From Styela clava (taxonomy: Eukaryota; Chordata; Ascidiacea; Stolidobranchia; Styelidae), in the NCBI RefSeq assembly GCF_964204865.1, contig NC_135263.1:12693426-12757425 (forward strand): a DNA stretch of 64,000 bases. The letters run 5' to 3'. The translations under genes were made by a program, and so were the position numbers. Positions within the stretch are counted from its first letter, which is position 1. Every line of letters begins with the position of its first letter. Below the pieces are notes generated by a model, which made no database searches, was not told the DNA's origin, and saw nothing but the letters and a program-made list of their open reading frames with translations. Positions 1 through 64,000 of the stretch are shown here, one piece after another.

Positions 1-177
1 TTACCGTTCCATTACCAGCCTGCATTGCTAGCTAACGTACATTTTGGTTGCATCTGTGAACATTCGCAATGGACTTGTGAACCTTCGATTATTTGCATCT
101 ACGTAATTTACAATCAGCATTTGAGCACTTTGGTTCTCATAATTCTCAGCACTTATTCATTTCCAAATCTATACATG

Positions 178-1388
178 GTGAACATGCAAACATATAGCCA
201 ACAATATTCATGCTCTGATACAGGCTCATTGCATAGTTTCAATAAGATTGAACAGATACTTGCTTCAGCCATAATTGCGAAGAAAGTTGTTCTAATTGAA
301 CATATTTTCAGTCAAGGTCATTTTCCCTATTATGTTATATTCACTTCTATAATATTCTATCTTGATCGGGTGCTCCTGAAGTATTCATACTAAGATGGCG
401 CACAACCTGAACATAGTATGTGCACCAGGTTAAGGTTCTTCAGGTTGTGCGTCATGTTGGTACGAATACTTCCGGAGCGCCATTGATTGATTGAAGTAAA
501 CAAACTATTAATTATTACAAAGCCCAATTTATGATTCCATGGGTACAAAAAAGCACTATTGACTTTGGAGTGGTGAAATGGTGCTAGGGTTCAGAAATAT
601 CATTTGTCGCAGAATACTAATGATCCTGCCTAAAACTTGAATGCATATTCTCAATTTATTCTTACCAAAACAAGTTAGCCGCTTCAAGAAATATATATAA
701 ATCAGGACAAATTAAGTTGACTATGATATCACACTATTGCAAAGAGTCATTTCCGAATTTTTACACCGTCATGGATGCACCGTCAAAAAGAAATATTAAA
801 ATAATCGGTAATAGATTCTTTAGAATAGACCGTAAAATAGATTCAGAAAAATTATTCACCGGCCTACTAAAATCCCAACAATTGCTCCGTCTGAGAATAC
901 TAAAATCGGTTGTCTAAATGTTCACATGTTATGATATCCATCTCTAAATTTAGTTGCATTGAGAGTTGTTGAAATTAACACCTAACGGATCTGAAGACTT
1001 TTTTATCTTATTTGTTCGCGAATCAATATCTCGAGAATCGAGGTACTCTGGCATCCTGGTTGTGATCCTATAGTGTCTCTCTCTATTGGGTAAAATACGA
1101 ATTCTCAGCGTGCATATATTAGTTAACACTTATTGAGGTAGAAATGATACATGCAGACGTAAATAAGAGAGTAACGCTCAAATATAGACACAAAGACCAA
1201 AACGTGTTAAGTATCAAATCTTTTACAGTACCGGTTCCTTATTTAAAATATCCCGACTTGTCTGATCGAAATGCGATTGCAGTACGCAAATTTTATTTTT
1301 TATGATGCCATCGCATGAAACCTTAAAGTAAAAAACAAATTCCATGAAGTCTACAGATTTTTCAAAAATAAATAAAAACAATAGCTTT
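178..1388. repeat. 1.2-kb direct duplication, copy 1
   Basis: This stretch is almost identical to 3568-4778. Both copies start at the shared word gtgaacatgcaaac and end at aatagcttt, with only scattered substitutions and two compensating 1-nt indels, so the offset is 3390 at both ends. The right end falls 3 nt before the AG acceptor of the aminotransferase exon, so copy 1 forms most of that gene's preceding intron. I see no gene in it; the short open frames are repeated in both copies and look non-coding. A fold-back element at 367-484 is included. Confidence 0.93.
367..484. mobile_element. Fold-back MITE, copy inside duplication
   Basis: An imperfect inverted repeat. The left arm reads gctcctgaagtattcatac then aagatggcgcacaacctga, and the right arm is its approximate reverse complement (tcaggttgtgcg, then gtacgaatacttccggagc). 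The same family recurs at 3757-3874, 9226-9312 and, more diverged, 37788-37974. There is no coding capacity. The arms carry an AAGATGGCG core. Confidence 0.75.
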
Positions 1389-1391
1389 TAG

Positions 1392-2593
1392 GATTTGGCC
1401 AATCACCATTTCCAGTTCCCGAACAAGCGCAAAGATCCCTACGAGAAAACGCTGACAAAGCTGAGTACGTTGCGGTCAAGGGTCTGCTTCAAACGCGAGA
1501 GTTGATATGCAAGTTGCACTCTCGTTTAGATGGATTGGAACGATTTACTGCTGACGACGTCATTATAGGCCCTGGTTCGAAGGATCTGCTCTTTTTGCTT
1601 ATGAACGTTTTGCGTGGAGACATTTATCTTTTGTCGCCAACATGGACAACCTACAAACCGCAGGCACAAATTGCGGGACGAAACACACATATCATCAGGA
1701 CATCCCCCGATAATGGATGGAAGGTCACGCCGTCTTTACTACAGTCGTCGTTAAACAACGCCAATCCCGGCAGTTTGTTGGTATTATGCAACCCCGATAA
1801 TCCTACTGGAGCTTGCTATACAAAAAACGAGTTACAAGACATAGCCAAGGTCATTCAGAAATGTGATATCATTGTTTTGTGTGACGAGATTTACGCAAGA
1901 TTAACCTACGACGCAGACCACAACACTCTCGTCAAATACCTACCTGATCGAGCAATATTAAGCTCTGGTATATCAAAATGGGCTAGCTGTGGTGACTGGA
2001 GGTTCGGTTATCAACTATACCCAAGGAAATTGAGACCAGTTCTTGATGCGGTCCAAGCGCTTGCAAGTAATTCCTATACCTGCTGCTCTAGTCCTATTCA
2101 GTATGCTGCTCAGACACTCCTAAGATTTGACAACGATGCAAGTGAATATGTCCAGCATTGCTCTCGCATTCTGCAAGCAGTAGGTAACTACTGCGCTAAC
2201 ACGTTATTGGATGCCGGCGTGAAAGTATCTCATCCGCAGGCTGGTTACTACATATTCCCTGATTTTGAAATTTATCGTGAAAAATTTGAAGCGCGAGGTA
2301 TAAGAACGGGAGAGCAAATGTGCGATGCTATTCTCGAGGAAGCTGGGGTAGCATTTCTTGCTGGAGGTCCAGCATTTCTAGATAAAGAAGACAGATTCAC
2401 CGTTCGTCTTTGCTTCGTTAATTTTGATGGGCGAATATCACTCAAAGCGAGCCGAGCTTTGGGTTTGTCAACTGCGTTGCCTCAAAGTTTTCCACAGGAG
2501 TACTGCAAAGGCACTACAGAAGCCGTTGACAACATTGTGCGTTGGCTTCAATCTCTGCAAGTGTCAAATGGTGTCTCAGATTATCAAGAGTAG
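1392..2593 (+). CDS. PLP-dependent class I/II aminotransferase, 3' exon (partial gene)
   Basis: One long exon encodes about 400 residues of a fold-type I aminotransferase, which transfers an amino group between an amino acid and a 2-oxo acid using pyridoxal phosphate. The acceptor tttttag-like site ends at 1391, and the frame needs one base from an upstream exon, giving GFGQSPFPVPE, the usual glycine-rich N-terminal loop of the family. Other family signatures in order are NPDNPTG (cofactor-binding Asn), CDEIYA (Asp and Tyr of the cofactor site), SKWASCGDWRFGY (Lys forming the Schiff base) and RLCF near the end (substrate carboxylate Arg). The stop is at 2591-2593 and an AATAAA lies at 2780. 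The first exon or exons (roughly 30-50 residues) lie outside the window or were not found in 1-1391. Substrate cannot be assigned. Confidence 0.88.
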
Positions 2594-3567
2594 TTGTTTA
2601 AATGATGGATATTTCTTTTTGACTGTTATATAGTCATTACCTTTGTTAATAATAGTTATCCAAAAAGTTTATCAGGCAATAAGAACGATTTACAGCATTA
2701 GCTAAATATAGTTTTATATTACTTTTATCTCCCCAATTCTATATTAATTTCTTCTTCGATTTTCGCATTGATGGGATTGAATAAAATTGGCCGTACGATA
2801 TATAAGTTTAGTTAAACAACTAATTTAATTTTAGAAAACGGTCCTTCCATCCAGAATTTTGTATTGGTCACAACTGGCAAAATAAGTAGCCAATTGAAGC
2901 TCTCAAAGGTAAATTTCAGACTACGTCTGTCATCTTTTGTCAGGATTGACCTATTATGTCGTATATGTTTTCTGCGAAAATCTCATCAAATTCGGATATC
3001 TGCATATTATGTTATATATTATGAATATGTATTTATATGCTATATTATAATTATCAACTTATATATTCATTTTCTGCGAAAATTATTCAACGCAATAAAT
3101 TGCTAAAACAAGTATACTTGAAAAATTTTCAGGGTGTAGAATTTCATTTTGCAGATATGGTTTCTTTTTTGCACTAATTTTTTATCAGACGATTGTAATT
3201 TTTGCATTTAGTTATATACATAAACATTACTTAATCCCTTATGAACAAGATTCATCTACACAATAACTTTACACTCCCTCGCGAATAATTCGACACCCAT
3301 GATTCATTTCAGTGATTCAGCCCATTTCAATCTACATACATTTGTAACCATGATCAACAAGTGCGCAATTTATAATTGCGTATATCACCTGTGTGTATTC
3401 GCACTAACGGTGAATATTTATGCTACAAATGGCATTTGACGTCATATACGATTATATATCTTGCGCTGTACACATTTGCATCCATGGTCACTTATATTTG
3501 CGTGAAAATGTAGTCTAGTAATTATTCTCCTGTGCAATACCTTCAGATTTCGATCGCTTACCGTTTC
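2594..3567. other. No gene seen (3' UTR and spacer)
   Basis: The stretch begins with the likely 3' UTR of the aminotransferase (AATAAA at 2780-2785) and continues as AT-rich spacer to the second copy of the 1.2-kb duplication. No exon with family similarity was found. Confidence 0.6.
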
Positions 3568-4778
3568 GTGAACATGCAAACATATAGCCAACAATATTCA
3601 TGCTCTGATACAGGCTCATTGCATAGTTTCAATAAGATTGAACAGATACTTGCTTCAGCCATAATTGCGAAGAAAGTTGTTCTAATTGAACATATTTTCA
3701 GTCAAGGTCATTTTCCCTATTATGTTATATTCACTTCTATAATATTCTATCTTGATCGGGTGCTCCCGAAGTATTCATACTAAGATGGCGCACAACCTGA
3801 ACATAGTATGTGCACCAGGTTAAGGTTCTTCAGGTTGTGCGTCATGTTGGTACGAATACTTCCGGAGCGCCATTGATTGATTGAAGTAAACAAACTATTA
3901 ATTATTACAAAGCCCAATTTATGATTCCATGGGTACAAAAAAGCACTATTGACTTTGGAGTGGTGAAATGGTGCTAGGGTTCAGAAATATCATTTGTCGC
4001 AGAATACTAATGATCCTGCCTAAAACTTGAATGCATATTCTCAATTTATTCTTACCAAAACAAGGTAGCCGCTTCAAGAAATACATATAAATCAGGACAA
4101 ATTAAGTTGACTATGATATCACACTATTGCAAAGAGTCATTTCCGATTTTTTACACCGTCATGGATGCACCGTCAAAAAGAGATATTAAAATAATCGGTA
4201 ATAGATTCTTTAGAATAGACCGTAAAATAGATTCAGAAAAATTATTCACCGGCCTACTAAAATCCCAACAATTGCTCCGTCTGAGAATACTAAAATCGGT
4301 TGTCTAAATGTTCACATGTTATGATATCCATCTCTTTAAGTTAGTTGCATTGAGAGTTGTTGAAATTAACACCTAACGGATCTGAAGACTTTTTTATCTT
4401 ATTTGTTCGCGAATCAATATCTCGAGAATCGAGGTACTCTGGCACCCTGGTTGTGATCCTATAGTGTCTCTCTCTCATGGTTAAAATACGAATTCTCAGC
4501 GTGCATATATTAGTTAACACTTATTGAGGTAGAAATGATACATGCAGACGTACATAAGAGAGTAACGCTCAAATATAGACACAAAGACCAAAACGTGTTA
4601 AGTATCAAATCTTTTACAGTACCGGTTCCTTATTTAAAATATCCCGACTTGTCAGATCGGAATGCGATTGCGGTACGCAAATTTTATTTTGATGATGCCA
4701 TCGCATGAAACCTTAAAGTAAAAAACAAATTCCATGGAGTCTACAGATTTTTCAAAAATAAATAAAAACAATAGCTTT
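3568..4778. repeat. 1.2-kb direct duplication, copy 2
   Basis: Second copy of 178-1388, about 3.4 kb downstream. It carries the fold-back element (3757-3874) and ends at the same nonamer as copy 1. It lacks the aminotransferase exon: the sequence switches to a dispersed repeat at about 4790. The two copies differ at only a few positions, so the duplication is recent. Confidence 0.93.
3757..3874. mobile_element. Fold-back MITE, duplicated copy
   Basis: Same element as at 367-484, carried along in the 1.2-kb duplication. The left arm reads gctcccgaagtattcatac, one base different from copy 1. Confidence 0.75.
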
Positions 4779-4789
4779 CTAGTGACACC

Positions 4790-5300
4790 AATGCTCCTCA
4801 ACCAGTAATTAAAGAGAAAGACGATTTTTCACGACAAGAAGACGAAGGGGGTACCATCAACGACTAACATACCTTGGTACCATTAAGAATACAAACAACA
4901 ACAACAACAATACGACAAAACGATCAATAGGTTCACTTCATGTCAACAAGAAACTGACATACAATCAAATGAATAAACAAACTGTATGTGACACCTCGAA
5001 CAAGATATGAGATCTAAGCAATCAGATGAGAGTAAGTTACAAGGAGAGGCTCGAGATGCGATTGATCATATATATATATATTTGTTTTTATAAAATATGC
5101 CAATCAAGAGCAACGTGAAACAACAATTTGGCGTAAAACATCTGAAGGTCTTCCACGGAATACTAGTGGAAAGCACTTATTATATGACTTTAGTATACCT
5201 GTGTATTTGATTATGTTTACCGTTGGATTTGGACGTAAACTTGCGGAGCCCCTGAATTGAACACGCCGAACACCGGGGTTCCGCAAAATCCTGGTTGAAA
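4790..5300. mobile_element. Dispersed hAT-like repeat fragment
   Basis: Contains the family words ccagtaattaaagagaaa and acaacaacaacaacaatacgacaaaacgatc, which recur at 34.1, 54.1, 55.85 and 57.0 kb. The right end has a terminal-like stretch (aacaccggggttccgc) of the kind found at hAT ends. No coding capacity. Borders are approximate. Confidence 0.45.
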
Positions 5301-5610
5301 ACCACTTGTATGACTACGCTATTTTTAATTGCTTAATCCTTATTTATCCAATCGTGATTGATTATTTAGTCGATTTTCATCTAGTTCCAATCGTAAGTTT
5401 TCGATCGGTATATATTTATTTTGTTATTAATATTTATTCGCTCCTTCATGCACGTTATTTTATGATTTCCTAGTAGGGCTAGTACCTTCCTACTATCTTT
5501 AACTCTTGTCTAGTTTGGCGAGTTTCCAGTTTGGCGAGTTTTTCTTTGATACTTTTATTTTCCCCTCTTTTAGTTTCATTATGTAGATAGGATAGGTTTC
5601 AATATATATA

Positions 5611-7791
5611 TAGTAGGTCGGGGGAGAACGGACAGGCGGGGTAATGCGGACACCTTTTTTCGATTTCATCTTACAGCGACACCATAAGAGCTACGGCCGT
5701 GGTTCCACTGCTCGTTTGTTACGTAACTAAGCGTAGTTTCGCTGAAGCGAATACGTCGCTATTGCCGCAAATCTCGTCAACATGCTTGCGATTCTCTGAC
5801 GGGTTCGATTTTGGAGGGGCGAAAAAGTGGGTATTTACTATCATATTGAGTTTCAACGTCAGTTGATGGACCAAAACACCAACTATAAGGTAATAAACAA
5901 TTTTATTTCTTTTTTACTTTACCTCATGAGGTTTCAAAGGCGTTTGCATAGTCTGACTGCGCAGATGATTGCTTGTGGCCGTTGTGGGAGCTCGAAATAA
6001 ACTTCATGACGTCATGACAATTAGGGGGGTGATTTTTTTTAATTTTCATCTTAGGCTCTGTTGTTATGCAATTACAAAATAAAAAATAGTTAGATTTATA
6101 CACTATCTGAGTTGTGTTTATTTGGGATATTAGTTGTTTCATTTCAGTCTACCAGTTTAAAACAATATGCTTTCTTGTTTTTAGTGTCCATTTCACCCCA
6201 AAAGGGACATTGTCTCAGATTTTGAATTGTTGTTCAGGAATTATGCTTCGTAAATGGAAGAGAAGTAGTAAAAGATGTCAATGGATGGAAAAACATGAAA
6301 AAAGCAATTAAAATGGTACAAAGCGGAGGAAAACTCCCGACTGAAGCACGTACATATTCGGTTCCAAGGGCTACACTTCGCCGTCATGTTTATCGAACAC
6401 TGAAGCATGCCCCGGGATCACGGAGTCTTGGTTGTCTCCTACCTTGGGCCAGAACGAAAAGGATCTTTTGCAACATATACTCGAATTTGAAATGAGAGGC
6501 TTCCCCTTAACGGTTGAGGACATTCGAAAGTTGGCTTATGAATTTGCAATGGTGAACAAAATTTCTAATAAATTTTCAGAATCTGCTAAAATGGCTGGAA
6601 AAGACTGGTGGAGTGGCTTTCAGGAACGATACGGAAACTTGCCCCTGTCAAACTTTAGTAAAACTCGATTTAGTATAGAGCCTAGCAAGTAGCAACATCA
6701 CTTCCCAACCACCGCTCAACATTACTAGCTCGTCGACAAGTAATAATTTTGTTGCATGTGGTTTGCAGCAAGCTGACAATGATTCACCTTGTTGCAGTAA
6801 AACTATTCAGCAAACATCAGGTCCCAAGTTTAGACAGCAAATCTCTACAGAACAACAGTGTAGCATAGAGGATAGTTTATTGCATTTGAGTGACACTTTA
6901 TTTGAAGAGATTCTGCCCCTTTCCAAAGGCCCCACCTCGACTAAAACCACCTCGTGAGAAAGCGATCATAACTGGTATAAGAATACTCACCAGTGAAGGA
7001 TATAGGAAAGAACTAGCATTTCTAAAAAATAAAAAGGAATCTGGTATTATAACTAAGAAAAAAAGCAAAAGCAGGGTCCAAGAAAATAGAGGCCAGCAGT
7101 TTGAATAAACCTCATGTGAGCAAGGTCAAAGTAGAAAGAATTATAAACAGGAAAAAATCTGCCAAGGCGAAGGTGAAGACAATTTTTACGATGATGAAGA
7201 GTGGATACAATGTCAGCAATGCCTCAGATGGTTTCATGACATTTGTGCTGGTGTTTATGGCAGAAACGTTCAAGTTTTCACATGTGAGGAATGCCAGTAA
7301 TAATTTACATATAAATAACTTGCCTGTTTCATTAGGTTAATTTCGTTATGTTATTTATGGTAAAGGACATTCAGTTGATCAACTAAGGTTTGTGCATGCA
7401 TTAGCAAAGCTTTTGTTCGGTTGCAAGTACATGCCTGGGTGATTAATAAGTTTTCATGTCTGGTGGGGTAGTATGAGCATCATTGCTTGCCCCCACTGTA
7501 ATTCTCGGGGCTTATTATTTATGATTTTTTTAGGCGTTTTATACGCATTCAAATAGTTTAGTAGTGTCTTCAATTAATTTTGTTCAATGTTCGTTTTACC
7601 CATCCATGTGTCCGTTTTGGGAAAAAATGCTCATATCTAACAAAATATTAGTCGGATTGCCGAAAGCGACAGTGGGCTGTAGGGCACATTCAAATTGGTT
7701 ATTTTAATACGGGAGTCACGCTTCTATATGGTAAAGATTACGAGAATTTGAGATTTTGCTATAGTGGTGTCCGTATTTGACGGACCTACTA
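5611..7791 (+). mobile_element. pogo-like DNA transposon, internally deleted
   Basis: The left end tagtaggtcgggggagaac matches in inverted orientation the right end (ggacctacta at 7782-7791). Inner parts also correspond: gcggacacc at about 5648 and ggtgtccgtat at 7766. The element is flanked by TA on both sides (5609-5610 and 7792-7793), the target site of the Tc1/mariner/pogo superfamily. Broken transposase coding sequence lies inside. At about 2.2 kb with no DDE catalytic core, it should not move by itself. Confidence 0.82.
6220..7309 (+). pseudogene. pogo-like transposase remnant with C-terminal zinc finger
   Basis: Three readable pieces in different frames. About 6250-6420 encodes a psq-type helix-turn-helix (WKNMKKAIKMV, then SVPRATLRRHV), the DNA-binding start of pogo/Tigger transposases. 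About 6432-6692 encodes the following CENP-B-like second domain (FPLTVEDIRKLAYEFA, KMAGKDWWSGFQERYGNLPLS). About 6940-7309 encodes a basic stretch and a PHD-like finger (EEWIQCQQCLRWFHDIC, then FTCEECQ and a stop). The catalytic DDE domain, normally between these pieces, is missing, and frames shift between them. The domain order is that of pogo-like transposases; this copy is dead. Confidence 0.78.
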
Positions 7792-7801
7792 TATGTATAA
7801 C

Positions 7802-7981
7802 CAGTCCTGGGATTCAAATATTTTGTCAGCCGGTTCCTTCACAAAAGTCATATTTATTAGCCGGTTCTGTTGCAAACAGAACATTGACAGTAATCAGTAA
7901 TGCTAACCGGTTCGCTGATCTCATAAAATTCCGTGAGACGGTTCTATAGAACCGGTACGAACCGGCTGAATCCCACTACTG
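7802..7981. mobile_element. Short MITE with GAACCGG-rich inverted ends
   Basis: The left end cagtcctgggattcaa and right end ttgaatcccactactg-like sequence (gctgaatcccactactg) are inverted repeats, and the inner arms share gccggttc/gaaccggc. It is about 180 bp, non-coding, and abuts the pogo-like element. No clear target duplication was seen. Confidence 0.6.
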
Positions 7982-9225
7982 TAGGCTATATAACCCGTCT
8001 ATATACACCGGCCACAGAAAAATGTTCTCGATTTCAAGTTATCGTCAAGGTCAACTGCAAACAGTAGAATACTATGATATACCTTGATATCACGCATAAG
8101 TAGGCTATGTCACAATGTTCTGGGTAAAATGTATTTAATTAAGTTGACGTAAATGCAATGAATGTGGTAAACCAAAAACTCGAGTGCAGATTGCAGTCAT
8201 GTAGATAATGATGTTACTTCCTTGTTTAGAGGAAATCAACTGTTGACTATAGACTGTAGATTCAGAGACAACCGCATGTTATCTCAAGCGAAAACGTAGC
8301 ATGAATCGTATGGTATTTTTTAAATTGTTTCACTGCGTCATCATTCCTGAGTGCTTGCTGCTTACTCGACAGCTTAAAAATCCGCAAAAAAAAAGATTTG
8401 AAGGCATGGAAACGACTAATTTACAATCAAATTAGTTAGCGAACCGGATCGCGCTCGCTATTTGAACATTGTATTGCATGTGATCAGTACTTTAGGCAAC
8501 ATATTACAATTTAACATTTGAAGTTTTAAGACATAGGGGTTCATCTATTGTGTTTAATCACTAACGCTTTGTAAATCACCGCACATGGGTTTGCATTCTA
8601 TGATTATATGCGAGAAGACTTCCATATTTATATACTACTCAGCATCGCGTGGCGGGTTTCTAAATACCCGTTCCACCTTGAGGTTGGAATCCAAATTTAT
8701 CACATCACTTATCACATGTACTGGTGAGTTTTAAAAAAACGGTGATAAAGCGCATTGTTGGCAATTTTCTCCACTAGAAAATCTATCAACATTTTTATTC
8801 ATTCCTATATTTCCCTCTCAATTTTCTACTCGTATTCGACAAAACATCCTATTCGACTACTAAAAGTTTAAATATTACCTCCGACTTTAGTTAGCAGTCG
8901 CCCAGTCTTCCACTTTGGCTATAGCCATTACCCCAGCATTGTAAATATTGTTGTTGTGTGGTGTCCCGGATGCACAATTGGATCGGAGATTAACCGATTC
9001 ATCTATTCAGGCGCTGTCCATTGCTAACTACGCGTGAGGGGATTACCGCGACCCCAGTCGGTCGTGTTACTAAGCATCGACTACCAACCAACCAAACAAA
9101 GCAGTAACCTGATGTTAACGATTCCCATAATCGAACTGGAATAGTAATCGAAAGAGTAGCTTGGTTCGCAACATGATCAAGCTGTCTCAACTCCCCGTAT
9201 TTAATATTTCTAACTATATAAATTT
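7982..9225. other. No gene seen
   Basis: AT-rich spacer. None of the short open frames has a recognisable domain or splice context. Confidence 0.5.
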
Positions 9226-9312
9226 CGGACCTCCTGAAGTATGCGCACCAAGATGGCGCACAACCTGAACTCAGGTTATGTGACATCTTGATGCGCATAC
9301 TTGAGGAGTACC
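9226..9312. mobile_element. Fold-back MITE, compact copy
   Basis: A near-perfect hairpin. Left arm: ctcctgaagtatgcgcacc, then aagatggcgcac. Right arm: its complement, ending atgcgcatacttgaggagta. Same family as at 367-484, but with a shorter loop. Flanked by aattt-like sequence on both sides. Confidence 0.78.
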
Positions 9313-10217
9313 AAAATTTCTTTATAAAGTTTTTATACAAACAAGAGTTAGATGATTTCCACGTTTACAGACAGCTAGATTTTGAGATAAAAATGTGTTT
9401 TTTTTCCATTGCACTTACTATTTCCTTGTTCACGAATCCTGCGATCCAAGCCTAAACATCAATTCAGAGATGGCGAACGGACAAGAAGCGATGGTTGGTC
9501 ATATGGATATGCAGTCCATATATCCATATATAAAAATATCCATATACCTTTGTATATTCCACAAAACTAGAGCAATTTCATACAAATCAAAATATTGCAA
9601 AAAAAACAAGAGTAAAAATAAATTACAACCAATGCACCATGCATAATTATCAACGCATATCCTTGAATATCTTATTCCGTTGCATTTTCCTTTTTTGTTC
9701 AAATTCAAGAACAGGACACCATTACATGATTTGAAAGAAGCATCTGATAAATAACACAGTTTATATGTCCCAAATTGGCTTCTGGTTAGTTCATTATCGA
9801 GTGAATACTTATGACTTTGCCTTTTATAAATTTTAAGTTAAAGAAAAATAGGCAAGGCAAATGTTTTATTATCACCAACTCACCGATTTTGGCGCTTACG
9901 ACATTTGCACCACCTCTAATTGTAGCAGGAGGCTGGCCAAGTGATTCAACTATTTCTAATCGAATAAAAAAGATTTTGAAAATTTTAGAAACCATGCGTC
10001 CATATGTGTCTTACAATCCATCTCATGGAAAGACAATGACATGACAATGTATGCTATAAAATGTTTCTGAAAATTTGAAATTCGTATATATTGGAGTCAA
10101 GCTTTTGGTTAGCCATGTCTTTGATGAAAATGAACCAAACAAAAAATCTCATCACAATGGCTAATATTATCGGCAGATAATGGTATAAAAAGCATCACTA
10201 CCATCGAAATATTGTGC
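9313..10217. other. Spacer and probable SEL1L 3' UTR
   Basis: No gene was found. The part adjoining SEL1L is probably its 3' untranslated region: TTTATT at 9865-9870 reads AATAAA on the minus strand, about 350 nt after the stop codon. Confidence 0.5.
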
Positions 10218-12788
10218 TTATCTCTGTGCTTGCTGGGGCTGCATGGCATGCTGCCTTCGGAAAGCAACAACAAAACCTAAAAGAAGCGCTACAACAGTCA
10301 TAACATAAATATCCCAATCATCACTTATATAATCGTGAATACCATATGTTCGTACAACTTCAGTCCATTGCAATTGTTTTAAAAACTGAATACCATATAA
10401 TATACCAACTTTCATCAATGCAAGCATGACAGGGGCTTGTGCATCAGGACTAGTCTCTGCAGCAAGATCATAATATCTCTTTGCGAGATGAAAGTCTTGT
10501 TTTAAACCCAGGCCTTGTTCATGCATGTATCCCAGGTTAAATGTAGCTTGAGCATCTTTACCCTGCTCAACAGCTACTTTGTAATGAGAAGCAGCTGTTT
10601 CAAAATCAACTTCAGTGCCATATCCATAATAGTGGTAGTCACCCAACTTTATTCTTGCTGTCGTATATCCCTGTGATGCTGCCCGGTTCCAGTATACCAG
10701 AGCACGAGGATAACTTTCATTTAGCAAAAGATTTGACTCCTTTTGATCCAAAATATGGGCAACATTACTCTGTGCAACTTCGTATCCCAGTTCTGCTAAC
10801 ATGAGATAAATAACAAGAGCTGAATCAACTCTACCAGCTTGATATTGATGATAAGCTGCATCAAACAATGCTGACCATCTTCCTCTCTCGCAGACATTTT
10901 TATACAATTCTACGGCCATATGACAACGGCGACCGACACCTGTACCAGTAGCATGCATTTGGGCCAAATTGTACACAGCTAGTAAATGACCAGATTGAGA
11001 GGCCAAATTAAAATATCTAAGAGCTTGCTTGTAATCTCTTTTCACCCCAAGTCCGAGAAAATACATATTGCCAAGTTGTAATTGCCCTTCTACATAGCCC
11101 TGGTCAGCAGACAGCTGAAAGTATGTGAATGCTTTTTTGTAGTCCATTGGAACACCTTTGCCCAGTAAGTGCATGGTTCCTAAGCCTGCTTGACCAACCG
11201 GGTTGCCTTGCTCAGTTGCCTTTTCAAAGTATTTCAATGCTGTCTCATTATTTTGTTTTACAGTGTTTGACCCCTCGGCATACATTTTTCCCAAATAAGC
11301 TTGGGCATTGGCATTGTTTGCATCTGCAGCAAGTTTAAAGTAAGCATAAGCTTTGCCTACATTTTGTTCAAATCCTCTTCCACCTTGGTAATTGAGTTGC
11401 CCCAGCCCTACTTGTGCTTGAACATCACCTTTGTCAGCTAAGAACTGGTAATATTGCACAAGATCTTCATCGACACGGCCTGATCCAGTTCCAGCATTTT
11501 CTATTTCATCCAGTATTCTTATCCTATGTATCATTACACCTCCACTCATAGTGACACCAGAAGCAACTTCATTTGCAACTTTGCGATAATATGACAGAGC
11601 GCTCTCACAATTTCTTGATACCCCAATACCTGTCCAGTATCTGTAACCAAGCATCATTTGTCCCATGGTATCGCTACCAAGGGCAGAAAAAGTAAGATAG
11701 ATCAATGCTTTAGCTTGACTTGAATTGGTGTGAACACCAGTACCATATAAAAAAGCAAGTCCCGCTTGTGCTTGAGGGGATCCCTGCTCTGCTTCGGACT
11801 CAAAAGTTCTTTTTGCCTTTTCAATATTCATAGGCAAATATCGACCATGCATTTCAGCAAAGGCAATCTCAACTTTAGATTTACTGTGACCCATTTTAGC
11901 TGCTTCTAGCAATTGCTGATAACCATCATAAATTGTATTATAATGATGAGAAGAATTCACTTTTTTCAATCCCTCATTGTATAAAGTCTCCATTTTGATT
12001 TCCTCCTCAGTAAGTGGAGGGGGAATGGGTTCTGGGTCCATATCTTGTTGCTTTTCATGTACATAAGAAGTTCCTGTTTTGTCGAAGTTATTAGAGAATG
12101 GCAATCCATCAGAATTAACCTTTTTTGCACCAGGGTCAATTTTGGATGCTGCTGGTTTATTTTTCGAATCATCAAAACCTAACTCATGACTGATTGCTTC
12201 TTTCAATTCCTCTTTCTCCTTAATGTACATTCCTTCACTTTCATCGTCTTTCTCTTCAACAGATGATGTCTCGGTGGGAACCTCTTTTTGATTAATTTCA
12301 GTGGTAGTTTTAACAGGCGCTGGGATTTGATTATGCTGCTCCTTGACAGGTTTTGGTATATTGGACCCTTCTATAGGCCTACTACGTTTGATATTTTCAA
12401 CATCTTTTTCCTCTTTCAAAAACATTTCTTCTATACCAGGAGAAATAATTTCATATTCGTCTGGGTTGATATCATCAGGTCGATAAGAGCTTGCTTTGAA
12501 ATTTTCGGGTTCATCTGGTTCTGAATCATCGTGTAGTTCGGAATCATCATCATTGTTATCATATGAAACATCTGGATCTGATTTCAACTTATGTGAGGGT
12601 GGAGATTTGACAAAACTATGCAAATTTTCTGCTTCGTCGGTCAATTTTTGTGAGTTTTCCGATGTATCATCATCACCAGTTTTCTTTGTTTCCATTTCAA
12701 TTTTACACAGTGAGTTTCCAATGCAAAATGAAAGAAGAACAACAAAACATTTCATTTTGTTCTGTGATTTCATATTGATAATAAACAT
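10218..12788 (-). CDS. SEL1L: SEL1L, ER-associated degradation adaptor (single exon)
   Basis: An uninterrupted frame of 856 codons. SEL1L is the ER-membrane partner that stabilises the ubiquitin ligase HRD1 and delivers misfolded luminal proteins for retrotranslocation. Visible layout: signal peptide near the start (MKCFVVLLSFCIGNSLC, so initiation may be at Met1, Met6 or Met12); an acidic, low-complexity luminal stretch to about residue 280; Sel1-like repeats from about 285 to 790 (typical AQAGLGTMHLLGKGV and AQVGLGQLNYQGGRG units); the conserved juxtamembrane block around WTEVVRTYG and DWDIYVM; one transmembrane helix (VVALLLGFVVAF) and a short Gln/Pro-rich cytosolic tail. The fibronectin type II domain of vertebrate SEL1L is not visible. 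Length is close to the human protein (about 794). The lack of introns is unusual, since the vertebrate gene has many exons. Confidence 0.95.
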   Translation of the reverse strand: MFIINMKSQNKMKCFVVLLSFCIGNSLCKIEMETKKTGDDDTSENSQKLTDEAENLHSFVKSPPSHKLKSDPDVSYDNNDDDSELHDDSEPDEPENFKASSYRPDDINPDEYEIISPGIEEMFLKEEKDVENIKRSRPIEGSNIPKPVKEQHNQIPAPVKTTTEINQKEVPTETSSVEEKDDESEGMYIKEKEELKEAISHELGFDDSKNKPAASKIDPGAKKVNSDGLPFSNNFDKTGTSYVHEKQQDMDPEPIPPPLTEEEIKMETLYNEGLKKVNSSHHYNTIYDGYQQLLEAAKMGHSKSKVEIAFAEMHGRYLPMNIEKAKRTFESEAEQGSPQAQAGLAFLYGTGVHTNSSQAKALIYLTFSALGSDTMGQMMLGYRYWTGIGVSRNCESALSYYRKVANEVASGVTMSGGVMIHRIRILDEIENAGTGSGRVDEDLVQYYQFLADKGDVQAQVGLGQLNYQGGRGFEQNVGKAYAYFKLAADANNANAQAYLGKMYAEGSNTVKQNNETALKYFEKATEQGNPVGQAGLGTMHLLGKGVPMDYKKAFTYFQLSADQGYVEGQLQLGNMYFLGLGVKRDYKQALRYFNLASQSGHLLAVYNLAQMHATGTGVGRRCHMAVELYKNVCERGRWSALFDAAYHQYQAGRVDSALVIYLMLAELGYEVAQSNVAHILDQKESNLLLNESYPRALVYWNRAASQGYTTARIKLGDYHYYGYGTEVDFETAASHYKVAVEQGKDAQATFNLGYMHEQGLGLKQDFHLAKRYYDLAAETSPDAQAPVMLALMKVGILYGIQFLKQLQWTEVVRTYGIHDYISDDWDIYVMTVVALLLGFVVAFRRQHAMQPQQAQR

Positions 12789-13286
12789 TGAATATTACAT
12801 AGAATGCTATAAGGTAATCAAAAACAAAACGGGATAATGAACTAAAACTCTGCACACAGTAATATATTTTCTTGAAGTAATATATCTTTTAACATCTATG
12901 ACAGTGGTTCTGAAAAGTTTTGTTCGTATGATGCCAAATTATCAAGGGAAAAAAACTTGTGCCGCACTTACACAAAATAAGAAAGCAAATGACATAGAAA
13001 GGTATAAAATAAATTTATTGATTCATATAAGCATCTTTTGAAATAAAAACAATAAAAAATCTATAATAAATAAAATATTCAATCATATATTGGTTATATA
13101 TTTAACACAATTCTGTTAATTTTTCAAGGTGCACTTACAATCGCCGCTCCCTCTGGAAACCACTGATCTAATAATTTCGTTTCAGTGTGCTTGAAGGAGA
13201 ATATGTTTTGAATTAATTTTCATGACTAGTCGGATAATTTATTTGCAACAATTATAGGTGCATAAAAAATATGATAATGCGCCTTA
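12789..13286. other. SEL1L upstream region, no gene seen
   Basis: AT-rich sequence between the SEL1L start and the hAT element. It must hold the SEL1L promoter and 5' UTR, but I see no clear core motif. Confidence 0.4.
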
Positions 13287-13294
13287 TGTCAGTC

Positions 13295-15284
13295 TAGGGA
13301 TGGGCAATGTAGAATAATTTACTATTCTAGAATATTCTAGAATAGTTAAATCGAATCCAGAATACCGAATCCTATTCTATTTTCATACTTATTCAAATAG
13401 TGGGAATTTCCACATTGCTGGATTTAGAAGTTAAAAAATTGTAAATGTATTACTATAAATGTACTATTTATTGGGAAATGTGCTGAACATTGGATTTCAT
13501 TTGATACTTAACAGGCATTTCCCAGGACAATAAAATTTAGGAATATTACAATATTTTTTGCCTTCAATTGTTCCAAATGTATGGAATCCCTAAATACTGA
13601 AATGCTATATTAAGACACGGTTTACACACTTTAATAATGAGCGGTAGGCTTGCACGTAATTTACGGAATTATTTCGAGTTATGGAAACGAAGTTACGAAT
13701 TATGTAGTAAAGTCGTAATTATTGTTCGAGCGCTTTCGCGATAGAAACGAGCTCTCTTCAAAGCAGTCAATTCCGTTGATTGTAAAGAATGAAAGTTTAA
13801 TAAGTAGAAGTTAGAGTTCCGATATTCGCAGCCGTTTTTCTCTCTCTTGTTACGCAGGTAGGGGAAGGCATTCTGTGCGTTATCACCGTAACGCAATTGA
13901 CACAGCCAGACTTTTTTGTCTTCACGATATGGTATCTTTTTAATTCGGCGCTAATGTGTGATTGTTGATTGCAATTCCGGAAGGCGTATTTTTCTTTCTC
14001 TCCATGAAACAGACATGAAACGAATTTTACCGCCGCTATGGACGCTCAAAAGGAGAGAAGGTGACTTTTTTCCCCTACTCAATCACTTTTATTAATACAA
14101 ATCACAGCGCATTGGAAAACAAATTAGAATTTATCAACATTAATTTACAGCGAGTTACGGGTAATAATTTACCAACGGCTATCGCTAACTGGTAGCAACG
14201 ATAATTGTGAAAAAAACGCCTTTTTAAATATTTATTTTCCGTTATTTGTGTTAATATAACTTTCATGTATTATTATTTTTATAGTTGCCCGTATTTAAAT
14301 AGTGGGAATTCCCCACCAAGTGTTGATTAGAAATGCTTACCATTCTTTATTGTTAATATAAACACTTGATATATGAACCATAGAATATCATACTGTTTTT
14401 GGCTGTTTTATTTCGACTTGGTGTATAAACAGGAAAATATCCATAACCTTTCAACACGACTGCCGATTTTTAGGTTTCTCGAGCATGCGAAATTTAACGA
14501 AGCGCTTTCGCGATGAATCGGAAGCGAAAAGAGCGATTGATTACTCGACGCCAATACGTCATCGCCGTGATAATTAATGTCGGGCTTATCAAACAGCAAT
14601 ATGACGACGGAAGAGAAATTGCCTTATGAACCAACGCAACTTCGCTTTTTCAGCATCGGTAAAGCGATTGAAACGGCAGAGAAACAACAAAAGAACGGGA
14701 ACGGGAATGATTCGTTAATAATATTTGATTAAAATAATCGCAAGTAATGTTATAACATTTAACTCCTGGCTTTTGGTTTACATGCATCATTTTTTGGAAA
14801 AACTCGCAGGTCGCGAAAAATCATTTAACGTAAATGAAGCAAGGCACCTGTAAACAGTTAAAGATTGTTTCATTCAAATTATCGGAATATCGTCAGTAAG
14901 TTGGCACAAATAATTCTTATTATTACACGCTAGCTAGATAGCAAAGCAGGAATACACAAAAATGGCACAATAACGAGTCTTCACCGTGAGGTATACCGTA
15001 CTTCGCCGACTTCATGTCCTGAATATGCCGATTGAGATTACCGTCTTTGATGTTTAACGATTTTACGGATTCCTTGCGAACAGGCGCAAGTTTAATTAAA
15101 CGAGAGAGATTTCCATGCGAGAAAAAAAGCTCGTCTGTAGTTGATAAATTAGAAACCCGAAATACAAAAATTGACGCAAGGCGCCGGAGAGGCGAAAACC
15201 GAATCCTGTTATCGGATCCCGTTGGATTCGAATACTTTGGGATTCGAATCCTCCGGATTCGGTATTCTATATTGCCCATCCCTA
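13295..15284. mobile_element. Non-autonomous hAT element, about 2.0 kb
   Basis: Terminal inverted repeats tagggatgggcaat (13295-13308) and attgcccatcccta (15271-15284) are exact. The flanks carry a perfect 8-bp target duplication, tgtcagtc (13287-13294 and 15285-15292), as expected for hAT. Subterminal sequence is repetitive (gaatattctagaata on the left, gattcgaat repeats on the right). No transposase frame is present, so it would depend on an enzyme from elsewhere. The intact ends suggest recent insertion. Confidence 0.93.
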
Positions 15285-17479
15285 TGTCAGTCAGTGAGTA
15301 GTTTATTTATCACATGCCGAAAGTACACAGTAGACAAACATAATTAAGATAAAAAATATGTTCCAGTGTGAAGGGAAACTCGATAAACCAGTGATGGTTA
15401 TCGAGCAGCTTCAACCATCTGCCCAGTCTAACATTGAAACCTTCTTAGAAAAAGTCGAACAAAAAATACTAACAACAAAAGCCAGGCTTATCCTATTGAA
15501 TCTAATTATAAAATATACCATATCACTAGAAAAATTATATCACTAACAAGTAACAACCAATAAGTATAAGTTTATTTCGACTCCATAATCAGCAATAGAC
15601 GATAAAAAAAATAGATAAAAACAAAAGTAAAAGTAACTGATTATAGAATCGGGAAAGTGAACAAAACCTAGAGTAAGGTTTGAAACGTACAGATTTTAGA
15701 TGGAAAGGTATTGATAAAAGAAGTAGTACGTGTTCGCTCACCCAAGTGTAGCAGTACCGGTACCGTAACCATTGGCATTGTCAGATTGCAACTAAATATA
15801 AGTATAGTATAAGTATATAACTAACACTGTCTATTACCCCAAGGTCTTCCAAACTCTGAACATGAGTGTGCATGACAGCATGATGCCATTTTGTAGTATC
15901 GACGCAGCAGATAACATTAGATTATAAGAGCTGCCTGCTGTGGAAGGACACATCAGTCGTTCTCACAGCAAATAAAAATATACCATCCGTCCGTGGGCGC
16001 AAGAGACCTAAAATTGATGCCATTTGCTGTCGCCAATGATAATGTATAAACATCTTCTAATCTATGGTATTTCTTTCTAGATACGATTCGTTAACATTAT
16101 ATTATACCCTGTCTACTAATTTATATATAAATGGTGACGGAGAAAGCCGTAACCGGCCACTTGTTACGTGTACCATTCTACGGCGATGTGGGGTCCAGCA
16201 ATTCTCTTGAATGTTGTGTTGTTGTTTTATAAGTTGTTATATTCGTGTACATAAAAGAGACTTCTGCCTGCCACACAAACTTGCCATCACAATGTTTTTT
16301 TTAGTCTGCTATAACCTAATTTGATGCATCACAATAATAAATGTTCGGGCAGAATATCTTGCATTTCTCATACTAGAAATAAAAAAGGATGTGTCACAAA
16401 TTTTATTATCAGTGTGTTTTGGATTAGTTTGTCTTTTTATATTTGCCTATAATCTTTTCGAGGACCCTTAATTTGAATATAATTCATCCGGGTTAGATTA
16501 CTTTGAGACTCCGACCACCATCGACTCCTGGGGAAAAAAGAGCTATCCGCCTCTTCTCCGGTCGCCGCGCTGGAGGTCGGACGTGTTTTCCTGTGTTCTC
16601 TGGCTTGTGATGTTTTAACTGTGAAGTAGCCTCATAATAAACCACAAATCCGGAATCGGAGTCTTCTGATTCTTTCAACTCAACACACAGAATAAAAACC
16701 TATCTGTGACATATGCATACAAGGACCAGTTGCGAGCGTCCTAAATTATAGAGGGTCAAACTGGAGATCCAGTATCTCTAGCCTATATAACTAATAAATT
16801 AAATGGTGTGTAGGTTATGTCAACGTAACCGGGACCATAACATTGATTCTTATAACGACTTGGGATGAGAGAATTAAAAAACGTTGTGCTTTATCTTGTA
16901 AAAGTGGTGGAGGAGTCTTATAAGTGTGGTACTGAAGCAGAGTTGGATCAATTACATTAAATCAGCTCAATTACAATTGCAATTACTCTCTTAAATATTT
17001 TAATTACATTACAATTACTCCGTGCAAGCATCTTGCTGATTGGCGAATGTTACGAAATAAAAAAGGAAGTCGATTCTCGTAAAACGCCCCTTGCATAAAT
17101 ATTTATAAACATTTAACATAATAGTGAAGCTTGAACCCTCTTGTCATTTTCAAATTAGCTAAATTTCGCTCGTGATTGAGTAACCAAAGTTCACTTACAC
17201 AAAGAATAATGTCCTCCGTGTAACACGAAGTAGGCTATGTGATCGTTTTTATTCGTCCTATTTGAACTTGTCTAGAAGCAGAAAGTGATATTGTTAAGAC
17301 TGCTTTGAGCGAAGGTTCAAACAAACGCCAGTACAACAATCGGATTATTAGCAACAGCGATTGAAGCCATTACGAGCTGATTAATTTAAAAAGAAAAAGA
17401 AAAAACAATATGAATATATACTATTCATTTTGTTTTACATGTAAACCAGTCGTAATGTCTTCTTCTCCGCAATCGTTTA

Positions 17480-17560
17480 CTTGTTAGCTCAGTTGTTTAG
17501 AGCGTATCGCTATGCACTATATCTATCTTTCGAATATAGGGGCCATGTCATACGCAACAA
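17480..17560 (+). repeat. tRNA-like sequence, probable SINE head or tRNA relic
   Basis: The word ttagctcagttg followed by tagagcg resembles an internal A box and D-arm, and tttcgaatatagg about 40 nt later resembles a degenerate B box and T-arm. Arm pairing is poor and no clean acceptor stem closes, so I read it as a relic and not a functional tRNA. Confidence 0.35.
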
Positions 17561-17799
17561 GACGTTTACAGTCTTTGGATAAAATCATGGCTCCGAACTC
17601 TGAACTGAACTCTCAACTGCAAACTGAACAGTAGATTGATATGTGAATGGATTTTTTTTGTACAATAAAAAGAGGCAATGACTAGAGTAATTAGTTGAAC
17701 TTGAGGTAACAGTTCTGATTAAATAAATTATATGCCCATTTAGGCGGTGTGCCCCTGACTCAGGGATACGACCTGGCATTAATCAATAAGTATAATAGA

Positions 17800-17801
<2 letters not shown>

Positions 17802-17849
<48 letters not shown>
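17802..17849. repeat. (AT)n microsatellite
   Basis: An uninterrupted TA dinucleotide run of about 48 bp. Confidence 0.95.
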
Positions 17850-17851
<2 letters not shown>

Positions 17852-18024
17852 ATTTTGGTCAAGAATAGAAACCAAATATGTAAAGTATCATCATCTTGGG
17901 AAGGAATATATCAAGAAGTGGTGTACAGAAAAACTTTAAACTCTTTAAAAAATTTCATCAACACTTTCAAATATATATCGCAAATAACTGCATATAAACT
18001 GAAAATAAACTATGGATTAGTCCA

Positions 18025-21000
18025 CTAAAAATGTTTCAATTCATATTTTGTAGTGAAGGTTTTGTGACAACTTCTCTTTACCTTCTCAACGTCATGGTTA
18101 CGCGGGAATCGACTAAATATAAACAATTATGGTATTTCAAATGTAAATTCACGGCATGCAGTATATTTAAATTAGTAACAAAAAGGTAGTGACTTAATTG
18201 AACATCATGCAGACAGAGCATTAAGACTAGGTTATGAGTTAAGAGTTTGCATAGAAGCCTTGGGAATCAAATCAGATTTTGCTGATATTAAAAATAAGAT
18301 CCTCATTCTTTAACACTTTTAAATGTAAGTTTATGCGAAGCGCATGTTCACAGAATATTGATAACAGGGTAAAGAATTTACTAATTTTCTTACTTTATAT
18401 CGCATGTGCTCATGTCAAACTCTGGACGCCCATATGCGACCCAATGTGCAAGTTGTCGTCCTGCTCCGCCACTCTAAAACAGGGTAAGGTAGACCGTGAA
18501 AATCACTCACTTTTAATTTGCTAGATTATTGTCGCTGTAATATATTGGATCATTTTAATGCCTATTTTGGAGGTATTAAATATGAAATCCAATTACATGC
18601 ATGTGTGGATAGATTTTGATCATTAAAATTGTACCTATTTCGTTGTGCAATTGAGGAATATAAGAAATGAAATACAATTTTGAACATTTTCAGGCTAAAA
18701 TATTCGATGTTAGTGGGATAAAAACTGTACCATCATCATCCCCCCGCCGTTAAATGAGGTTCCATTGAAAAATCCTTTGACATCTGTAGATTCTCCCATC
18801 AACGGATAGCCATCCGGAGTGAATGAATCTTGAAAAAAATAAACGATAATTAGGATTGCTAGTAATTTTTTTATACATATATATATCGTTTACACTTTTT
18901 GTATTCAAATTTTAAACGGATTTCACACTTTGCATGATACGGCTTTAATTTAATTATTTGGTGAGCGTTGACGAAGAGCCTAATGACAACATACAGACAA
19001 AGACTCGAAATAAATAATAATGTTTATTAATTTGAATAATTAACGAAACAAAATTTATACCTGGCCCACAAGTTATTGATTCAAAACCAGCTTTCTTTAT
19101 GCAAGGCAGCAATTCAAAAGCCGATTTAACATGAGGTTCGAACTGCAACCAATCAGAATTAGTGAAGCTGAAGGCGAAGTTTTCTGGAACCTAGTCATGA
19201 TATTAACCCGTCAGTTATCACATAATACAAATTTGTATTATCATAGCGAATCATTTTTGTAATGCAGAACAATCGACGATTTAGGGAAGGGATACAAAAC
19301 GTAGCAAGGAAGGCACACCAGTCATAACTTTTTTAGTCGTGACTTCTAATATTAATTGGTACAAAAATTTCTAAAGAACCTTGACGTTTTAGTGTTTGCC
19401 AACAGCTATCACTCACTGAATTTGATCAAAGTGCTTAACGCAGAGCACTATACTCAAAAATGGATATATTTTGCAGCACTTCTTAAACTTTCTTTTTTCA
19501 CAAGCTGTAGCCAATGTTATCATTTCGAAGGCATCATGGGATTAGCGTGCCCGATCCGGATTTGATTTATTTAAGCTGCTTCATTGATCAATCCATTAAT
19601 CACTGTTTAATATTTCATGCCATATGAAATAAATGTGTTGGCCATGTCGAGGGAGTCACTCACAATAAAAAAATTGCTCTTAGTCACGATGAAAACATGA
19701 TGTAAAAATAAAAATAAATTGTTACTTTGGGCCAACATGGTATTAAATACAGTTCTAACTAATCAATATGAGTCAAAACAAACTCGCCTTTTTAATCTCT
19801 ATCGGATTCTTCTCATGACCACCAAAGAGCAATGTGCTACCCTGGTTTTTATAATACCTTCCACATTGTAGGTCAAATATATGAGGCGTATTCTCGATTC
19901 CGGGAATTTCTTAAAAAAGTAACTCGCTGATTGTGATAAAAACAAGCTTTCGGCAGATCAAAGAAAACGTCATCTGCTACATATCATTTAATATGAACAA
20001 CATTTTAAGACGTCATGCATAACCCAAATCTATTCCAAAAAACTTTCTTACTTTATAGTCCTGCGAATCGATTTATGTAACAACAATTAACGTCAAATAT
20101 AAAATTTACAGATATACAATTACAGAGGTCTCGTACAAATCGCCAAATCTCATGAATTGCATGGTTCACTACTTATATCCAAATTTTGATATCTCGTTTT
20201 ATTGTCGAATACTAAAAATGATTTGAATAATCGAATTAAATATATAATAGGCTGCATTGGAACGATCCACTTCACAGGAGCTACCAAAGTAAAAATTTGA
20301 GCAACAATGTTCTGACATTATTTATTAAAAAATAGGTTTCATTCAAAAAATTGCCAATTACAATGTAAATTCCAATAGACAATTTCTCGCGAGTGTAACA
20401 ATATACATATATATACATTTCTATATATATATTATTTACCTTTAGTGACAGCATAACATCTTTTGTAAGTAACGTTTGGCAGCTTCAATCCAACCTTCTA
20501 AACGACAAATACTTCAAAGTGAGTTACTTGAAAATTTCGTATACCTTACTTCTTTTATTACGCATCATATTGCTACTTTTATACTCAAAAATGCCAAAGT
20601 ATGTCCCATAAAAATGATTGATGAACATCACCGTGGTGTTTTTGTATATTCGAACGATGATGTATCTAACGTATCCATCTCTTAGGTATTAAGATTTTCT
20701 GTCCGGCAAATCGCGTTCGATATCTATCACTATCACACGTGTCGTGCATCGTATGTATAGAATGATCAAGTCTGCAATACGCGCATTATACAGGGTGTCT
20801 CAAAAGTAAGTATATATGCACTTTTAATTTTGATTTGCTTTTCAAGTACTCAGGTAGAGCGTTCATTTCTTTAGGAAACATAGTATGGATGAGTAGAAAA
20901 ATCTAGGTACTGTTTGCATTTTTCAACAACCCACAGAATGACAATAAGATTAACCCAAGGAATGAGGTGAAAAATTGCTGTTTTACAAGAGGCAAACTCA

Positions 21001-24000
21001 GCTCCTTTTTAACTAAGAATTTTGAATTAATTTGCCTCCTACGACGAACAATGTAAGCAATTCATCATAAATTTATGGAAACTGAATCCGTGGTTGGTGC
21101 ACAAAGACCAGGAAGACCAAGAATCGGACTCTCTGAGAAAAACGTTCAGAGCTGGATCAATTTCAAATTCCTATATGACACTAAGTTTGTCTTATTGATT
21201 TATATGCTCTTGCCAAACAGCAACTTTGCATCTCATTTCTTTAATCAATTTCCTTGTCATTCAGTGGGTTGTTGGAAAATGCAAACAATACCTAAATTTT
21301 ACTACTCACCCATACTATGTTTCCTGAAGAAATGAACGCTCTATGATGAGTATACCTAAAAAGCAAATCAAAATTAAAAGTGTATTCTTACTTTTGAGAC
21401 ACCCTGTATAATTGAGTTCACGGAGCCATAAAATTATTTGGATACAAAGAATAGCCTGGCTACAATTTGTATAACGGACTATAAAAAAATTAATCATTAC
21501 CTCTGCAATATCTGAAGCCCATATCCCGGAACAATTCACGACTTTGTTGGTCTTAATTATTCCTTTATCGGTCTCTACAGATTCCACTTGTCCACTCCGC
21601 GATGTTTTAATATTTTTGATCAAACATTGCTCATATATCTATAAAACATGTTGTACGAAAATAACTGAAGTTATATATCACAACAATCGATTTACTAGTT
21701 GTATATGTTTACCTCAACCCCGTGTTTTGTTGCCGCCTTCTTCAATGAACTGCAGAGAATGCCCGGATCAATTGACCCATCACGGGGTATGTAAACTCCA
21801 CCGACAAGCCCCTTTGTGTTCAAATGAGGATGCAATTGCGATATTTCTTCAACGCTGACGAGGTGGGACGTAACACCGCAAGCGGTTCCAATCTAAATGT
21901 GTATAACTTAACAATAAATCAATATATAAAACGTATTTATCGGGTAGAATTTTTTTCCGCCCAATTGGTCTGAAACAAACTCACCGAACTCATTTTCTCC
22001 AGAGCGTTCAATTCACTCGACTTTCTTGTAACAAATATTGCACCTGTCTCCGTAAAACCAGATTCGACACCTTCACTCGGAAGTATATTGGTCAATAAAT
22101 CAACAGTTTGAACTTGCATCATTGTCCTCGCGTAAGAATTGCTAAGATTTTGGAGTATTCCTTTGAATATTAAGATATGAAAAAAATAAGCCCCATGCCA
22201 ATCTGCGGTCATATAATAAAGTTTGAATTTTATATTGCTATGCATATACAAACCATTTTTTTGTCGAATGGGCGGGCATCTCCAAAACGTTCAATAAATG
22301 CTATAAGTACGCCTATTTTAGAACCTGTTCGATGACTACAAAAGATGAAATAAGTGCAGTGTATCACGGTCTGCATGGTCTTTTTACGAACCCCTTGAAC
22401 TAGATACAGTTTGAGATGAATAATCACCAGAAGTGAATGAGAAAATGAAACTTCCATATGATAGAGACCATGCATAGACGATCATCATTACACATCTGAT
22501 TGTGAAAAGCCACATGTCAAAACGTTTGTCTTTTGTGATTAAACCTCATTGCATCGCACAGTTACAAAGATAGGTACATTTCATGCTGAAGAAGACCAAC
22601 GACCTAGAAGTTACAACATTTTTACCAAGGAGATTAAATTTTATATTACTCGGATTTTTTTGCATTCGCAATTTATTTACTGAAAATCACCACATCCCAA
22701 TTCAGTAGATGAACAATGTTCACAACTATGATACAAAAAATATTTTTAATCGGTTACCTCCAGTAATCCCCGTAGTCCCCGAGCCTATTTTTTCTTTTTC
22801 GACGAGAACAACTTTTCCTATTTCCAACTTGGCAAGATGATACGCTGTACTACATCCTATGACCCCTCCACCAATAACAACGACATCGGCCGATTCTGCA
22901 ATGTATATAAAAATTAGGGCCCGACCGATACTGCCATTTCGAACCGATACCGATACCGATAGTTTTTTAAAACTAGGCCGATAAGCCGATGTTTCCTCAC
23001 CTACAAATATGGCTACAAGTAACAAGCAACACTCTGAGAATATTGTGTTTTTCTTGGAAAATAAATGAAATGTTGAGCTCATGCAATTGTGTGCGTGGCA
23101 AGAAAGAACACTTATTGTAAATTTGTAAGGGCAGGAAGCTTATGAATCTCAATAGATCCAGTTCAACGTTTTTCTGCATTGGTTCCAATGCTTTTCTGCA
23201 TTGGCTCCAATCATACTTGCTCCTGTGTTTTGCTTTGAGATGGCTCTACAAATTATACCCATCTTTTTTTTTAAATCGGCGGAACCTTTCGACTTAATAA
23301 TGATAAGCATATTTTACAAATTACGCCATCATTATGGCACACGAAGTATTGCCATACTTTGCTCTGACCGCTAGAACCAGCCATCTATTGCATATCAATA
23401 CAAGAAGTTAAATCGCGCCTTGAACGAGGCGCAAGGGGAATCCAAGGCCGTGGAAAGTGGAAACGGCGAGAATTCTTTATTAATCAACGTATATTATTTG
23501 ACTCAAATAAGTCGTTCACATGTTTCTCTCGCTTCAATTAGCAAGGCCACCACGCTCGCTTACAAAGAGTTAAATCCCGTGCCATACGTCCGTTTTGGAT
23601 AAGAGAAACATAGTCAAAAGAATTCTTTATCAACTAAAGTAAATTATTTGACACAAATAAGTGGCTCACGCGTTTCTCTTGCTTCAATTTGCAAGCCATC
23701 ACGCTCGCAAACTCGTATATGAAGTGTTGAATCCCGTGCCGCCGTACGTCCGTTTTGGATAAGAGAAACTCGTCATAAGAATTCGTTATTAATCAACGTA
23801 TATTATTTGACACAAATAAGGGGTTCGCGCGTTTCTCTCGCTTCAATTTGCAAGCCACCACGCTCGCAAACTCGCTTACAAAGTGTTAAATCCCGTGCCA
23901 CACGTCCGTTTTTGGATAAGAGAAACTTAGTCACAAGAATTGTTTATTAATCAACGTATATTATTTGACACAAATAAGAGGTTCGCGCGTTTCTCTCGCT

Positions 24001-24820
24001 TCAATTTGCAAGCCACCACGCTCGCAAACTCGCTTACGAAGTGTTAAATCCCGTGCCATACGTCCGTTTTTGGATAAGAGAAACTTAGTCAAAAGAATTG
24101 TTTATTAATCAACGTATATTATTTGACACAAATAAGAGGTTCGCGCGTTTCTCTCGCTTCAATTTGCAAGCCACCACGCTCGCAAACAAAGTGTTAAATC
24201 CCGTGCCATATGTCCGTTTTGGATAAATGAGACAGTCCAGAGCCGCCTTTTGATAAGAGAGAAATAAAAGTAACCAAGAAAAAGAGTATTAGGCAGAACC
24301 GCTCTCAATTAAAGAAGCGATAAAACTGCTTTCCCGGCGAAATTTGGACACTTTGGTAGTCACGTGATTGGCCGATATATATCGGTAAAATTAGCCGATA
24401 CTAGTTCGAAATTTGTGAAAAACATGGCCGATATATCGGCCGGGCCCTAATAAATATCAAGTTGAAAGTTTGTCAAAGTATGATGTTTGGATCTATTGTA
24501 CAATTAACCTTGTTTTACTTTAAGGCGTATGAATTAGTATCTGCGAAATCATTTACAGACCACTATTGCAGATGTTTAAATATGCTTTTTGAAAAACAAT
24601 GTTTGTAGAGCAAACTGCACGAATCAATATGCTATTGGCATGCGGAACTACAAGTTGTTCGTATCATGTTTCATGTCCCTTTTAATTGAACAGAAGAATT
24701 AAATTCAAAAACCGAAACTCGGCAATGCTATGTTATTGTGTTCTCGGTGTTCTAAAACAAGAATTTCGAAAACTTACCTTGTGAACGCAATACGTTTTTG
24801 TTTTGATTTGTTGATTGCAT
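18025..24820 (-). CDS. FAD-dependent oxidoreductase, sarcosine/dimethylglycine dehydrogenase-like
   Basis: Exons on the minus strand: 24820-24778, 22895-22758, 22160-21985, 21892-21713, 21638-21501, 20497-20440, 19909-19788, 19190-19061, 18828-18731, 18473-18394, 18112-18082. Phases join exactly (398 codons). The last exon either reads on to a stop at 18025-18027 (about 416 residues) or splices at GAGAAG|gtaaag to an unseen exon. The protein begins [10 protein letters not shown] with no obvious mitochondrial presequence. It has the Rossmann FAD motif [19 protein letters not shown], then [13 protein letters not shown], a substrate-domain block GGHEKNPI, and the [16 protein letters not shown] and FNGGGMMM signatures shared by sarcosine dehydrogenase, dimethylglycine dehydrogenase and PDPR. 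The C-terminal GcvT folate domain (about 450 residues) is not seen. The covalent-flavin WH dipeptide of those enzymes is GI here. One intron uses a GC donor. Substrate unknown; a secondary or tertiary amine is likely. Confidence 0.85.
20791..21406 (+). mobile_element. Deleted mariner-type element in an intron
   Basis: The ends cagggtgtctcaaaagtaag and cttacttttgagacaccctg-like sequence are inverted, and similarity continues inward for over 100 bp (gagcgttcatttctt on the left, aagaaatgaacgctc on the right). TA flanks both sides (20789-20790, 21407-21408). Inside, about 21075-21170 encodes [24 protein letters not shown], the linker and GRPR motif of a mariner transposase; the catalytic part is gone. 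It sits in the intron between the fifth and sixth coding exons of the FAD oxidoreductase. Confidence 0.85.
22915..24449. mobile_element. Non-autonomous hAT element with internal minisatellite, intron 1 insertion
   Basis: Ends tagggcccgaccgata and tatcggccgggcccta are inverted repeats; inner copies of ccgata/tatcgg extend the arms. Flanks ataaaaat (22907-22914) and ataaatat (24450-24457) match at 7 of 8 positions, fitting an hAT target duplication. The element fills most of the first intron of the FAD oxidoreductase and carries the tandem repeat at 23470-24230. No transposase. Confidence 0.8.
23470..24230. repeat. Tandem repeat, five units of about 150-159 bp
   Basis: Units begin with gaattctttattaatcaacg or close variants at 23470, 23620, 23779, 23937 and 24095. 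Each contains cgtttctctcgcttcaattt, gccaccacgctcgc and tcccgtgccatacgtccgtttt. Units 3-5 are the most alike, suggesting later expansion at the right side. It lies wholly inside the hAT element. Confidence 0.9.
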
Positions 24821-25880
24821 CCTGATCGCTAAAATTTTAGGAATGAAATATAAACATTTATCCTTTTTGTAGACTGATCGAAATCGAAAATCTCTCGAAA
24901 AGATTACATGTCTAATCTCAGTTGCATGTCGAGAATCTCTAAAATCGTTAATTAACAAACAGGCAATGTTGAAAATCTCTCTCTTTTGAGTCTCAGATTA
25001 TATGAAGTCGTTTTAGTTTGCATATAAAAAGTAAATATTCAATTCTGACGATTTTACTAAATGTTTTAAAGTTGCTACATTTCGAAACCGTCACCGAAAC
25101 TACCAGTTCAATGTAGGCTCTGCTTGTCACGTGGACGTTCACGCGTGAGTGATATACTGAAGCTGATAATCGAAATAATTTTCACTGAAATCCCTAAGGC
25201 TTCCCCCAATTTATGGCGTATCCAGATGAAGGAGAGCTTGTTCGAAAGAGTAGTTTATTTCGCAGAAGGTAGCGTTCCCGGAATTTTAATTTTCGTCTTA
25301 GTTTACGATAAATTGGCGAAATGTAAGAGTAAATTCGGAGTTTTTTAAAATTCGACGCATATTTTTGCTGCTGCCATGGAAACGAAACACTAATACGGAT
25401 TTTCACAGAAACGCACAATACTAGAGTGATAGGATAACCCACTTGAGAAATTTCATTCAGAACTATCCAGCCGTTTAGACGCTTCAGCAAGACATACATA
25501 CAGACAGACAGACTTAAATGCCCACTGACAATAAGGGTCTCCTAGAGCGGAGATCCAATAGAGCAGAGATCCAATAATAACATGTTTTATACCCCGATTA
25601 TACAAAGCATATGCGTTTTTGCAAAGCAAATGGTTGTATTGGAGACAAACTGGAGAAGCGAATAATCTTATCAAAATCACTACTTCCAGGAAGTAATTAA
25701 TTTTAACAGCGCGAAAGCTTGCAGATCAGTTATCATGCAACAACGTTCGCTACAACGATATATATTCACTCGAGCAAAATGTTTTAATTAAAATAAAGTA
25801 AAATATTTTTTTGTTGCATGCATCTGCATTGCTACATTTTTATATTCACGCTTGCCAGGCACTGTCTGTTCGGTATCTCA
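24821..25880. other. Upstream flank of the oxidoreductase with a retroelement-like tail
   Basis: No gene. The segment at about 25190-25530 runs through ctatccagccgtttagacgc and ends in catacatacagacagacagac, a form typical of the 3' tail of SINEs or LINEs; a similar agacagacagac tail occurs at about 33665. Borders are uncertain and there is no coding capacity. Confidence 0.4.
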
Positions 25881-27330
25881 TTCACCCCGTCGTATTATGT
25901 CAAACATCTAGCTTGCAAGTAAATCTAATCGCTTTCCCTAGTATATATTTTACAATTAACGTTAGAATATTCTACAATGTTTTGCCAATATGTCGTATCG
26001 AGAGCAATCACACTCGGTTTGTAATGACACTACTTATATTAGTGATCACTTTCGAAAAGGCTTAATTAATTTGAATTAAGTTTCGTAATAGGATGAAACC
26101 GCGTTGAGTGTATAACGTCAAAATAACTAATGCAACTGCGGGTGGATTTGCCTGCCCAGCTGTTGATCGGATCATTAGCTTTCCTTCCTAATCGGAAAAA
26201 GCTCCTGATATATCACTGATCCGTTAAATTGAGTAGTGCAAGAAGCCTTTGATTTCAATATTTAAAAACGAATTTGTAAAGTTTTCATTTCAAGTAATTT
26301 ATGTAATGCTGCGCACCTGTCTGTTACCTCAGATTTTATTTTAAGAATTCTGAAACCCATAAAAATGGAGATTTAGTATGACATGCACATTTGTGCAATT
26401 GTTTCGTCATAATGAATTATCATTGTGACTGCAGTACTATTGTGACGTCACAAAGGCAAAATAACCTCGGCTAAGTATTTTTGAGTTTTTGCATCTCGGA
26501 TTCTAGCTTAGTGCGTATTAATTTGAATTTATACTACAGTATAGGAAGACGTGCACTTTTGATATTTACTGTCCGAGTCCAATTCACCTTGGTTGGACTT
26601 TTATATTGGGTGCAGTGCTGTTTTATTCTTTATATTTAATCTTAGTCTCATTTCGGTGGGTGTGCAGAACGTGTTATATTGATGAAATATATATTTTTAA
26701 ACATAAAAAATAATGTAATTGAAACTGATTAGCTATTTTGGGGATTAGACATTGTAGATAATGAGAATTACATTCGTTTTTGGAATGTTTAGTTTTCAGG
26801 ACTGGTGCATATAGTAAAGTTGCAAAATTGCGTATGTCCCCAAGTCATAGACACATTTCTGCCTAAGTCACAGTGTGCCATTATGACGTCACTTAGCTGC
26901 GTCATACAAATTAACTTAAATCCGGCTACGATCAAAAAATTGAACCATGGTAAATTATTGACTCCCAATGGCATAACAATATCATTAGGAAGTTTTTTAC
27001 GTTTTTCTCAAAACTGCTACGCAATTCGGTTATTAGCGTGACGATATACCCTATGATTTGACATATCGATACACAGACTTGAATGAAATATTGATCACGA
27101 CAAATTCATTTGTTAATGCCAGCCATATATTTTTACAATATATTAAATATTTCATCATATAGTCTATCACGATTCACGATGCAAACTTCGACTACAGAGG
27201 TGGTTTCTGAGAATGGGAGTATATTATATTATAAACTAATAATATGAAATAACGATAAGATTCATTTAGGTAGGGGTTAAGGTAATACAATATTTGTTTC
27301 CGGACAAATAAATCAACAACAAAATAGCTG
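25880..27330. repeat. Diverged duplicated block A
   Basis: Partly matches 28690-29900, in pieces and with many differences. Shared words include gtaaatctaatcgctttcc (25920 region against 28750), gactgcgggtgga then gcctgc (26140 against 29780) and gaattctgaaacccat against ggattccgaaaggcat. The end also resembles the agaggtggtttctgagaa segment at 28530 and 30330. No coding exon was found. Confidence 0.6.
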
Positions 27331-28129
27331 TACAATTCCGATGGGTTCATCGTATGTTGCTCTATACATAGGTAGACGCGGCATTCTATTTTAAAATAGT
27401 TTTTTCATTTTCGTAGCTGGGCTACTTGAATGTAAGTTAGGTTTGTAGTTATTCAATTTTCTTCCATATTGGATAAATTTTTATTTTGAATAAAATGATT
27501 GATCTTTCTTTATTGACGAGAACTTGCAAATTCGAGAAAAAAAAATCCAAATTTTTTCTAATAGGTAACCGAATTATCCTGAATAATTTCGATTGCCCCA
27601 ATTTACCGCGCTTGCGTATTTCCAAATTTCCACAAATTAAAGAATCGATATTACTAAAGGTAATAAAATAAAAATATTCGTGAAAATTATTCTCGGTTGT
27701 TTTTTAATATATACTATAAAACCAGCTTTCGAGAAACTTCTTTCGTCAAATACGTCAGGATGCCTCTAAATTTTTTTTGTGTTTTTTAATCGCTGATTTA
27801 TGCAGTGGACTTCCGTATAAAGTTTGTCAACTTTTATATCGCTCATTTAATTATGCCTTAATGTGTTAATATTGAAACTAAAAATAGTGAGAGTAATCAC
27901 ACAAAACAATTTGCAAACGATCAACGACATTCAATGTCTTTCCAATAATATCCCAAAAAGTGTGTGAAATGGTAATTGTTAACATAAAACTTAGTTTAAT
28001 TCTGGAAGAAATATGTATTGTATGATTACTATTCTTACATAAAAATTATCTAAGGGTAAAAATACCCACTGAACTTTTTATCCATTGATTCAATTTTCGA
28101 AAAAATATTATCGTGATTTTATAGAGCTT
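27331..28129. other. No gene seen
   Basis: AT-rich spacer between duplicated blocks. Confidence 0.5.
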
Positions 28130-28672
28130 ATCCATGGCGCATTAAATTTTAGACTTCTTCTTTATTTGAATGTTATACTCTATTCAATATCGCACTGTAT
28201 TATCATCCAAATTAATTTTTTTTATTAATTTCTTTCGTGTAATTTATTATGCAAATTTGATCAATGTCCTTTAAGTAACCTCGAAAGAGACTGATAAATG
28301 ACTTGGATGAAAGATCGATCACGACAAAAAATTAAATTGTTAATATATGTCAACTATAATTACAATATACTAAATATTTCATATATATATCTATTTATAA
28401 TTGGGTGCCGTTGAATGATTCACGTTTTCTTCATTTTTTTATATACTTATGTTCTTCTTGGCTCACCTTTCAGATCATAATATATCTCGGATCGGACGGA
28501 AAAGGCAAACTTCAACTTAAGAGGTGGTTTCTGAGAATAAAAGCAATATAAAACACATGTTAATAAAAGCAGAACATTTATTTTATCCAATTAAGAAGAA
28601 GCCAAGGTACTACGTTATCTGCCGCTGGACAAATGATTCAAAGAAATATGTCTTGGTTTGTTAGTACTTTTT
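28130..28672. repeat. Direct duplication pair, copy 1
   Basis: Matches 29945-30472 over about 530 bp: ttattatgcaaatttga, atcgatcacgacaaaaaatta, ggacggaaaaggcaaacttc, and aagaggtggtttctgagaat all recur in the same order. The copies are clearly related but diverged. Confidence 0.82.
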
Positions 28673-29944
28673 AGTACCCGCGACTTCATCTAATTCTTAT
28701 TCACTCCAACACTAAGAAAAAATTTGATACAAACATAGGGTTTGCCAGTAAATCCAATCGTTTTCCGTAGTATGTTACGTTTAGATATCGCCAGGCTGAT
28801 AACCAGATTGCGTGAGTCATTTTTTGGAGAGTTTGAGTTTTTTATACAATAGTTTTTTTTATGCAATGCAACACACCTGTCTGTTAACTTAAATGTTATC
28901 TCAAGGATTCCGAAAGGCATGAAAAGGGAGATTTATGTGACATGCACATTCTCACAATTGGTCCGTCATAATAAATTATCATAGTTCAACACAAAACTAT
29001 TGTGACGTTAAATATATATGTAAAATAATTATCAGTGAAGCATTTTTCATTATAGATTCTAGCTTAGCGCTAATAAATTTGAATTTACACTACAGCATGG
29101 AAAAGTGGACAGTTGTGATATCCACTTTTGAGTCCAAATACATATTGGTTGGCCTTTATTTAGTGATACATTTAATATTTATGAAAAGTCTTATTTTCGG
29201 TGGGGATGCAGAGCGCGGCATATTGATAAAATACTTATACCCCCCCCAAAAAAAATAAATAATGTTATTACAACATATAACCTGTTTTGCGATTACACAT
29301 CGCAGATACTGTAAATTACATACGTTTTTTGACTGTTTGATTTTTAGGACTGTTGGATGGATATAGTCAAGTTATAAAATTGAGTAGGCTATGTTCCAAG
29401 GTCACAGGCACATTTCATGCGTAGATCGGAGTGAGCCTTATGACGGCGTCATACAAATAAATTTGAATCCAGCTGCGACTATTGAACCATTGAGAATTAT
29501 TCACTCCTAACAGCCGACAATATCTCCAAGAAGTTTTCTAGGTTTTTCTCCAAACCGATAAAAATGACTTACACTTATTTTTTGTTATTAGCCTGGCGAT
29601 ATTTTACAATGCTCTACCAATATGTTTTATCGCGAGCAATCACACGCGGTTCATAATGGCTATTTTCTTTTTAAACGAGCACTACTTAGTCGTCACCTTC
29701 GAAAATCTTAATATGGATTAAGTTTCGTAATAAGATGAGACCGCGCATGTATAACGTCAAAACAACGAGTACGACTGCGGGTGGACTTGCCTGCTGCTTG
29801 TCAGCTGTTGATCGTGTCATTAGTTTTCCTTCCTACACGGAAAAACTGCTGATATATATCATTGATTCGTTAAATTGAATAGCGCGAGAAGCATTTTATT
29901 CAATTTCGAGGAATTATTGTTATAATTTTTGGTGCTTATACTCG
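28673..29944. repeat. Diverged duplicated block B
   Basis: Counterpart of block A (25880-27330), with segments in a partly different order. No gene found. Confidence 0.55.
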
Positions 29945-30472
29945 GCGCATTGGATTTTATACTTCTTCTTTATTTGAGTACCATACTATATTTAACGTAG
30001 CACTGTCTTATCATTCAAATCAAATTTTTTAATAATTTTTTTCGTGTAATTTATTATGCAAATTTGACCAATGTCCTCTTTGAAACCTGAATTTGACCTT
30101 TCTTTTATGAGACTTGAATTAAAGATCGATCACGACAAAAAATTAATTTGTCAATATTAGTCATCTATAATTACAATAAATATTTCATATATCTATTTAT
30201 AATTGAGTGCAGTTGAATGATTCTCGTTTTCTTCAGTTTTTATATAATTATGTTCTTCTTGGCTCAACTTTCAGATCAAACTCTACCTCGGGTCGAACGG
30301 AAAAGGCAAACTTCAACTTAAGAGGTGGTTTCTGAGAATAAAAGCAATATAAAATATATATTAATAAAAGCAGAACGTGTATTTTTTCAATTAAGTAGAA
30401 GCTAAGGTACTACGGTATCTGCCGCCGGACGAATGATTCAATAAAGTATGTCTTGCTTTGTTAATACTTTTA
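29945..30472. repeat. Direct duplication pair, copy 2
   Basis: Second copy of 28130-28672, ending about 130 nt downstream of the P450 stop codon. Confidence 0.82.
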
Positions 30473-30600
30473 GTGCTGATATTAAAATCACATCTTAAAA
30501 ATGTTTCGATTTTTTTCTACAAGTTTATTCTATTTGTTAATAGTTAAAGCATTCACATTTATTAAGATAATTACAAGTATATAGTGTCGATACTTCACGT

Positions 30601-33600
30601 TTAAAAATCTGAATTTGCGATTGTTTTGACATGTCCGAGACAGAATCCGTACACCACTGTTCCATCACATAAAACCATGAATAATATTATAAATGTATTG
30701 ATCCAATATATATTCAAAAGTATCGTTATTACAGGAGTGTTTTCCGTAGGCTTGATAGTGAAGTTCTGCAGAATTTTTGCCAAAGACAGCTTGATTTCCA
30801 ACAGTGCAAATCGCATTCCAATGCAGTTTCTTGGTCCTGCACCAAACGGTTGGTAAACCATTGGATCAATCTGGCTCATGTCTTTCATTCTAAAACAAGT
30901 TGTAATTATAGTAGGTAATGAAATCTTATGTATAACAAGAACGAAGTTCATAAATAAAGTCAACCTTGCTCTACTTTTTGTGTTAGTTTGCAAATGGTTT
31001 ATTTTTCACAAAGACCTACAACTATTTTTGCTCTCTAGCAAAACAGTACATATAGCGTTGCGGAAGATAGCGTGGTTTGCCCATAGTTAGAATATAGGTT
31101 TTATTTTATATTCAAATAATAAATGAGAAGAGAGGATGTCGAAAAATAGAGATTGTTTTGGAATTGACCTCCGACTAACTCAAGACTTTCACACCAAACA
31201 TGAAAATGTTGATGATTGGCCAATGACCACACAACGTTTTGGTATTTTTGTCGTTGCTTCGTTGTCGTCTCGAGAATAGTTTTTGGGATTGTAGGTTGGG
31301 TTGTCGTCACAAAAAAACTGAGTTACTGTACGGATGACACACAATATTTCATTATTATACTTTATTACCGTACCTAGGGTGGGGCATTCGGCTATGTAGG
31401 CTACTACTTCAAAATTCAATACTATGACACCACGTCTCCTGATATCATGATATTTCATTACCATGATTCATATTTCATTTTTCAAATATCCTTTACATAT
31501 CAAATAGGCTATAAATTTATGATAATATTCTGAATTCATTATGATGTGATTATGACTTTTACATCATTCTACACTGGACTACAGTAACTTTCCCCCGTGG
31601 TGTGAAATACAAAATATGACATCATCTTCAGACGTCACAAATGTTCAATTTTTAAATGCCCCCTTCAACGAACTGCCACTGACTCTATTTCAACTTTCCT
31701 ATTTACATAATTAGTTAATTACATACCTTTCTGGCTTGAATTCATACGGTTCATCCCAATATTCTGGATCATGAGCAAGTTGGTAAGTCGGTATGTTTAT
31801 CTGCATTCCTGCCGGTATTGTAAATCCGTTAATTGTGATTTCCTTTTCGGCGAAACGAGTGTTTCTATAAGTTAGAAGGTATACCATTACATGAAAAACG
31901 GCATGGAATTTCCAAAAACATAACTGGTTCTGCATCACATAAAATCCAATTATTTTTTAAAGGATTAAGCAAGTTGGATATCCAATGCAGAGGTGTCTTT
32001 TTATAGTAGTTTTACCAAAAATTATCCAGTTTTTCTGAAGAGAAAGCAAAAAATTTTCAAATCAGTTTTCCTCCACAATGCATTACCGACAACTGAACAA
32101 CGTTAACAAGCGAAAGATGTTTGAATCCAAAACATTATTTTCAAATTTCACAACTTACGAAATTGAAACAATCCTGATTGTATACTGGTAAATGTAAAGA
32201 CAAAGTTTTATATCACATGGGACAAACAATGCCAAACCTCCAGAAATAGGTATTGAAACATCGAAACAATATTCAGATATATCTGTAAAACTAGGCAATT
32301 ACATTTCGAATTTGTAAATAAACCCTATTCTGCGATGATTAGTTAGTTATTGTAATCAATCATAATGTGATCGTTCACTTTCACCCAGGTAATTGTGAGT
32401 CAGTTACAAATCAGGGTCTCAAAAAGGGAATGAAAAACTTACTTCAGTATCGGGATGTATAGTCTGAGAGTTTCATTTATACACATGTCCAGTAACTTGA
32501 GTTTGCTCAAGCCCTCATAGTCAAATTTGCCCTGGAACAACAACCGTTAATTTAAAGTAGGTTTATTTAGGCAAAAATTGTAGTGATTAGAATAGTATAG
32601 TTAATAGTATATACATAAAATAACGCTAACCAAATTTCCATTCTGAAATTGAGTCGATTTTCGACCTTTTTTGAATCGTGGAACACTTTTCATAATTATT
32701 TTGAGGATAGTAACGACTTAACGACGTTGATATTACGAAAACGTGTCAATTTTCAAACCGTGTTTCAAAATCCTTATGAAGGAAAATAATGTCTGAGCGG
32801 CTGGCTAAATTTCAGTCGTTACGTTTCCGTTAATATTTTGCTGTTTGGTCTTTGTTACGGAAAAAAACTAGGAAACCTATACCTGGAAAAAACTTCACGT
32901 AACAGACGTTTAATGAAATCAAATATGTGATCATTGACTTCTGATTTCTTTTTCATCACAAAATATGCCGATATATATATATATATATATATTTATAAAT
33001 TTGGGGAATAACAAAACTGCAATTTTAGGAATGTGAAAGTGGCTAAATCTTCCTGGTAAACTAATTCGTCGACCAATAGGTCTAGTATCGGTGTGAATTC
33101 CAAACATTATAACAACACATTTGCTGTACTTCAAATTCAGGTGTTGAATGTCGCAGTCGTGCCCAAGCAATTATTTACTGGAGAAAAAGCAAATTTCAAG
33201 CGAATATCAGAGCCCTGCGCCCTTCATATAATTCTTATTCACTCCAACATTGAGGAAAAATTTGATACAAATATGGTATGCGTGTGAATACCAATTGCAG
33301 ATCGAATTTTACGGTGCATTTATATATTTGGCGATATGGCCGAGATAGAGTGTCTAGTCAAGTCGTAACAGAGACAAGCTAACATGTTTGTCACCCTCCT
33401 AGATGCGCCAACCAGGAAAACGAGAATATCGGTCGGAGACCGAAGACTTACCGATCGAAACTGCGATTTCGATTCATGACTCTATAGTGACACCGCGTGT
33501 CTCATCACTAATTAATTAATTTATAACTCGCTAATTATACGACATAATTGATCCAAAATCAATAGGTCCGAGGTCCTTCTGGTCCGAGATATGATGAATG

Positions 33601-36600
33601 CACATGCGAAATTTGGAGCAGATTCAACCTTGCTTTCGTGAGATATCGCGTGCATCTAACAGACAGACAGACAAATACCTATCAACATACTTACTGATCA
33701 AGATCGATAAGTAATGACTACAATAATAATATTGTACTGAAGGGGTCACCGAAGTACAACTGGTTTACTGTATCGGATACGGTACAAATACAGATATTGA
33801 TAAATTTTATACTACTACTACAACATTAGCAACAGTATCTATCCCCGTTCTTAGTTAAAACAACAGTGATGCTGAAATATAGGGACACGAAGGCGAAAAC
33901 GAGGTATACGGGTATGCAATCTGTTACAGAGGACTTCTGGTCCAGCAGTGTTTACGACTGAAGCGATTGCGGAACCGCCACAAGGTGCGCCATGTTTGAT
34001 GGCGTCATTACACACAGAAAACGAAATTTTAAGAGTCCCCAGAGTTTTTGACAATAAAATTAATAGCCTTCTAACGACAAATACAATATTTAAACACTGA
34101 AAACTTTAAAGGAATTGGTCCAGTAGTTAATGAATAAGAAGAAAAATACCAAGAACAACAACGACATAATAACAAAACGATCGATATGTACACTTCATGT
34201 CAAAACATATACATTCACTTAACTATACTGTACGTATAATCTTCGAACCCTGAAATTTTCGAAGCAATTAGTTAATAAGTGAAGCATTTTTTTCATAACG
34301 ATAAGTAGAAAAATACCAAAAATAACAACAACATAATAACAAAACGGGCATTATGTACACTTTTTAAAATATATTCAATGAGCTATATTGCTTGTTGTTG
34401 GATAAATACGTATCGACTTATATCAGATATCAGACAGCACTTTTCATTATTCATAGGAGTGCGAAATTATATCACCTTTCATCGCAATTGAAAAACTGAA
34501 AGCTTGGGCACACAGAACCGTGACGCAAACAAAGACGTTGTTGGCGCAATATGTTTAACTAGGCTAAAGATAGACAGACTGCAAATAAATTAGATAACCA
34601 TCTCAAATAAAAGAACAGCTGATATGAGCAAATTTCAAAAATGCTTACATGCTCTTCAAACATTTCGTCTATCTCCTCTTGAACTTTTGTCTGTATTTCC
34701 GGATTTTGAGCAAGACAATATGCCAAGAAAGACATTGTGCCCCCAGTGTTTTCGTAACCAGCAAGTATCATTAGCATCGAGTTTCCTACAATTTCAGTTT
34801 TGGTCATCCCTGAATATTATTTAAAATTAAGAAGAATATTCCTAAAAGCTGCATAATTCGCTTGATCTGTATGAATTCAATGCTCTGTCTAGGTATCCCA
34901 TTACTGACGTCATATATTCACCAATCGAACCATGTAACAAACAGTTTTCGATAAAATTCGAGAACTCTCCCCAGTCTTATTCCACAGAAAAAAATATTAT
35001 TCCAATACAGTACCTTTTACATTGTTTTCAGTGAGTTTGTCTTCTGGTATCTCAGAATCAAGCATAAGCTGCATAAGATCAACTCTGCTCTGTAATTTGA
35101 AAATGAAAGTAAATAAAAAGAATTTTGATGTCACAAATGGAGTGTGTAAAAGATGTTTAAAATTACTTGTAGTCCTTAAATATTTTCAGTTCGAAATGTT
35201 ATCAAATAAACGAATGCATAACTTGAAAAAATCCTAAAGAATTAAACTTTCATTGATTCGATTTGTAAGTGAAGATATATCACCTCCGCATGATGATTTT
35301 CTTTGCGTTTCCCAATAACACGATCAGTGAGCGTTTTGAAATATCCCACTGCACCGCTTCCAAATGCACTGATATTCAATTTTTCTAAGACGTTTTCGAA
35401 CGGAGGAAAAACAACTGAAAAAGTGAATGTAATAAATTCTTGATGGAGGAAACGAAAAGCTACAAATTTCCCCGGCATGCCAAGGAAAGTTGGAATATTT
35501 TTTTATTATTTTATAACCATTTTCGTTAAACATATTGTGAGCTACACTTTCAAAATATTTCTATGTTGTATGCTTTTTTCTTATTCGCCAACTTCCAGCG
35601 TATAATAACAATAAAATTGAATAGTTGAAAGCCGTTACTCACTACACAACAAAATTAGAGGATTGAAAAAACTGCTCGAAAATATCTTTTTTGCTTGTTT
35701 TGAAATTTTCGGTTCTTCAATTGTATCGTCTTGAGAATGAACTTTAGTGCTGAAAGCAGCTGAGCATACGATGTCCAATGAAAGGCGTGAAAATGATCTG
35801 AAACGTTGATATATGTATATATATATCATCTACACACAGACGTGAAATGCGTTTTAAAAACTGAGAATTTGAAATTTAATTGGTGTGCTGTACGTTTATG
35901 GTTACGTAAAGGTCAAACTCAACATTTTCTGAAATATTGAAGGTACGCAATATTAACTTTAACCGTAATTTATCGAGAACTTACTCTTTTGGATTGAAAA
36001 TTCCGTTTTTGTTTTCAACTTTTTTATTGAAAGCTGCAACTGCGTTGTCGGCACACCATTCCACTATACCAAACATATTCTTCAATTTTGACGTCGAAAA
36101 AGTTGGTGTCATCGTCGATCTATTAATCATGAAGACATATTAAAAAAGCATGAACACGTCTCTTCTGTGAACATATAATTTGCAATGGTTATTTTACTTA
36201 TATGTAAATATCTAGTAACACACCTAATTCTTTTCCATTGTTTTCCGCTTACGACAGTTAGTCCATTGTTCAACTCTTTTCCGCCAATTTTTGTCAACCG
36301 TTTCTTAATGTTACCATTATATGATTTAAGAAACAATGTTGTGAATGTATATATATTGTATTAATATCATAAATGTAGTCTAAGTTTCCAAAGTTTAACA
36401 GCAATTTATCGAGGAGAATTTGGTATGAAGTGCAACGCTTGTCATTCGATCGTATCATCTACATTTGATTGTTGTTTTTTCGTTATATTTTAGTCGTTAT
36501 ATGTAATTGCCATGTTGTCACAATGTTGTACTAATTTCTCCATAATATATTTTAGGTCGAGAATCATTCCAGCAAATTAGCAACCATTCAGACAAAGGCG

Positions 36601-38256
36601 TTTACAGTACATAAATTTTGGTATATTTGGTCATTTATAAACTTACATCCCTGTCTGGAAAATTGGAGAAATCTTTGATGAAAATTTGTCGCAAAATGTC
36701 AGGATCGTGTACCGTTATCACGGGATGCAATCCTTCATACAGACTGTGGAACAAGATAAAAAAGACAATATGAAATTTCTAACCGTATAATTTTTCCACA
36801 GTATGCACGGTTTAGATGCAACTATTGAACGTATATACTATTTGTACTATTTTAATTTAGGAAATCATATTTATTCAATGTATTTTTTAAAACTTAATTA
36901 CTCACCCCCATATATTACCATATTTCTTCTTACACTCATTTTCATACTCAAATGCAGTCTACAAAAGTAATATTTAATTTAATCAATGCCAAATATAATT
37001 GAAAAATGCCGAACCTCAACCACGGATACTTTCCGTGATTAAATTTTTTTCATTTCTCTAGCGTTGCTGATTGGTTCACAAAACCGTACCATGAACGAAC
37101 AATTAACGATAGGAAAAAAAAAATTAAGCAAAAACTATCCCTGGATAGAATGATTAAATTTCGGACTGGGATTACAGTGAAAATATTGGGCTTCGTTTCC
37201 AGAAAAACTTGAGGAAAAATGTTGGGTCGTTTGACTAGGTCTGGCTGACTAAAAAGATATTTGAAAATAAAATGCAATATTTAAAAAATACGATGACGTA
37301 CCAAAGAACTAATGGGAAATGTTGATACAAATTAAGGTAGTTTTCTAGCGCCTTTATCAATCCACCAAGTAAAGTTGAAATTAATTGATCCATTAGTTCC
37401 GAAAAAAACAATAATACAAACCCAACAACCACAAAACACACCACAAGACCACAAAACAAACTGCAGTTCCGCTTCTTCTGAAAGCAAGCAACTATAGAGA
37501 AATGCTATTTTATAATCTGATAATCATCCACCCCATGAAAGTCAATTCTGGAATTTTTTTAATGTATTTAGGATGCATATTAATTTACCTTTTCTCCGAA
37601 TTCCTTTCTCAAGCTTCCCAAATTCATGAGAGATGGAGGATCAAATGGAATTTGCAAATTTTCTAGTTTGCTCCATTTGCGTCTAACGTAATATCTGAAA
37701 AAGTAACGAATTCCAACATTTAATTCTGATTATTAAAAAAATATAAAAGCTCATCCGAGATTTCATATCAAGTAACCAGTAACATTATGTGGTACTTCCG
37801 TAGTATGCAAACCGAGATGGCGGACACCGGAACGTCGTATGTTTACTAGGTTAGAACTAGGCCATAATTTTATCCCAATTTTCCTTATTTTCCTTATGGC
37901 CTGGCCCTAACTTGGTACATATACTACGTCCCGATGTCCGCCATCTTGGTTCGCATCCTTCAGGAGTACCCATTATGTTACCATGCAAGTAATTGTCAAT
38001 TATTCTGTGGATCAATATGGCAACTTTGACACTTAGAATATTATAAAATACTTAACATTTGTGCTATTGGGCAGAATGTTACACGCTTTCTTATTGTTTT
38101 TAAAACGCAGATTTTTCAATAGTTCAATATGCCCTAAAATATATTTTTGTTTAGGTACGTTAATTAATAATTATGCTGTTATTACCTTGCAAGAAAAATC
38201 ACACTTGCGACAAAAATCCATGATTCAAAAGAAAGAACATCCAAAGGTGATATCAT
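30601..38256 (-). CDS. Cytochrome P450, CYP3-like, complete 13-exon gene
   Basis: Exons: 38256-38186, 37694-37589, 36958-36906, 36743-36647, 36303-36224, 36119-35985, 35797-35643, 35414-35284, 35089-35014, 34809-34649, 32531-32443, 31864-31727, 30889-30601. All phases close, giving 526 residues. P450s are haem monooxygenases; an N-terminal anchor (SWIFVASVIFLA) places this one in the ER membrane facing the cytosol. Visible: proline-containing hinge after the anchor, C-helix KQWKRIR, I-helix AGYENTGG, ExxR (ETLR), a PERF-equivalent FKPERM, and the haem loop FGAGPRNCIG with its Cys ligand followed by MRFAL. That loop and spacing are most like CYP3. The I-helix has Asn where Thr is usual. The last 40 or so residues include an unexpected hydrophobic stretch. 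An AATAAA lies about 40 nt past the stop (30563-30558, minus). Confidence 0.93.
33331..33725 (+). repeat. tRNA-derived SINE
   Basis: The head gatatggccgagatagagtg resembles a tRNA A box region (tggccgag), and gatttcgattcatgac about 140 nt later resembles a B box, though the spacing is longer than in a tRNA. The tail ends in agacagacagacaaa. Located in the long P450 intron between 32531 and 34649. Confidence 0.55.
33860..34230. mobile_element. Dispersed hAT-like repeat with ACAACAACAACATAATAAC core
   Basis: Contains ccacaaggtgcgccatgttt, aattggtccagtagttaatg and acaacgacataataacaaaacgatcg, a set shared with 53.9-54.2, 55.7-55.9 and 56.7-57.2 kb. A second partial run follows at about 34260-34370. 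Intronic and non-coding. Confidence 0.6.
37788..37974. mobile_element. Fold-back MITE, long-loop copy, in P450 intron 1
   Basis: Left arm tacttccgtagtatgcaaaccgagatggcggaca, right arm tgtccgccatcttggttcgcatccttcaggagta. Related to the elements at 367 and 9226 but longer inside. Each arm carries a GCCATCTTGG-type word. Confidence 0.75.
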
Positions 38257-38377
38257 TCTGCTTAAATTTCAAGTGATAACTATGTCATGTATCTGCTATT
38301 CAAGATTTGAAAATATTATAAATAGAACAAAAAATAGTAGGTTAAGAATGCAACCTGACAGAAATACGGTTAATATA

Positions 38378-38926
38378 CAGGGTGATCGCTAGGAAACAAA
38401 AAAGAAATCGTTTCAAAGTTTAAAAGCTGTTTCCTGCCTTCTTTCCTGACGTGGGTTCTAAAATATAAATCGAATAGAACCTTTATGCATGGATGTTCCC
38501 TCCACCCCTGAAAGATTCTCCCCATATCCCCGTATATTTCAACGCTGATTTTGTGAGTGTTTTGGAGAGTTGGCGCTTACAAACTAGCTCACATGTTCCA
38601 AACTATCATTTTAATTCAAACACAATCAAAAAACTGAAATTACACGCAATTAAATATCTGTCTGAGCAAAAGAAGTGTCCGAGCGGCGGATTGCTATGTC
38701 AAAATTACGCTACGTCCAATTGTTATACTTCATTGTTAACCTATTGCTGATTTGTATTTGTTACGGAAATAAACAAGAAAATGATACTCGGGGAACATCT
38801 ATCAATCTGAAACAACCTAGAACCTAAACAAAATAAAAACGTATCGAAAAGAAAATGGGTAAGCATGCATTTTATTCGTGATCTCATCTGACCATCAAAT
38901 TTTCTGGTTTTCTAGCGAGCACTCTG
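38378..38926. mobile_element. Tc1/mariner-type MITE
   Basis: Ends cagggtgatcgctaggaaac and ttttctagcgagcactctg are inverted repeats with a few mismatches, flanked by TA (38376-38377 and 38927-38928). No recognisable transposase. It lies about 120 bp upstream of the P450 start codon, so it may affect that promoter region. Confidence 0.68.
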
Positions 38927-39047
38927 TATTTATTGACTTATAAGTAGCAAATTTGCGACGATTAATATAATTAATAATACATCCGGTAATATTTTGTGAT
39001 CATGAGAATTGTGTAGAAAAAATACAACACCAAAATTAAATCAATTT

Positions 39048-39713
39048 GTCTTTCGACTGGTTTGCATCAACAGTGATCAAACCTTTTTTTTTTATCAAAT
39101 ACTCACAGTACGATTATATTGATTGATAGTAGTCGCGAGCAAGGGTGGGAGTTCATTTTAAGATTTACGACTGAGATATGTAGGTTGGAACTAAATTATA
39201 GAGAATGCGACAAACTATATTTTAAACGGCTTCCTTCTATCCTGCACAGGCACAAACTGTCTGGTCTATGCAACTGTGTTGACAGCAACTTATGTTGACT
39301 TGAAGTGACGTTATAAATCGTAGAGTCTATAACACTTTTGAAAACGACGAAGTCTAATAATAATAGGGACTTGCAAAAGGTCTTTCGACTGTTTTGCACC
39401 AACAGTGATCAAACTTTTTTTTTATCAAATACTCACAGTACGATTTTTATTGATTGGTAGTAGTCGCGAACAAGGGTGGAAGTTTATTTTAAGATTTACG
39501 ACTGAGATATGTAGGTTGGAACTAAATTATATAGAATGCGACAAACTATATTTTAAACGGCTTCCTTCTATCCTGCACAGGCACAAACTGTCTGGTCTAT
39601 GCAACTGTGTTGACAGCAACTTATGTTGACTTGAAGTGACGTTATAAATCTTAGAGTCTATAACACTTTTGAAAACGACGAAGTCTAATAATAATAAGGA
39701 CTTGCAAAATGTC
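39048..39713. repeat. Tandem duplication, two units of 332 bp
   Basis: Units at 39048-39379 and 39380-39711 are nearly identical, both starting gtctttcgact and ending with gacttgcaaaa. They differ at about a dozen sites. An open frame of about 70 codons repeats in both but has no recognisable domain. Confidence 0.93.
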
Positions 39714-41740
39714 TTAAACATGGGTAATCACATTTTCCATAATATATGCCAGAATAATCCTACAGAATTGCTACAGAAAGCTTTCGGTAGATTTCCAAAG
39801 CGACCACATCTCACCAGGAGGTAAGTCTGAATACCGCGGCCTTGAATGACTTGTTTTCACGATTATGGTTATTCTGCTTATTCATGCGAAACCTTTCATA
39901 GGAGTATTTAATGCCAAACACCTTTTAACATTGGCTTATGCTTGATGCTTGATGTAAAATGCCGATAGATGATAAGAAAAAGGCAAACACTCTCAGTTAA
40001 CTCTGTTGAAGCGAACAGGCCGCACATCGTGACGACTATTCACTATGTTCAAATAAAGATTGGCTTTGTGTTTGCTAAGTTTGATCAGTATATCTCCTTA
40101 TACAATGAAATATTTCTTGTTACTTGCGCAATATCATCATACAATATAGGTCGGTTCAAAATCTGAGAAATGGTAAAGAGCTATCTTTTGCTGCACTCAA
40201 GCATTCACCCTCAACTCAATTCAACCTACATCTATATATATAGCCTACGATTTAGAAAACCATTACTTTACATACAATGTTTATATAAATTGGCAATCTA
40301 TATTATGTACAGATACAGCGAATAATGTTAAATTTAAGCTTCTCAGGCCGTCTGTCTTTGTTTTTACAGACACGGGATCAAGTCGTTATACATGGGACTA
40401 TAATTTTCTATACCGAGTAATGCGATGATATAAATTTGAATTGAAATATAGATTTAACTTAAACCTATTTATACTCAACCTATTTATGAACAAATAACTT
40501 TTTGGATTCCTGGGCGTTTCTTTCAATTTGATCGAACCATAAAACACAAGTTCAAGTTGGCCCGTAACAGACCTTAATTTCAGGCATACTGAAGTTCAGT
40601 TCCCGAACTGCATTACGCGACCTCCGCAGCTTAGCTGATACTTTGGCTCATCCTATATGTCCTTTCATAGCCATAAAATGGACAGATGTTAGAATTGCTA
40701 AATGTGTATTTCACAAGAAGTGGACCTGTTGTTGTTGTTTTTGCGGGAGCTTGTTCGGTTGTTTTCCACAGGTCTGCACCATTTTTTTTTTCAATATCAC
40801 GACACCGTTGGGCCGTCGATATTTTCGGCGCCCAGTAACGGCTCTGCCGCAATACTCGAAATACTTTTTTTGTGTATGAGCGTTGATCTTTTATTTCTGA
40901 TGTTATTGTTGAAAATCTTTCGAAGGTATAGTTTTTATTGGTTATTCATTAACGATGTAAATGTACTGAATATATAATAAAAAGTTATATAAAAGCTTAT
41001 TTGATTAATTCGCTTCCAACAAGAAGATCATTTCTGGACAAAGGTGCGTCAAAGGTTAGGTCTGCTTCGCTCTGACTAACGTGTCCATATATTTGAGCGT
41101 TGCTTTCTTGTATATAATTACAGAAACTAGTTCGTTTGGTTTTTGATAGGAGAAATTTTGGTTGAGCAATATTAGTATTATTTCCGGTTTATACCACCGT
41201 CGCAGTAATTAAGGTCAAATGTTTTGCAAATATATAGCAAAATAGAATGAAATAGCATAGATTCCGTGGGAATATCGCGATCTCATTGTTTTAAGAACAT
41301 AAGATCATTGTTTTATGCAGGCGGAAAAATATCCGTGTTCCTTTAAAGTAGGGTTACCATATTTTTTTGACTTCGAAGCGGGACGCCTCCAAAGACACGA
41401 CCCCTTAGCTGTGATTCTGTAACTTTACAGTTTCCGATTTTTTCTGGGCTTTTTCCTGGGCTTTTCATATTTTATTTCAATAATTGTCATCAAAAGTTTT
41501 GAAATCAGATTTTTGGTGGTAGTTACTTTAATTTACAAGGTTGCCCGAGTACCGGAGAAGCTCACGTTGCCTCTTAAAGTGCCTACGTTCTAACTCAACG
41601 TCGTTGGAGTTTGACTTATTCAAGTTGTGATGTAATGTCTTACTAAATTTCTCATGGACGACATGTAACTTGATAATGTGATATGCATGTACAATGAGTA
41701 TATGTATATAACTATCTTATATGTTATATATCTATGTATA
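39714..41740. other. No gene seen; scattered repeat fragments
   Basis: AT-rich with low-grade repeats. At about 41085-41110 the reverse complement of gcaacgctcaaatatatggacacg, a word also seen near 1.17, 53.74 and 55.66 kb, marks a dispersed repeat end. About 41345-41420 (gtagggttaccatattttt) resembles an hAT-type end. No exon was found. Confidence 0.45.
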
Positions 41741-41749
41741 TGCAAAAAT

Positions 41750-41855
41750 GGACAATGTTTTGAATAAAACAATTTGCAGAAATTAGCTTCACATTCTGCC
41801 TCACCAACTTTAATTATTGTGAATTTTCAGCATATGCTATTGATTTTATTAAATT
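41750..41855 (-). pseudogene. Lipocalin 3'-end fragment a
   Basis: On the minus strand this resembles the last 25-30 codons and 3' flank of the intact lipocalins (compare 57800-57870): aattttcagcatatgct, tcaccaacttt, gaaattagcttcacattctgcc. Degraded by indels, no open frame. Confidence 0.55.
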
Positions 41856-41989
41856 AAACAACACTGATAAAACACGATTAAAAAATTCTTTGCAAACTAA
41901 CTCTAAGAAAAGGTAGCTTTACCGAAATGTTGAGAATGTACAAATAATTTTAATTTGAAGAATACTTGAATATGTCATAATGTTTGTTA

Positions 41990-42200
41990 AATAGAACAAT
42001 TCGCCAAAATTAGCATAACATTTTGCCACCCATCACCAACTTCAATTGATCTGTTTTGAATTTTCAACATTGCGCAGCATTTCCGCTGTTGTACACGCTG
42101 TTAGAGTCTTTCCAAATGAAATTGATTAACATTATCACGCTCGCAACGCGGATCACGTGTAATTAGGTATTGCATAGGCTGTTCAGTTTAAGTATAAACA
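41990..42200 (-). pseudogene. Lipocalin relic b: 3' coding end fused to 5' flank
   Basis: 41990-42075 matches the C-terminal coding end of the intact genes (gaacaattcgccaaaattagc, ttgccacccatcaccaacttc). At about 42080 it passes directly into sequence matching the upstream flank of the gene at 57792-58406 (ccgctgttgtacacg, then cacgctcgcaacgcggatcacgtgt; compare 58432-58510). The gene body of about 500 bp is missing, so this is an internal deletion of one array member. Confidence 0.7.
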
Positions 42201-42539
42201 GTGTTGATATTGCGAAATTGGCTGTGGTGTGTAGGTGTTGAAACCAATCAATTTGTATTCAACGCATTTTATAGGCATGACTTACGGAAATTTGTTATTG
42301 GAAAGGGAGAATATGATTATTACTTGCCTAACAAGATTGTAGTATTTATCGAAGCTTTAATTCTAGGATCTTACTATCGAAAAGGTCTAATTTAACGATT
42401 CATATCGAGTGTTGAAGTAAATCATTGGCTTTTTCTTACTATTCTCACAATATTTTATAGTGGAAAAGAAACTGTATTATAAACAAGTGTTCGTTCATTT
42501 TTAGAGATAGCATTGTGAAATATATATATATGAAGTTTA

Positions 42540-42660
42540 TATATATCTATATATATATATATATATATATTGTAATAGATTGCGGTCTGCGAAAATGTTT
42601 AACGTTTTATATTAGGGGTATACGTACCTATCCATATATGCATATGCAGAAATATATATA
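42540..42660. repeat. (TA)n-rich low-complexity stretch
   Basis: Runs of atatatat at 42545-42570 and 42650-42665 between lipocalin fragments. Confidence 0.7.
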
Positions 42661-42664
42661 TATA

Positions 42665-42765
42665 TTTTTTTGAATATAACAGTTCGTCGAAATTAGCATC
42701 ATATTCTGCCACCCATTACCAACTTTAACTTATTTATTGTGAATTTTCAGCATATGCTCGTGATT
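42665..42765 (-). pseudogene. Lipocalin 3'-end fragment c
   Basis: Matches the same C-terminal end as 57560-57660: agttcgtcgaaattagcatcatattctgccacccattaccaac, then gaattttcagcatatgctcgtgatttt. Broken frame, no upstream coding part. Confidence 0.6.
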
Positions 42766-43343
42766 TTATTCAATCAAACGACAATGGTATACCGTGATTA
42801 TGAATTCTATGCAAACTAACTAGTTAAGTTTTTTTTTCGAGAAATGTTGAGAATGCACAATGCTATTTATTTACTCCCATTTACTTTGTTGAGTTAGATT
42901 GTTTTCCTCAGATTAGTATAATTTTTTATCTGTTTAGTTATTCTCAGTATTTAAGACTATTTGGTTGTATTAAGTTTTCAGTTTGATAATTAATAAATAG
43001 ATTAGAATAGCCTTAATTAATCGAAGTAAATATTGAGATGATTGATTATCAGATTATTTTAGAAGATATTTTGGACTTTCATTTAATGGGACGGTAAGCT
43101 ATACATAGTATTTACATTGAAAATTTGAAAATGCTTATTAATCAATGGTTTATTTGTCATCACAAAAACAAGTTGAAATAAAACAGTTGCAATGAATAAA
43201 TAAATTTACAGTACTAATTATTTTTTTTGTCTGACCGTAGTCGCGAGGGATCTAAATAGGTCTTCACGCTGCGACACCTACAGCGCTGACACAGGTTATC
43301 ATAAAAAGTAACATGAATGAGGGATAAAATATATAGAATATAG

Positions 43344-44699
43344 CAAGGGTGGCTAACACGTCATCGCCAGGTCTCGAGCAGTCGATAGCCTCTTATGTTG
43401 AGTGACTTTTATTGAAATACTCCCTAAAATTGCCTCGAAACAGTTGTGTGTTTTACAACAGGAAGAATACAGTACTTTTCATGTGAAAAATACAATGTAC
43501 ACATACAGATTTGAATTTGAGCATGCCCGATTAAGTACATTATTAAGTAACAAATGCAAGTTTTTCCGCGGCCCAGGTTTATAAATGCAGTGCCGAATAT
43601 CGCGTGTCTAGACCAGGGTTCCTCAAACTGTGTGCCCCGGCACACTAGTGTGCCGTGCCGCCAGGCCTTAAGAGTGTGCCGCAAATTTTTACAAAATTCC
43701 TGAACTTTTTTCTCACAATATTCAACACTGCAACATGATCTTTATCACATTGCAATCAGTAATGGGTGTAGTTCGGTACCACACATATATAGGTTGACCC
43801 CAAAAAACGGAACACAATCCATTTGGAACATGTTGTATGAGTTCCGTTTTTTAGATCACCCTGTATTTATTATTCGATATCCACCGATAGGTGATGTAAT
43901 ATGCCACACTTTTTCTAATATCTGAATATATAAGGCGTTATATGTTCTCGACTCCAAGCCAACAATGCAAGTTTGCTCAAAGAAGTCGATAGACTTTTCC
44001 TAACAAGCTTTTTCAAACTGTCAGAAGTTAAGGGAAACATAAAGAAATTCCTGAAGTGATATCACTTTCCTTTTTCACAGGTAATATTTGGAGTTCTTAA
44101 TTTTACCACGAATTTGCCATGCGAATTTTCTGTCAGTATATCAGTATAACATATAAAATACAATATATATAGTACAACAAAATATTTTCGCCATTAACAT
44201 TTTCATGATTCTGCATATATTAATTCTCTGCACTACTTCCGCAGTATATGAGAGTTATTGTCTCACTCCAAGAGCAGTGTGATAATTTTAATCGCAGTGA
44301 TAGCAGTGGTAAATCAGATACTGAATTTTGAGCAGTCATGTAACATTCATGGTTTGAGAATATTTATTTTTCTCTGTTTGAATAATACTACATGAAAGTT
44401 TTCTTGAAGAATTTTCAAAAATTACCACTCAAAATTAGGCAAGCCCTTGAATTGTATTATTTAAATAAATCTTAAATAAATATAGAAAAATTTACTCCGG
44501 TACAAATAAATAATCAAATCAACATCCTAAACGGAACATAAAAAATACAATTTTGTGTTGATTTCAATGATATTGTGCCCAAAAATGTTTCTTATTGGCA
44601 GCGGTGAAATTTTCTGCATGCCTTATTACGGAGGAGTCGATGGCGATTTATTTTGAAGAGTTTAGTCGATCGCGGCTGAAAGCAGGTTGGCCACCCCTG
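43344..44699. mobile_element. hAT element with perfect target duplication and nested repeats
   Basis: Ends caagggtggctaac and gttggccacccctg are inverted repeats, with further inner pairing (gcagtcgatag and tagtcgatcgcgg). The 8-bp target duplication gaatatag is exact on both sides (43336-43343, 44700-44707). Inside, a second hAT-type end (ccagggttcctcaaactgtgtgcc at about 43612) and a mariner-like hairpin (ccccaaaaaacggaacac and gttccgttttttag at 43799-43856) indicate nesting. No transposase frame. Confidence 0.88.
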
Positions 44700-45157
44700 G
44701 AATATAGAATGTGTCTCAATCGATGCAAATGCAGTAGTTGCGACATTAGACATATTTAAGGTTATTACGCAAAGTAAAACTAAGAATTTGTAACTATCTC
44801 GGAATAATTACTAATAAAAATGCGAGGAAAGCGGAATAAAAATACAAAAAAATTATAGAAAAGACAAATTTGGCGAAATATACAACTAAAAACCAGACAA
44901 CGCAAACACTAACACAAAAATACTTACAGCAAATGCAATTTTTTAGAAATACAACAAATACAAAAATTGATGGAGTCTAATGAAGGTTACAAACAAACTA
45001 AACTAATATATCTATATAATGTCGTTCGCAATAAAGAGAAAAAGATAAAACGGCCAAATCATTTGAAAAAAAAAAATAGCTAACGATCGTTGAATTACCT
45101 ATTAATGTAGCAGATATTATCGGATTAATGTATAAGAGGTTTAATTGTATATAGAAG

Positions 45158-47668
45158 ATGTCAAAAACGGAATCGAAAGCATGGGATAATGTTGGAGGTG
45201 TCGCTTATTCAAATTCGCAACAACAGGCTGACGAGGTTAGTTCTTATTATATTAAACAATTGTTAAACGAATTTTTGTGGGACAGTGATGACAACGAAAC
45301 GAAAACGTTATTTCTTCTATTCCAGCGCTATACTGAATGGGCGCAGAAATATGACAGTGACGTCGATACCCTGAAATATGAAAGTCCACAGAATCTGGCG
45401 ACAGAATTATTAAAATATATCGATAACACTCCATCAACAAACGTTTTGGATGTTGCGGCAGGTAAATTGAGAATTTTCAAATATATCATATAAAAATGAA
45501 CGTTTGTAGCTTGGTTTGGCTTTAAAATGAAAGGTATTTTCGTCATTCTGAATAGATCTTAAATGGGTTCAGTGCTTTCTGCACGTTTCGTGTTACAACC
45601 CCAAAATACGTCTTCAATTCTGAATATATAGGCCTGAATCTGGCACAAAATGCTTGACGAAGTTGTCTGAACAATTTTCAACTTACCAGCCTGAATCCAA
45701 TGTGCTGTCGTGCAATGTCAATCAGTTTATAAATTCGAACGCTAAAAAATTTTCGACATTAATTTTTACTTTTCTCTATGCAATGATATAGCTTTATGAC
45801 GCGCAAGATTTAGACCGAAATATTTAGTTTTATAAATGCATCTAGATATGAAAAAATGTGTTATTTAATTGATTTCTTTCACCCACCAAATATGGTGATT
45901 TATATCGGCACAGGAAAGTGCGGTGAAGTTTTGAAAAAGCTCGGTTACAAAGGAATTATGGACGCAATAGATTTCAATGGTGCGATGCTGGAAATAGCAA
46001 AGGGAAAAAGTTTATACAGGTAGTTACAAAAATCCTGCAAAAATAGAAATCATGCTGTTTTTTTTAAACAAAAATAGATTAAAATCGACATGTCTTGTTT
46101 AAACGGAAGACCAACAAGTTATTCGATTTAAGATATATCTCGAAAGCCATAAGAGGAAGAAGAACTATATATATAGCCTATATATATATATAACCTATAT
46201 ATATATATATATATATACATTGGCATTTCATTGATTGTCTAAACTGATATATATATACATTTGTTCATCAAATATATTAAATAATTCCATAGTAAATATG
46301 GAGGCTTGTCCATGGCACATATTTTTCTGTCCCATTCCCATCCCATCACATAGGATTCCCATTGGAATAAAATTCAATCGAAAATGTTAAATTTATGTTT
46401 AGCGTTCACTAAATAGGACTATATTTACGAAGAGACATGCAAAACAGCAAAACTTACGAAATTTGGTAACTTTATAGTCATAACTATTATACATGTGACC
46501 ATCAGCGCCTTCACAAAGTATATTGTTAATGCTGAATATATTTTGCCTTTTATAGCTAACAAGAGAGCTATGCTCAATTATATAGACACGAAGTCCATAA
46601 CGAAATGTTTCACCATCATTACCCCGAAAATCATACGGTTTTCGTGTCTCATGGGAAATACAAATGTGTGCTGGGCCATCTCATCCAATTGCATGGGACG
46701 TTTCCCATGAGAATCCCAATCCCATGGACAACCCTGTAAATATGATCAAAGATAAATATGATGCCCATTAGAGGAGACAAAATTTACAATTTGTTCAGTT
46801 TCATTGTTGTATACATTTTATATGACGTTTTCGTTAGACGTAGAATATTTTTTATATTGTCAAACTAGCCTATGCGATCTCGTTTTTTTACTTGTCATAT
46901 TGTGTTTCAATAGGAATCACATAGAGATGGGGATTTATCCAAATAAACCAATTCCAGTGGCTGATGGACTGTACGATGCGGCGGTAGGTGCTGGATCATT
47001 TGGTCCTCATCATTTAGCACCTGGGTGTGTTGCGGTAAGTAATAAATGGCGGTTTACAGCATTATCCGAGGGACATTGAGGCGTAATTTTTGTTTGGTTT
47101 AATAAGCCGGGAAATATTTTTATTTATTTATGATACGATTTTTTTATTATTAAATTAATATGTATCTAACCAATACATATTTCAAGCTCGTGCTGAAGAG
47201 GTTGTTTCATCAATGGCAAACTAAAACTGATTTTTCAAATTAGTAATATGATTTGTTCACATGAGGTAACAACAAAACAATATTCACAAAGCGGCTCTCT
47301 AATACATTCTCTGTGAGACATTCTGTTTGAATCTGTTTGAGATAAAACAGATGCTTAAATCTTAAAAAAAAATTCTTCAGTCCCAATTTTCCTATGTCAT
47401 ACTTTAATAAATGTTAACTTTTTTGTTCACATTTTTGTATCAGCCAATCATTCACACTTTAAGACAAGGAGGCGTGGCAATTTTCAATTGTCGGGCAACT
47501 CCCCAGGCAACCGAGTTCAGAAATGCGCTTGAAAACGAAATAGATAAACTAGAGAAAGCTGGAATGATTGCCAAAATTGAAGTGAAAGAAATGACTCATT
47601 ATGCAGTAGAATGCCGGGAAACAGGAAATTCAATGATGTCAAAAGTCTATGTTTATCGGAGACTGTGA
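45158..47668 (+). CDS. METTL27-like class I methyltransferase, 4 exons
   Basis: Exons: 45158-45461, 45914-46019, 46914-47034, 47444-47668 (stop included), total 251 residues; human METTL27 has about 245. The family is a SAM-dependent methyltransferase of unknown substrate. Evidence: the METTL27-type N-terminal block (FQRYTEWAQKYDSDVDTL), motif I VLDVAAG at the exon 1/2 junction, motif II region MDAIDFNGAMLEIA, acidic-turn region DGLYDAAVGAGSFGPHHL, and the C-terminal LRQGGVAIFNCRATP with NEIDKLEKAGM. Phases join exactly. An AATAAA follows at 47710-47715. The exon 2 acceptor is odd: using gcacag|GA drops two residues from motif I (see findings). It is on the opposite strand to the surrounding lipocalins. 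Confidence 0.88.
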
Positions 47669-48550
47669 AAAATTTGTATCAAATGATTTTTCAATGTTCA
47701 TCGACCGGTAATAAATCGCATCTGAGTAACTGTTATTCGGTGATTGGAATAAACCTAACAAACTAGATTTTTGTTATTGAATATGAAAAGTTCTCTGATG
47801 CCAGTGTCCAATAAATTACGTTTCGAGAGTATTACTTCGTCATCCTTGGAAGTCGGGCAAGATTCGGGCATGGGTTTGAAACAGAAAACAAGAATTTTTA
47901 GGTAGTTTAGATAAGATCAATTATTTTCGGCAAGTATATTTTTTGAGCAGCAACATAAAGTGCAATCATGCTAATTTCTCTGGCCTCCAAACGGCAATCA
48001 TGAAACAAATATCATAGCAAAAAATAAGAATGTTTGACACTGGTTGATACCATATTAACTAGTCTAGTCAACGCTTCTCATAAGATATATCAATAATATA
48101 TAAAGTAGGATTTTAGCCGGAAGGATTTTGCGATTGTGAGGATTGTACATTTTGATTTTACTGTCGGTGATTGATAATTTATAATTTCATAATTTTTTCT
48201 TGAAAAAGATAAACAGGAATTTTTTTGTAGTTCTATAGCTTTTTGCACTGAACACAATTTTATCAAAAGGTCAAAAATAGCTGGTTTAGACCAATGTTGT
48301 GATGATTTAATCGATATCAAGGGCATCGGAGATTTTGCAGAAGCGTGGTTTTTTCAATGGTAAAGTTTTGTTAGCCTGCTCACCAACTTGATCACATATG
48401 ATTTTACAGCTAGTAATCAAGTATAATTATCTAAAATCATCGCAGAATCACTCCTGGTCTCTGAAAAGTTAAAAATACACGAATGTTGAATATATTCATG
48501 TAATGACTTTATTATGAAGAACTCTTGAATATGCAGTTTAGTATTGCTGA
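47669..48550. other. No gene seen
   Basis: 3' flank of the methyltransferase and of the first intact lipocalin, whose minus-strand AATAAA lies at 48513-48508. No exon found. Confidence 0.5.
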
Positions 48551-49168
48551 TTATATAGAACAATTTGCTAAAACGAGTTTCACTTTTTCCCATCCACCTC
48601 CAACTTCGTTTAATTTGTTATGGATTTTCAACATTGTTTCTGGACTGAGAACTGGTCCGGGCGTTCCTACATAAATTGTCTTATTTCCAAACAAGTCACA
48701 TCGCAACTTTATAAGATACGAATTCACTTCAGCGATAACAACAAATGGCATATATTTAAAAGCATCCATCCCTGATTCAATCTTGTAAACCGCAGCTCCG
48801 TGAACGTCCTGAAGCACAGCAGTTTTATATCTATTCACACCAAGTACTTTCTCGGTACGAAACGTAGCTGGTCCGATCCGAGCGAATTTTACTTGTGTAG
48901 AACCAATATTTTTGGGTCCATCTCCAGCATCATTTTGAAATTCCAAATCAATAGAAAAGTCGCCATCTTTCTCACTACGGAAATTCAATGTTTCACAACT
49001 CACTACTTTGTAGATTTCTTCTTCTGAATGAACATTTTCATACCATTGCCCAGTGAACATCGTGAAATCGATTTCGTTTTCCAAATTTGGAAGTTCACAA
49101 CTGTGGCAACAAGCCAACACCAAACAGTTGGCAACATATATAATGCCTACTGAAACAAATTTCCGCAT
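48551..49168 (-). CDS. Secreted lipocalin 1, intact, single exon
   Basis: 205 residues, no intron. Lipocalins are small extracellular beta-barrels that carry hydrophobic ligands. Signal peptide: MRKFVSVGIIYVANCLVLACC. The GxW signature is FTGQWYENVH at about residues 39-48. Four cysteines in the mature part (HSCEL, VVSCETL, LRCDLFG, ANCSI) sit as in apolipoprotein D, predicting two disulphides: N-terminal Cys to LRC, and VSC to the C-terminal Cys. Length and Cys pattern are typical of ApoD-type lipocalins. AATAAA follows the stop by about 40 nt. Its 5' half and upstream flank are duplicated at 51937-52800. Ligand cannot be read from sequence. Confidence 0.9.
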   Translation of the reverse strand: MRKFVSVGIIYVANCLVLACCHSCELPNLENEIDFTMFTGQWYENVHSEEEIYKVVSCETLNFRSEKDGDFSIDLEFQNDAGDGPKNIGSTQVKFARIGPATFRTEKVLGVNRYKTAVLQDVHGAAVYKIESGMDAFKYMPFVVIAEVNSYLIKLRCDLFGNKTIYVGTPGPVLSPETMLKIHNKLNEVGGGWEKVKLVLANCSI

Positions 49169-51110
49169 GTTGTATCTTCCAATACCGACTTTCGAATGTC
49201 GAAATACCTACCTTGTATAGGTTTTAAGAGACCTTCAGAAGAAAATTGATGAGGCTTTTTTGAGACAGCAACGGAAATCACGTGTGATGAGAGTTCTCTG
49301 TTTATGATATATACTTGCATATAACGTAATGTAAAGAATGTATACAGCTATTGCATTAATATTGCACAATGTGGATGCAGTATATAGTATCGTGTTGAAT
49401 TCATTCATGATACATGCGATACATACAAACTGTATACCCTGTAGAATATTATTTTGTCAAATGCGAATCTTTGCCTATTTTATTACTCTCAATTTGATTC
49501 GTATCTTGGCTTTTCTTTCTGCAGTTAGTAATCGGGTGCTATTTATTTTTATCTCCCCAGCAATCATTTTTGATATGTTTCTATAAATTGTGATTATCTT
49601 AGGCTAGAATAAGGTAGGTTAGGTTTGTGACCCACATTATCTAACGAAAGGGAACTAACTTTACTGATCGAGTGGGGTATTTGATGTGATATGCAATACA
49701 GCCTAGATATGCATTTGCAAATAACCTTTATGCATGTACTCTCAACCAAATAATAATTATACATTCTCCTTCAAGTGCAATACATACACAGCCAATCGAT
49801 TTCATATGTACTTACACCGGATATTTGATATTATATATGTATTCATTAAAATTACAGCGCATTCGACGGGTTATTCCGACTTCAATTCAAATAAATTTCT
49901 CTTGCGAAACTGGTAATATGGCGATATAGTCTGATGTATAAATTTGGTGATATGCTTTACTTTATTAAATAAAATATCTTTGGGCCTCCAACGAGAACAA
50001 TTGAAAGATTTGTTCATTTTAAATTCTTTAAAAATTTATTATTAAATACTGTGTTTTGTGATCAGCATCTAACACTGTGTTAGTGTATACTAGTTTAGAA
50101 GAGGGGGTGTGCAACATTTATGTCGGACATATAATCAACTTTAGCCAACTGGGCAGCCAGTGCGTCGCGGAAACGGCGAGAGAAGAGAATGCTGCTATCT
50201 CATTGCCTACCAGTATTAAAAACACCGATCAATTGGGAAAGATTTAAGGCAGCGACGAGAGCAAAAATCATCACGTATATTAACGATGCGATCTGACCGC
50301 CTTTTAAAAATAATCTTTCGGATTCTTATTTTTTCATATTTGATGGGGAAAAGTCTGAGGGCATAGAAGAAGAAGTACGGGAGATATTTAGAAGATCTGG
50401 TATAGAAGATATAAAAGTCAGACAATTATGATAAATATTCGTCGTTCTCGAACCTTTGATTATTTATGCTGATAACTTCAATATGGGTTTGATATATCTA
50501 CAACGCTTTGTACGCTTAGTCATTTTTCTATGAATTTGAGTAAATATTTTCAAATAGATTACCAATACCCTCAAACTCGACTTTGCATTTAAAAATAAAA
50601 GCAAATCTAATTCGCATCTTGTCTGTTAAGTAAGAAAAATTTTGCTCAATAATGCTTCAGAATTAAACAGAGTTAATATATGTTTTACGTTCATCAAATA
50701 TAATTTCATTTCACGACAACAATGATAAACAATCTCGTTCACCAATGCGCATCAGAGGAGATAGGCGGATAATGATTCCGCAGGTGTAATTAGAGCTATA
50801 ATGACTCTGGAGGTTAATTGATTTGATGCTGATTTATAGTGTAGTTTCAAGTTATATGTTCAAAAAGAATTCTGTGTAATTGGTATTTTCAAATATCGAT
50901 TGGATAGATTTTTTTTAAACATGCTATTCAAAAAAATAAATAAAAACCAGTTTTGGAGCAAGATAAATTTGATCTACACAAATAACACTATTGAGTCATC
51001 ACAACTTCCCTATACGCGTGGATGATTTTCAGGCAAACATATAGTCTCGATTATATTTATTTCCACAATTTTTACTACACAAAAAATTGATTCTCATGTA
51101 GAACAATTTA
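49169..51110. other. Spacer; part of a duplicated lipocalin flank
   Basis: No gene. About 49190-50430 is the upstream flank of lipocalin 1 and matches 52110-53290 in the same order (cagcaacggaaatcacgtgtgatgag, tgcacaatgtggatgcagta, gaacaattgaaaga). About 50970-51110 has an inverted, permuted counterpart at 53290-53465. Confidence 0.65.
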
Positions 51111-51206
51111 CAACAATACAATTTTTAGTATAGAATATCTCTTTAGAGAATTTATTATGAAAGCAAACTGAATAGGAAGAAATAAATCATTGGCATTGTC
51201 TTTTTA

Positions 51207-51788
51207 TTATTGAGAACACTTTGCTAAATTGAGTTTCACATTTGCCCATCCATTTCCAACTTCTACTAATTTGTTGTGGATTTTCAGCAATGTTTTTGTT
51301 TTTGGGAGAGGGTCCGACGTCGCTACATACACTTTTTTCATTCCGAACAAGTCACACATCAAAACCATTACGTATGCGTTTTTTTCAACAATATGAACAA
51401 TTGGCATATATTTTGGTGCATTCATTTCCGATTCAATTTTATGTGCAGTGGCATCGTTAACGTCCTGTAATATAGCATTTTCTATTTTTTTCATACCAAT
51501 CTCATTTGTAGCGAGAAAAGTGGATGGTGCAATTCGAGCAAAATATGCATTGGAAATTCCAAGGCTTTTATTTTGAGATTTTTCAATCTTTTGAAAACTC
51601 CATTTAGCAGAGAAACTGCCGTTTGCCCCACTCTGGTATTGTAATGTTTCGCAACTCACAACTTTGTATATTGTCTCTTCGGGATAATCGATTTCTTTTT
51701 CTAGTTTTGGAAGTTCACAGCAGTGGCAGCAAGACAACATCCAATATTTTCCGACATATAAAATGATCATTGCTAGAAACCTCAGCAT
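51207..51788 (-). CDS. Lipocalin 2, open but lacking the GxW signature
   Basis: 193 residues, single exon, signal peptide MLRFLAMIILYVGKYWML. Aligned with lipocalin 1, the stretch between EID and EEIYKVVSC is about 12 residues shorter in frame, removing the FTGxWYENVH strand A signature. The other hallmarks remain: FARIAPSTF, YVMVLMCDLFGMKKVYVAT, KIHNKLVEVGNGW, and the four cysteines. The rest of the frame is open and the protein-level changes look tolerated, so it may still be expressed. Loss of strand A and the conserved Trp should disturb the closed end of the barrel. It could also be a young pseudogene. Confidence 0.75.
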   Translation of the reverse strand: MLRFLAMIILYVGKYWMLSCCHCCELPKLEKEIDYPEETIYKVVSCETLQYQSGANGSFSAKWSFQKIEKSQNKSLGISNAYFARIAPSTFLATNEIGMKKIENAILQDVNDATAHKIESEMNAPKYMPIVHIVEKNAYVMVLMCDLFGMKKVYVATSDPLPKTKTLLKIHNKLVEVGNGWANVKLNLAKCSQ

Positions 51789-51936
51789 GTTGTATCCTCG
51801 AGTGTCCTCTTCCTAAAGACTTTCTGCTAAAATGGTTTCTAGGGCAATATGGAATATTGATTAGCTTTACTAATAACATTGAAATGCTTTAGACGCTTTG
51901 CTGCATACACGTAGAGCGTACGTAGCCCCGTACAAT

Positions 51937-52105
51937 TCACTACTTTGTAGATTTCTTTGTCTGAATGAACATTTTCTTACCACTGCACAGTGAACACCGT
52001 GAAATCGATTTCATTTCATAAATTTTGAAGTTCACAACTGTCGCAACAAGCCAACAACAAACAATTGGCAAGATATATAATGCCTACTGGAACAAATTTC
52101 CGCAT
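51937..52105 (-). pseudogene. Lipocalin N-terminal fragment d
   Basis: Reads as the first 55 or so codons of lipocalin 1 (start at 52105, then the C-C-signal region and VSC block) but with frame-breaking changes, and it stops at about 51937, where unrelated sequence begins. Its 5' flank (52106-52800) matches that of lipocalin 1, so this is a partial duplicate. Confidence 0.75.
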
Positions 52106-53290
52106 GTTGTATCCTCCAATACCGACCTTCGAATATCGAAATACCTTTCTCGTATAGGATGTATTAAAAGACGTTCAGAAGAAAATTGATGAGGCTTTTT
52201 TGAGACAGCAACGGAAATCACGTGTGATGAGAGTTCACTGTTTATGATATATACTTGCATAGATCGTACTGTAAAGAATATATACAGCTGTTGCATTGGT
52301 ATTGCACAATGTGGATGCAGTATTTAGAATCTTGTTGAATTCATTCATGATATATGCGATACCTATAAACAGTTTACCCTGTAGAATATTGTATTGGCAA
52401 ATGCAAATCTTGCTCATTTTAGTAGTTTTAATTTGCTTACCTACTTTACTTATTGAGTGGAGTCGTTAATGTGATATGCGCATACATAGTCAACATATGC
52501 ATATGCAACTAACCTTTATGCAATTTCCCTTAACCAAGTATGCATACATGACCATTCAAGTGCTATACATACACAGCCAGTCTATTTCATATATTTACGT
52601 ACACCGGGTATTTGATATATATCATATTTATATTCATTAAAATAACAGCGCAGGCGACGGGTTATTTCGATTTCAATATAACTGAATTACTCTTGTAAAG
52701 CTGGTAATATGGAAGTTGTTCTGTGGTATGAATTTGCTGATGTTATTTACTTTATCAAATAAAATATCTTGATGCCCTTGATGGGAACAATTGAAAGACT
52801 CGTTCATATCGAATTCATTAAAAAAATATTGTTAAATTATGTGCTTTTTGAATAGGTGAAGAAGCTTTCAGAAGCTGTGTTAATAGTATAGGATGACTTT
52901 TTTGTCGGCCATATAACCAACCAACTTCAGAAAGCTGGCTGGGCCACACAAAAGAATTCATTTTTTTTTCATGAACACAACGAATTGAAAAAACTAGCGA
53001 CAACCAGAGCGCTGCGGGAAAGGCAAGAGGGGAGAATGCGGCTATCGCTTTACATTAGAGGCATCGGACAAAACGGCTAAAGATTTTATAGCAGCGACAA
53101 GAGCAAAAATCATTATGTATTTTTACCGATGTGACCGCCTTTCTAAACGTAAACATTTGAGTTGGAATTTTATGTTATATCGGGAAAAATCTGATTGTTG
53201 ACAAGGGATATGGTTTGCCTTGTCGGATCGTGGCCCGCGGGCCGTCTGCTGCATACCCCCGGTATAGATGTAAAAGTCAATCAATCATAA
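52106..53290. repeat. Duplicated lipocalin upstream flank
   Basis: Tandem counterpart of about 49170-50430: cagaagaaaattgatgaggcttttttgagacagc, cacaatgtggatgcag, ctgtagaatattgt and gtcggccatataa occur in the same order. A GC-rich hAT-like end (gtggcccgcgggccgtctgctgc) lies at about 53230. No gene. Confidence 0.7.
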
Positions 53291-53465
53291 TGACGTTGTG
53301 ATGACTCAATGGCGTAAATTTGTGTAGAATACATTTATTTTGCTTCGAAACTGACATTGTTGTAAATTGTTCTATAGGAGAATCCATTTTTTGTGTAGTA
53401 AGAGTTGTGGAAATAAATATAATCGATATTATATGTTTTTCTAAAGATCATCCACGCGTATGGAC

Positions 53466-54190
53466 GGTGACCTTTCTATACCAAAGTCCAATTCAAGTGA
53501 AAGATACCTTCGAAGTTGCAAAGATTTTATTTCGAGATTTCGCATTCTTCCGAAAACTCCATTCAACAGAGCAACTGCTGTTTTTACCACGGTATAGTAT
53601 CGTAATATTTCGCCACTCACAACTTTGTATATTTCCTCTTTGGGATGCACAGTTTCATACCAAGTCTCGATGAGTTCTGTATAATTGCATCGAAGTTCAC
53701 AGTAGTGACAGCAAAACAACATCAAACAAAAGAGCAACGCTCAAATATATGGACACGTTAATCAGAGAAAAGCAGTTCTTACCTTTGACGCTACCGGTAC
53801 CTACGGCGCTTTAAGAAAGCAAGAACTTCGTTACACACCACCGACGTTCGATGAGCACGTGATCAAAAGAACAACAAGAAGAGTGCCAGCATACAAGCGC
53901 CTTTTTAGGTTTTCCACTAGGTGTCCAAGAAAACTAAAACGATTCATAGATCCCTTCCGTGTCCAATGAAAAATAATTAAGGTAATAGCCTTCTGGCGAA
54001 AAAAAAACAATCTTTAACTACTAAAAATTTCAAAGCAATTGGTCCAGTAATCAAAGAGAAAAGCGACTTTTTCATAACGTGTCAAAAAACGAGAACAACA
54101 ACAACATAATATTAAAACGATCCCTAGGTCCACTAACGTGTACAATAATTTATGACATATAGAATTATCACTGATAGAAAAACTCAGCAT
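53466..54190 (-). pseudogene. Lipocalin relic e, split by an insertion in the signal peptide
   Basis: The downstream piece (about 53729-53466) encodes a lipocalin 2-like N-terminal half with a WYE motif (ETWYETVHPKEEIYKVVSG) and then loses frame and ends at the inverted segment at 53465. The start codon and first codons lie at 54190-54165, with the lipocalin 2-type 5' flank beyond. About 430 bp of dispersed repeat separates them. Both halves are therefore one broken gene. VSC has become VSG, so a disulphide cysteine was lost too. Confidence 0.75.
53730..54163. mobile_element. Dispersed repeat inserted in lipocalin relic e
   Basis: Begins with agagcaacgctcaaatatatggacacg and contains aaagcaattggtccagtaatc and acaacaacaacataatattaaaacgatcc, the same words as at 34.1, 55.7 and 57.0 kb. 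Non-coding. Confidence 0.65.
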
Positions 54191-55660
54191 GTTGTATCCC
54201 CGAGTGTCCTCTCCTTAAAGACTTTCCGCTGAAATGGTTTCAAGATTAATATGGCATATTGATTAGCTTCATTAATAACAGTAAAATGTTTCAGACGCTT
54301 AGCTGTATACACTGAACTGAATACGTTGATACGCTGAAGGTGTAGAAATTCATCACGATCCGTATGAACGATCTGTAGGATTTACCACGATGGAGTGACC
54401 TATCTCACTTTTTATCTTGTCTTCTCATGTTTCAATTTATAATCTGTCAAGAGAAGTCTTGTGGTTGAAAAGTTGCTTGGAGTGTCTTATGGCGCTCACG
54501 TTGCTCTCTGCATATACAGCCACAATATGCTTGAACCAACCTATATTCATGTATACGTCAAGCAATTGTGCATATACAGCCTGCTGGGAATGATTATACA
54601 ACCTACTAATATGTTCTAGCATATCAAGTGATGTACATTCACAACTAATAACACGATTTCATAGTGTCATTTCGTGTGTCTGATATTCATTAGAATTACA
54701 ATGCAAGCAACTGACTTAAAATATAACATATATTAAGCTATTATGTTACATTAGTAATATATAATTAAAATGTGTTACTAATAATAGCGACATTATCTAC
54801 GTTATTGAATAGAATGCCTTTTGGTCATTGATAGAAACAAGCGACAGACTTGTTTGAGTTGATTCACAAAAAAATTCTATTGCATACGTTGACACTTATA
54901 GTTTCGGTAAATTGGCTGAGAGTTACAAACCGCCTAATGTACTTGTAATGTACAATTGGCCTCTACTAAAACAACAACAGATTTGAAATGACTCACAGGA
55001 ATATTCTAATATCTTTGATATTATCAAATATGACTCCTAATTTACATTTGTGTTCAAGCTTTCTAACATATAATTATCAGAATATCCAATTCAGGCGAAA
55101 TAATTAATTTTAATACTAATCCTTATGTTAGCGAAGTTATTAAAATAGCCACTAATTCTTTCGAAAACTTCTCACAAATAAGAGATAAACAAGGACGAGC
55201 AATGCTCTATTGAAATGGAACAAATGAGTATTTTACTGAGGGAGTGAATGAAACTATTTGTTTGTATGAGTAACATCTTGTGTTACTGCTTGGAGTACTC
55301 ATGGAGATGCGCTTTATTTCTCGCCTTATGTATGCATGCACTTATCAAGTTAAAATTTTTGTGTTTCAAAATAGATTCTGTAGCATTGCTCTTTTGACAA
55401 ATTATGAAAACGTTGAGTTCGAAATTAGTAAAAACCATAACTTGGGAAAAATGAAGCATGGTTAGAAACAAATCGATTGTACCACTTAAATAAACTTAAT
55501 TTTGATCGCGATTTCTCCTTAAAATACATAAGTGAATTAACGGAAAAAATATGCTCGTGATTACATTTATTCAGTTCAATCTAATTCTGAGAAGGGGTTA
55601 TTATTTTCTGAGAAGTAAGAATACACCAATGATTTTGATAGAATAAACAAGAGAGCCATG
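54191..55660. other. No gene seen; lipocalin 5' flank remnant
   Basis: 54180-54330 matches the upstream flank of lipocalin 2 (51780-51920: gttgtatcc, gagtgtcctct, aagactttc, gcatattgattagctt). The rest is AT-rich spacer without recognisable exons. Confidence 0.55.
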
Positions 55661-55890
55661 CTCAAATATATGGACACGTAGCCAATGGCAATAATTTTGA
55701 TGACGTCATAGCGAAAAAAAAGTAATAACCTTCTGGAGAAAAATTTTATCTTTAACCACTGAAAATTTCAAAGCAATTGGTCCAGTATTCGAAGAGAAAA
55801 GCGATTTTTTAAAAATGGAGACGGAGACAAATAACAATAACAATAACAACAAAATTTTGAAACGATCGTTATGTCCACTTCGTGTCCAAT
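55655..55890. mobile_element. Dispersed hAT-like repeat
   Basis: Contains gagccatgctcaaatatatggacacg, gcaattggtccagtattcgaagagaaaagcg and aacaacaaaattttgaaacgatcgttatgtccacttcg. Same family as 53730-54163. Confidence 0.6.
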
Positions 55891-55919
55891 AAGTAAACAT
55901 GTATTGTTTTTCAAACAGA

Positions 55920-56507
55920 ACAGCTCGCTAACATTAGCTTTACACTTTACCAACATCGATAATTTGTTGTTGAATTTTCAGCATTGTTTCTGGATTAGGA
56001 ACAGGGTCAGGTGTTGCTGCATACACTTTCTTCGTACCGAACACGTCACATCGCAGTATCATTACATAGGAGTCCATGTCAACAATATAAACAAAGGGCC
56101 TATATTTGAATTCATCAATGTTCGATTCAATCTTGTAAACTGCGACACCGTGAGCGTTTTGTATCGCAGCAGTTTCGAGAGTTTTCATACCAAGTTCTTT
56201 CGGCATAAAAAATATAGATGGTCCGATCCGAGCAAAGTTTACTTTATTAGCCCCAATATTTTTATATACATATTCATCATCTACATGAGGTTCCAAATAA
56301 ACTTAAAAGCCGTCTTTCTCACTGTAATAACGCAATGTTTCACAATTCACCACTTTATTGATTTCTTCTTCTGGGTAAATATTTTCATACCAATTCCCAT
56401 GGAATTTTTATTTTCATTTTCTAAATTTGGTAGTTGACAACTATAACAACAAGTCAACGCCAAACATTTGGTAACATATATTGCGGTCACTGTAACAAAT
56501 GTCTTCA
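55920..56507 (-). pseudogene. Lipocalin relic f, full length but broken
   Basis: Start codon at 56507 (MKTFVTVTAIYVTK), then the C-C signal region, but with frame shifts and a stop before residue 75. The middle (56296-55940) is open: NIGANKVNFARIGPSIF, then LRCDVFGTKKVYAATPDPVP. Near the end the codons for the GDGWQN segment are deleted out of frame, giving DVGKV and a stop. At least three independent lesions make it a pseudogene. Confidence 0.85.
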
Positions 56508-57300
56508 TGTTCGACTTTCGAAAATCAGAATACCTCTATTCTACAGGTTGCAAGAGCCTTTCTGAATGAAATCGATTAAACATTATCACTCCCGCAACGC
56601 AGATCCCATGTAATTAAGTACCTGTTTATAATATACTATTACCTATAGGCCGTGCAGCTTAAATATAAACAGTATTGATATTGCAAAATTTGCTGTGGTA
56701 TGTAGACGTGTTGAAATCAACGATTCATACAGAGCAGGGTCGGCAACCTTTTGTCGCTCGCGGGCCAAAATTGAGGGCTGCAAATCTTGGCGGGCCGCAC
56801 AAGGTGCGCTATTTTGGTGACGTCTTAGCACACAAAAATTGAATACCATAGAACTCATCAAATATTTTTTGAATAAATAGAAGTAATAGCCTCGTGAAAA
56901 ATACAATCCTTAATCACTGAAAATTCTAAAGTGATTGATTCAGTAAAAAAGAGAGAAAATCGATTTTTTTCATAACGATAGGAAGAAGAATAATTAATGA
57001 AGAACAACAACAAAATAACATAATAACAAAACTATCCATAAGTCCACTTCGTGCCCAATAACTTGCTCTTCGTGTGTCGATTATAGAATTAAATTATGGT
57101 TAAAATTCACAGCCGCTGTTTTATCTCTAAATTTCAGTGAAGCATCGCGGGCCGGAATATTTCACTCCGCGGGCCATGTGTTGCCGATCCCCGAGTAGAG
57201 TGTTGAAGTAAATCACTGACTTTGTTCTTACTATTCTTACAATAATCTATAGTGGAAAAAACTGTATCAAAGACAAGTATTCCTTCTGTCAATTAATTTA
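56508..57300. other. Lipocalin flank with an hAT MITE at 56735-57195
   Basis: The inserted element has ends gcagggtcggcaacc and gttgccgatcccc, internal gcgggccaaaa and cgcgggccatgtg, and the shared acaacaacaaaataacataataac core. Target duplication is not clean. Flanks match other lipocalin 5' regions (attatcactcccgcaacgcagatc). No gene. Confidence 0.65.
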
Positions 57301-57559
57301 TTTTTATAGATAGCATTGTGAAATGTATGAAGCTGTTAAATGTATTTTGTAATAGATTGCGGTCTGCGAAAATGTTTAACGATCTAAATCAAGAGTGGGC
57401 AATTACTTTCTTAAGTGTACCGGTTACAGATAATCCATTTGATTACTGGGCCAGAAGATCAGAACCTAACATAATGAATTTTCAGAATTGTATATGTATG
57501 TATGTACCTAACTTATATGCCATATAAGCATATGCAAAAATGATTTTTTTTTTTGAATA

Positions 57560-57665
57560 GAACAATTCGTCGAAATAGCTTCATATTCTGCCACCCATTA
57601 TCAACTTAAATTAATTTATTATGAATTTTCAGCATATGCTCGTGATTTCATTCAATGAACGACAA
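57560..57665 (-). pseudogene. Lipocalin 3'-end fragment g
   Basis: Matches 42665-42765 closely: aattcgtcgaaatagcttcatattctgccacccattatcaac, then gaattttcagcatatgctcgtgattt. No open frame. It lies directly downstream of the stop of the intact gene at 57792. Confidence 0.6.
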
Positions 57666-57791
57666 TGATATACCGTGATTATGAATTCTTCGCAAAATAA
57701 CGGGTATATATAGCTTTTTTAACGAAATGTTGAGAATGCACAAATGATATTATTATGAAAAATACTTGAATGAGCATTAAAGTTTTTTTTT

Positions 57792-58406
57792 TCAAATAGA
57801 ACAATTCGCCAAAATTAGTTTCACATTTTGCCACCCATCACCAACTTCAATTAATTTGTTGTGTATTTTCAGCATTGTTTCTGCACTAGGAACAGGGTCA
57901 GGTGTTGCTGCACGTACTTTCTTCATGCCAAACATATCACACAGTAGCAGCATGACATACGAGCCTTCATCAACTATTTGAACAAATGGTAAATATTTTA
58001 ATTCATCCATGCTCGATTCAATATTATAATCTGAGGCACCTTGAGCTTCCTGCAATACAGCAGTTATGAGTTTTTCAATACCTAACTCTTTCCTGGCCTG
58101 AAATGTAGATGGACCGATACGAGCAAAGTCTACTTTGGTAGCACCAATATTTTTATATCCATATTCAACATCTTCATGAAGTTCTAAATGAATAGAAAAG
58201 CCGTCTTTCTCACTGTGATAACGCAATGTTTCACAATTCACTACTTTGTAGATTTCTTCTTCTGGGTGAACATTTTCATACCAAATCCCAGGGAATTTTG
58301 TGAAATCAATTTCATTTTCTAAATCTGGGAGTTGACAACCATAACAACAAGCTAACACTAAACAATTGAAAACGTATATTACGAGCACGGCAACAAATGT
58401 CCTCAT
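57792..58406 (-). CDS. Secreted lipocalin 3, intact, single exon
   Basis: 204 residues. Signal peptide MRTFVAVLVIYVFNCLVLACC; GxW signature FPGIWYENVH; conserved core KVDFARIGPSTF; LLLCDMFGMKKVRAATPDP; C-terminal GDGWQNVKLILANCSI. The ApoD-like four-cysteine pattern is complete. The frame has no lesions and differs from lipocalin 1 mostly by substitutions, so it is probably functional. Upstream flank (58407-58560) carries cacgctcgcaacgcggatcacgtgtgatt, repeated before several array members, perhaps including the promoter. Confidence 0.92.
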   Translation of the reverse strand: MRTFVAVLVIYVFNCLVLACCYGCQLPDLENEIDFTKFPGIWYENVHPEEEIYKVVNCETLRYHSEKDGFSIHLELHEDVEYGYKNIGATKVDFARIGPSTFQARKELGIEKLITAVLQEAQGASDYNIESSMDELKYLPFVQIVDEGSYVMLLLCDMFGMKKVRAATPDPVPSAETMLKIHNKLIEVGDGWQNVKLILANCSI

Positions 58407-58682
58407 GTTCGACTTTCAAAAATCAGAATACCGCTGTTGTACATGTTGTAAGAGCCTTTCTGAATAAAATTGATTAAACATTATCACGCTCGCAACGCGG
58501 ATCACGTGTGATTAGGTATTACATAGGCCTGCATTAAATATAAACAGTATTGATGTAATGTCTTACCAAATTTCTCATTGACGACATGTTACGTGGTAAT
58601 GCGATATGCATATACAGTCAGAATATACATATGTAACAACCCTATATGCCATACATACATTTAGAAAAATAGAAAATTATTG

Positions 58683-58940
58683 TAAATAGAACAATTCGTC
58701 AAAATTAGCGTTTTATTCTGCCACCCACCACCAGCTTCAATTGATTTGTTGTGGATTTTCAGCATTGCTTCTGCACTATAAACAGTGCCAGGTGTTGCTG
58801 CATATGCTTTCTTCATGCCAAACATATCACACTGTAGCAGCATCACACATACTAGCCTATTTCAACAAATGGCATATATTTCAATTAATCCATGCTCGAT
58901 TCAATCTCGTAAACCGACGCATCGTGAGCGTCCTGTCTAT
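58683..58940 (-). pseudogene. Lipocalin C-terminal fragment h
   Basis: Encodes only the last third: QCDMFGMKKAYAATPGT, KIHNKSIEAGGGWQ, LTNCSI. The upstream part has shifted frames around ttaatccatgctcgattcaat and ends at about 58940. Confidence 0.8.
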
Positions 58941-59009
58941 ACAATCAGAATAAGTTTGTATATGTAACTAACCTGTATGCAATATGCATATGCAAAAATG
59001 GAACCTTTT

Positions 59010-59110
59010 TGAATACAACCATTCGCCGAAATTAGCTTTACAATCTGCCTCCCAGTACCGACTTCAATTAATTTATTGTAAAGATTCTGCATATGCTAGT
59101 GATTTTATTC
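59010..59110 (-). pseudogene. Lipocalin 3'-end fragment i
   Basis: A shorter, more decayed copy of the same end (accattcgccgaaattagctttacaatctgcc, gattctgcatatgctagtgatttt). Confidence 0.55.
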
Positions 59111-59250
59111 AATTAAACAACACTGATATACAATGATTATGAATTCTTTGCAAACTAACTATAAGTAAATTAATTTTTATCCGAAATGTTGAGAACGCAC
59201 AAATGATTTCAATATGAAGAATACTTGAATATGCCTTAATGTTTTTTTTT

Positions 59251-59867
59251 TTAAATAAAACAGTTTGCTAACATTTGCTTTACATTTTTCCACCCATCAT
59301 CAAGTTCAATTAATTTGTTATGAATTTTCAGCATTGTTTCTGCACTGGGAACAGGGTCAGGTGTTGCTACATGTACTTCCTTCATGCCAAACAAATCACA
59401 TCGAAGCAGCATTACATACGAGCCTTCTTCGACTATTTGAACAAATGGTAAATATTTCAATTCATCCATTTTCGAATAAATCTTGTGAACTGAGGCACCG
59501 TGAGCGTCCTGCAATACAGCAGTTTTGAATGTTTCCATACCGAATTCTTTTCTGGCATGAAATGTAGATGGTCCGATCCTAGCAAAGTCTACTTTAATAG
59601 CCCCAATATTTTTAGTCCCATATTTCTCATCTTCGTGAAATTCCAAATGAATAGAAAATCCGCCATCTTTCTCGCTCTGGTAACGAAATTTTCCGCAACT
59701 CACTACTTCGTAAATTTCGTTTTGTGGAAGAACATTTTCATACCAATTTCCAGTGAAATTAGTGAAATCCACTTCATTTTGTAAATCGGGGAGTTCACAA
59801 CTGTAGCTACAAATCAACACTAAACAATTGACAAGATATATAATGAACACTCAACAAATTTCCTCAT
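59251..59867 (-). CDS. Lipocalin 4, open apart from a 1-nt frameshift in the signal peptide
   Basis: The frame 59850-59251 encodes 199 residues with GxW (FTGNWYENVL), FARIGPSTF, LLRCDLFGMKEVHVATPDP, GWKNVKQMLANCFI and all four cysteines, but it has no ATG at its start. The ancestral start at 59867 (ATGAGGAAATTTGTT, as in lipocalin 1) is one base short of being in frame and reaches a stop after 15 codons. Either this is a very young pseudogene, a sequence error, or initiation uses a non-ATG codon. The rest is as well preserved as in the intact copies. Confidence 0.75.
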
Positions 59868-60790
59868 GCTGTATCTTTGAACACAAAGTTTTTAATGTCG
59901 AAATACCTCTCTTGTATAGGTTTTAATACACGTTCAGAAGAATATTGATTGAACGCCCCCAAGCCAGCTACGTAAAACGCGTATAAAAAGATTGTTTACT
60001 GTTCACAATATTCTATTGCAAGAACTTTATTAATGTACTTTATAAAATGTATAAATTTGTTGCTTTGATATTGCATACATAGTATAGCGCGAAATGTCAG
60101 ATAACGACGACAAATGATATATGCCTTCCAATAAAATGTTTGTCCAATAATAAATTTTGGTTCGTTTATTGCTCTCATCCGGCCTTGTATCTTGTATTAA
60201 AAATTAAAAAAGTCCTCATTTAAGTAACTTTACATGTTGGGGTGAAGGTGATGGGATTTTAATACATCACAGACAATGCAAATACAGCCCAATTTTCAAA
60301 TAACACCCAAACCATATTATTGTGCAGTCAAGCAGATATTTATACATGGCCAATCAAGTGTCCCGCGCACGTAGCCAATTGATTCCATATGTGCGTAGGT
60401 TTGTATTTAATATCTTCGGCATTTCTTCAAATCACAGCTCACACGACGAGATATTTTTTCTATGAAGGCTCACTGAAAAAATATGATGTTGTTTGCGCGT
60501 GTATGGATAAATTCGATTTCAATCGTTCGCACGTGCATGAATACATAAAATAAAATATCCGTGTCGAGTATTTTTAAATTATCTTATTTTTACATGTGTG
60601 CGCATGATTTTGACCAAATGTTTGACTGATTTGCGTTTTATTCCAAACCGATATTCGCGAATGTATCTATCGTAATATTCATAAACGTAAGTACAGACTT
60701 CCGAAATAGAATAATGTTTTACATAAATATCTTCTTCCGCATAAGGCCGTTCATTAACGGTTTAAACGTCTACAATTTGCTTTATATGTC
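59868..60790. other. No gene seen
   Basis: Upstream flank of lipocalin 4 and AT-rich spacer. The flank begins with the shared aaatacctctcttgtataggtttta word found before lipocalin 1. Confidence 0.5.
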
Positions 60791-60799
60791 CTTAAGTTA

Positions 60800-61365
60800 C
60801 CAACTTCAGTTCATTTGCTGTGAATTTTCAGCATTGTTTCTGGACTCGGAACAGGATCGGGGCTGTTGCATACACTTTCTTCTTGCCGAACATGTCACAT
60901 CGCAGCATCATTACATAGGTGCCTTGTTCAACAATATAAACAAGAGTCATATATTTCAATTCATCCATGTTCGATTCAATATTGTAACCTGCGGCACCGT
61001 GAGTTTCCTGTATTACAGCAGTTTTGAGTGTTTCCATACCGAATTCTCTCCTGGCATGAAATGTAGAAGGTCCGATCCTAGCAAATTCTACTTCAGTATC
61101 CCCAATGTCTTTATATCCATATTTAGCATCTTTATGAAACTCTAAATGAACAGCAGTCTTTCTCATTGTGATTGTGCAATGTTTCACAAATCACAATTCA
61201 CCACCCCATAGATTTTTTCTTCTGGGCGAACATTTTTAGACCAAATGACTGGGTATTTTGTGAAATCAATTTCATTTTTTAAATTTGGGAGAAGCAACTA
61301 TAACAACAAGTCAACACCAAACAATTGGCAACGTATATAATGGCTATTGCTACAATTGCCTTCAT
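60800..61365 (-). pseudogene. Lipocalin relic j, full length but broken
   Basis: Start codon at 61365 (MKAIVAIAIIYVANCLVLTCC). Frames shift after the signal region. The middle (61187-60828) is open with EFARIGPSTFHARREFGM and LRCDMFGKKKVYAT; a missing base then changes the frame at the ATPDP block, and a stop follows the KIHSK region. Clear pseudogene related to lipocalins 3 and 4. Confidence 0.87.
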
Positions 61366-62800
61366 GTTGTATCATGGAATTTCGGCTTCAAAATTCAAAA
61401 TGCCTCCTTTGTACAGGGTGTGAGAGCCGGTCTGAATGAAATTGATTAGGTATTATCAAGTCAGTAACGCGGATCACGTGTAGTTAGGTTTATAATATAC
61501 TATTATATAGCCGTAAAGTATAAATTTATACAGTATATATTGAAATTTAAAAATTTGCTTCGGTATGTTTGTGTTGAAACCAAGCACGATAAAGGCAATA
61601 TATATTTTAGGCACGAAACTTGCGGAAATTTGTTTCTGGCAATGCAAAATCAGTTGAACATCACTTCTATAACAAGATTGTAGTTTTTATCGTGGTTCTA
61701 CACCGAACTCGAGACTTTCTATCCAGCATCTTCCCATCGATAAGGGTGAATTGAATGATTGATATCGTTTGCTAAGTCAATATATTAACCACCTTCAATC
61801 CCATTTTCCAATACCTGTTACAATATTTGAACACGAATGAATCGATTAATCTACGGAGTCTTCAAGTTAATTACTGACTTTTTAATGGTTACAATAAGTT
61901 ATACATAAACATAAAAGCTTCGGCATAGACAAGTATTCTTTGTTTGATTATCTTAAAAGGTTTTGGGTGCTCTATAATGAAGATGACCGCATGGTTTATA
62001 TCAGTTGCAATACATAATTAAGTACACGTATCACGCAACCATGGAAACAATTTAGAAAAAAAAAAACATTGCATCTAAACATTGTGTAATCATTTGATAA
62101 TTATATTCCGTTCCACCGATCACTTTGAATATACTGTAGTCAGGAGTCCGGACTAAAATGACATAAATGTTTTACATATAATCCGAACTAACATGTCCTT
62201 TTTAAGTTACTTCAAAATATCGTTATATTACATTATAAAATTGTAACACTATAATACATTAAACGCTTTGTCACAGCTTTAATTCACTATTATAACAGTC
62301 TGTTTGTTGTAACAGTCGAGTTATTCGCCCAATGAAGCAGATACACGAGTATAATCACTGCACTTATTGCCGACTTGTTAAAACAAAGACATCCTCGATT
62401 GCCGACTTGTTAAAACAAAGACATCCTCGAAAATTTTACACGTGTGCTATGTGGTAATAAAGCTTCACGAAATTTCGATGAGAAGTCCATTTACGTTTAC
62501 ATTTTGTCGTGTAGAAGTCGGGAATAGAACAGCTAATTTTTCTCGGGTGATTACGAACTTTATGCAATGTCGAACAATGTAAAGACCAATCAATACTGAG
62601 ATATTTTTTTACTCGAATCAACTTGTAGAATTCTAATAGCAGCTGATAGAATTATAAAAACTTTGATTACAAACACCGATTTTTTCAATATCAATATTAA
62701 AGCATGAGGACTCATTTTAGAACCCTATTTTTTTAATTCTGTTGAATATTAAGTTTTCGATTATAATTTTGAAACGTATTTCAACGTTTCATTTGACAAG
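61366..62800. other. No gene seen; right edge of lipocalin array
   Basis: 61366-61700 still resembles lipocalin 5' flank (gcggatcacgtgtagttaggt, and gcacgaaacttgcggaaatttg matching 42270). Beyond that is spacer with a perfect tandem pair at 62366-62429. Confidence 0.5.
62366..62429. repeat. Perfect tandem duplication of 32 bp
   Basis: Two exact copies of a 32-bp unit beginning attgccgacttgtt and ending acatcctcg, at 62366-62397 and 62398-62429. Confidence 0.95.
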
Positions 62801-63823
62801 ATGTTTCGAGTTTTTGTATTGCTGCAATTGATGTTGCTGACTGCTGTGATCGCTGCCAAGGACAAACCGGTTGATCCCGTGAATCTGACTCATGTATTTG
62901 AATTGAATGATGAAGAACTCAATCATACGATGCGCAATTTTGATTTCCTCGTTGTCAATTATTGTGAGTAACTTGAACTTTTATTCCGTTCTGTTTTACT
63001 ATTTCGATTTTTTTTTGTAGTAGAGTATACCGGATATATTTAAATTTAATATATACATGTATATATATATCAAATACTGTCAGTCTTTTATTGTCCATAG
63101 TTGATTTGCTACTAAGTATTAGTCTTTAAAAATATTCGATGGTTAAATTTGATGTAATTAGGATTTTACTGGTAACGTAAGAAAAGGTATATCATAAGAA
63201 GTCGAAATTTTTGCATTTAATGAAAATTGATGCACTTAATTACAATTCCATCAACATTTTATTATTATCAGAAATTGCTTAATAAAAAGACGCTTTATAA
63301 AAATAGGCATAACAAGAAAATAGCGTATTATTCTCACAGTTTTTCCTTACCAACTGTGTAAGTTTGCTTTGACAAAGTCATGTGTTCATCAATTTATATT
63401 CAATGTCATTGGTCCGAGTTACAGATTAGAATTTTGACTGCGTTTACAGAGGCATATTTAGTTACAGACTTTGCTATACATCAATATAGTACATTAGCTG
63501 TATTTCATTCTTTAATTTAAAAGAAAAACTATCATCACTCTTTTTTTTGAACACTAAAAAAATTCATTAATCTCATGTCAAGTGACATCATATTTATTTA
63601 GATACCGCAAGTTCAAAGGGAAGCATGGAATTTCAACAAACCTTCATGGAAGTTGCAAAAAAAACTTTTAAAGAAAATAAATCCATTGTGTTTGGACAAA
63701 TCGATATTAACAGATTTGAAAAGGCTCAATTTATGGAACATATTACAGAAGTACCCGAAGTAAAATTTTACAAACGTGGAAGAAGCTTTGATTTTGATGG
63801 TAAATTAGCGAATGAAACCATAA
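62801..63823 (+). CDS. Secreted thioredoxin-fold (PDI-like) protein without CxxC, partial
   Basis: Two exons are readable: 62801-62963 and 63602-63823, phase 1 at both junctions; the gene continues past the right edge. Signal peptide MFRVFVLLQLMLLTAVIA. Then a thioredoxin domain: strand FDFLVVNYY, helix MEFQQTFMEVAKKTF, strand IVFGQIDI, and the cis-Pro region EVPEVKFYKRG followed by DFDGKLANETI. This is the PDI a-domain layout, but the WCGHCK motif is replaced by YYTASSKGS, so there is no redox dithiol. The exon 2 donor is probably ATAA|gtattt. Possible roles are chaperone or Ca2+ binding, as in non-catalytic PDI domains. N-terminal part is certain, family subgroup is not. Confidence 0.8.
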
Positions 63824-64000
63824 GTATTTGTGCCCTAATTAAGTCAGAGAGAAATAATGATATTTACCCAAAAAACAATAACTATTTCTATATACTAAAT
63901 TTTCTAGATTCTCTTTGCTCAAAATTTAGAAATGTTTCCATACGTGTCCTGTACAAATTGATAATCAGTGGACGTGTTACTGATTTACTAATTCCATGAA

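What the first reader, a model, noticed from the sequence alone, without database searches (positions are those of the whole stretch)
41750..61365. Birth-and-death array of intronless ApoD-like lipocalins
Four near full-length open lipocalins and about ten fragments or pseudogenes, all on the minus strand, fill some 20 kb. All full-length copies lack introns, although lipocalin genes usually have several. The four cysteines and GxW motif match ApoD-type carriers. This suggests one retrocopied ancestor that then spread by tandem duplication, with many copies dying. Such lineage-specific carrier expansions often serve pigment, pheromone or defence roles, but no ligand can be inferred here.
Basis: partly seen in the sequence, partly recalled or inferred. 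Interest (0 to 1): 0.7.

Follow-up and report, generated by a model that had tools for sequence, protein, structure and literature searches.

The report
Decaying tandem array of lipocalin genes
A 20-kb stretch of what looks like an animal chromosome holds thirteen intact, damaged or broken copies of a gene for a secreted carrier protein (a lipocalin); it is one of several such clusters in this genome, an ordinary kind of gene-family turnover, and the missing introns appear to be older than the cluster.

Summary
The array is real: 13 minus-strand lipocalin-like loci between 41.6 and 61.7 kb (4 long open frames, 2 near-full pseudogenes, 7 fragments). Two of the four open copies are flawed: B lacks the GxW block, and D's start codon is out of frame. 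Only A and C look complete. ApoD-type lipocalin identity rests on profile comparison; Pfam gives only two sub-threshold lipocalin-domain hits. Copies multiplied as DNA: homology runs far into the flanks and is shared with C13, C14 and C4, where a methyltransferase neighbour was copied too. Intronlessness is not peculiar to this array: of 162 places from two capped genome searches, 80 show 150 or more residues in one stretch, about 26 of these being copies of one dispersed repeat. Five-exon and one-intron relatives also exist. One ancient intron loss, perhaps by retroposition, plus one intron gain fits the tree; parallel losses are not excluded. Older pairs show purifying selection (dN/dS 0.27-0.41); the youngest intact pair not clearly (0.58, 0.36-1.01). 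Ligand, expression and lineage-specificity: untested.

The parts
48551..49168 (-). Copy A: intact intronless lipocalin-like ORF, 205 aa, ATG, GxW (FTGQWYE), 4 Cys
   Evidence: dN/dS; AATAAA or ATTAAA 37 nt after the stop
51207..51788 (-). Copy B: open frame, 193 aa, ATG, GxW block lost by in-frame 36-nt deletion
   Evidence: sister L011 on C14 keeps GxW but has a TAG
57792..58406 (-). Copy C: intact intronless lipocalin-like ORF, 204 aa, ATG, GxW (FPGIWYE), 4 Cys
59251..59850 (-). Copy D: open body, 199 codons from GTG; ATG at 59867 put out of frame by a 1-nt deletion
55914..56508 (-). Copy E: near-full pseudogene (7-nt deletion, stops, 10-nt deletion)
60772..61365 (-). Copy F: near-full pseudogene (several frame-breaking indels)
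51923..52105 (-). N-terminal fragment of an A-type unit (residues 1-62); its 5' flank (to about 53194) is also A-like, first block 88.8% over 508 nt
53591..53737 (-). N-terminal fragment of a B-like unit
58685..58935 (-). C-terminal half, frame broken
57576..57641 (-). C-terminal fragment carried in the 3' flank of unit C
59012..59092 (-). C-terminal fragment carried in the 3' flank of unit D
42673..42765 (-). C-terminal fragment
41990..42073 (-). C-terminal fragment (82% to C) followed almost directly by a 5'-flank copy at 42083-42351: unit with most of the coding part deleted
45158..47665 (+). Methyltransferase-like gene, apparently multi-exon, inside the array span and convergent with copy A; three of its four recognised pieces are also found beside an A-type copy on C4

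Best explanation
The feature is a birth-and-death array of divergent ApoD-type secreted lipocalins. Units of gene plus flanks multiplied by DNA-level tandem duplication, and units with long flanks are shared with three other contigs (direction of copying unknown); deletions and frameshifts then broke most copies (shown). The intronless state was inherited from an older founder of a large genome-wide lipocalin family, most simply by one loss of all introns, possibly by retroposition, with one later intron gain on C10 (inferred). Copies A and C most likely encode secreted beta-barrel carriers of small hydrophobic molecules, held by two disulphides (inferred from family membership; ligand, tissue and expression unknown).
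For: 13 loci in one orientation. Unit homology includes flanks, e.g. 57501-58479 with 58961-59954 (80%, 1002 nt) and 48995-49499 with 51932-52438 (88.8%, 508 nt). Between contigs: C13 1658 nt at 80.6%, C14 1513 nt at 80.6%, C4 1746 nt at 78% with methyltransferase pieces. Lipocalin profile match: 18-sequence family profile probability 97.5, score 77.4 against at most 22.6 in 60 column shuffles; window-only profile (4 sequences) 79.1, score 39.3 against at most 21.5 in 60 shuffles. Weak support: sub-threshold VDE lipocalin-domain hits in 2 of 6 window proteins (E 0.05 and 0.028). Intronless kin elsewhere, five-exon kin with GT-AG introns, one-intron kin. dN/dS 0.27-0.41 in 6 of 6 pairs among A-D over the whole length, upper bounds at most 0.61 (0.63 for the mature part of A-B). 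Tree and clade tests.
Against: No Pfam lipocalin model reaches its cut-off in 6 window proteins, and 10 relatives show no lipocalin hit at E 10 at all. PDB search gives only Per a 4 at E 0.71; with the four-copy profile, Per a 4 (1.1) and crustacyanin (1.5) are mixed with two unrelated chains, one ranked above them (0.29). AlphaFold2 models are unusable (mean pLDDT 35.4 and 30.4). Window copies lack the TDY of the second lipocalin block that several cousins keep. The youngest intact pair, A and L010, has dN/dS 0.58 with interval 0.36-1.01, so present constraint may be weak. Nested one-intron genes on C10 mean that intronless rows alone are rejected as a clade (p-AU 0.0013), so more than one intron change occurred. 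No transcript evidence.
Confidence: 0.8

Rival explanations
1. One reading: one retrocopied lipocalin landed here and founded the array, so the intronless state is specific to it.
For: Coding parts are intronless; five-exon relatives exist in the same genome.
Against: Other clusters and single copies on other contigs are intronless too; the nearest kin of A and B lie on C13 and C14 with long shared flanks.
Confidence: 0.07
2. Introns were lost several times in parallel; the C10 genes keep one ancestral intron and no retroposition took place.
For: Intronless rows without C10 are rejected as one clade (p-AU 0.0013).
Against: The C10 intron lies at a point that is coding in the two five-exon genes of C1, which favours a gain; one clade of intronless plus C10 rows is not rejected (p-AU 0.495), which does not prove it.
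Confidence: 0.3
3. The array is a dying relic: all copies including A and C are now non-functional or nearly so.
For: 11 of 13 loci are damaged; A against L010 dN/dS 0.58 with interval reaching 1.01.
Against: A and C keep full frames, start, GxW and four cysteines; pairs among A-D have dN/dS 0.27-0.41; a neutral simulation from C keeps the frame open in 26% of runs at 5% divergence, 5% at 13% and 1% at 20%, indels not counted.
Confidence: 0.15
4. The fragments are exons of intron-containing lipocalin genes, not dead pieces.
For: Several C-terminal fragments begin near residue 175 and two N-terminal ones end near residues 62-65, the latter close to the C10 intron point.
Against: Several fragments carry stops or frameshifts; they lie in DNA that is a copy of parts of the full, intronless units.
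Confidence: 0.04

Closest known systems
ApoD / bilin-binding protein / insecticyanin lipocalins
   Same: Colinear profile match over 146 columns, GxW block and the first three cysteines aligned; signal-like N-terminus and size by eye
   Different: 23% identity in the profile alignment; below Pfam's cut-offs; window copies lack TDY in the second block; many members of this family are intronless
Arthropod lipocalin expansions (Zhu et al. 2021, PMC8214410; abstract, part 1 of 2 of the results section and passages seen)
   Same: Large, divergent, partly clustered lipocalin families; the paper counts 49 in Tetranychus urticae and cites 58 from earlier work
   Different: The main text holds neither 'intron' nor 'exon' (0 occurrences); the species of the window is unknown
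Tandem duplication of vertebrate lipocalins (PMC8420045; passages seen)
   Same: Gain by tandem duplication, loss leaving pseudogenes
   Different: Chordate lineages; their genes are recalled as multi-exon (not from a call)

Membership tests
Lipocalin (ApoD-type) | Profile similarity to known lipocalins, colinear | tested here: met
   hhalign 97.5 (family profile) and 79.1 (window only), with shuffle, reversed and unrelated controls
Lipocalin (ApoD-type) | GxW motif after the N-terminal cysteine | tested here: met
   Met in A, C and D (3 of 4 open copies); not met in B
Lipocalin (ApoD-type) | Second block, TDY before the third cysteine | tested here: inconclusive
   Not kept in the 4 open window copies; TDY or TNY in cousins such as L013, L022, L023, L024, L026, L028
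Lipocalin (ApoD-type) | Four cysteines in ApoD order | tested here: met
   Invariant in the four open copies; the first three align with ApoD cysteines, the fourth lies beyond the aligned part. Disulphide pairing is recalled, not tested
Lipocalin (ApoD-type) | Pfam lipocalin model above cut-off | tested here: not met
   0 of 6 window and 0 of 10 related proteins reach a lipocalin cut-off; 2 of the 6 have sub-threshold VDE lipocalin-domain hits, 13.5 and 14.3 bits against 25.7. A detection limit rather than a defining trait, but told
Lipocalin (ApoD-type) | Eight-stranded barrel fold | tested here: inconclusive
   AlphaFold2 pLDDT 35.4 and 30.4
Retrogene | Intron-containing parent in the genome | tested here: inconclusive
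   Five-exon and one-intron relatives exist, but none is sister to the window clade in the tree
Retrogene | Each copy lacks parental flanks | tested here: not met
   Array copies share 5' and 3' flanks, so they are not separate retrocopies
Retrogene | Poly-A tract and target-site duplication of the founder | not tested
   The founder insertion was not located

The most novel reading that the evidence does not exclude
In this lineage a single intron-free lipocalin, made by retroposition of a multi-exon gene, founded a genome-wide carrier superfamily; its clusters were then scattered both by segmental duplication and by a mobile repeat that picked up a piece of one lipocalin cluster and now sits at some two dozen places.
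Probability: 0.25. Interest if true: 0.55.

Novelty: new member of a known kind. Interest (0 to 1): 0.3.

Why it matters
It gives a compact worked case of lipocalin birth and death, with intact, half-dead and dead copies side by side, comparable with sister copies on other contigs. More broadly it shows that absence of introns in one array says little until the rest of the genome is read: here the intronless state is shared by other clusters and is old. The mix of five-exon, one-intron and intronless members in one genome makes the timing and mechanism of intron loss testable in related species. The dispersed repeat carrying lipocalin pieces suggests a second route by which carrier genes could move.

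Tried and rejected
Pfam: no lipocalin model above cut-off in 6 window proteins (two sub-threshold VDE lipocalin-domain hits among other weak hits) and none at E 10 in 10 relatives. PDB search with one protein: Per a 4 at E 0.71 alone; with the four-copy profile: four chains at E 0.29-1.5, two of them lipocalins (Per a 4, crustacyanin) and two unrelated, the top one unrelated. Viral and prokaryote contig scans: no confirmed relatives. Organism identity: not resolved; a genome-size text search and a COX1 search of the genome (0 matches) gave nothing. Palindrome CACGTG upstream of A, C, F and the A fragment at 97-114 nt was seen, but none within 400 nt of B, D, E, L010 or L011, and 11 in the window against about 6 expected from base composition, so it was dropped. 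Idea that fragments are exons: rejected (see rivals). Idea that the window array itself is a mobile element: not favoured, since matches of 50% identity or more to copy C outside C18 lie on four contigs only (C13, C14, C4, C16, capped list). Tree rows are 36 family rows, not all 162 places; partial and broken copies (for example in L012, L017, L022, L028) and L034 were left out. Paper searches on intronless or clustered lipocalins: no listed title or abstract start describes such an intronless array; most listed papers were not opened, and the library is open-access only. The ORF listing was cut in the middle (about 24.1-27.4 kb not seen).
Full report
WHAT IS THERE. The window is 34.6% G+C, has no tRNA gene found and lies at G000:C18:12693426-12757425 in a genome of 376,610,584 bases in 379 contigs. 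Its neighbours point to an animal (inference): a SEL1L homologue in one 856-aa frame at 10218-12788, an aminotransferase, pieces of an FAD oxidoreductase at 18.7-23.1 kb (read as dimethylglycine dehydrogenase by eye; DAO domain above cut-off in one of two pieces scanned), P450 pieces at 30.6-36.4 kb (two scanned, the rest by eye) and a weak thioredoxin-domain match at the right edge (E 0.0053, below cut-off). Several of these are spread over separate frames and so appear to have introns, while SEL1L and the aminotransferase show that long uninterrupted frames occur here too.

THE ARRAY. tblastn with the four open copies finds 13 loci, all on the minus strand; an HMM over 3456 stop-to-stop segments agrees, with some fragments scoring weakly. 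Four are long open frames. Of these, A and C have ATG, GxW and four cysteines. B lacks 12 residues across GxW. D has a 1-nt deletion after its ATG. E and F are near-full but broken by several indels and stops. Seven are N- or C-terminal fragments. At the DNA level units include flanks on both sides: C and D share 1002 nt at 80%, A and the fragment at 51923 share 508 nt at 88.8% plus further blocks, and the left-most remnant at 41.7-42.35 kb joins a 3' end to a 5' flank, as if the coding part had been cut out. This is what unequal exchange and deletion leave behind; it is not what separate retrocopies would look like.

SELECTION. Nei-Gojobori dN/dS among A-D is 0.27 to 0.41 in 6 of 6 pairs over the whole length, with bootstrap upper bounds of at most 0.61 (0.63 for the mature part of A-B). 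Starting from C, a neutral point-mutation simulation (2000 runs per level) leaves the frame open in 26% of runs at 5% divergence, 9% at 10%, 5.0% at 13% and 1.1% at 20%, indels not counted. Younger pairs tell less: A against its C13 sister 0.58 (0.36-1.01), B against its C14 sister 0.58 (0.35-1.08). The eight other pairs (C-D and seven in other clusters) give 0.21-0.45. So the copies passed through long periods of constraint, but current constraint on A is not proven.

IDENTITY. Single-sequence tools are weak: in Pfam no lipocalin model reaches its cut-off for 6 window proteins, though 2 of the 6 have sub-threshold VDE lipocalin-domain hits (E 0.05 and 0.028) among other weak hits, and 10 relatives give no lipocalin hit. 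PDB search with C gives Per a 4 at E 0.71; the four-copy profile gives four chains at E 0.29-1.5, two of them lipocalins, the top one unrelated. Profile-profile comparison succeeds: an 18-sequence family alignment against ApoD, sandercyanin, bilin-binding protein, insecticyanin and Blc gives probability 97.5 and score 77.4 over 146 columns, while 60 column shuffles reach at most 22.6, the reversed profile 13.2 and two unrelated E. coli proteins at most 11.7. The four window sequences alone give 79.1 and 39.3, with 60 shuffles at most 21.5 and the unrelated proteins at most 14.4. The alignment is colinear and matches the GxW block and the first three cysteines. The window copies lack the TDY of the second block, which several cousins keep. 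AlphaFold2 gave no usable model.

THE REST OF THE GENOME. Two protein queries, C and a C5 member, gave 83 and 137 matches (150 of 182 and 150 of 214 candidates scored, so lower bounds). Merged, they are 162 places; 80 hold one match stretch of at least 150 query residues, 61 of those with no stop in at least one alignment, on 15 contigs; 5 of the 80 are in this window. About 26 of the 80, scattered singly and all matching the C5 query at 24-28% identity, look like copies of one dispersed repeat (3 of 3 fetched share it at DNA level); without them some 54 places remain on 12 contigs. Clusters include C1:7.106-7.143 Mb (12 such places) and C5:19.618-19.735 Mb (8). Thirty-four places outside the window match only the C-terminal part and may be last exons or fragments. 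I rebuilt three multi-exon genes. Two are tandem five-exon genes on C1: read by eye, GT-AG borders fit 4 of 4 introns in one copy and 3 of 4 at matching points in the other, whose third donor is shifted. The third gene, on C2, showed four exon matches. On C10 there are genes with one GT-AG intron, phase 1, at the point where window copies read DG-F; of four seen, three splice cleanly and one (L020) runs out of frame. That point is coding in the two C1 five-exon genes, whose exon 2 runs 13 residues further in both.

WHAT THE TREE SAYS. With 36 family rows and 3 outgroup lipocalins, the window copies plus L010 (C13) and L011 (C14) form a clade at 100/99. A pairs with L010 and B with L011, so duplication between contigs interleaves with tandem duplication. 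Intronless rows from other contigs (L013, L014-L018, L023) lie in the same larger group with the C10 genes (82/93). All intronless rows plus the C10 rows as one clade is not rejected (p-AU 0.495); intronless rows without C10 are rejected (p-AU 0.0013). The cheapest history is one ancient loss of all introns, then a gain on C10; parallel losses with retention on C10 remain possible. The deep branches are long and the base is unresolved. Either way, intron loss does not look like an event of this array.

SPREAD BETWEEN CONTIGS. L010 shares 1658 nt at 80.6% with unit A and its upstream flank; L011 shares 1513 nt at 80.6% with unit B and its downstream flank; L012 on C4 shares A's coding end and 1746 nt at 78% down to the plus-strand methyltransferase, three of whose four pieces are found there at 83-88% identity; the first would lie beyond the fetched stretch. 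These look like segmental duplications, not retrocopies; the direction of copying is unknown. Two further short matches lie on C16.

HOW IT PROBABLY WORKS. By family knowledge, not by any test here: secreted lipocalins fold as a barrel that holds a small hydrophobic ligand, and expanded sets in arthropods have been linked to semiochemicals or xenobiotics (PMC8214410: abstract and part 1 of the results section read, passages). A and C are the likely producers. No ligand, tissue or expression evidence exists here.

NOVELTY. Clustered, divergent lipocalin expansions are known; this is another one. The listings of the paper searches show no intronless lipocalin array, in an open-access library only and mostly without opening the papers. 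The unusual elements, many intronless members beside five-exon genes and a dispersed repeat carrying lipocalin pieces, lie outside the window and are only partly followed.

Noticed in passing
L032, L033, L034 (C17:12765500-12775400, C14:16545600-16555500, C9:6158500-6168400): A dispersed repeat, about 97% identical in blocks adding up to 4 kb or more among the 3 fetched copies, carries a piece of the C1 lipocalin cluster, with a 217-218 codon lipocalin frame that lacks a clear start Met, beside retroelement-like integrase pieces (one weak Pfam match, E 0.015, below cut-off; otherwise by eye). By match pattern about 26 such long places exist, but only three were checked at DNA level.
   Followed up: partly
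L012 (C4:17507000-17514500) against window 45874-48977: Segmental duplication of a lipocalin and its convergent methyltransferase neighbour on another contig.
   Followed up: yes
window 178-1388 and 3568-4778: A direct repeat, 98.4% identical over 1.2 kb, flanks the aminotransferase frame; the left copy ends at about the AG in front of that frame.
   Followed up: partly
window 10218-12788: SEL1L homologue in a single 856-aa frame; recalled as having many exons in vertebrates.
   Followed up: no
window 23469-24226 and 39048-39715: Tandem repeats with 158-nt (4.9 copies) and 331-nt (2 copies) units.
   Followed up: no
window 6345-6689: Tc5-type transposase DNA-binding domain next to PHD-finger-like coding sequence near 7109-7297 (for the domain; the PHD-like part by eye).
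   Followed up: no
window 41046-41111, 46558-46593, 53726-53791, 55643-55681: Short dispersed repeat, about 88-91% alike, in both orientations inside and beside the array, MITE-like by eye.
   Followed up: no
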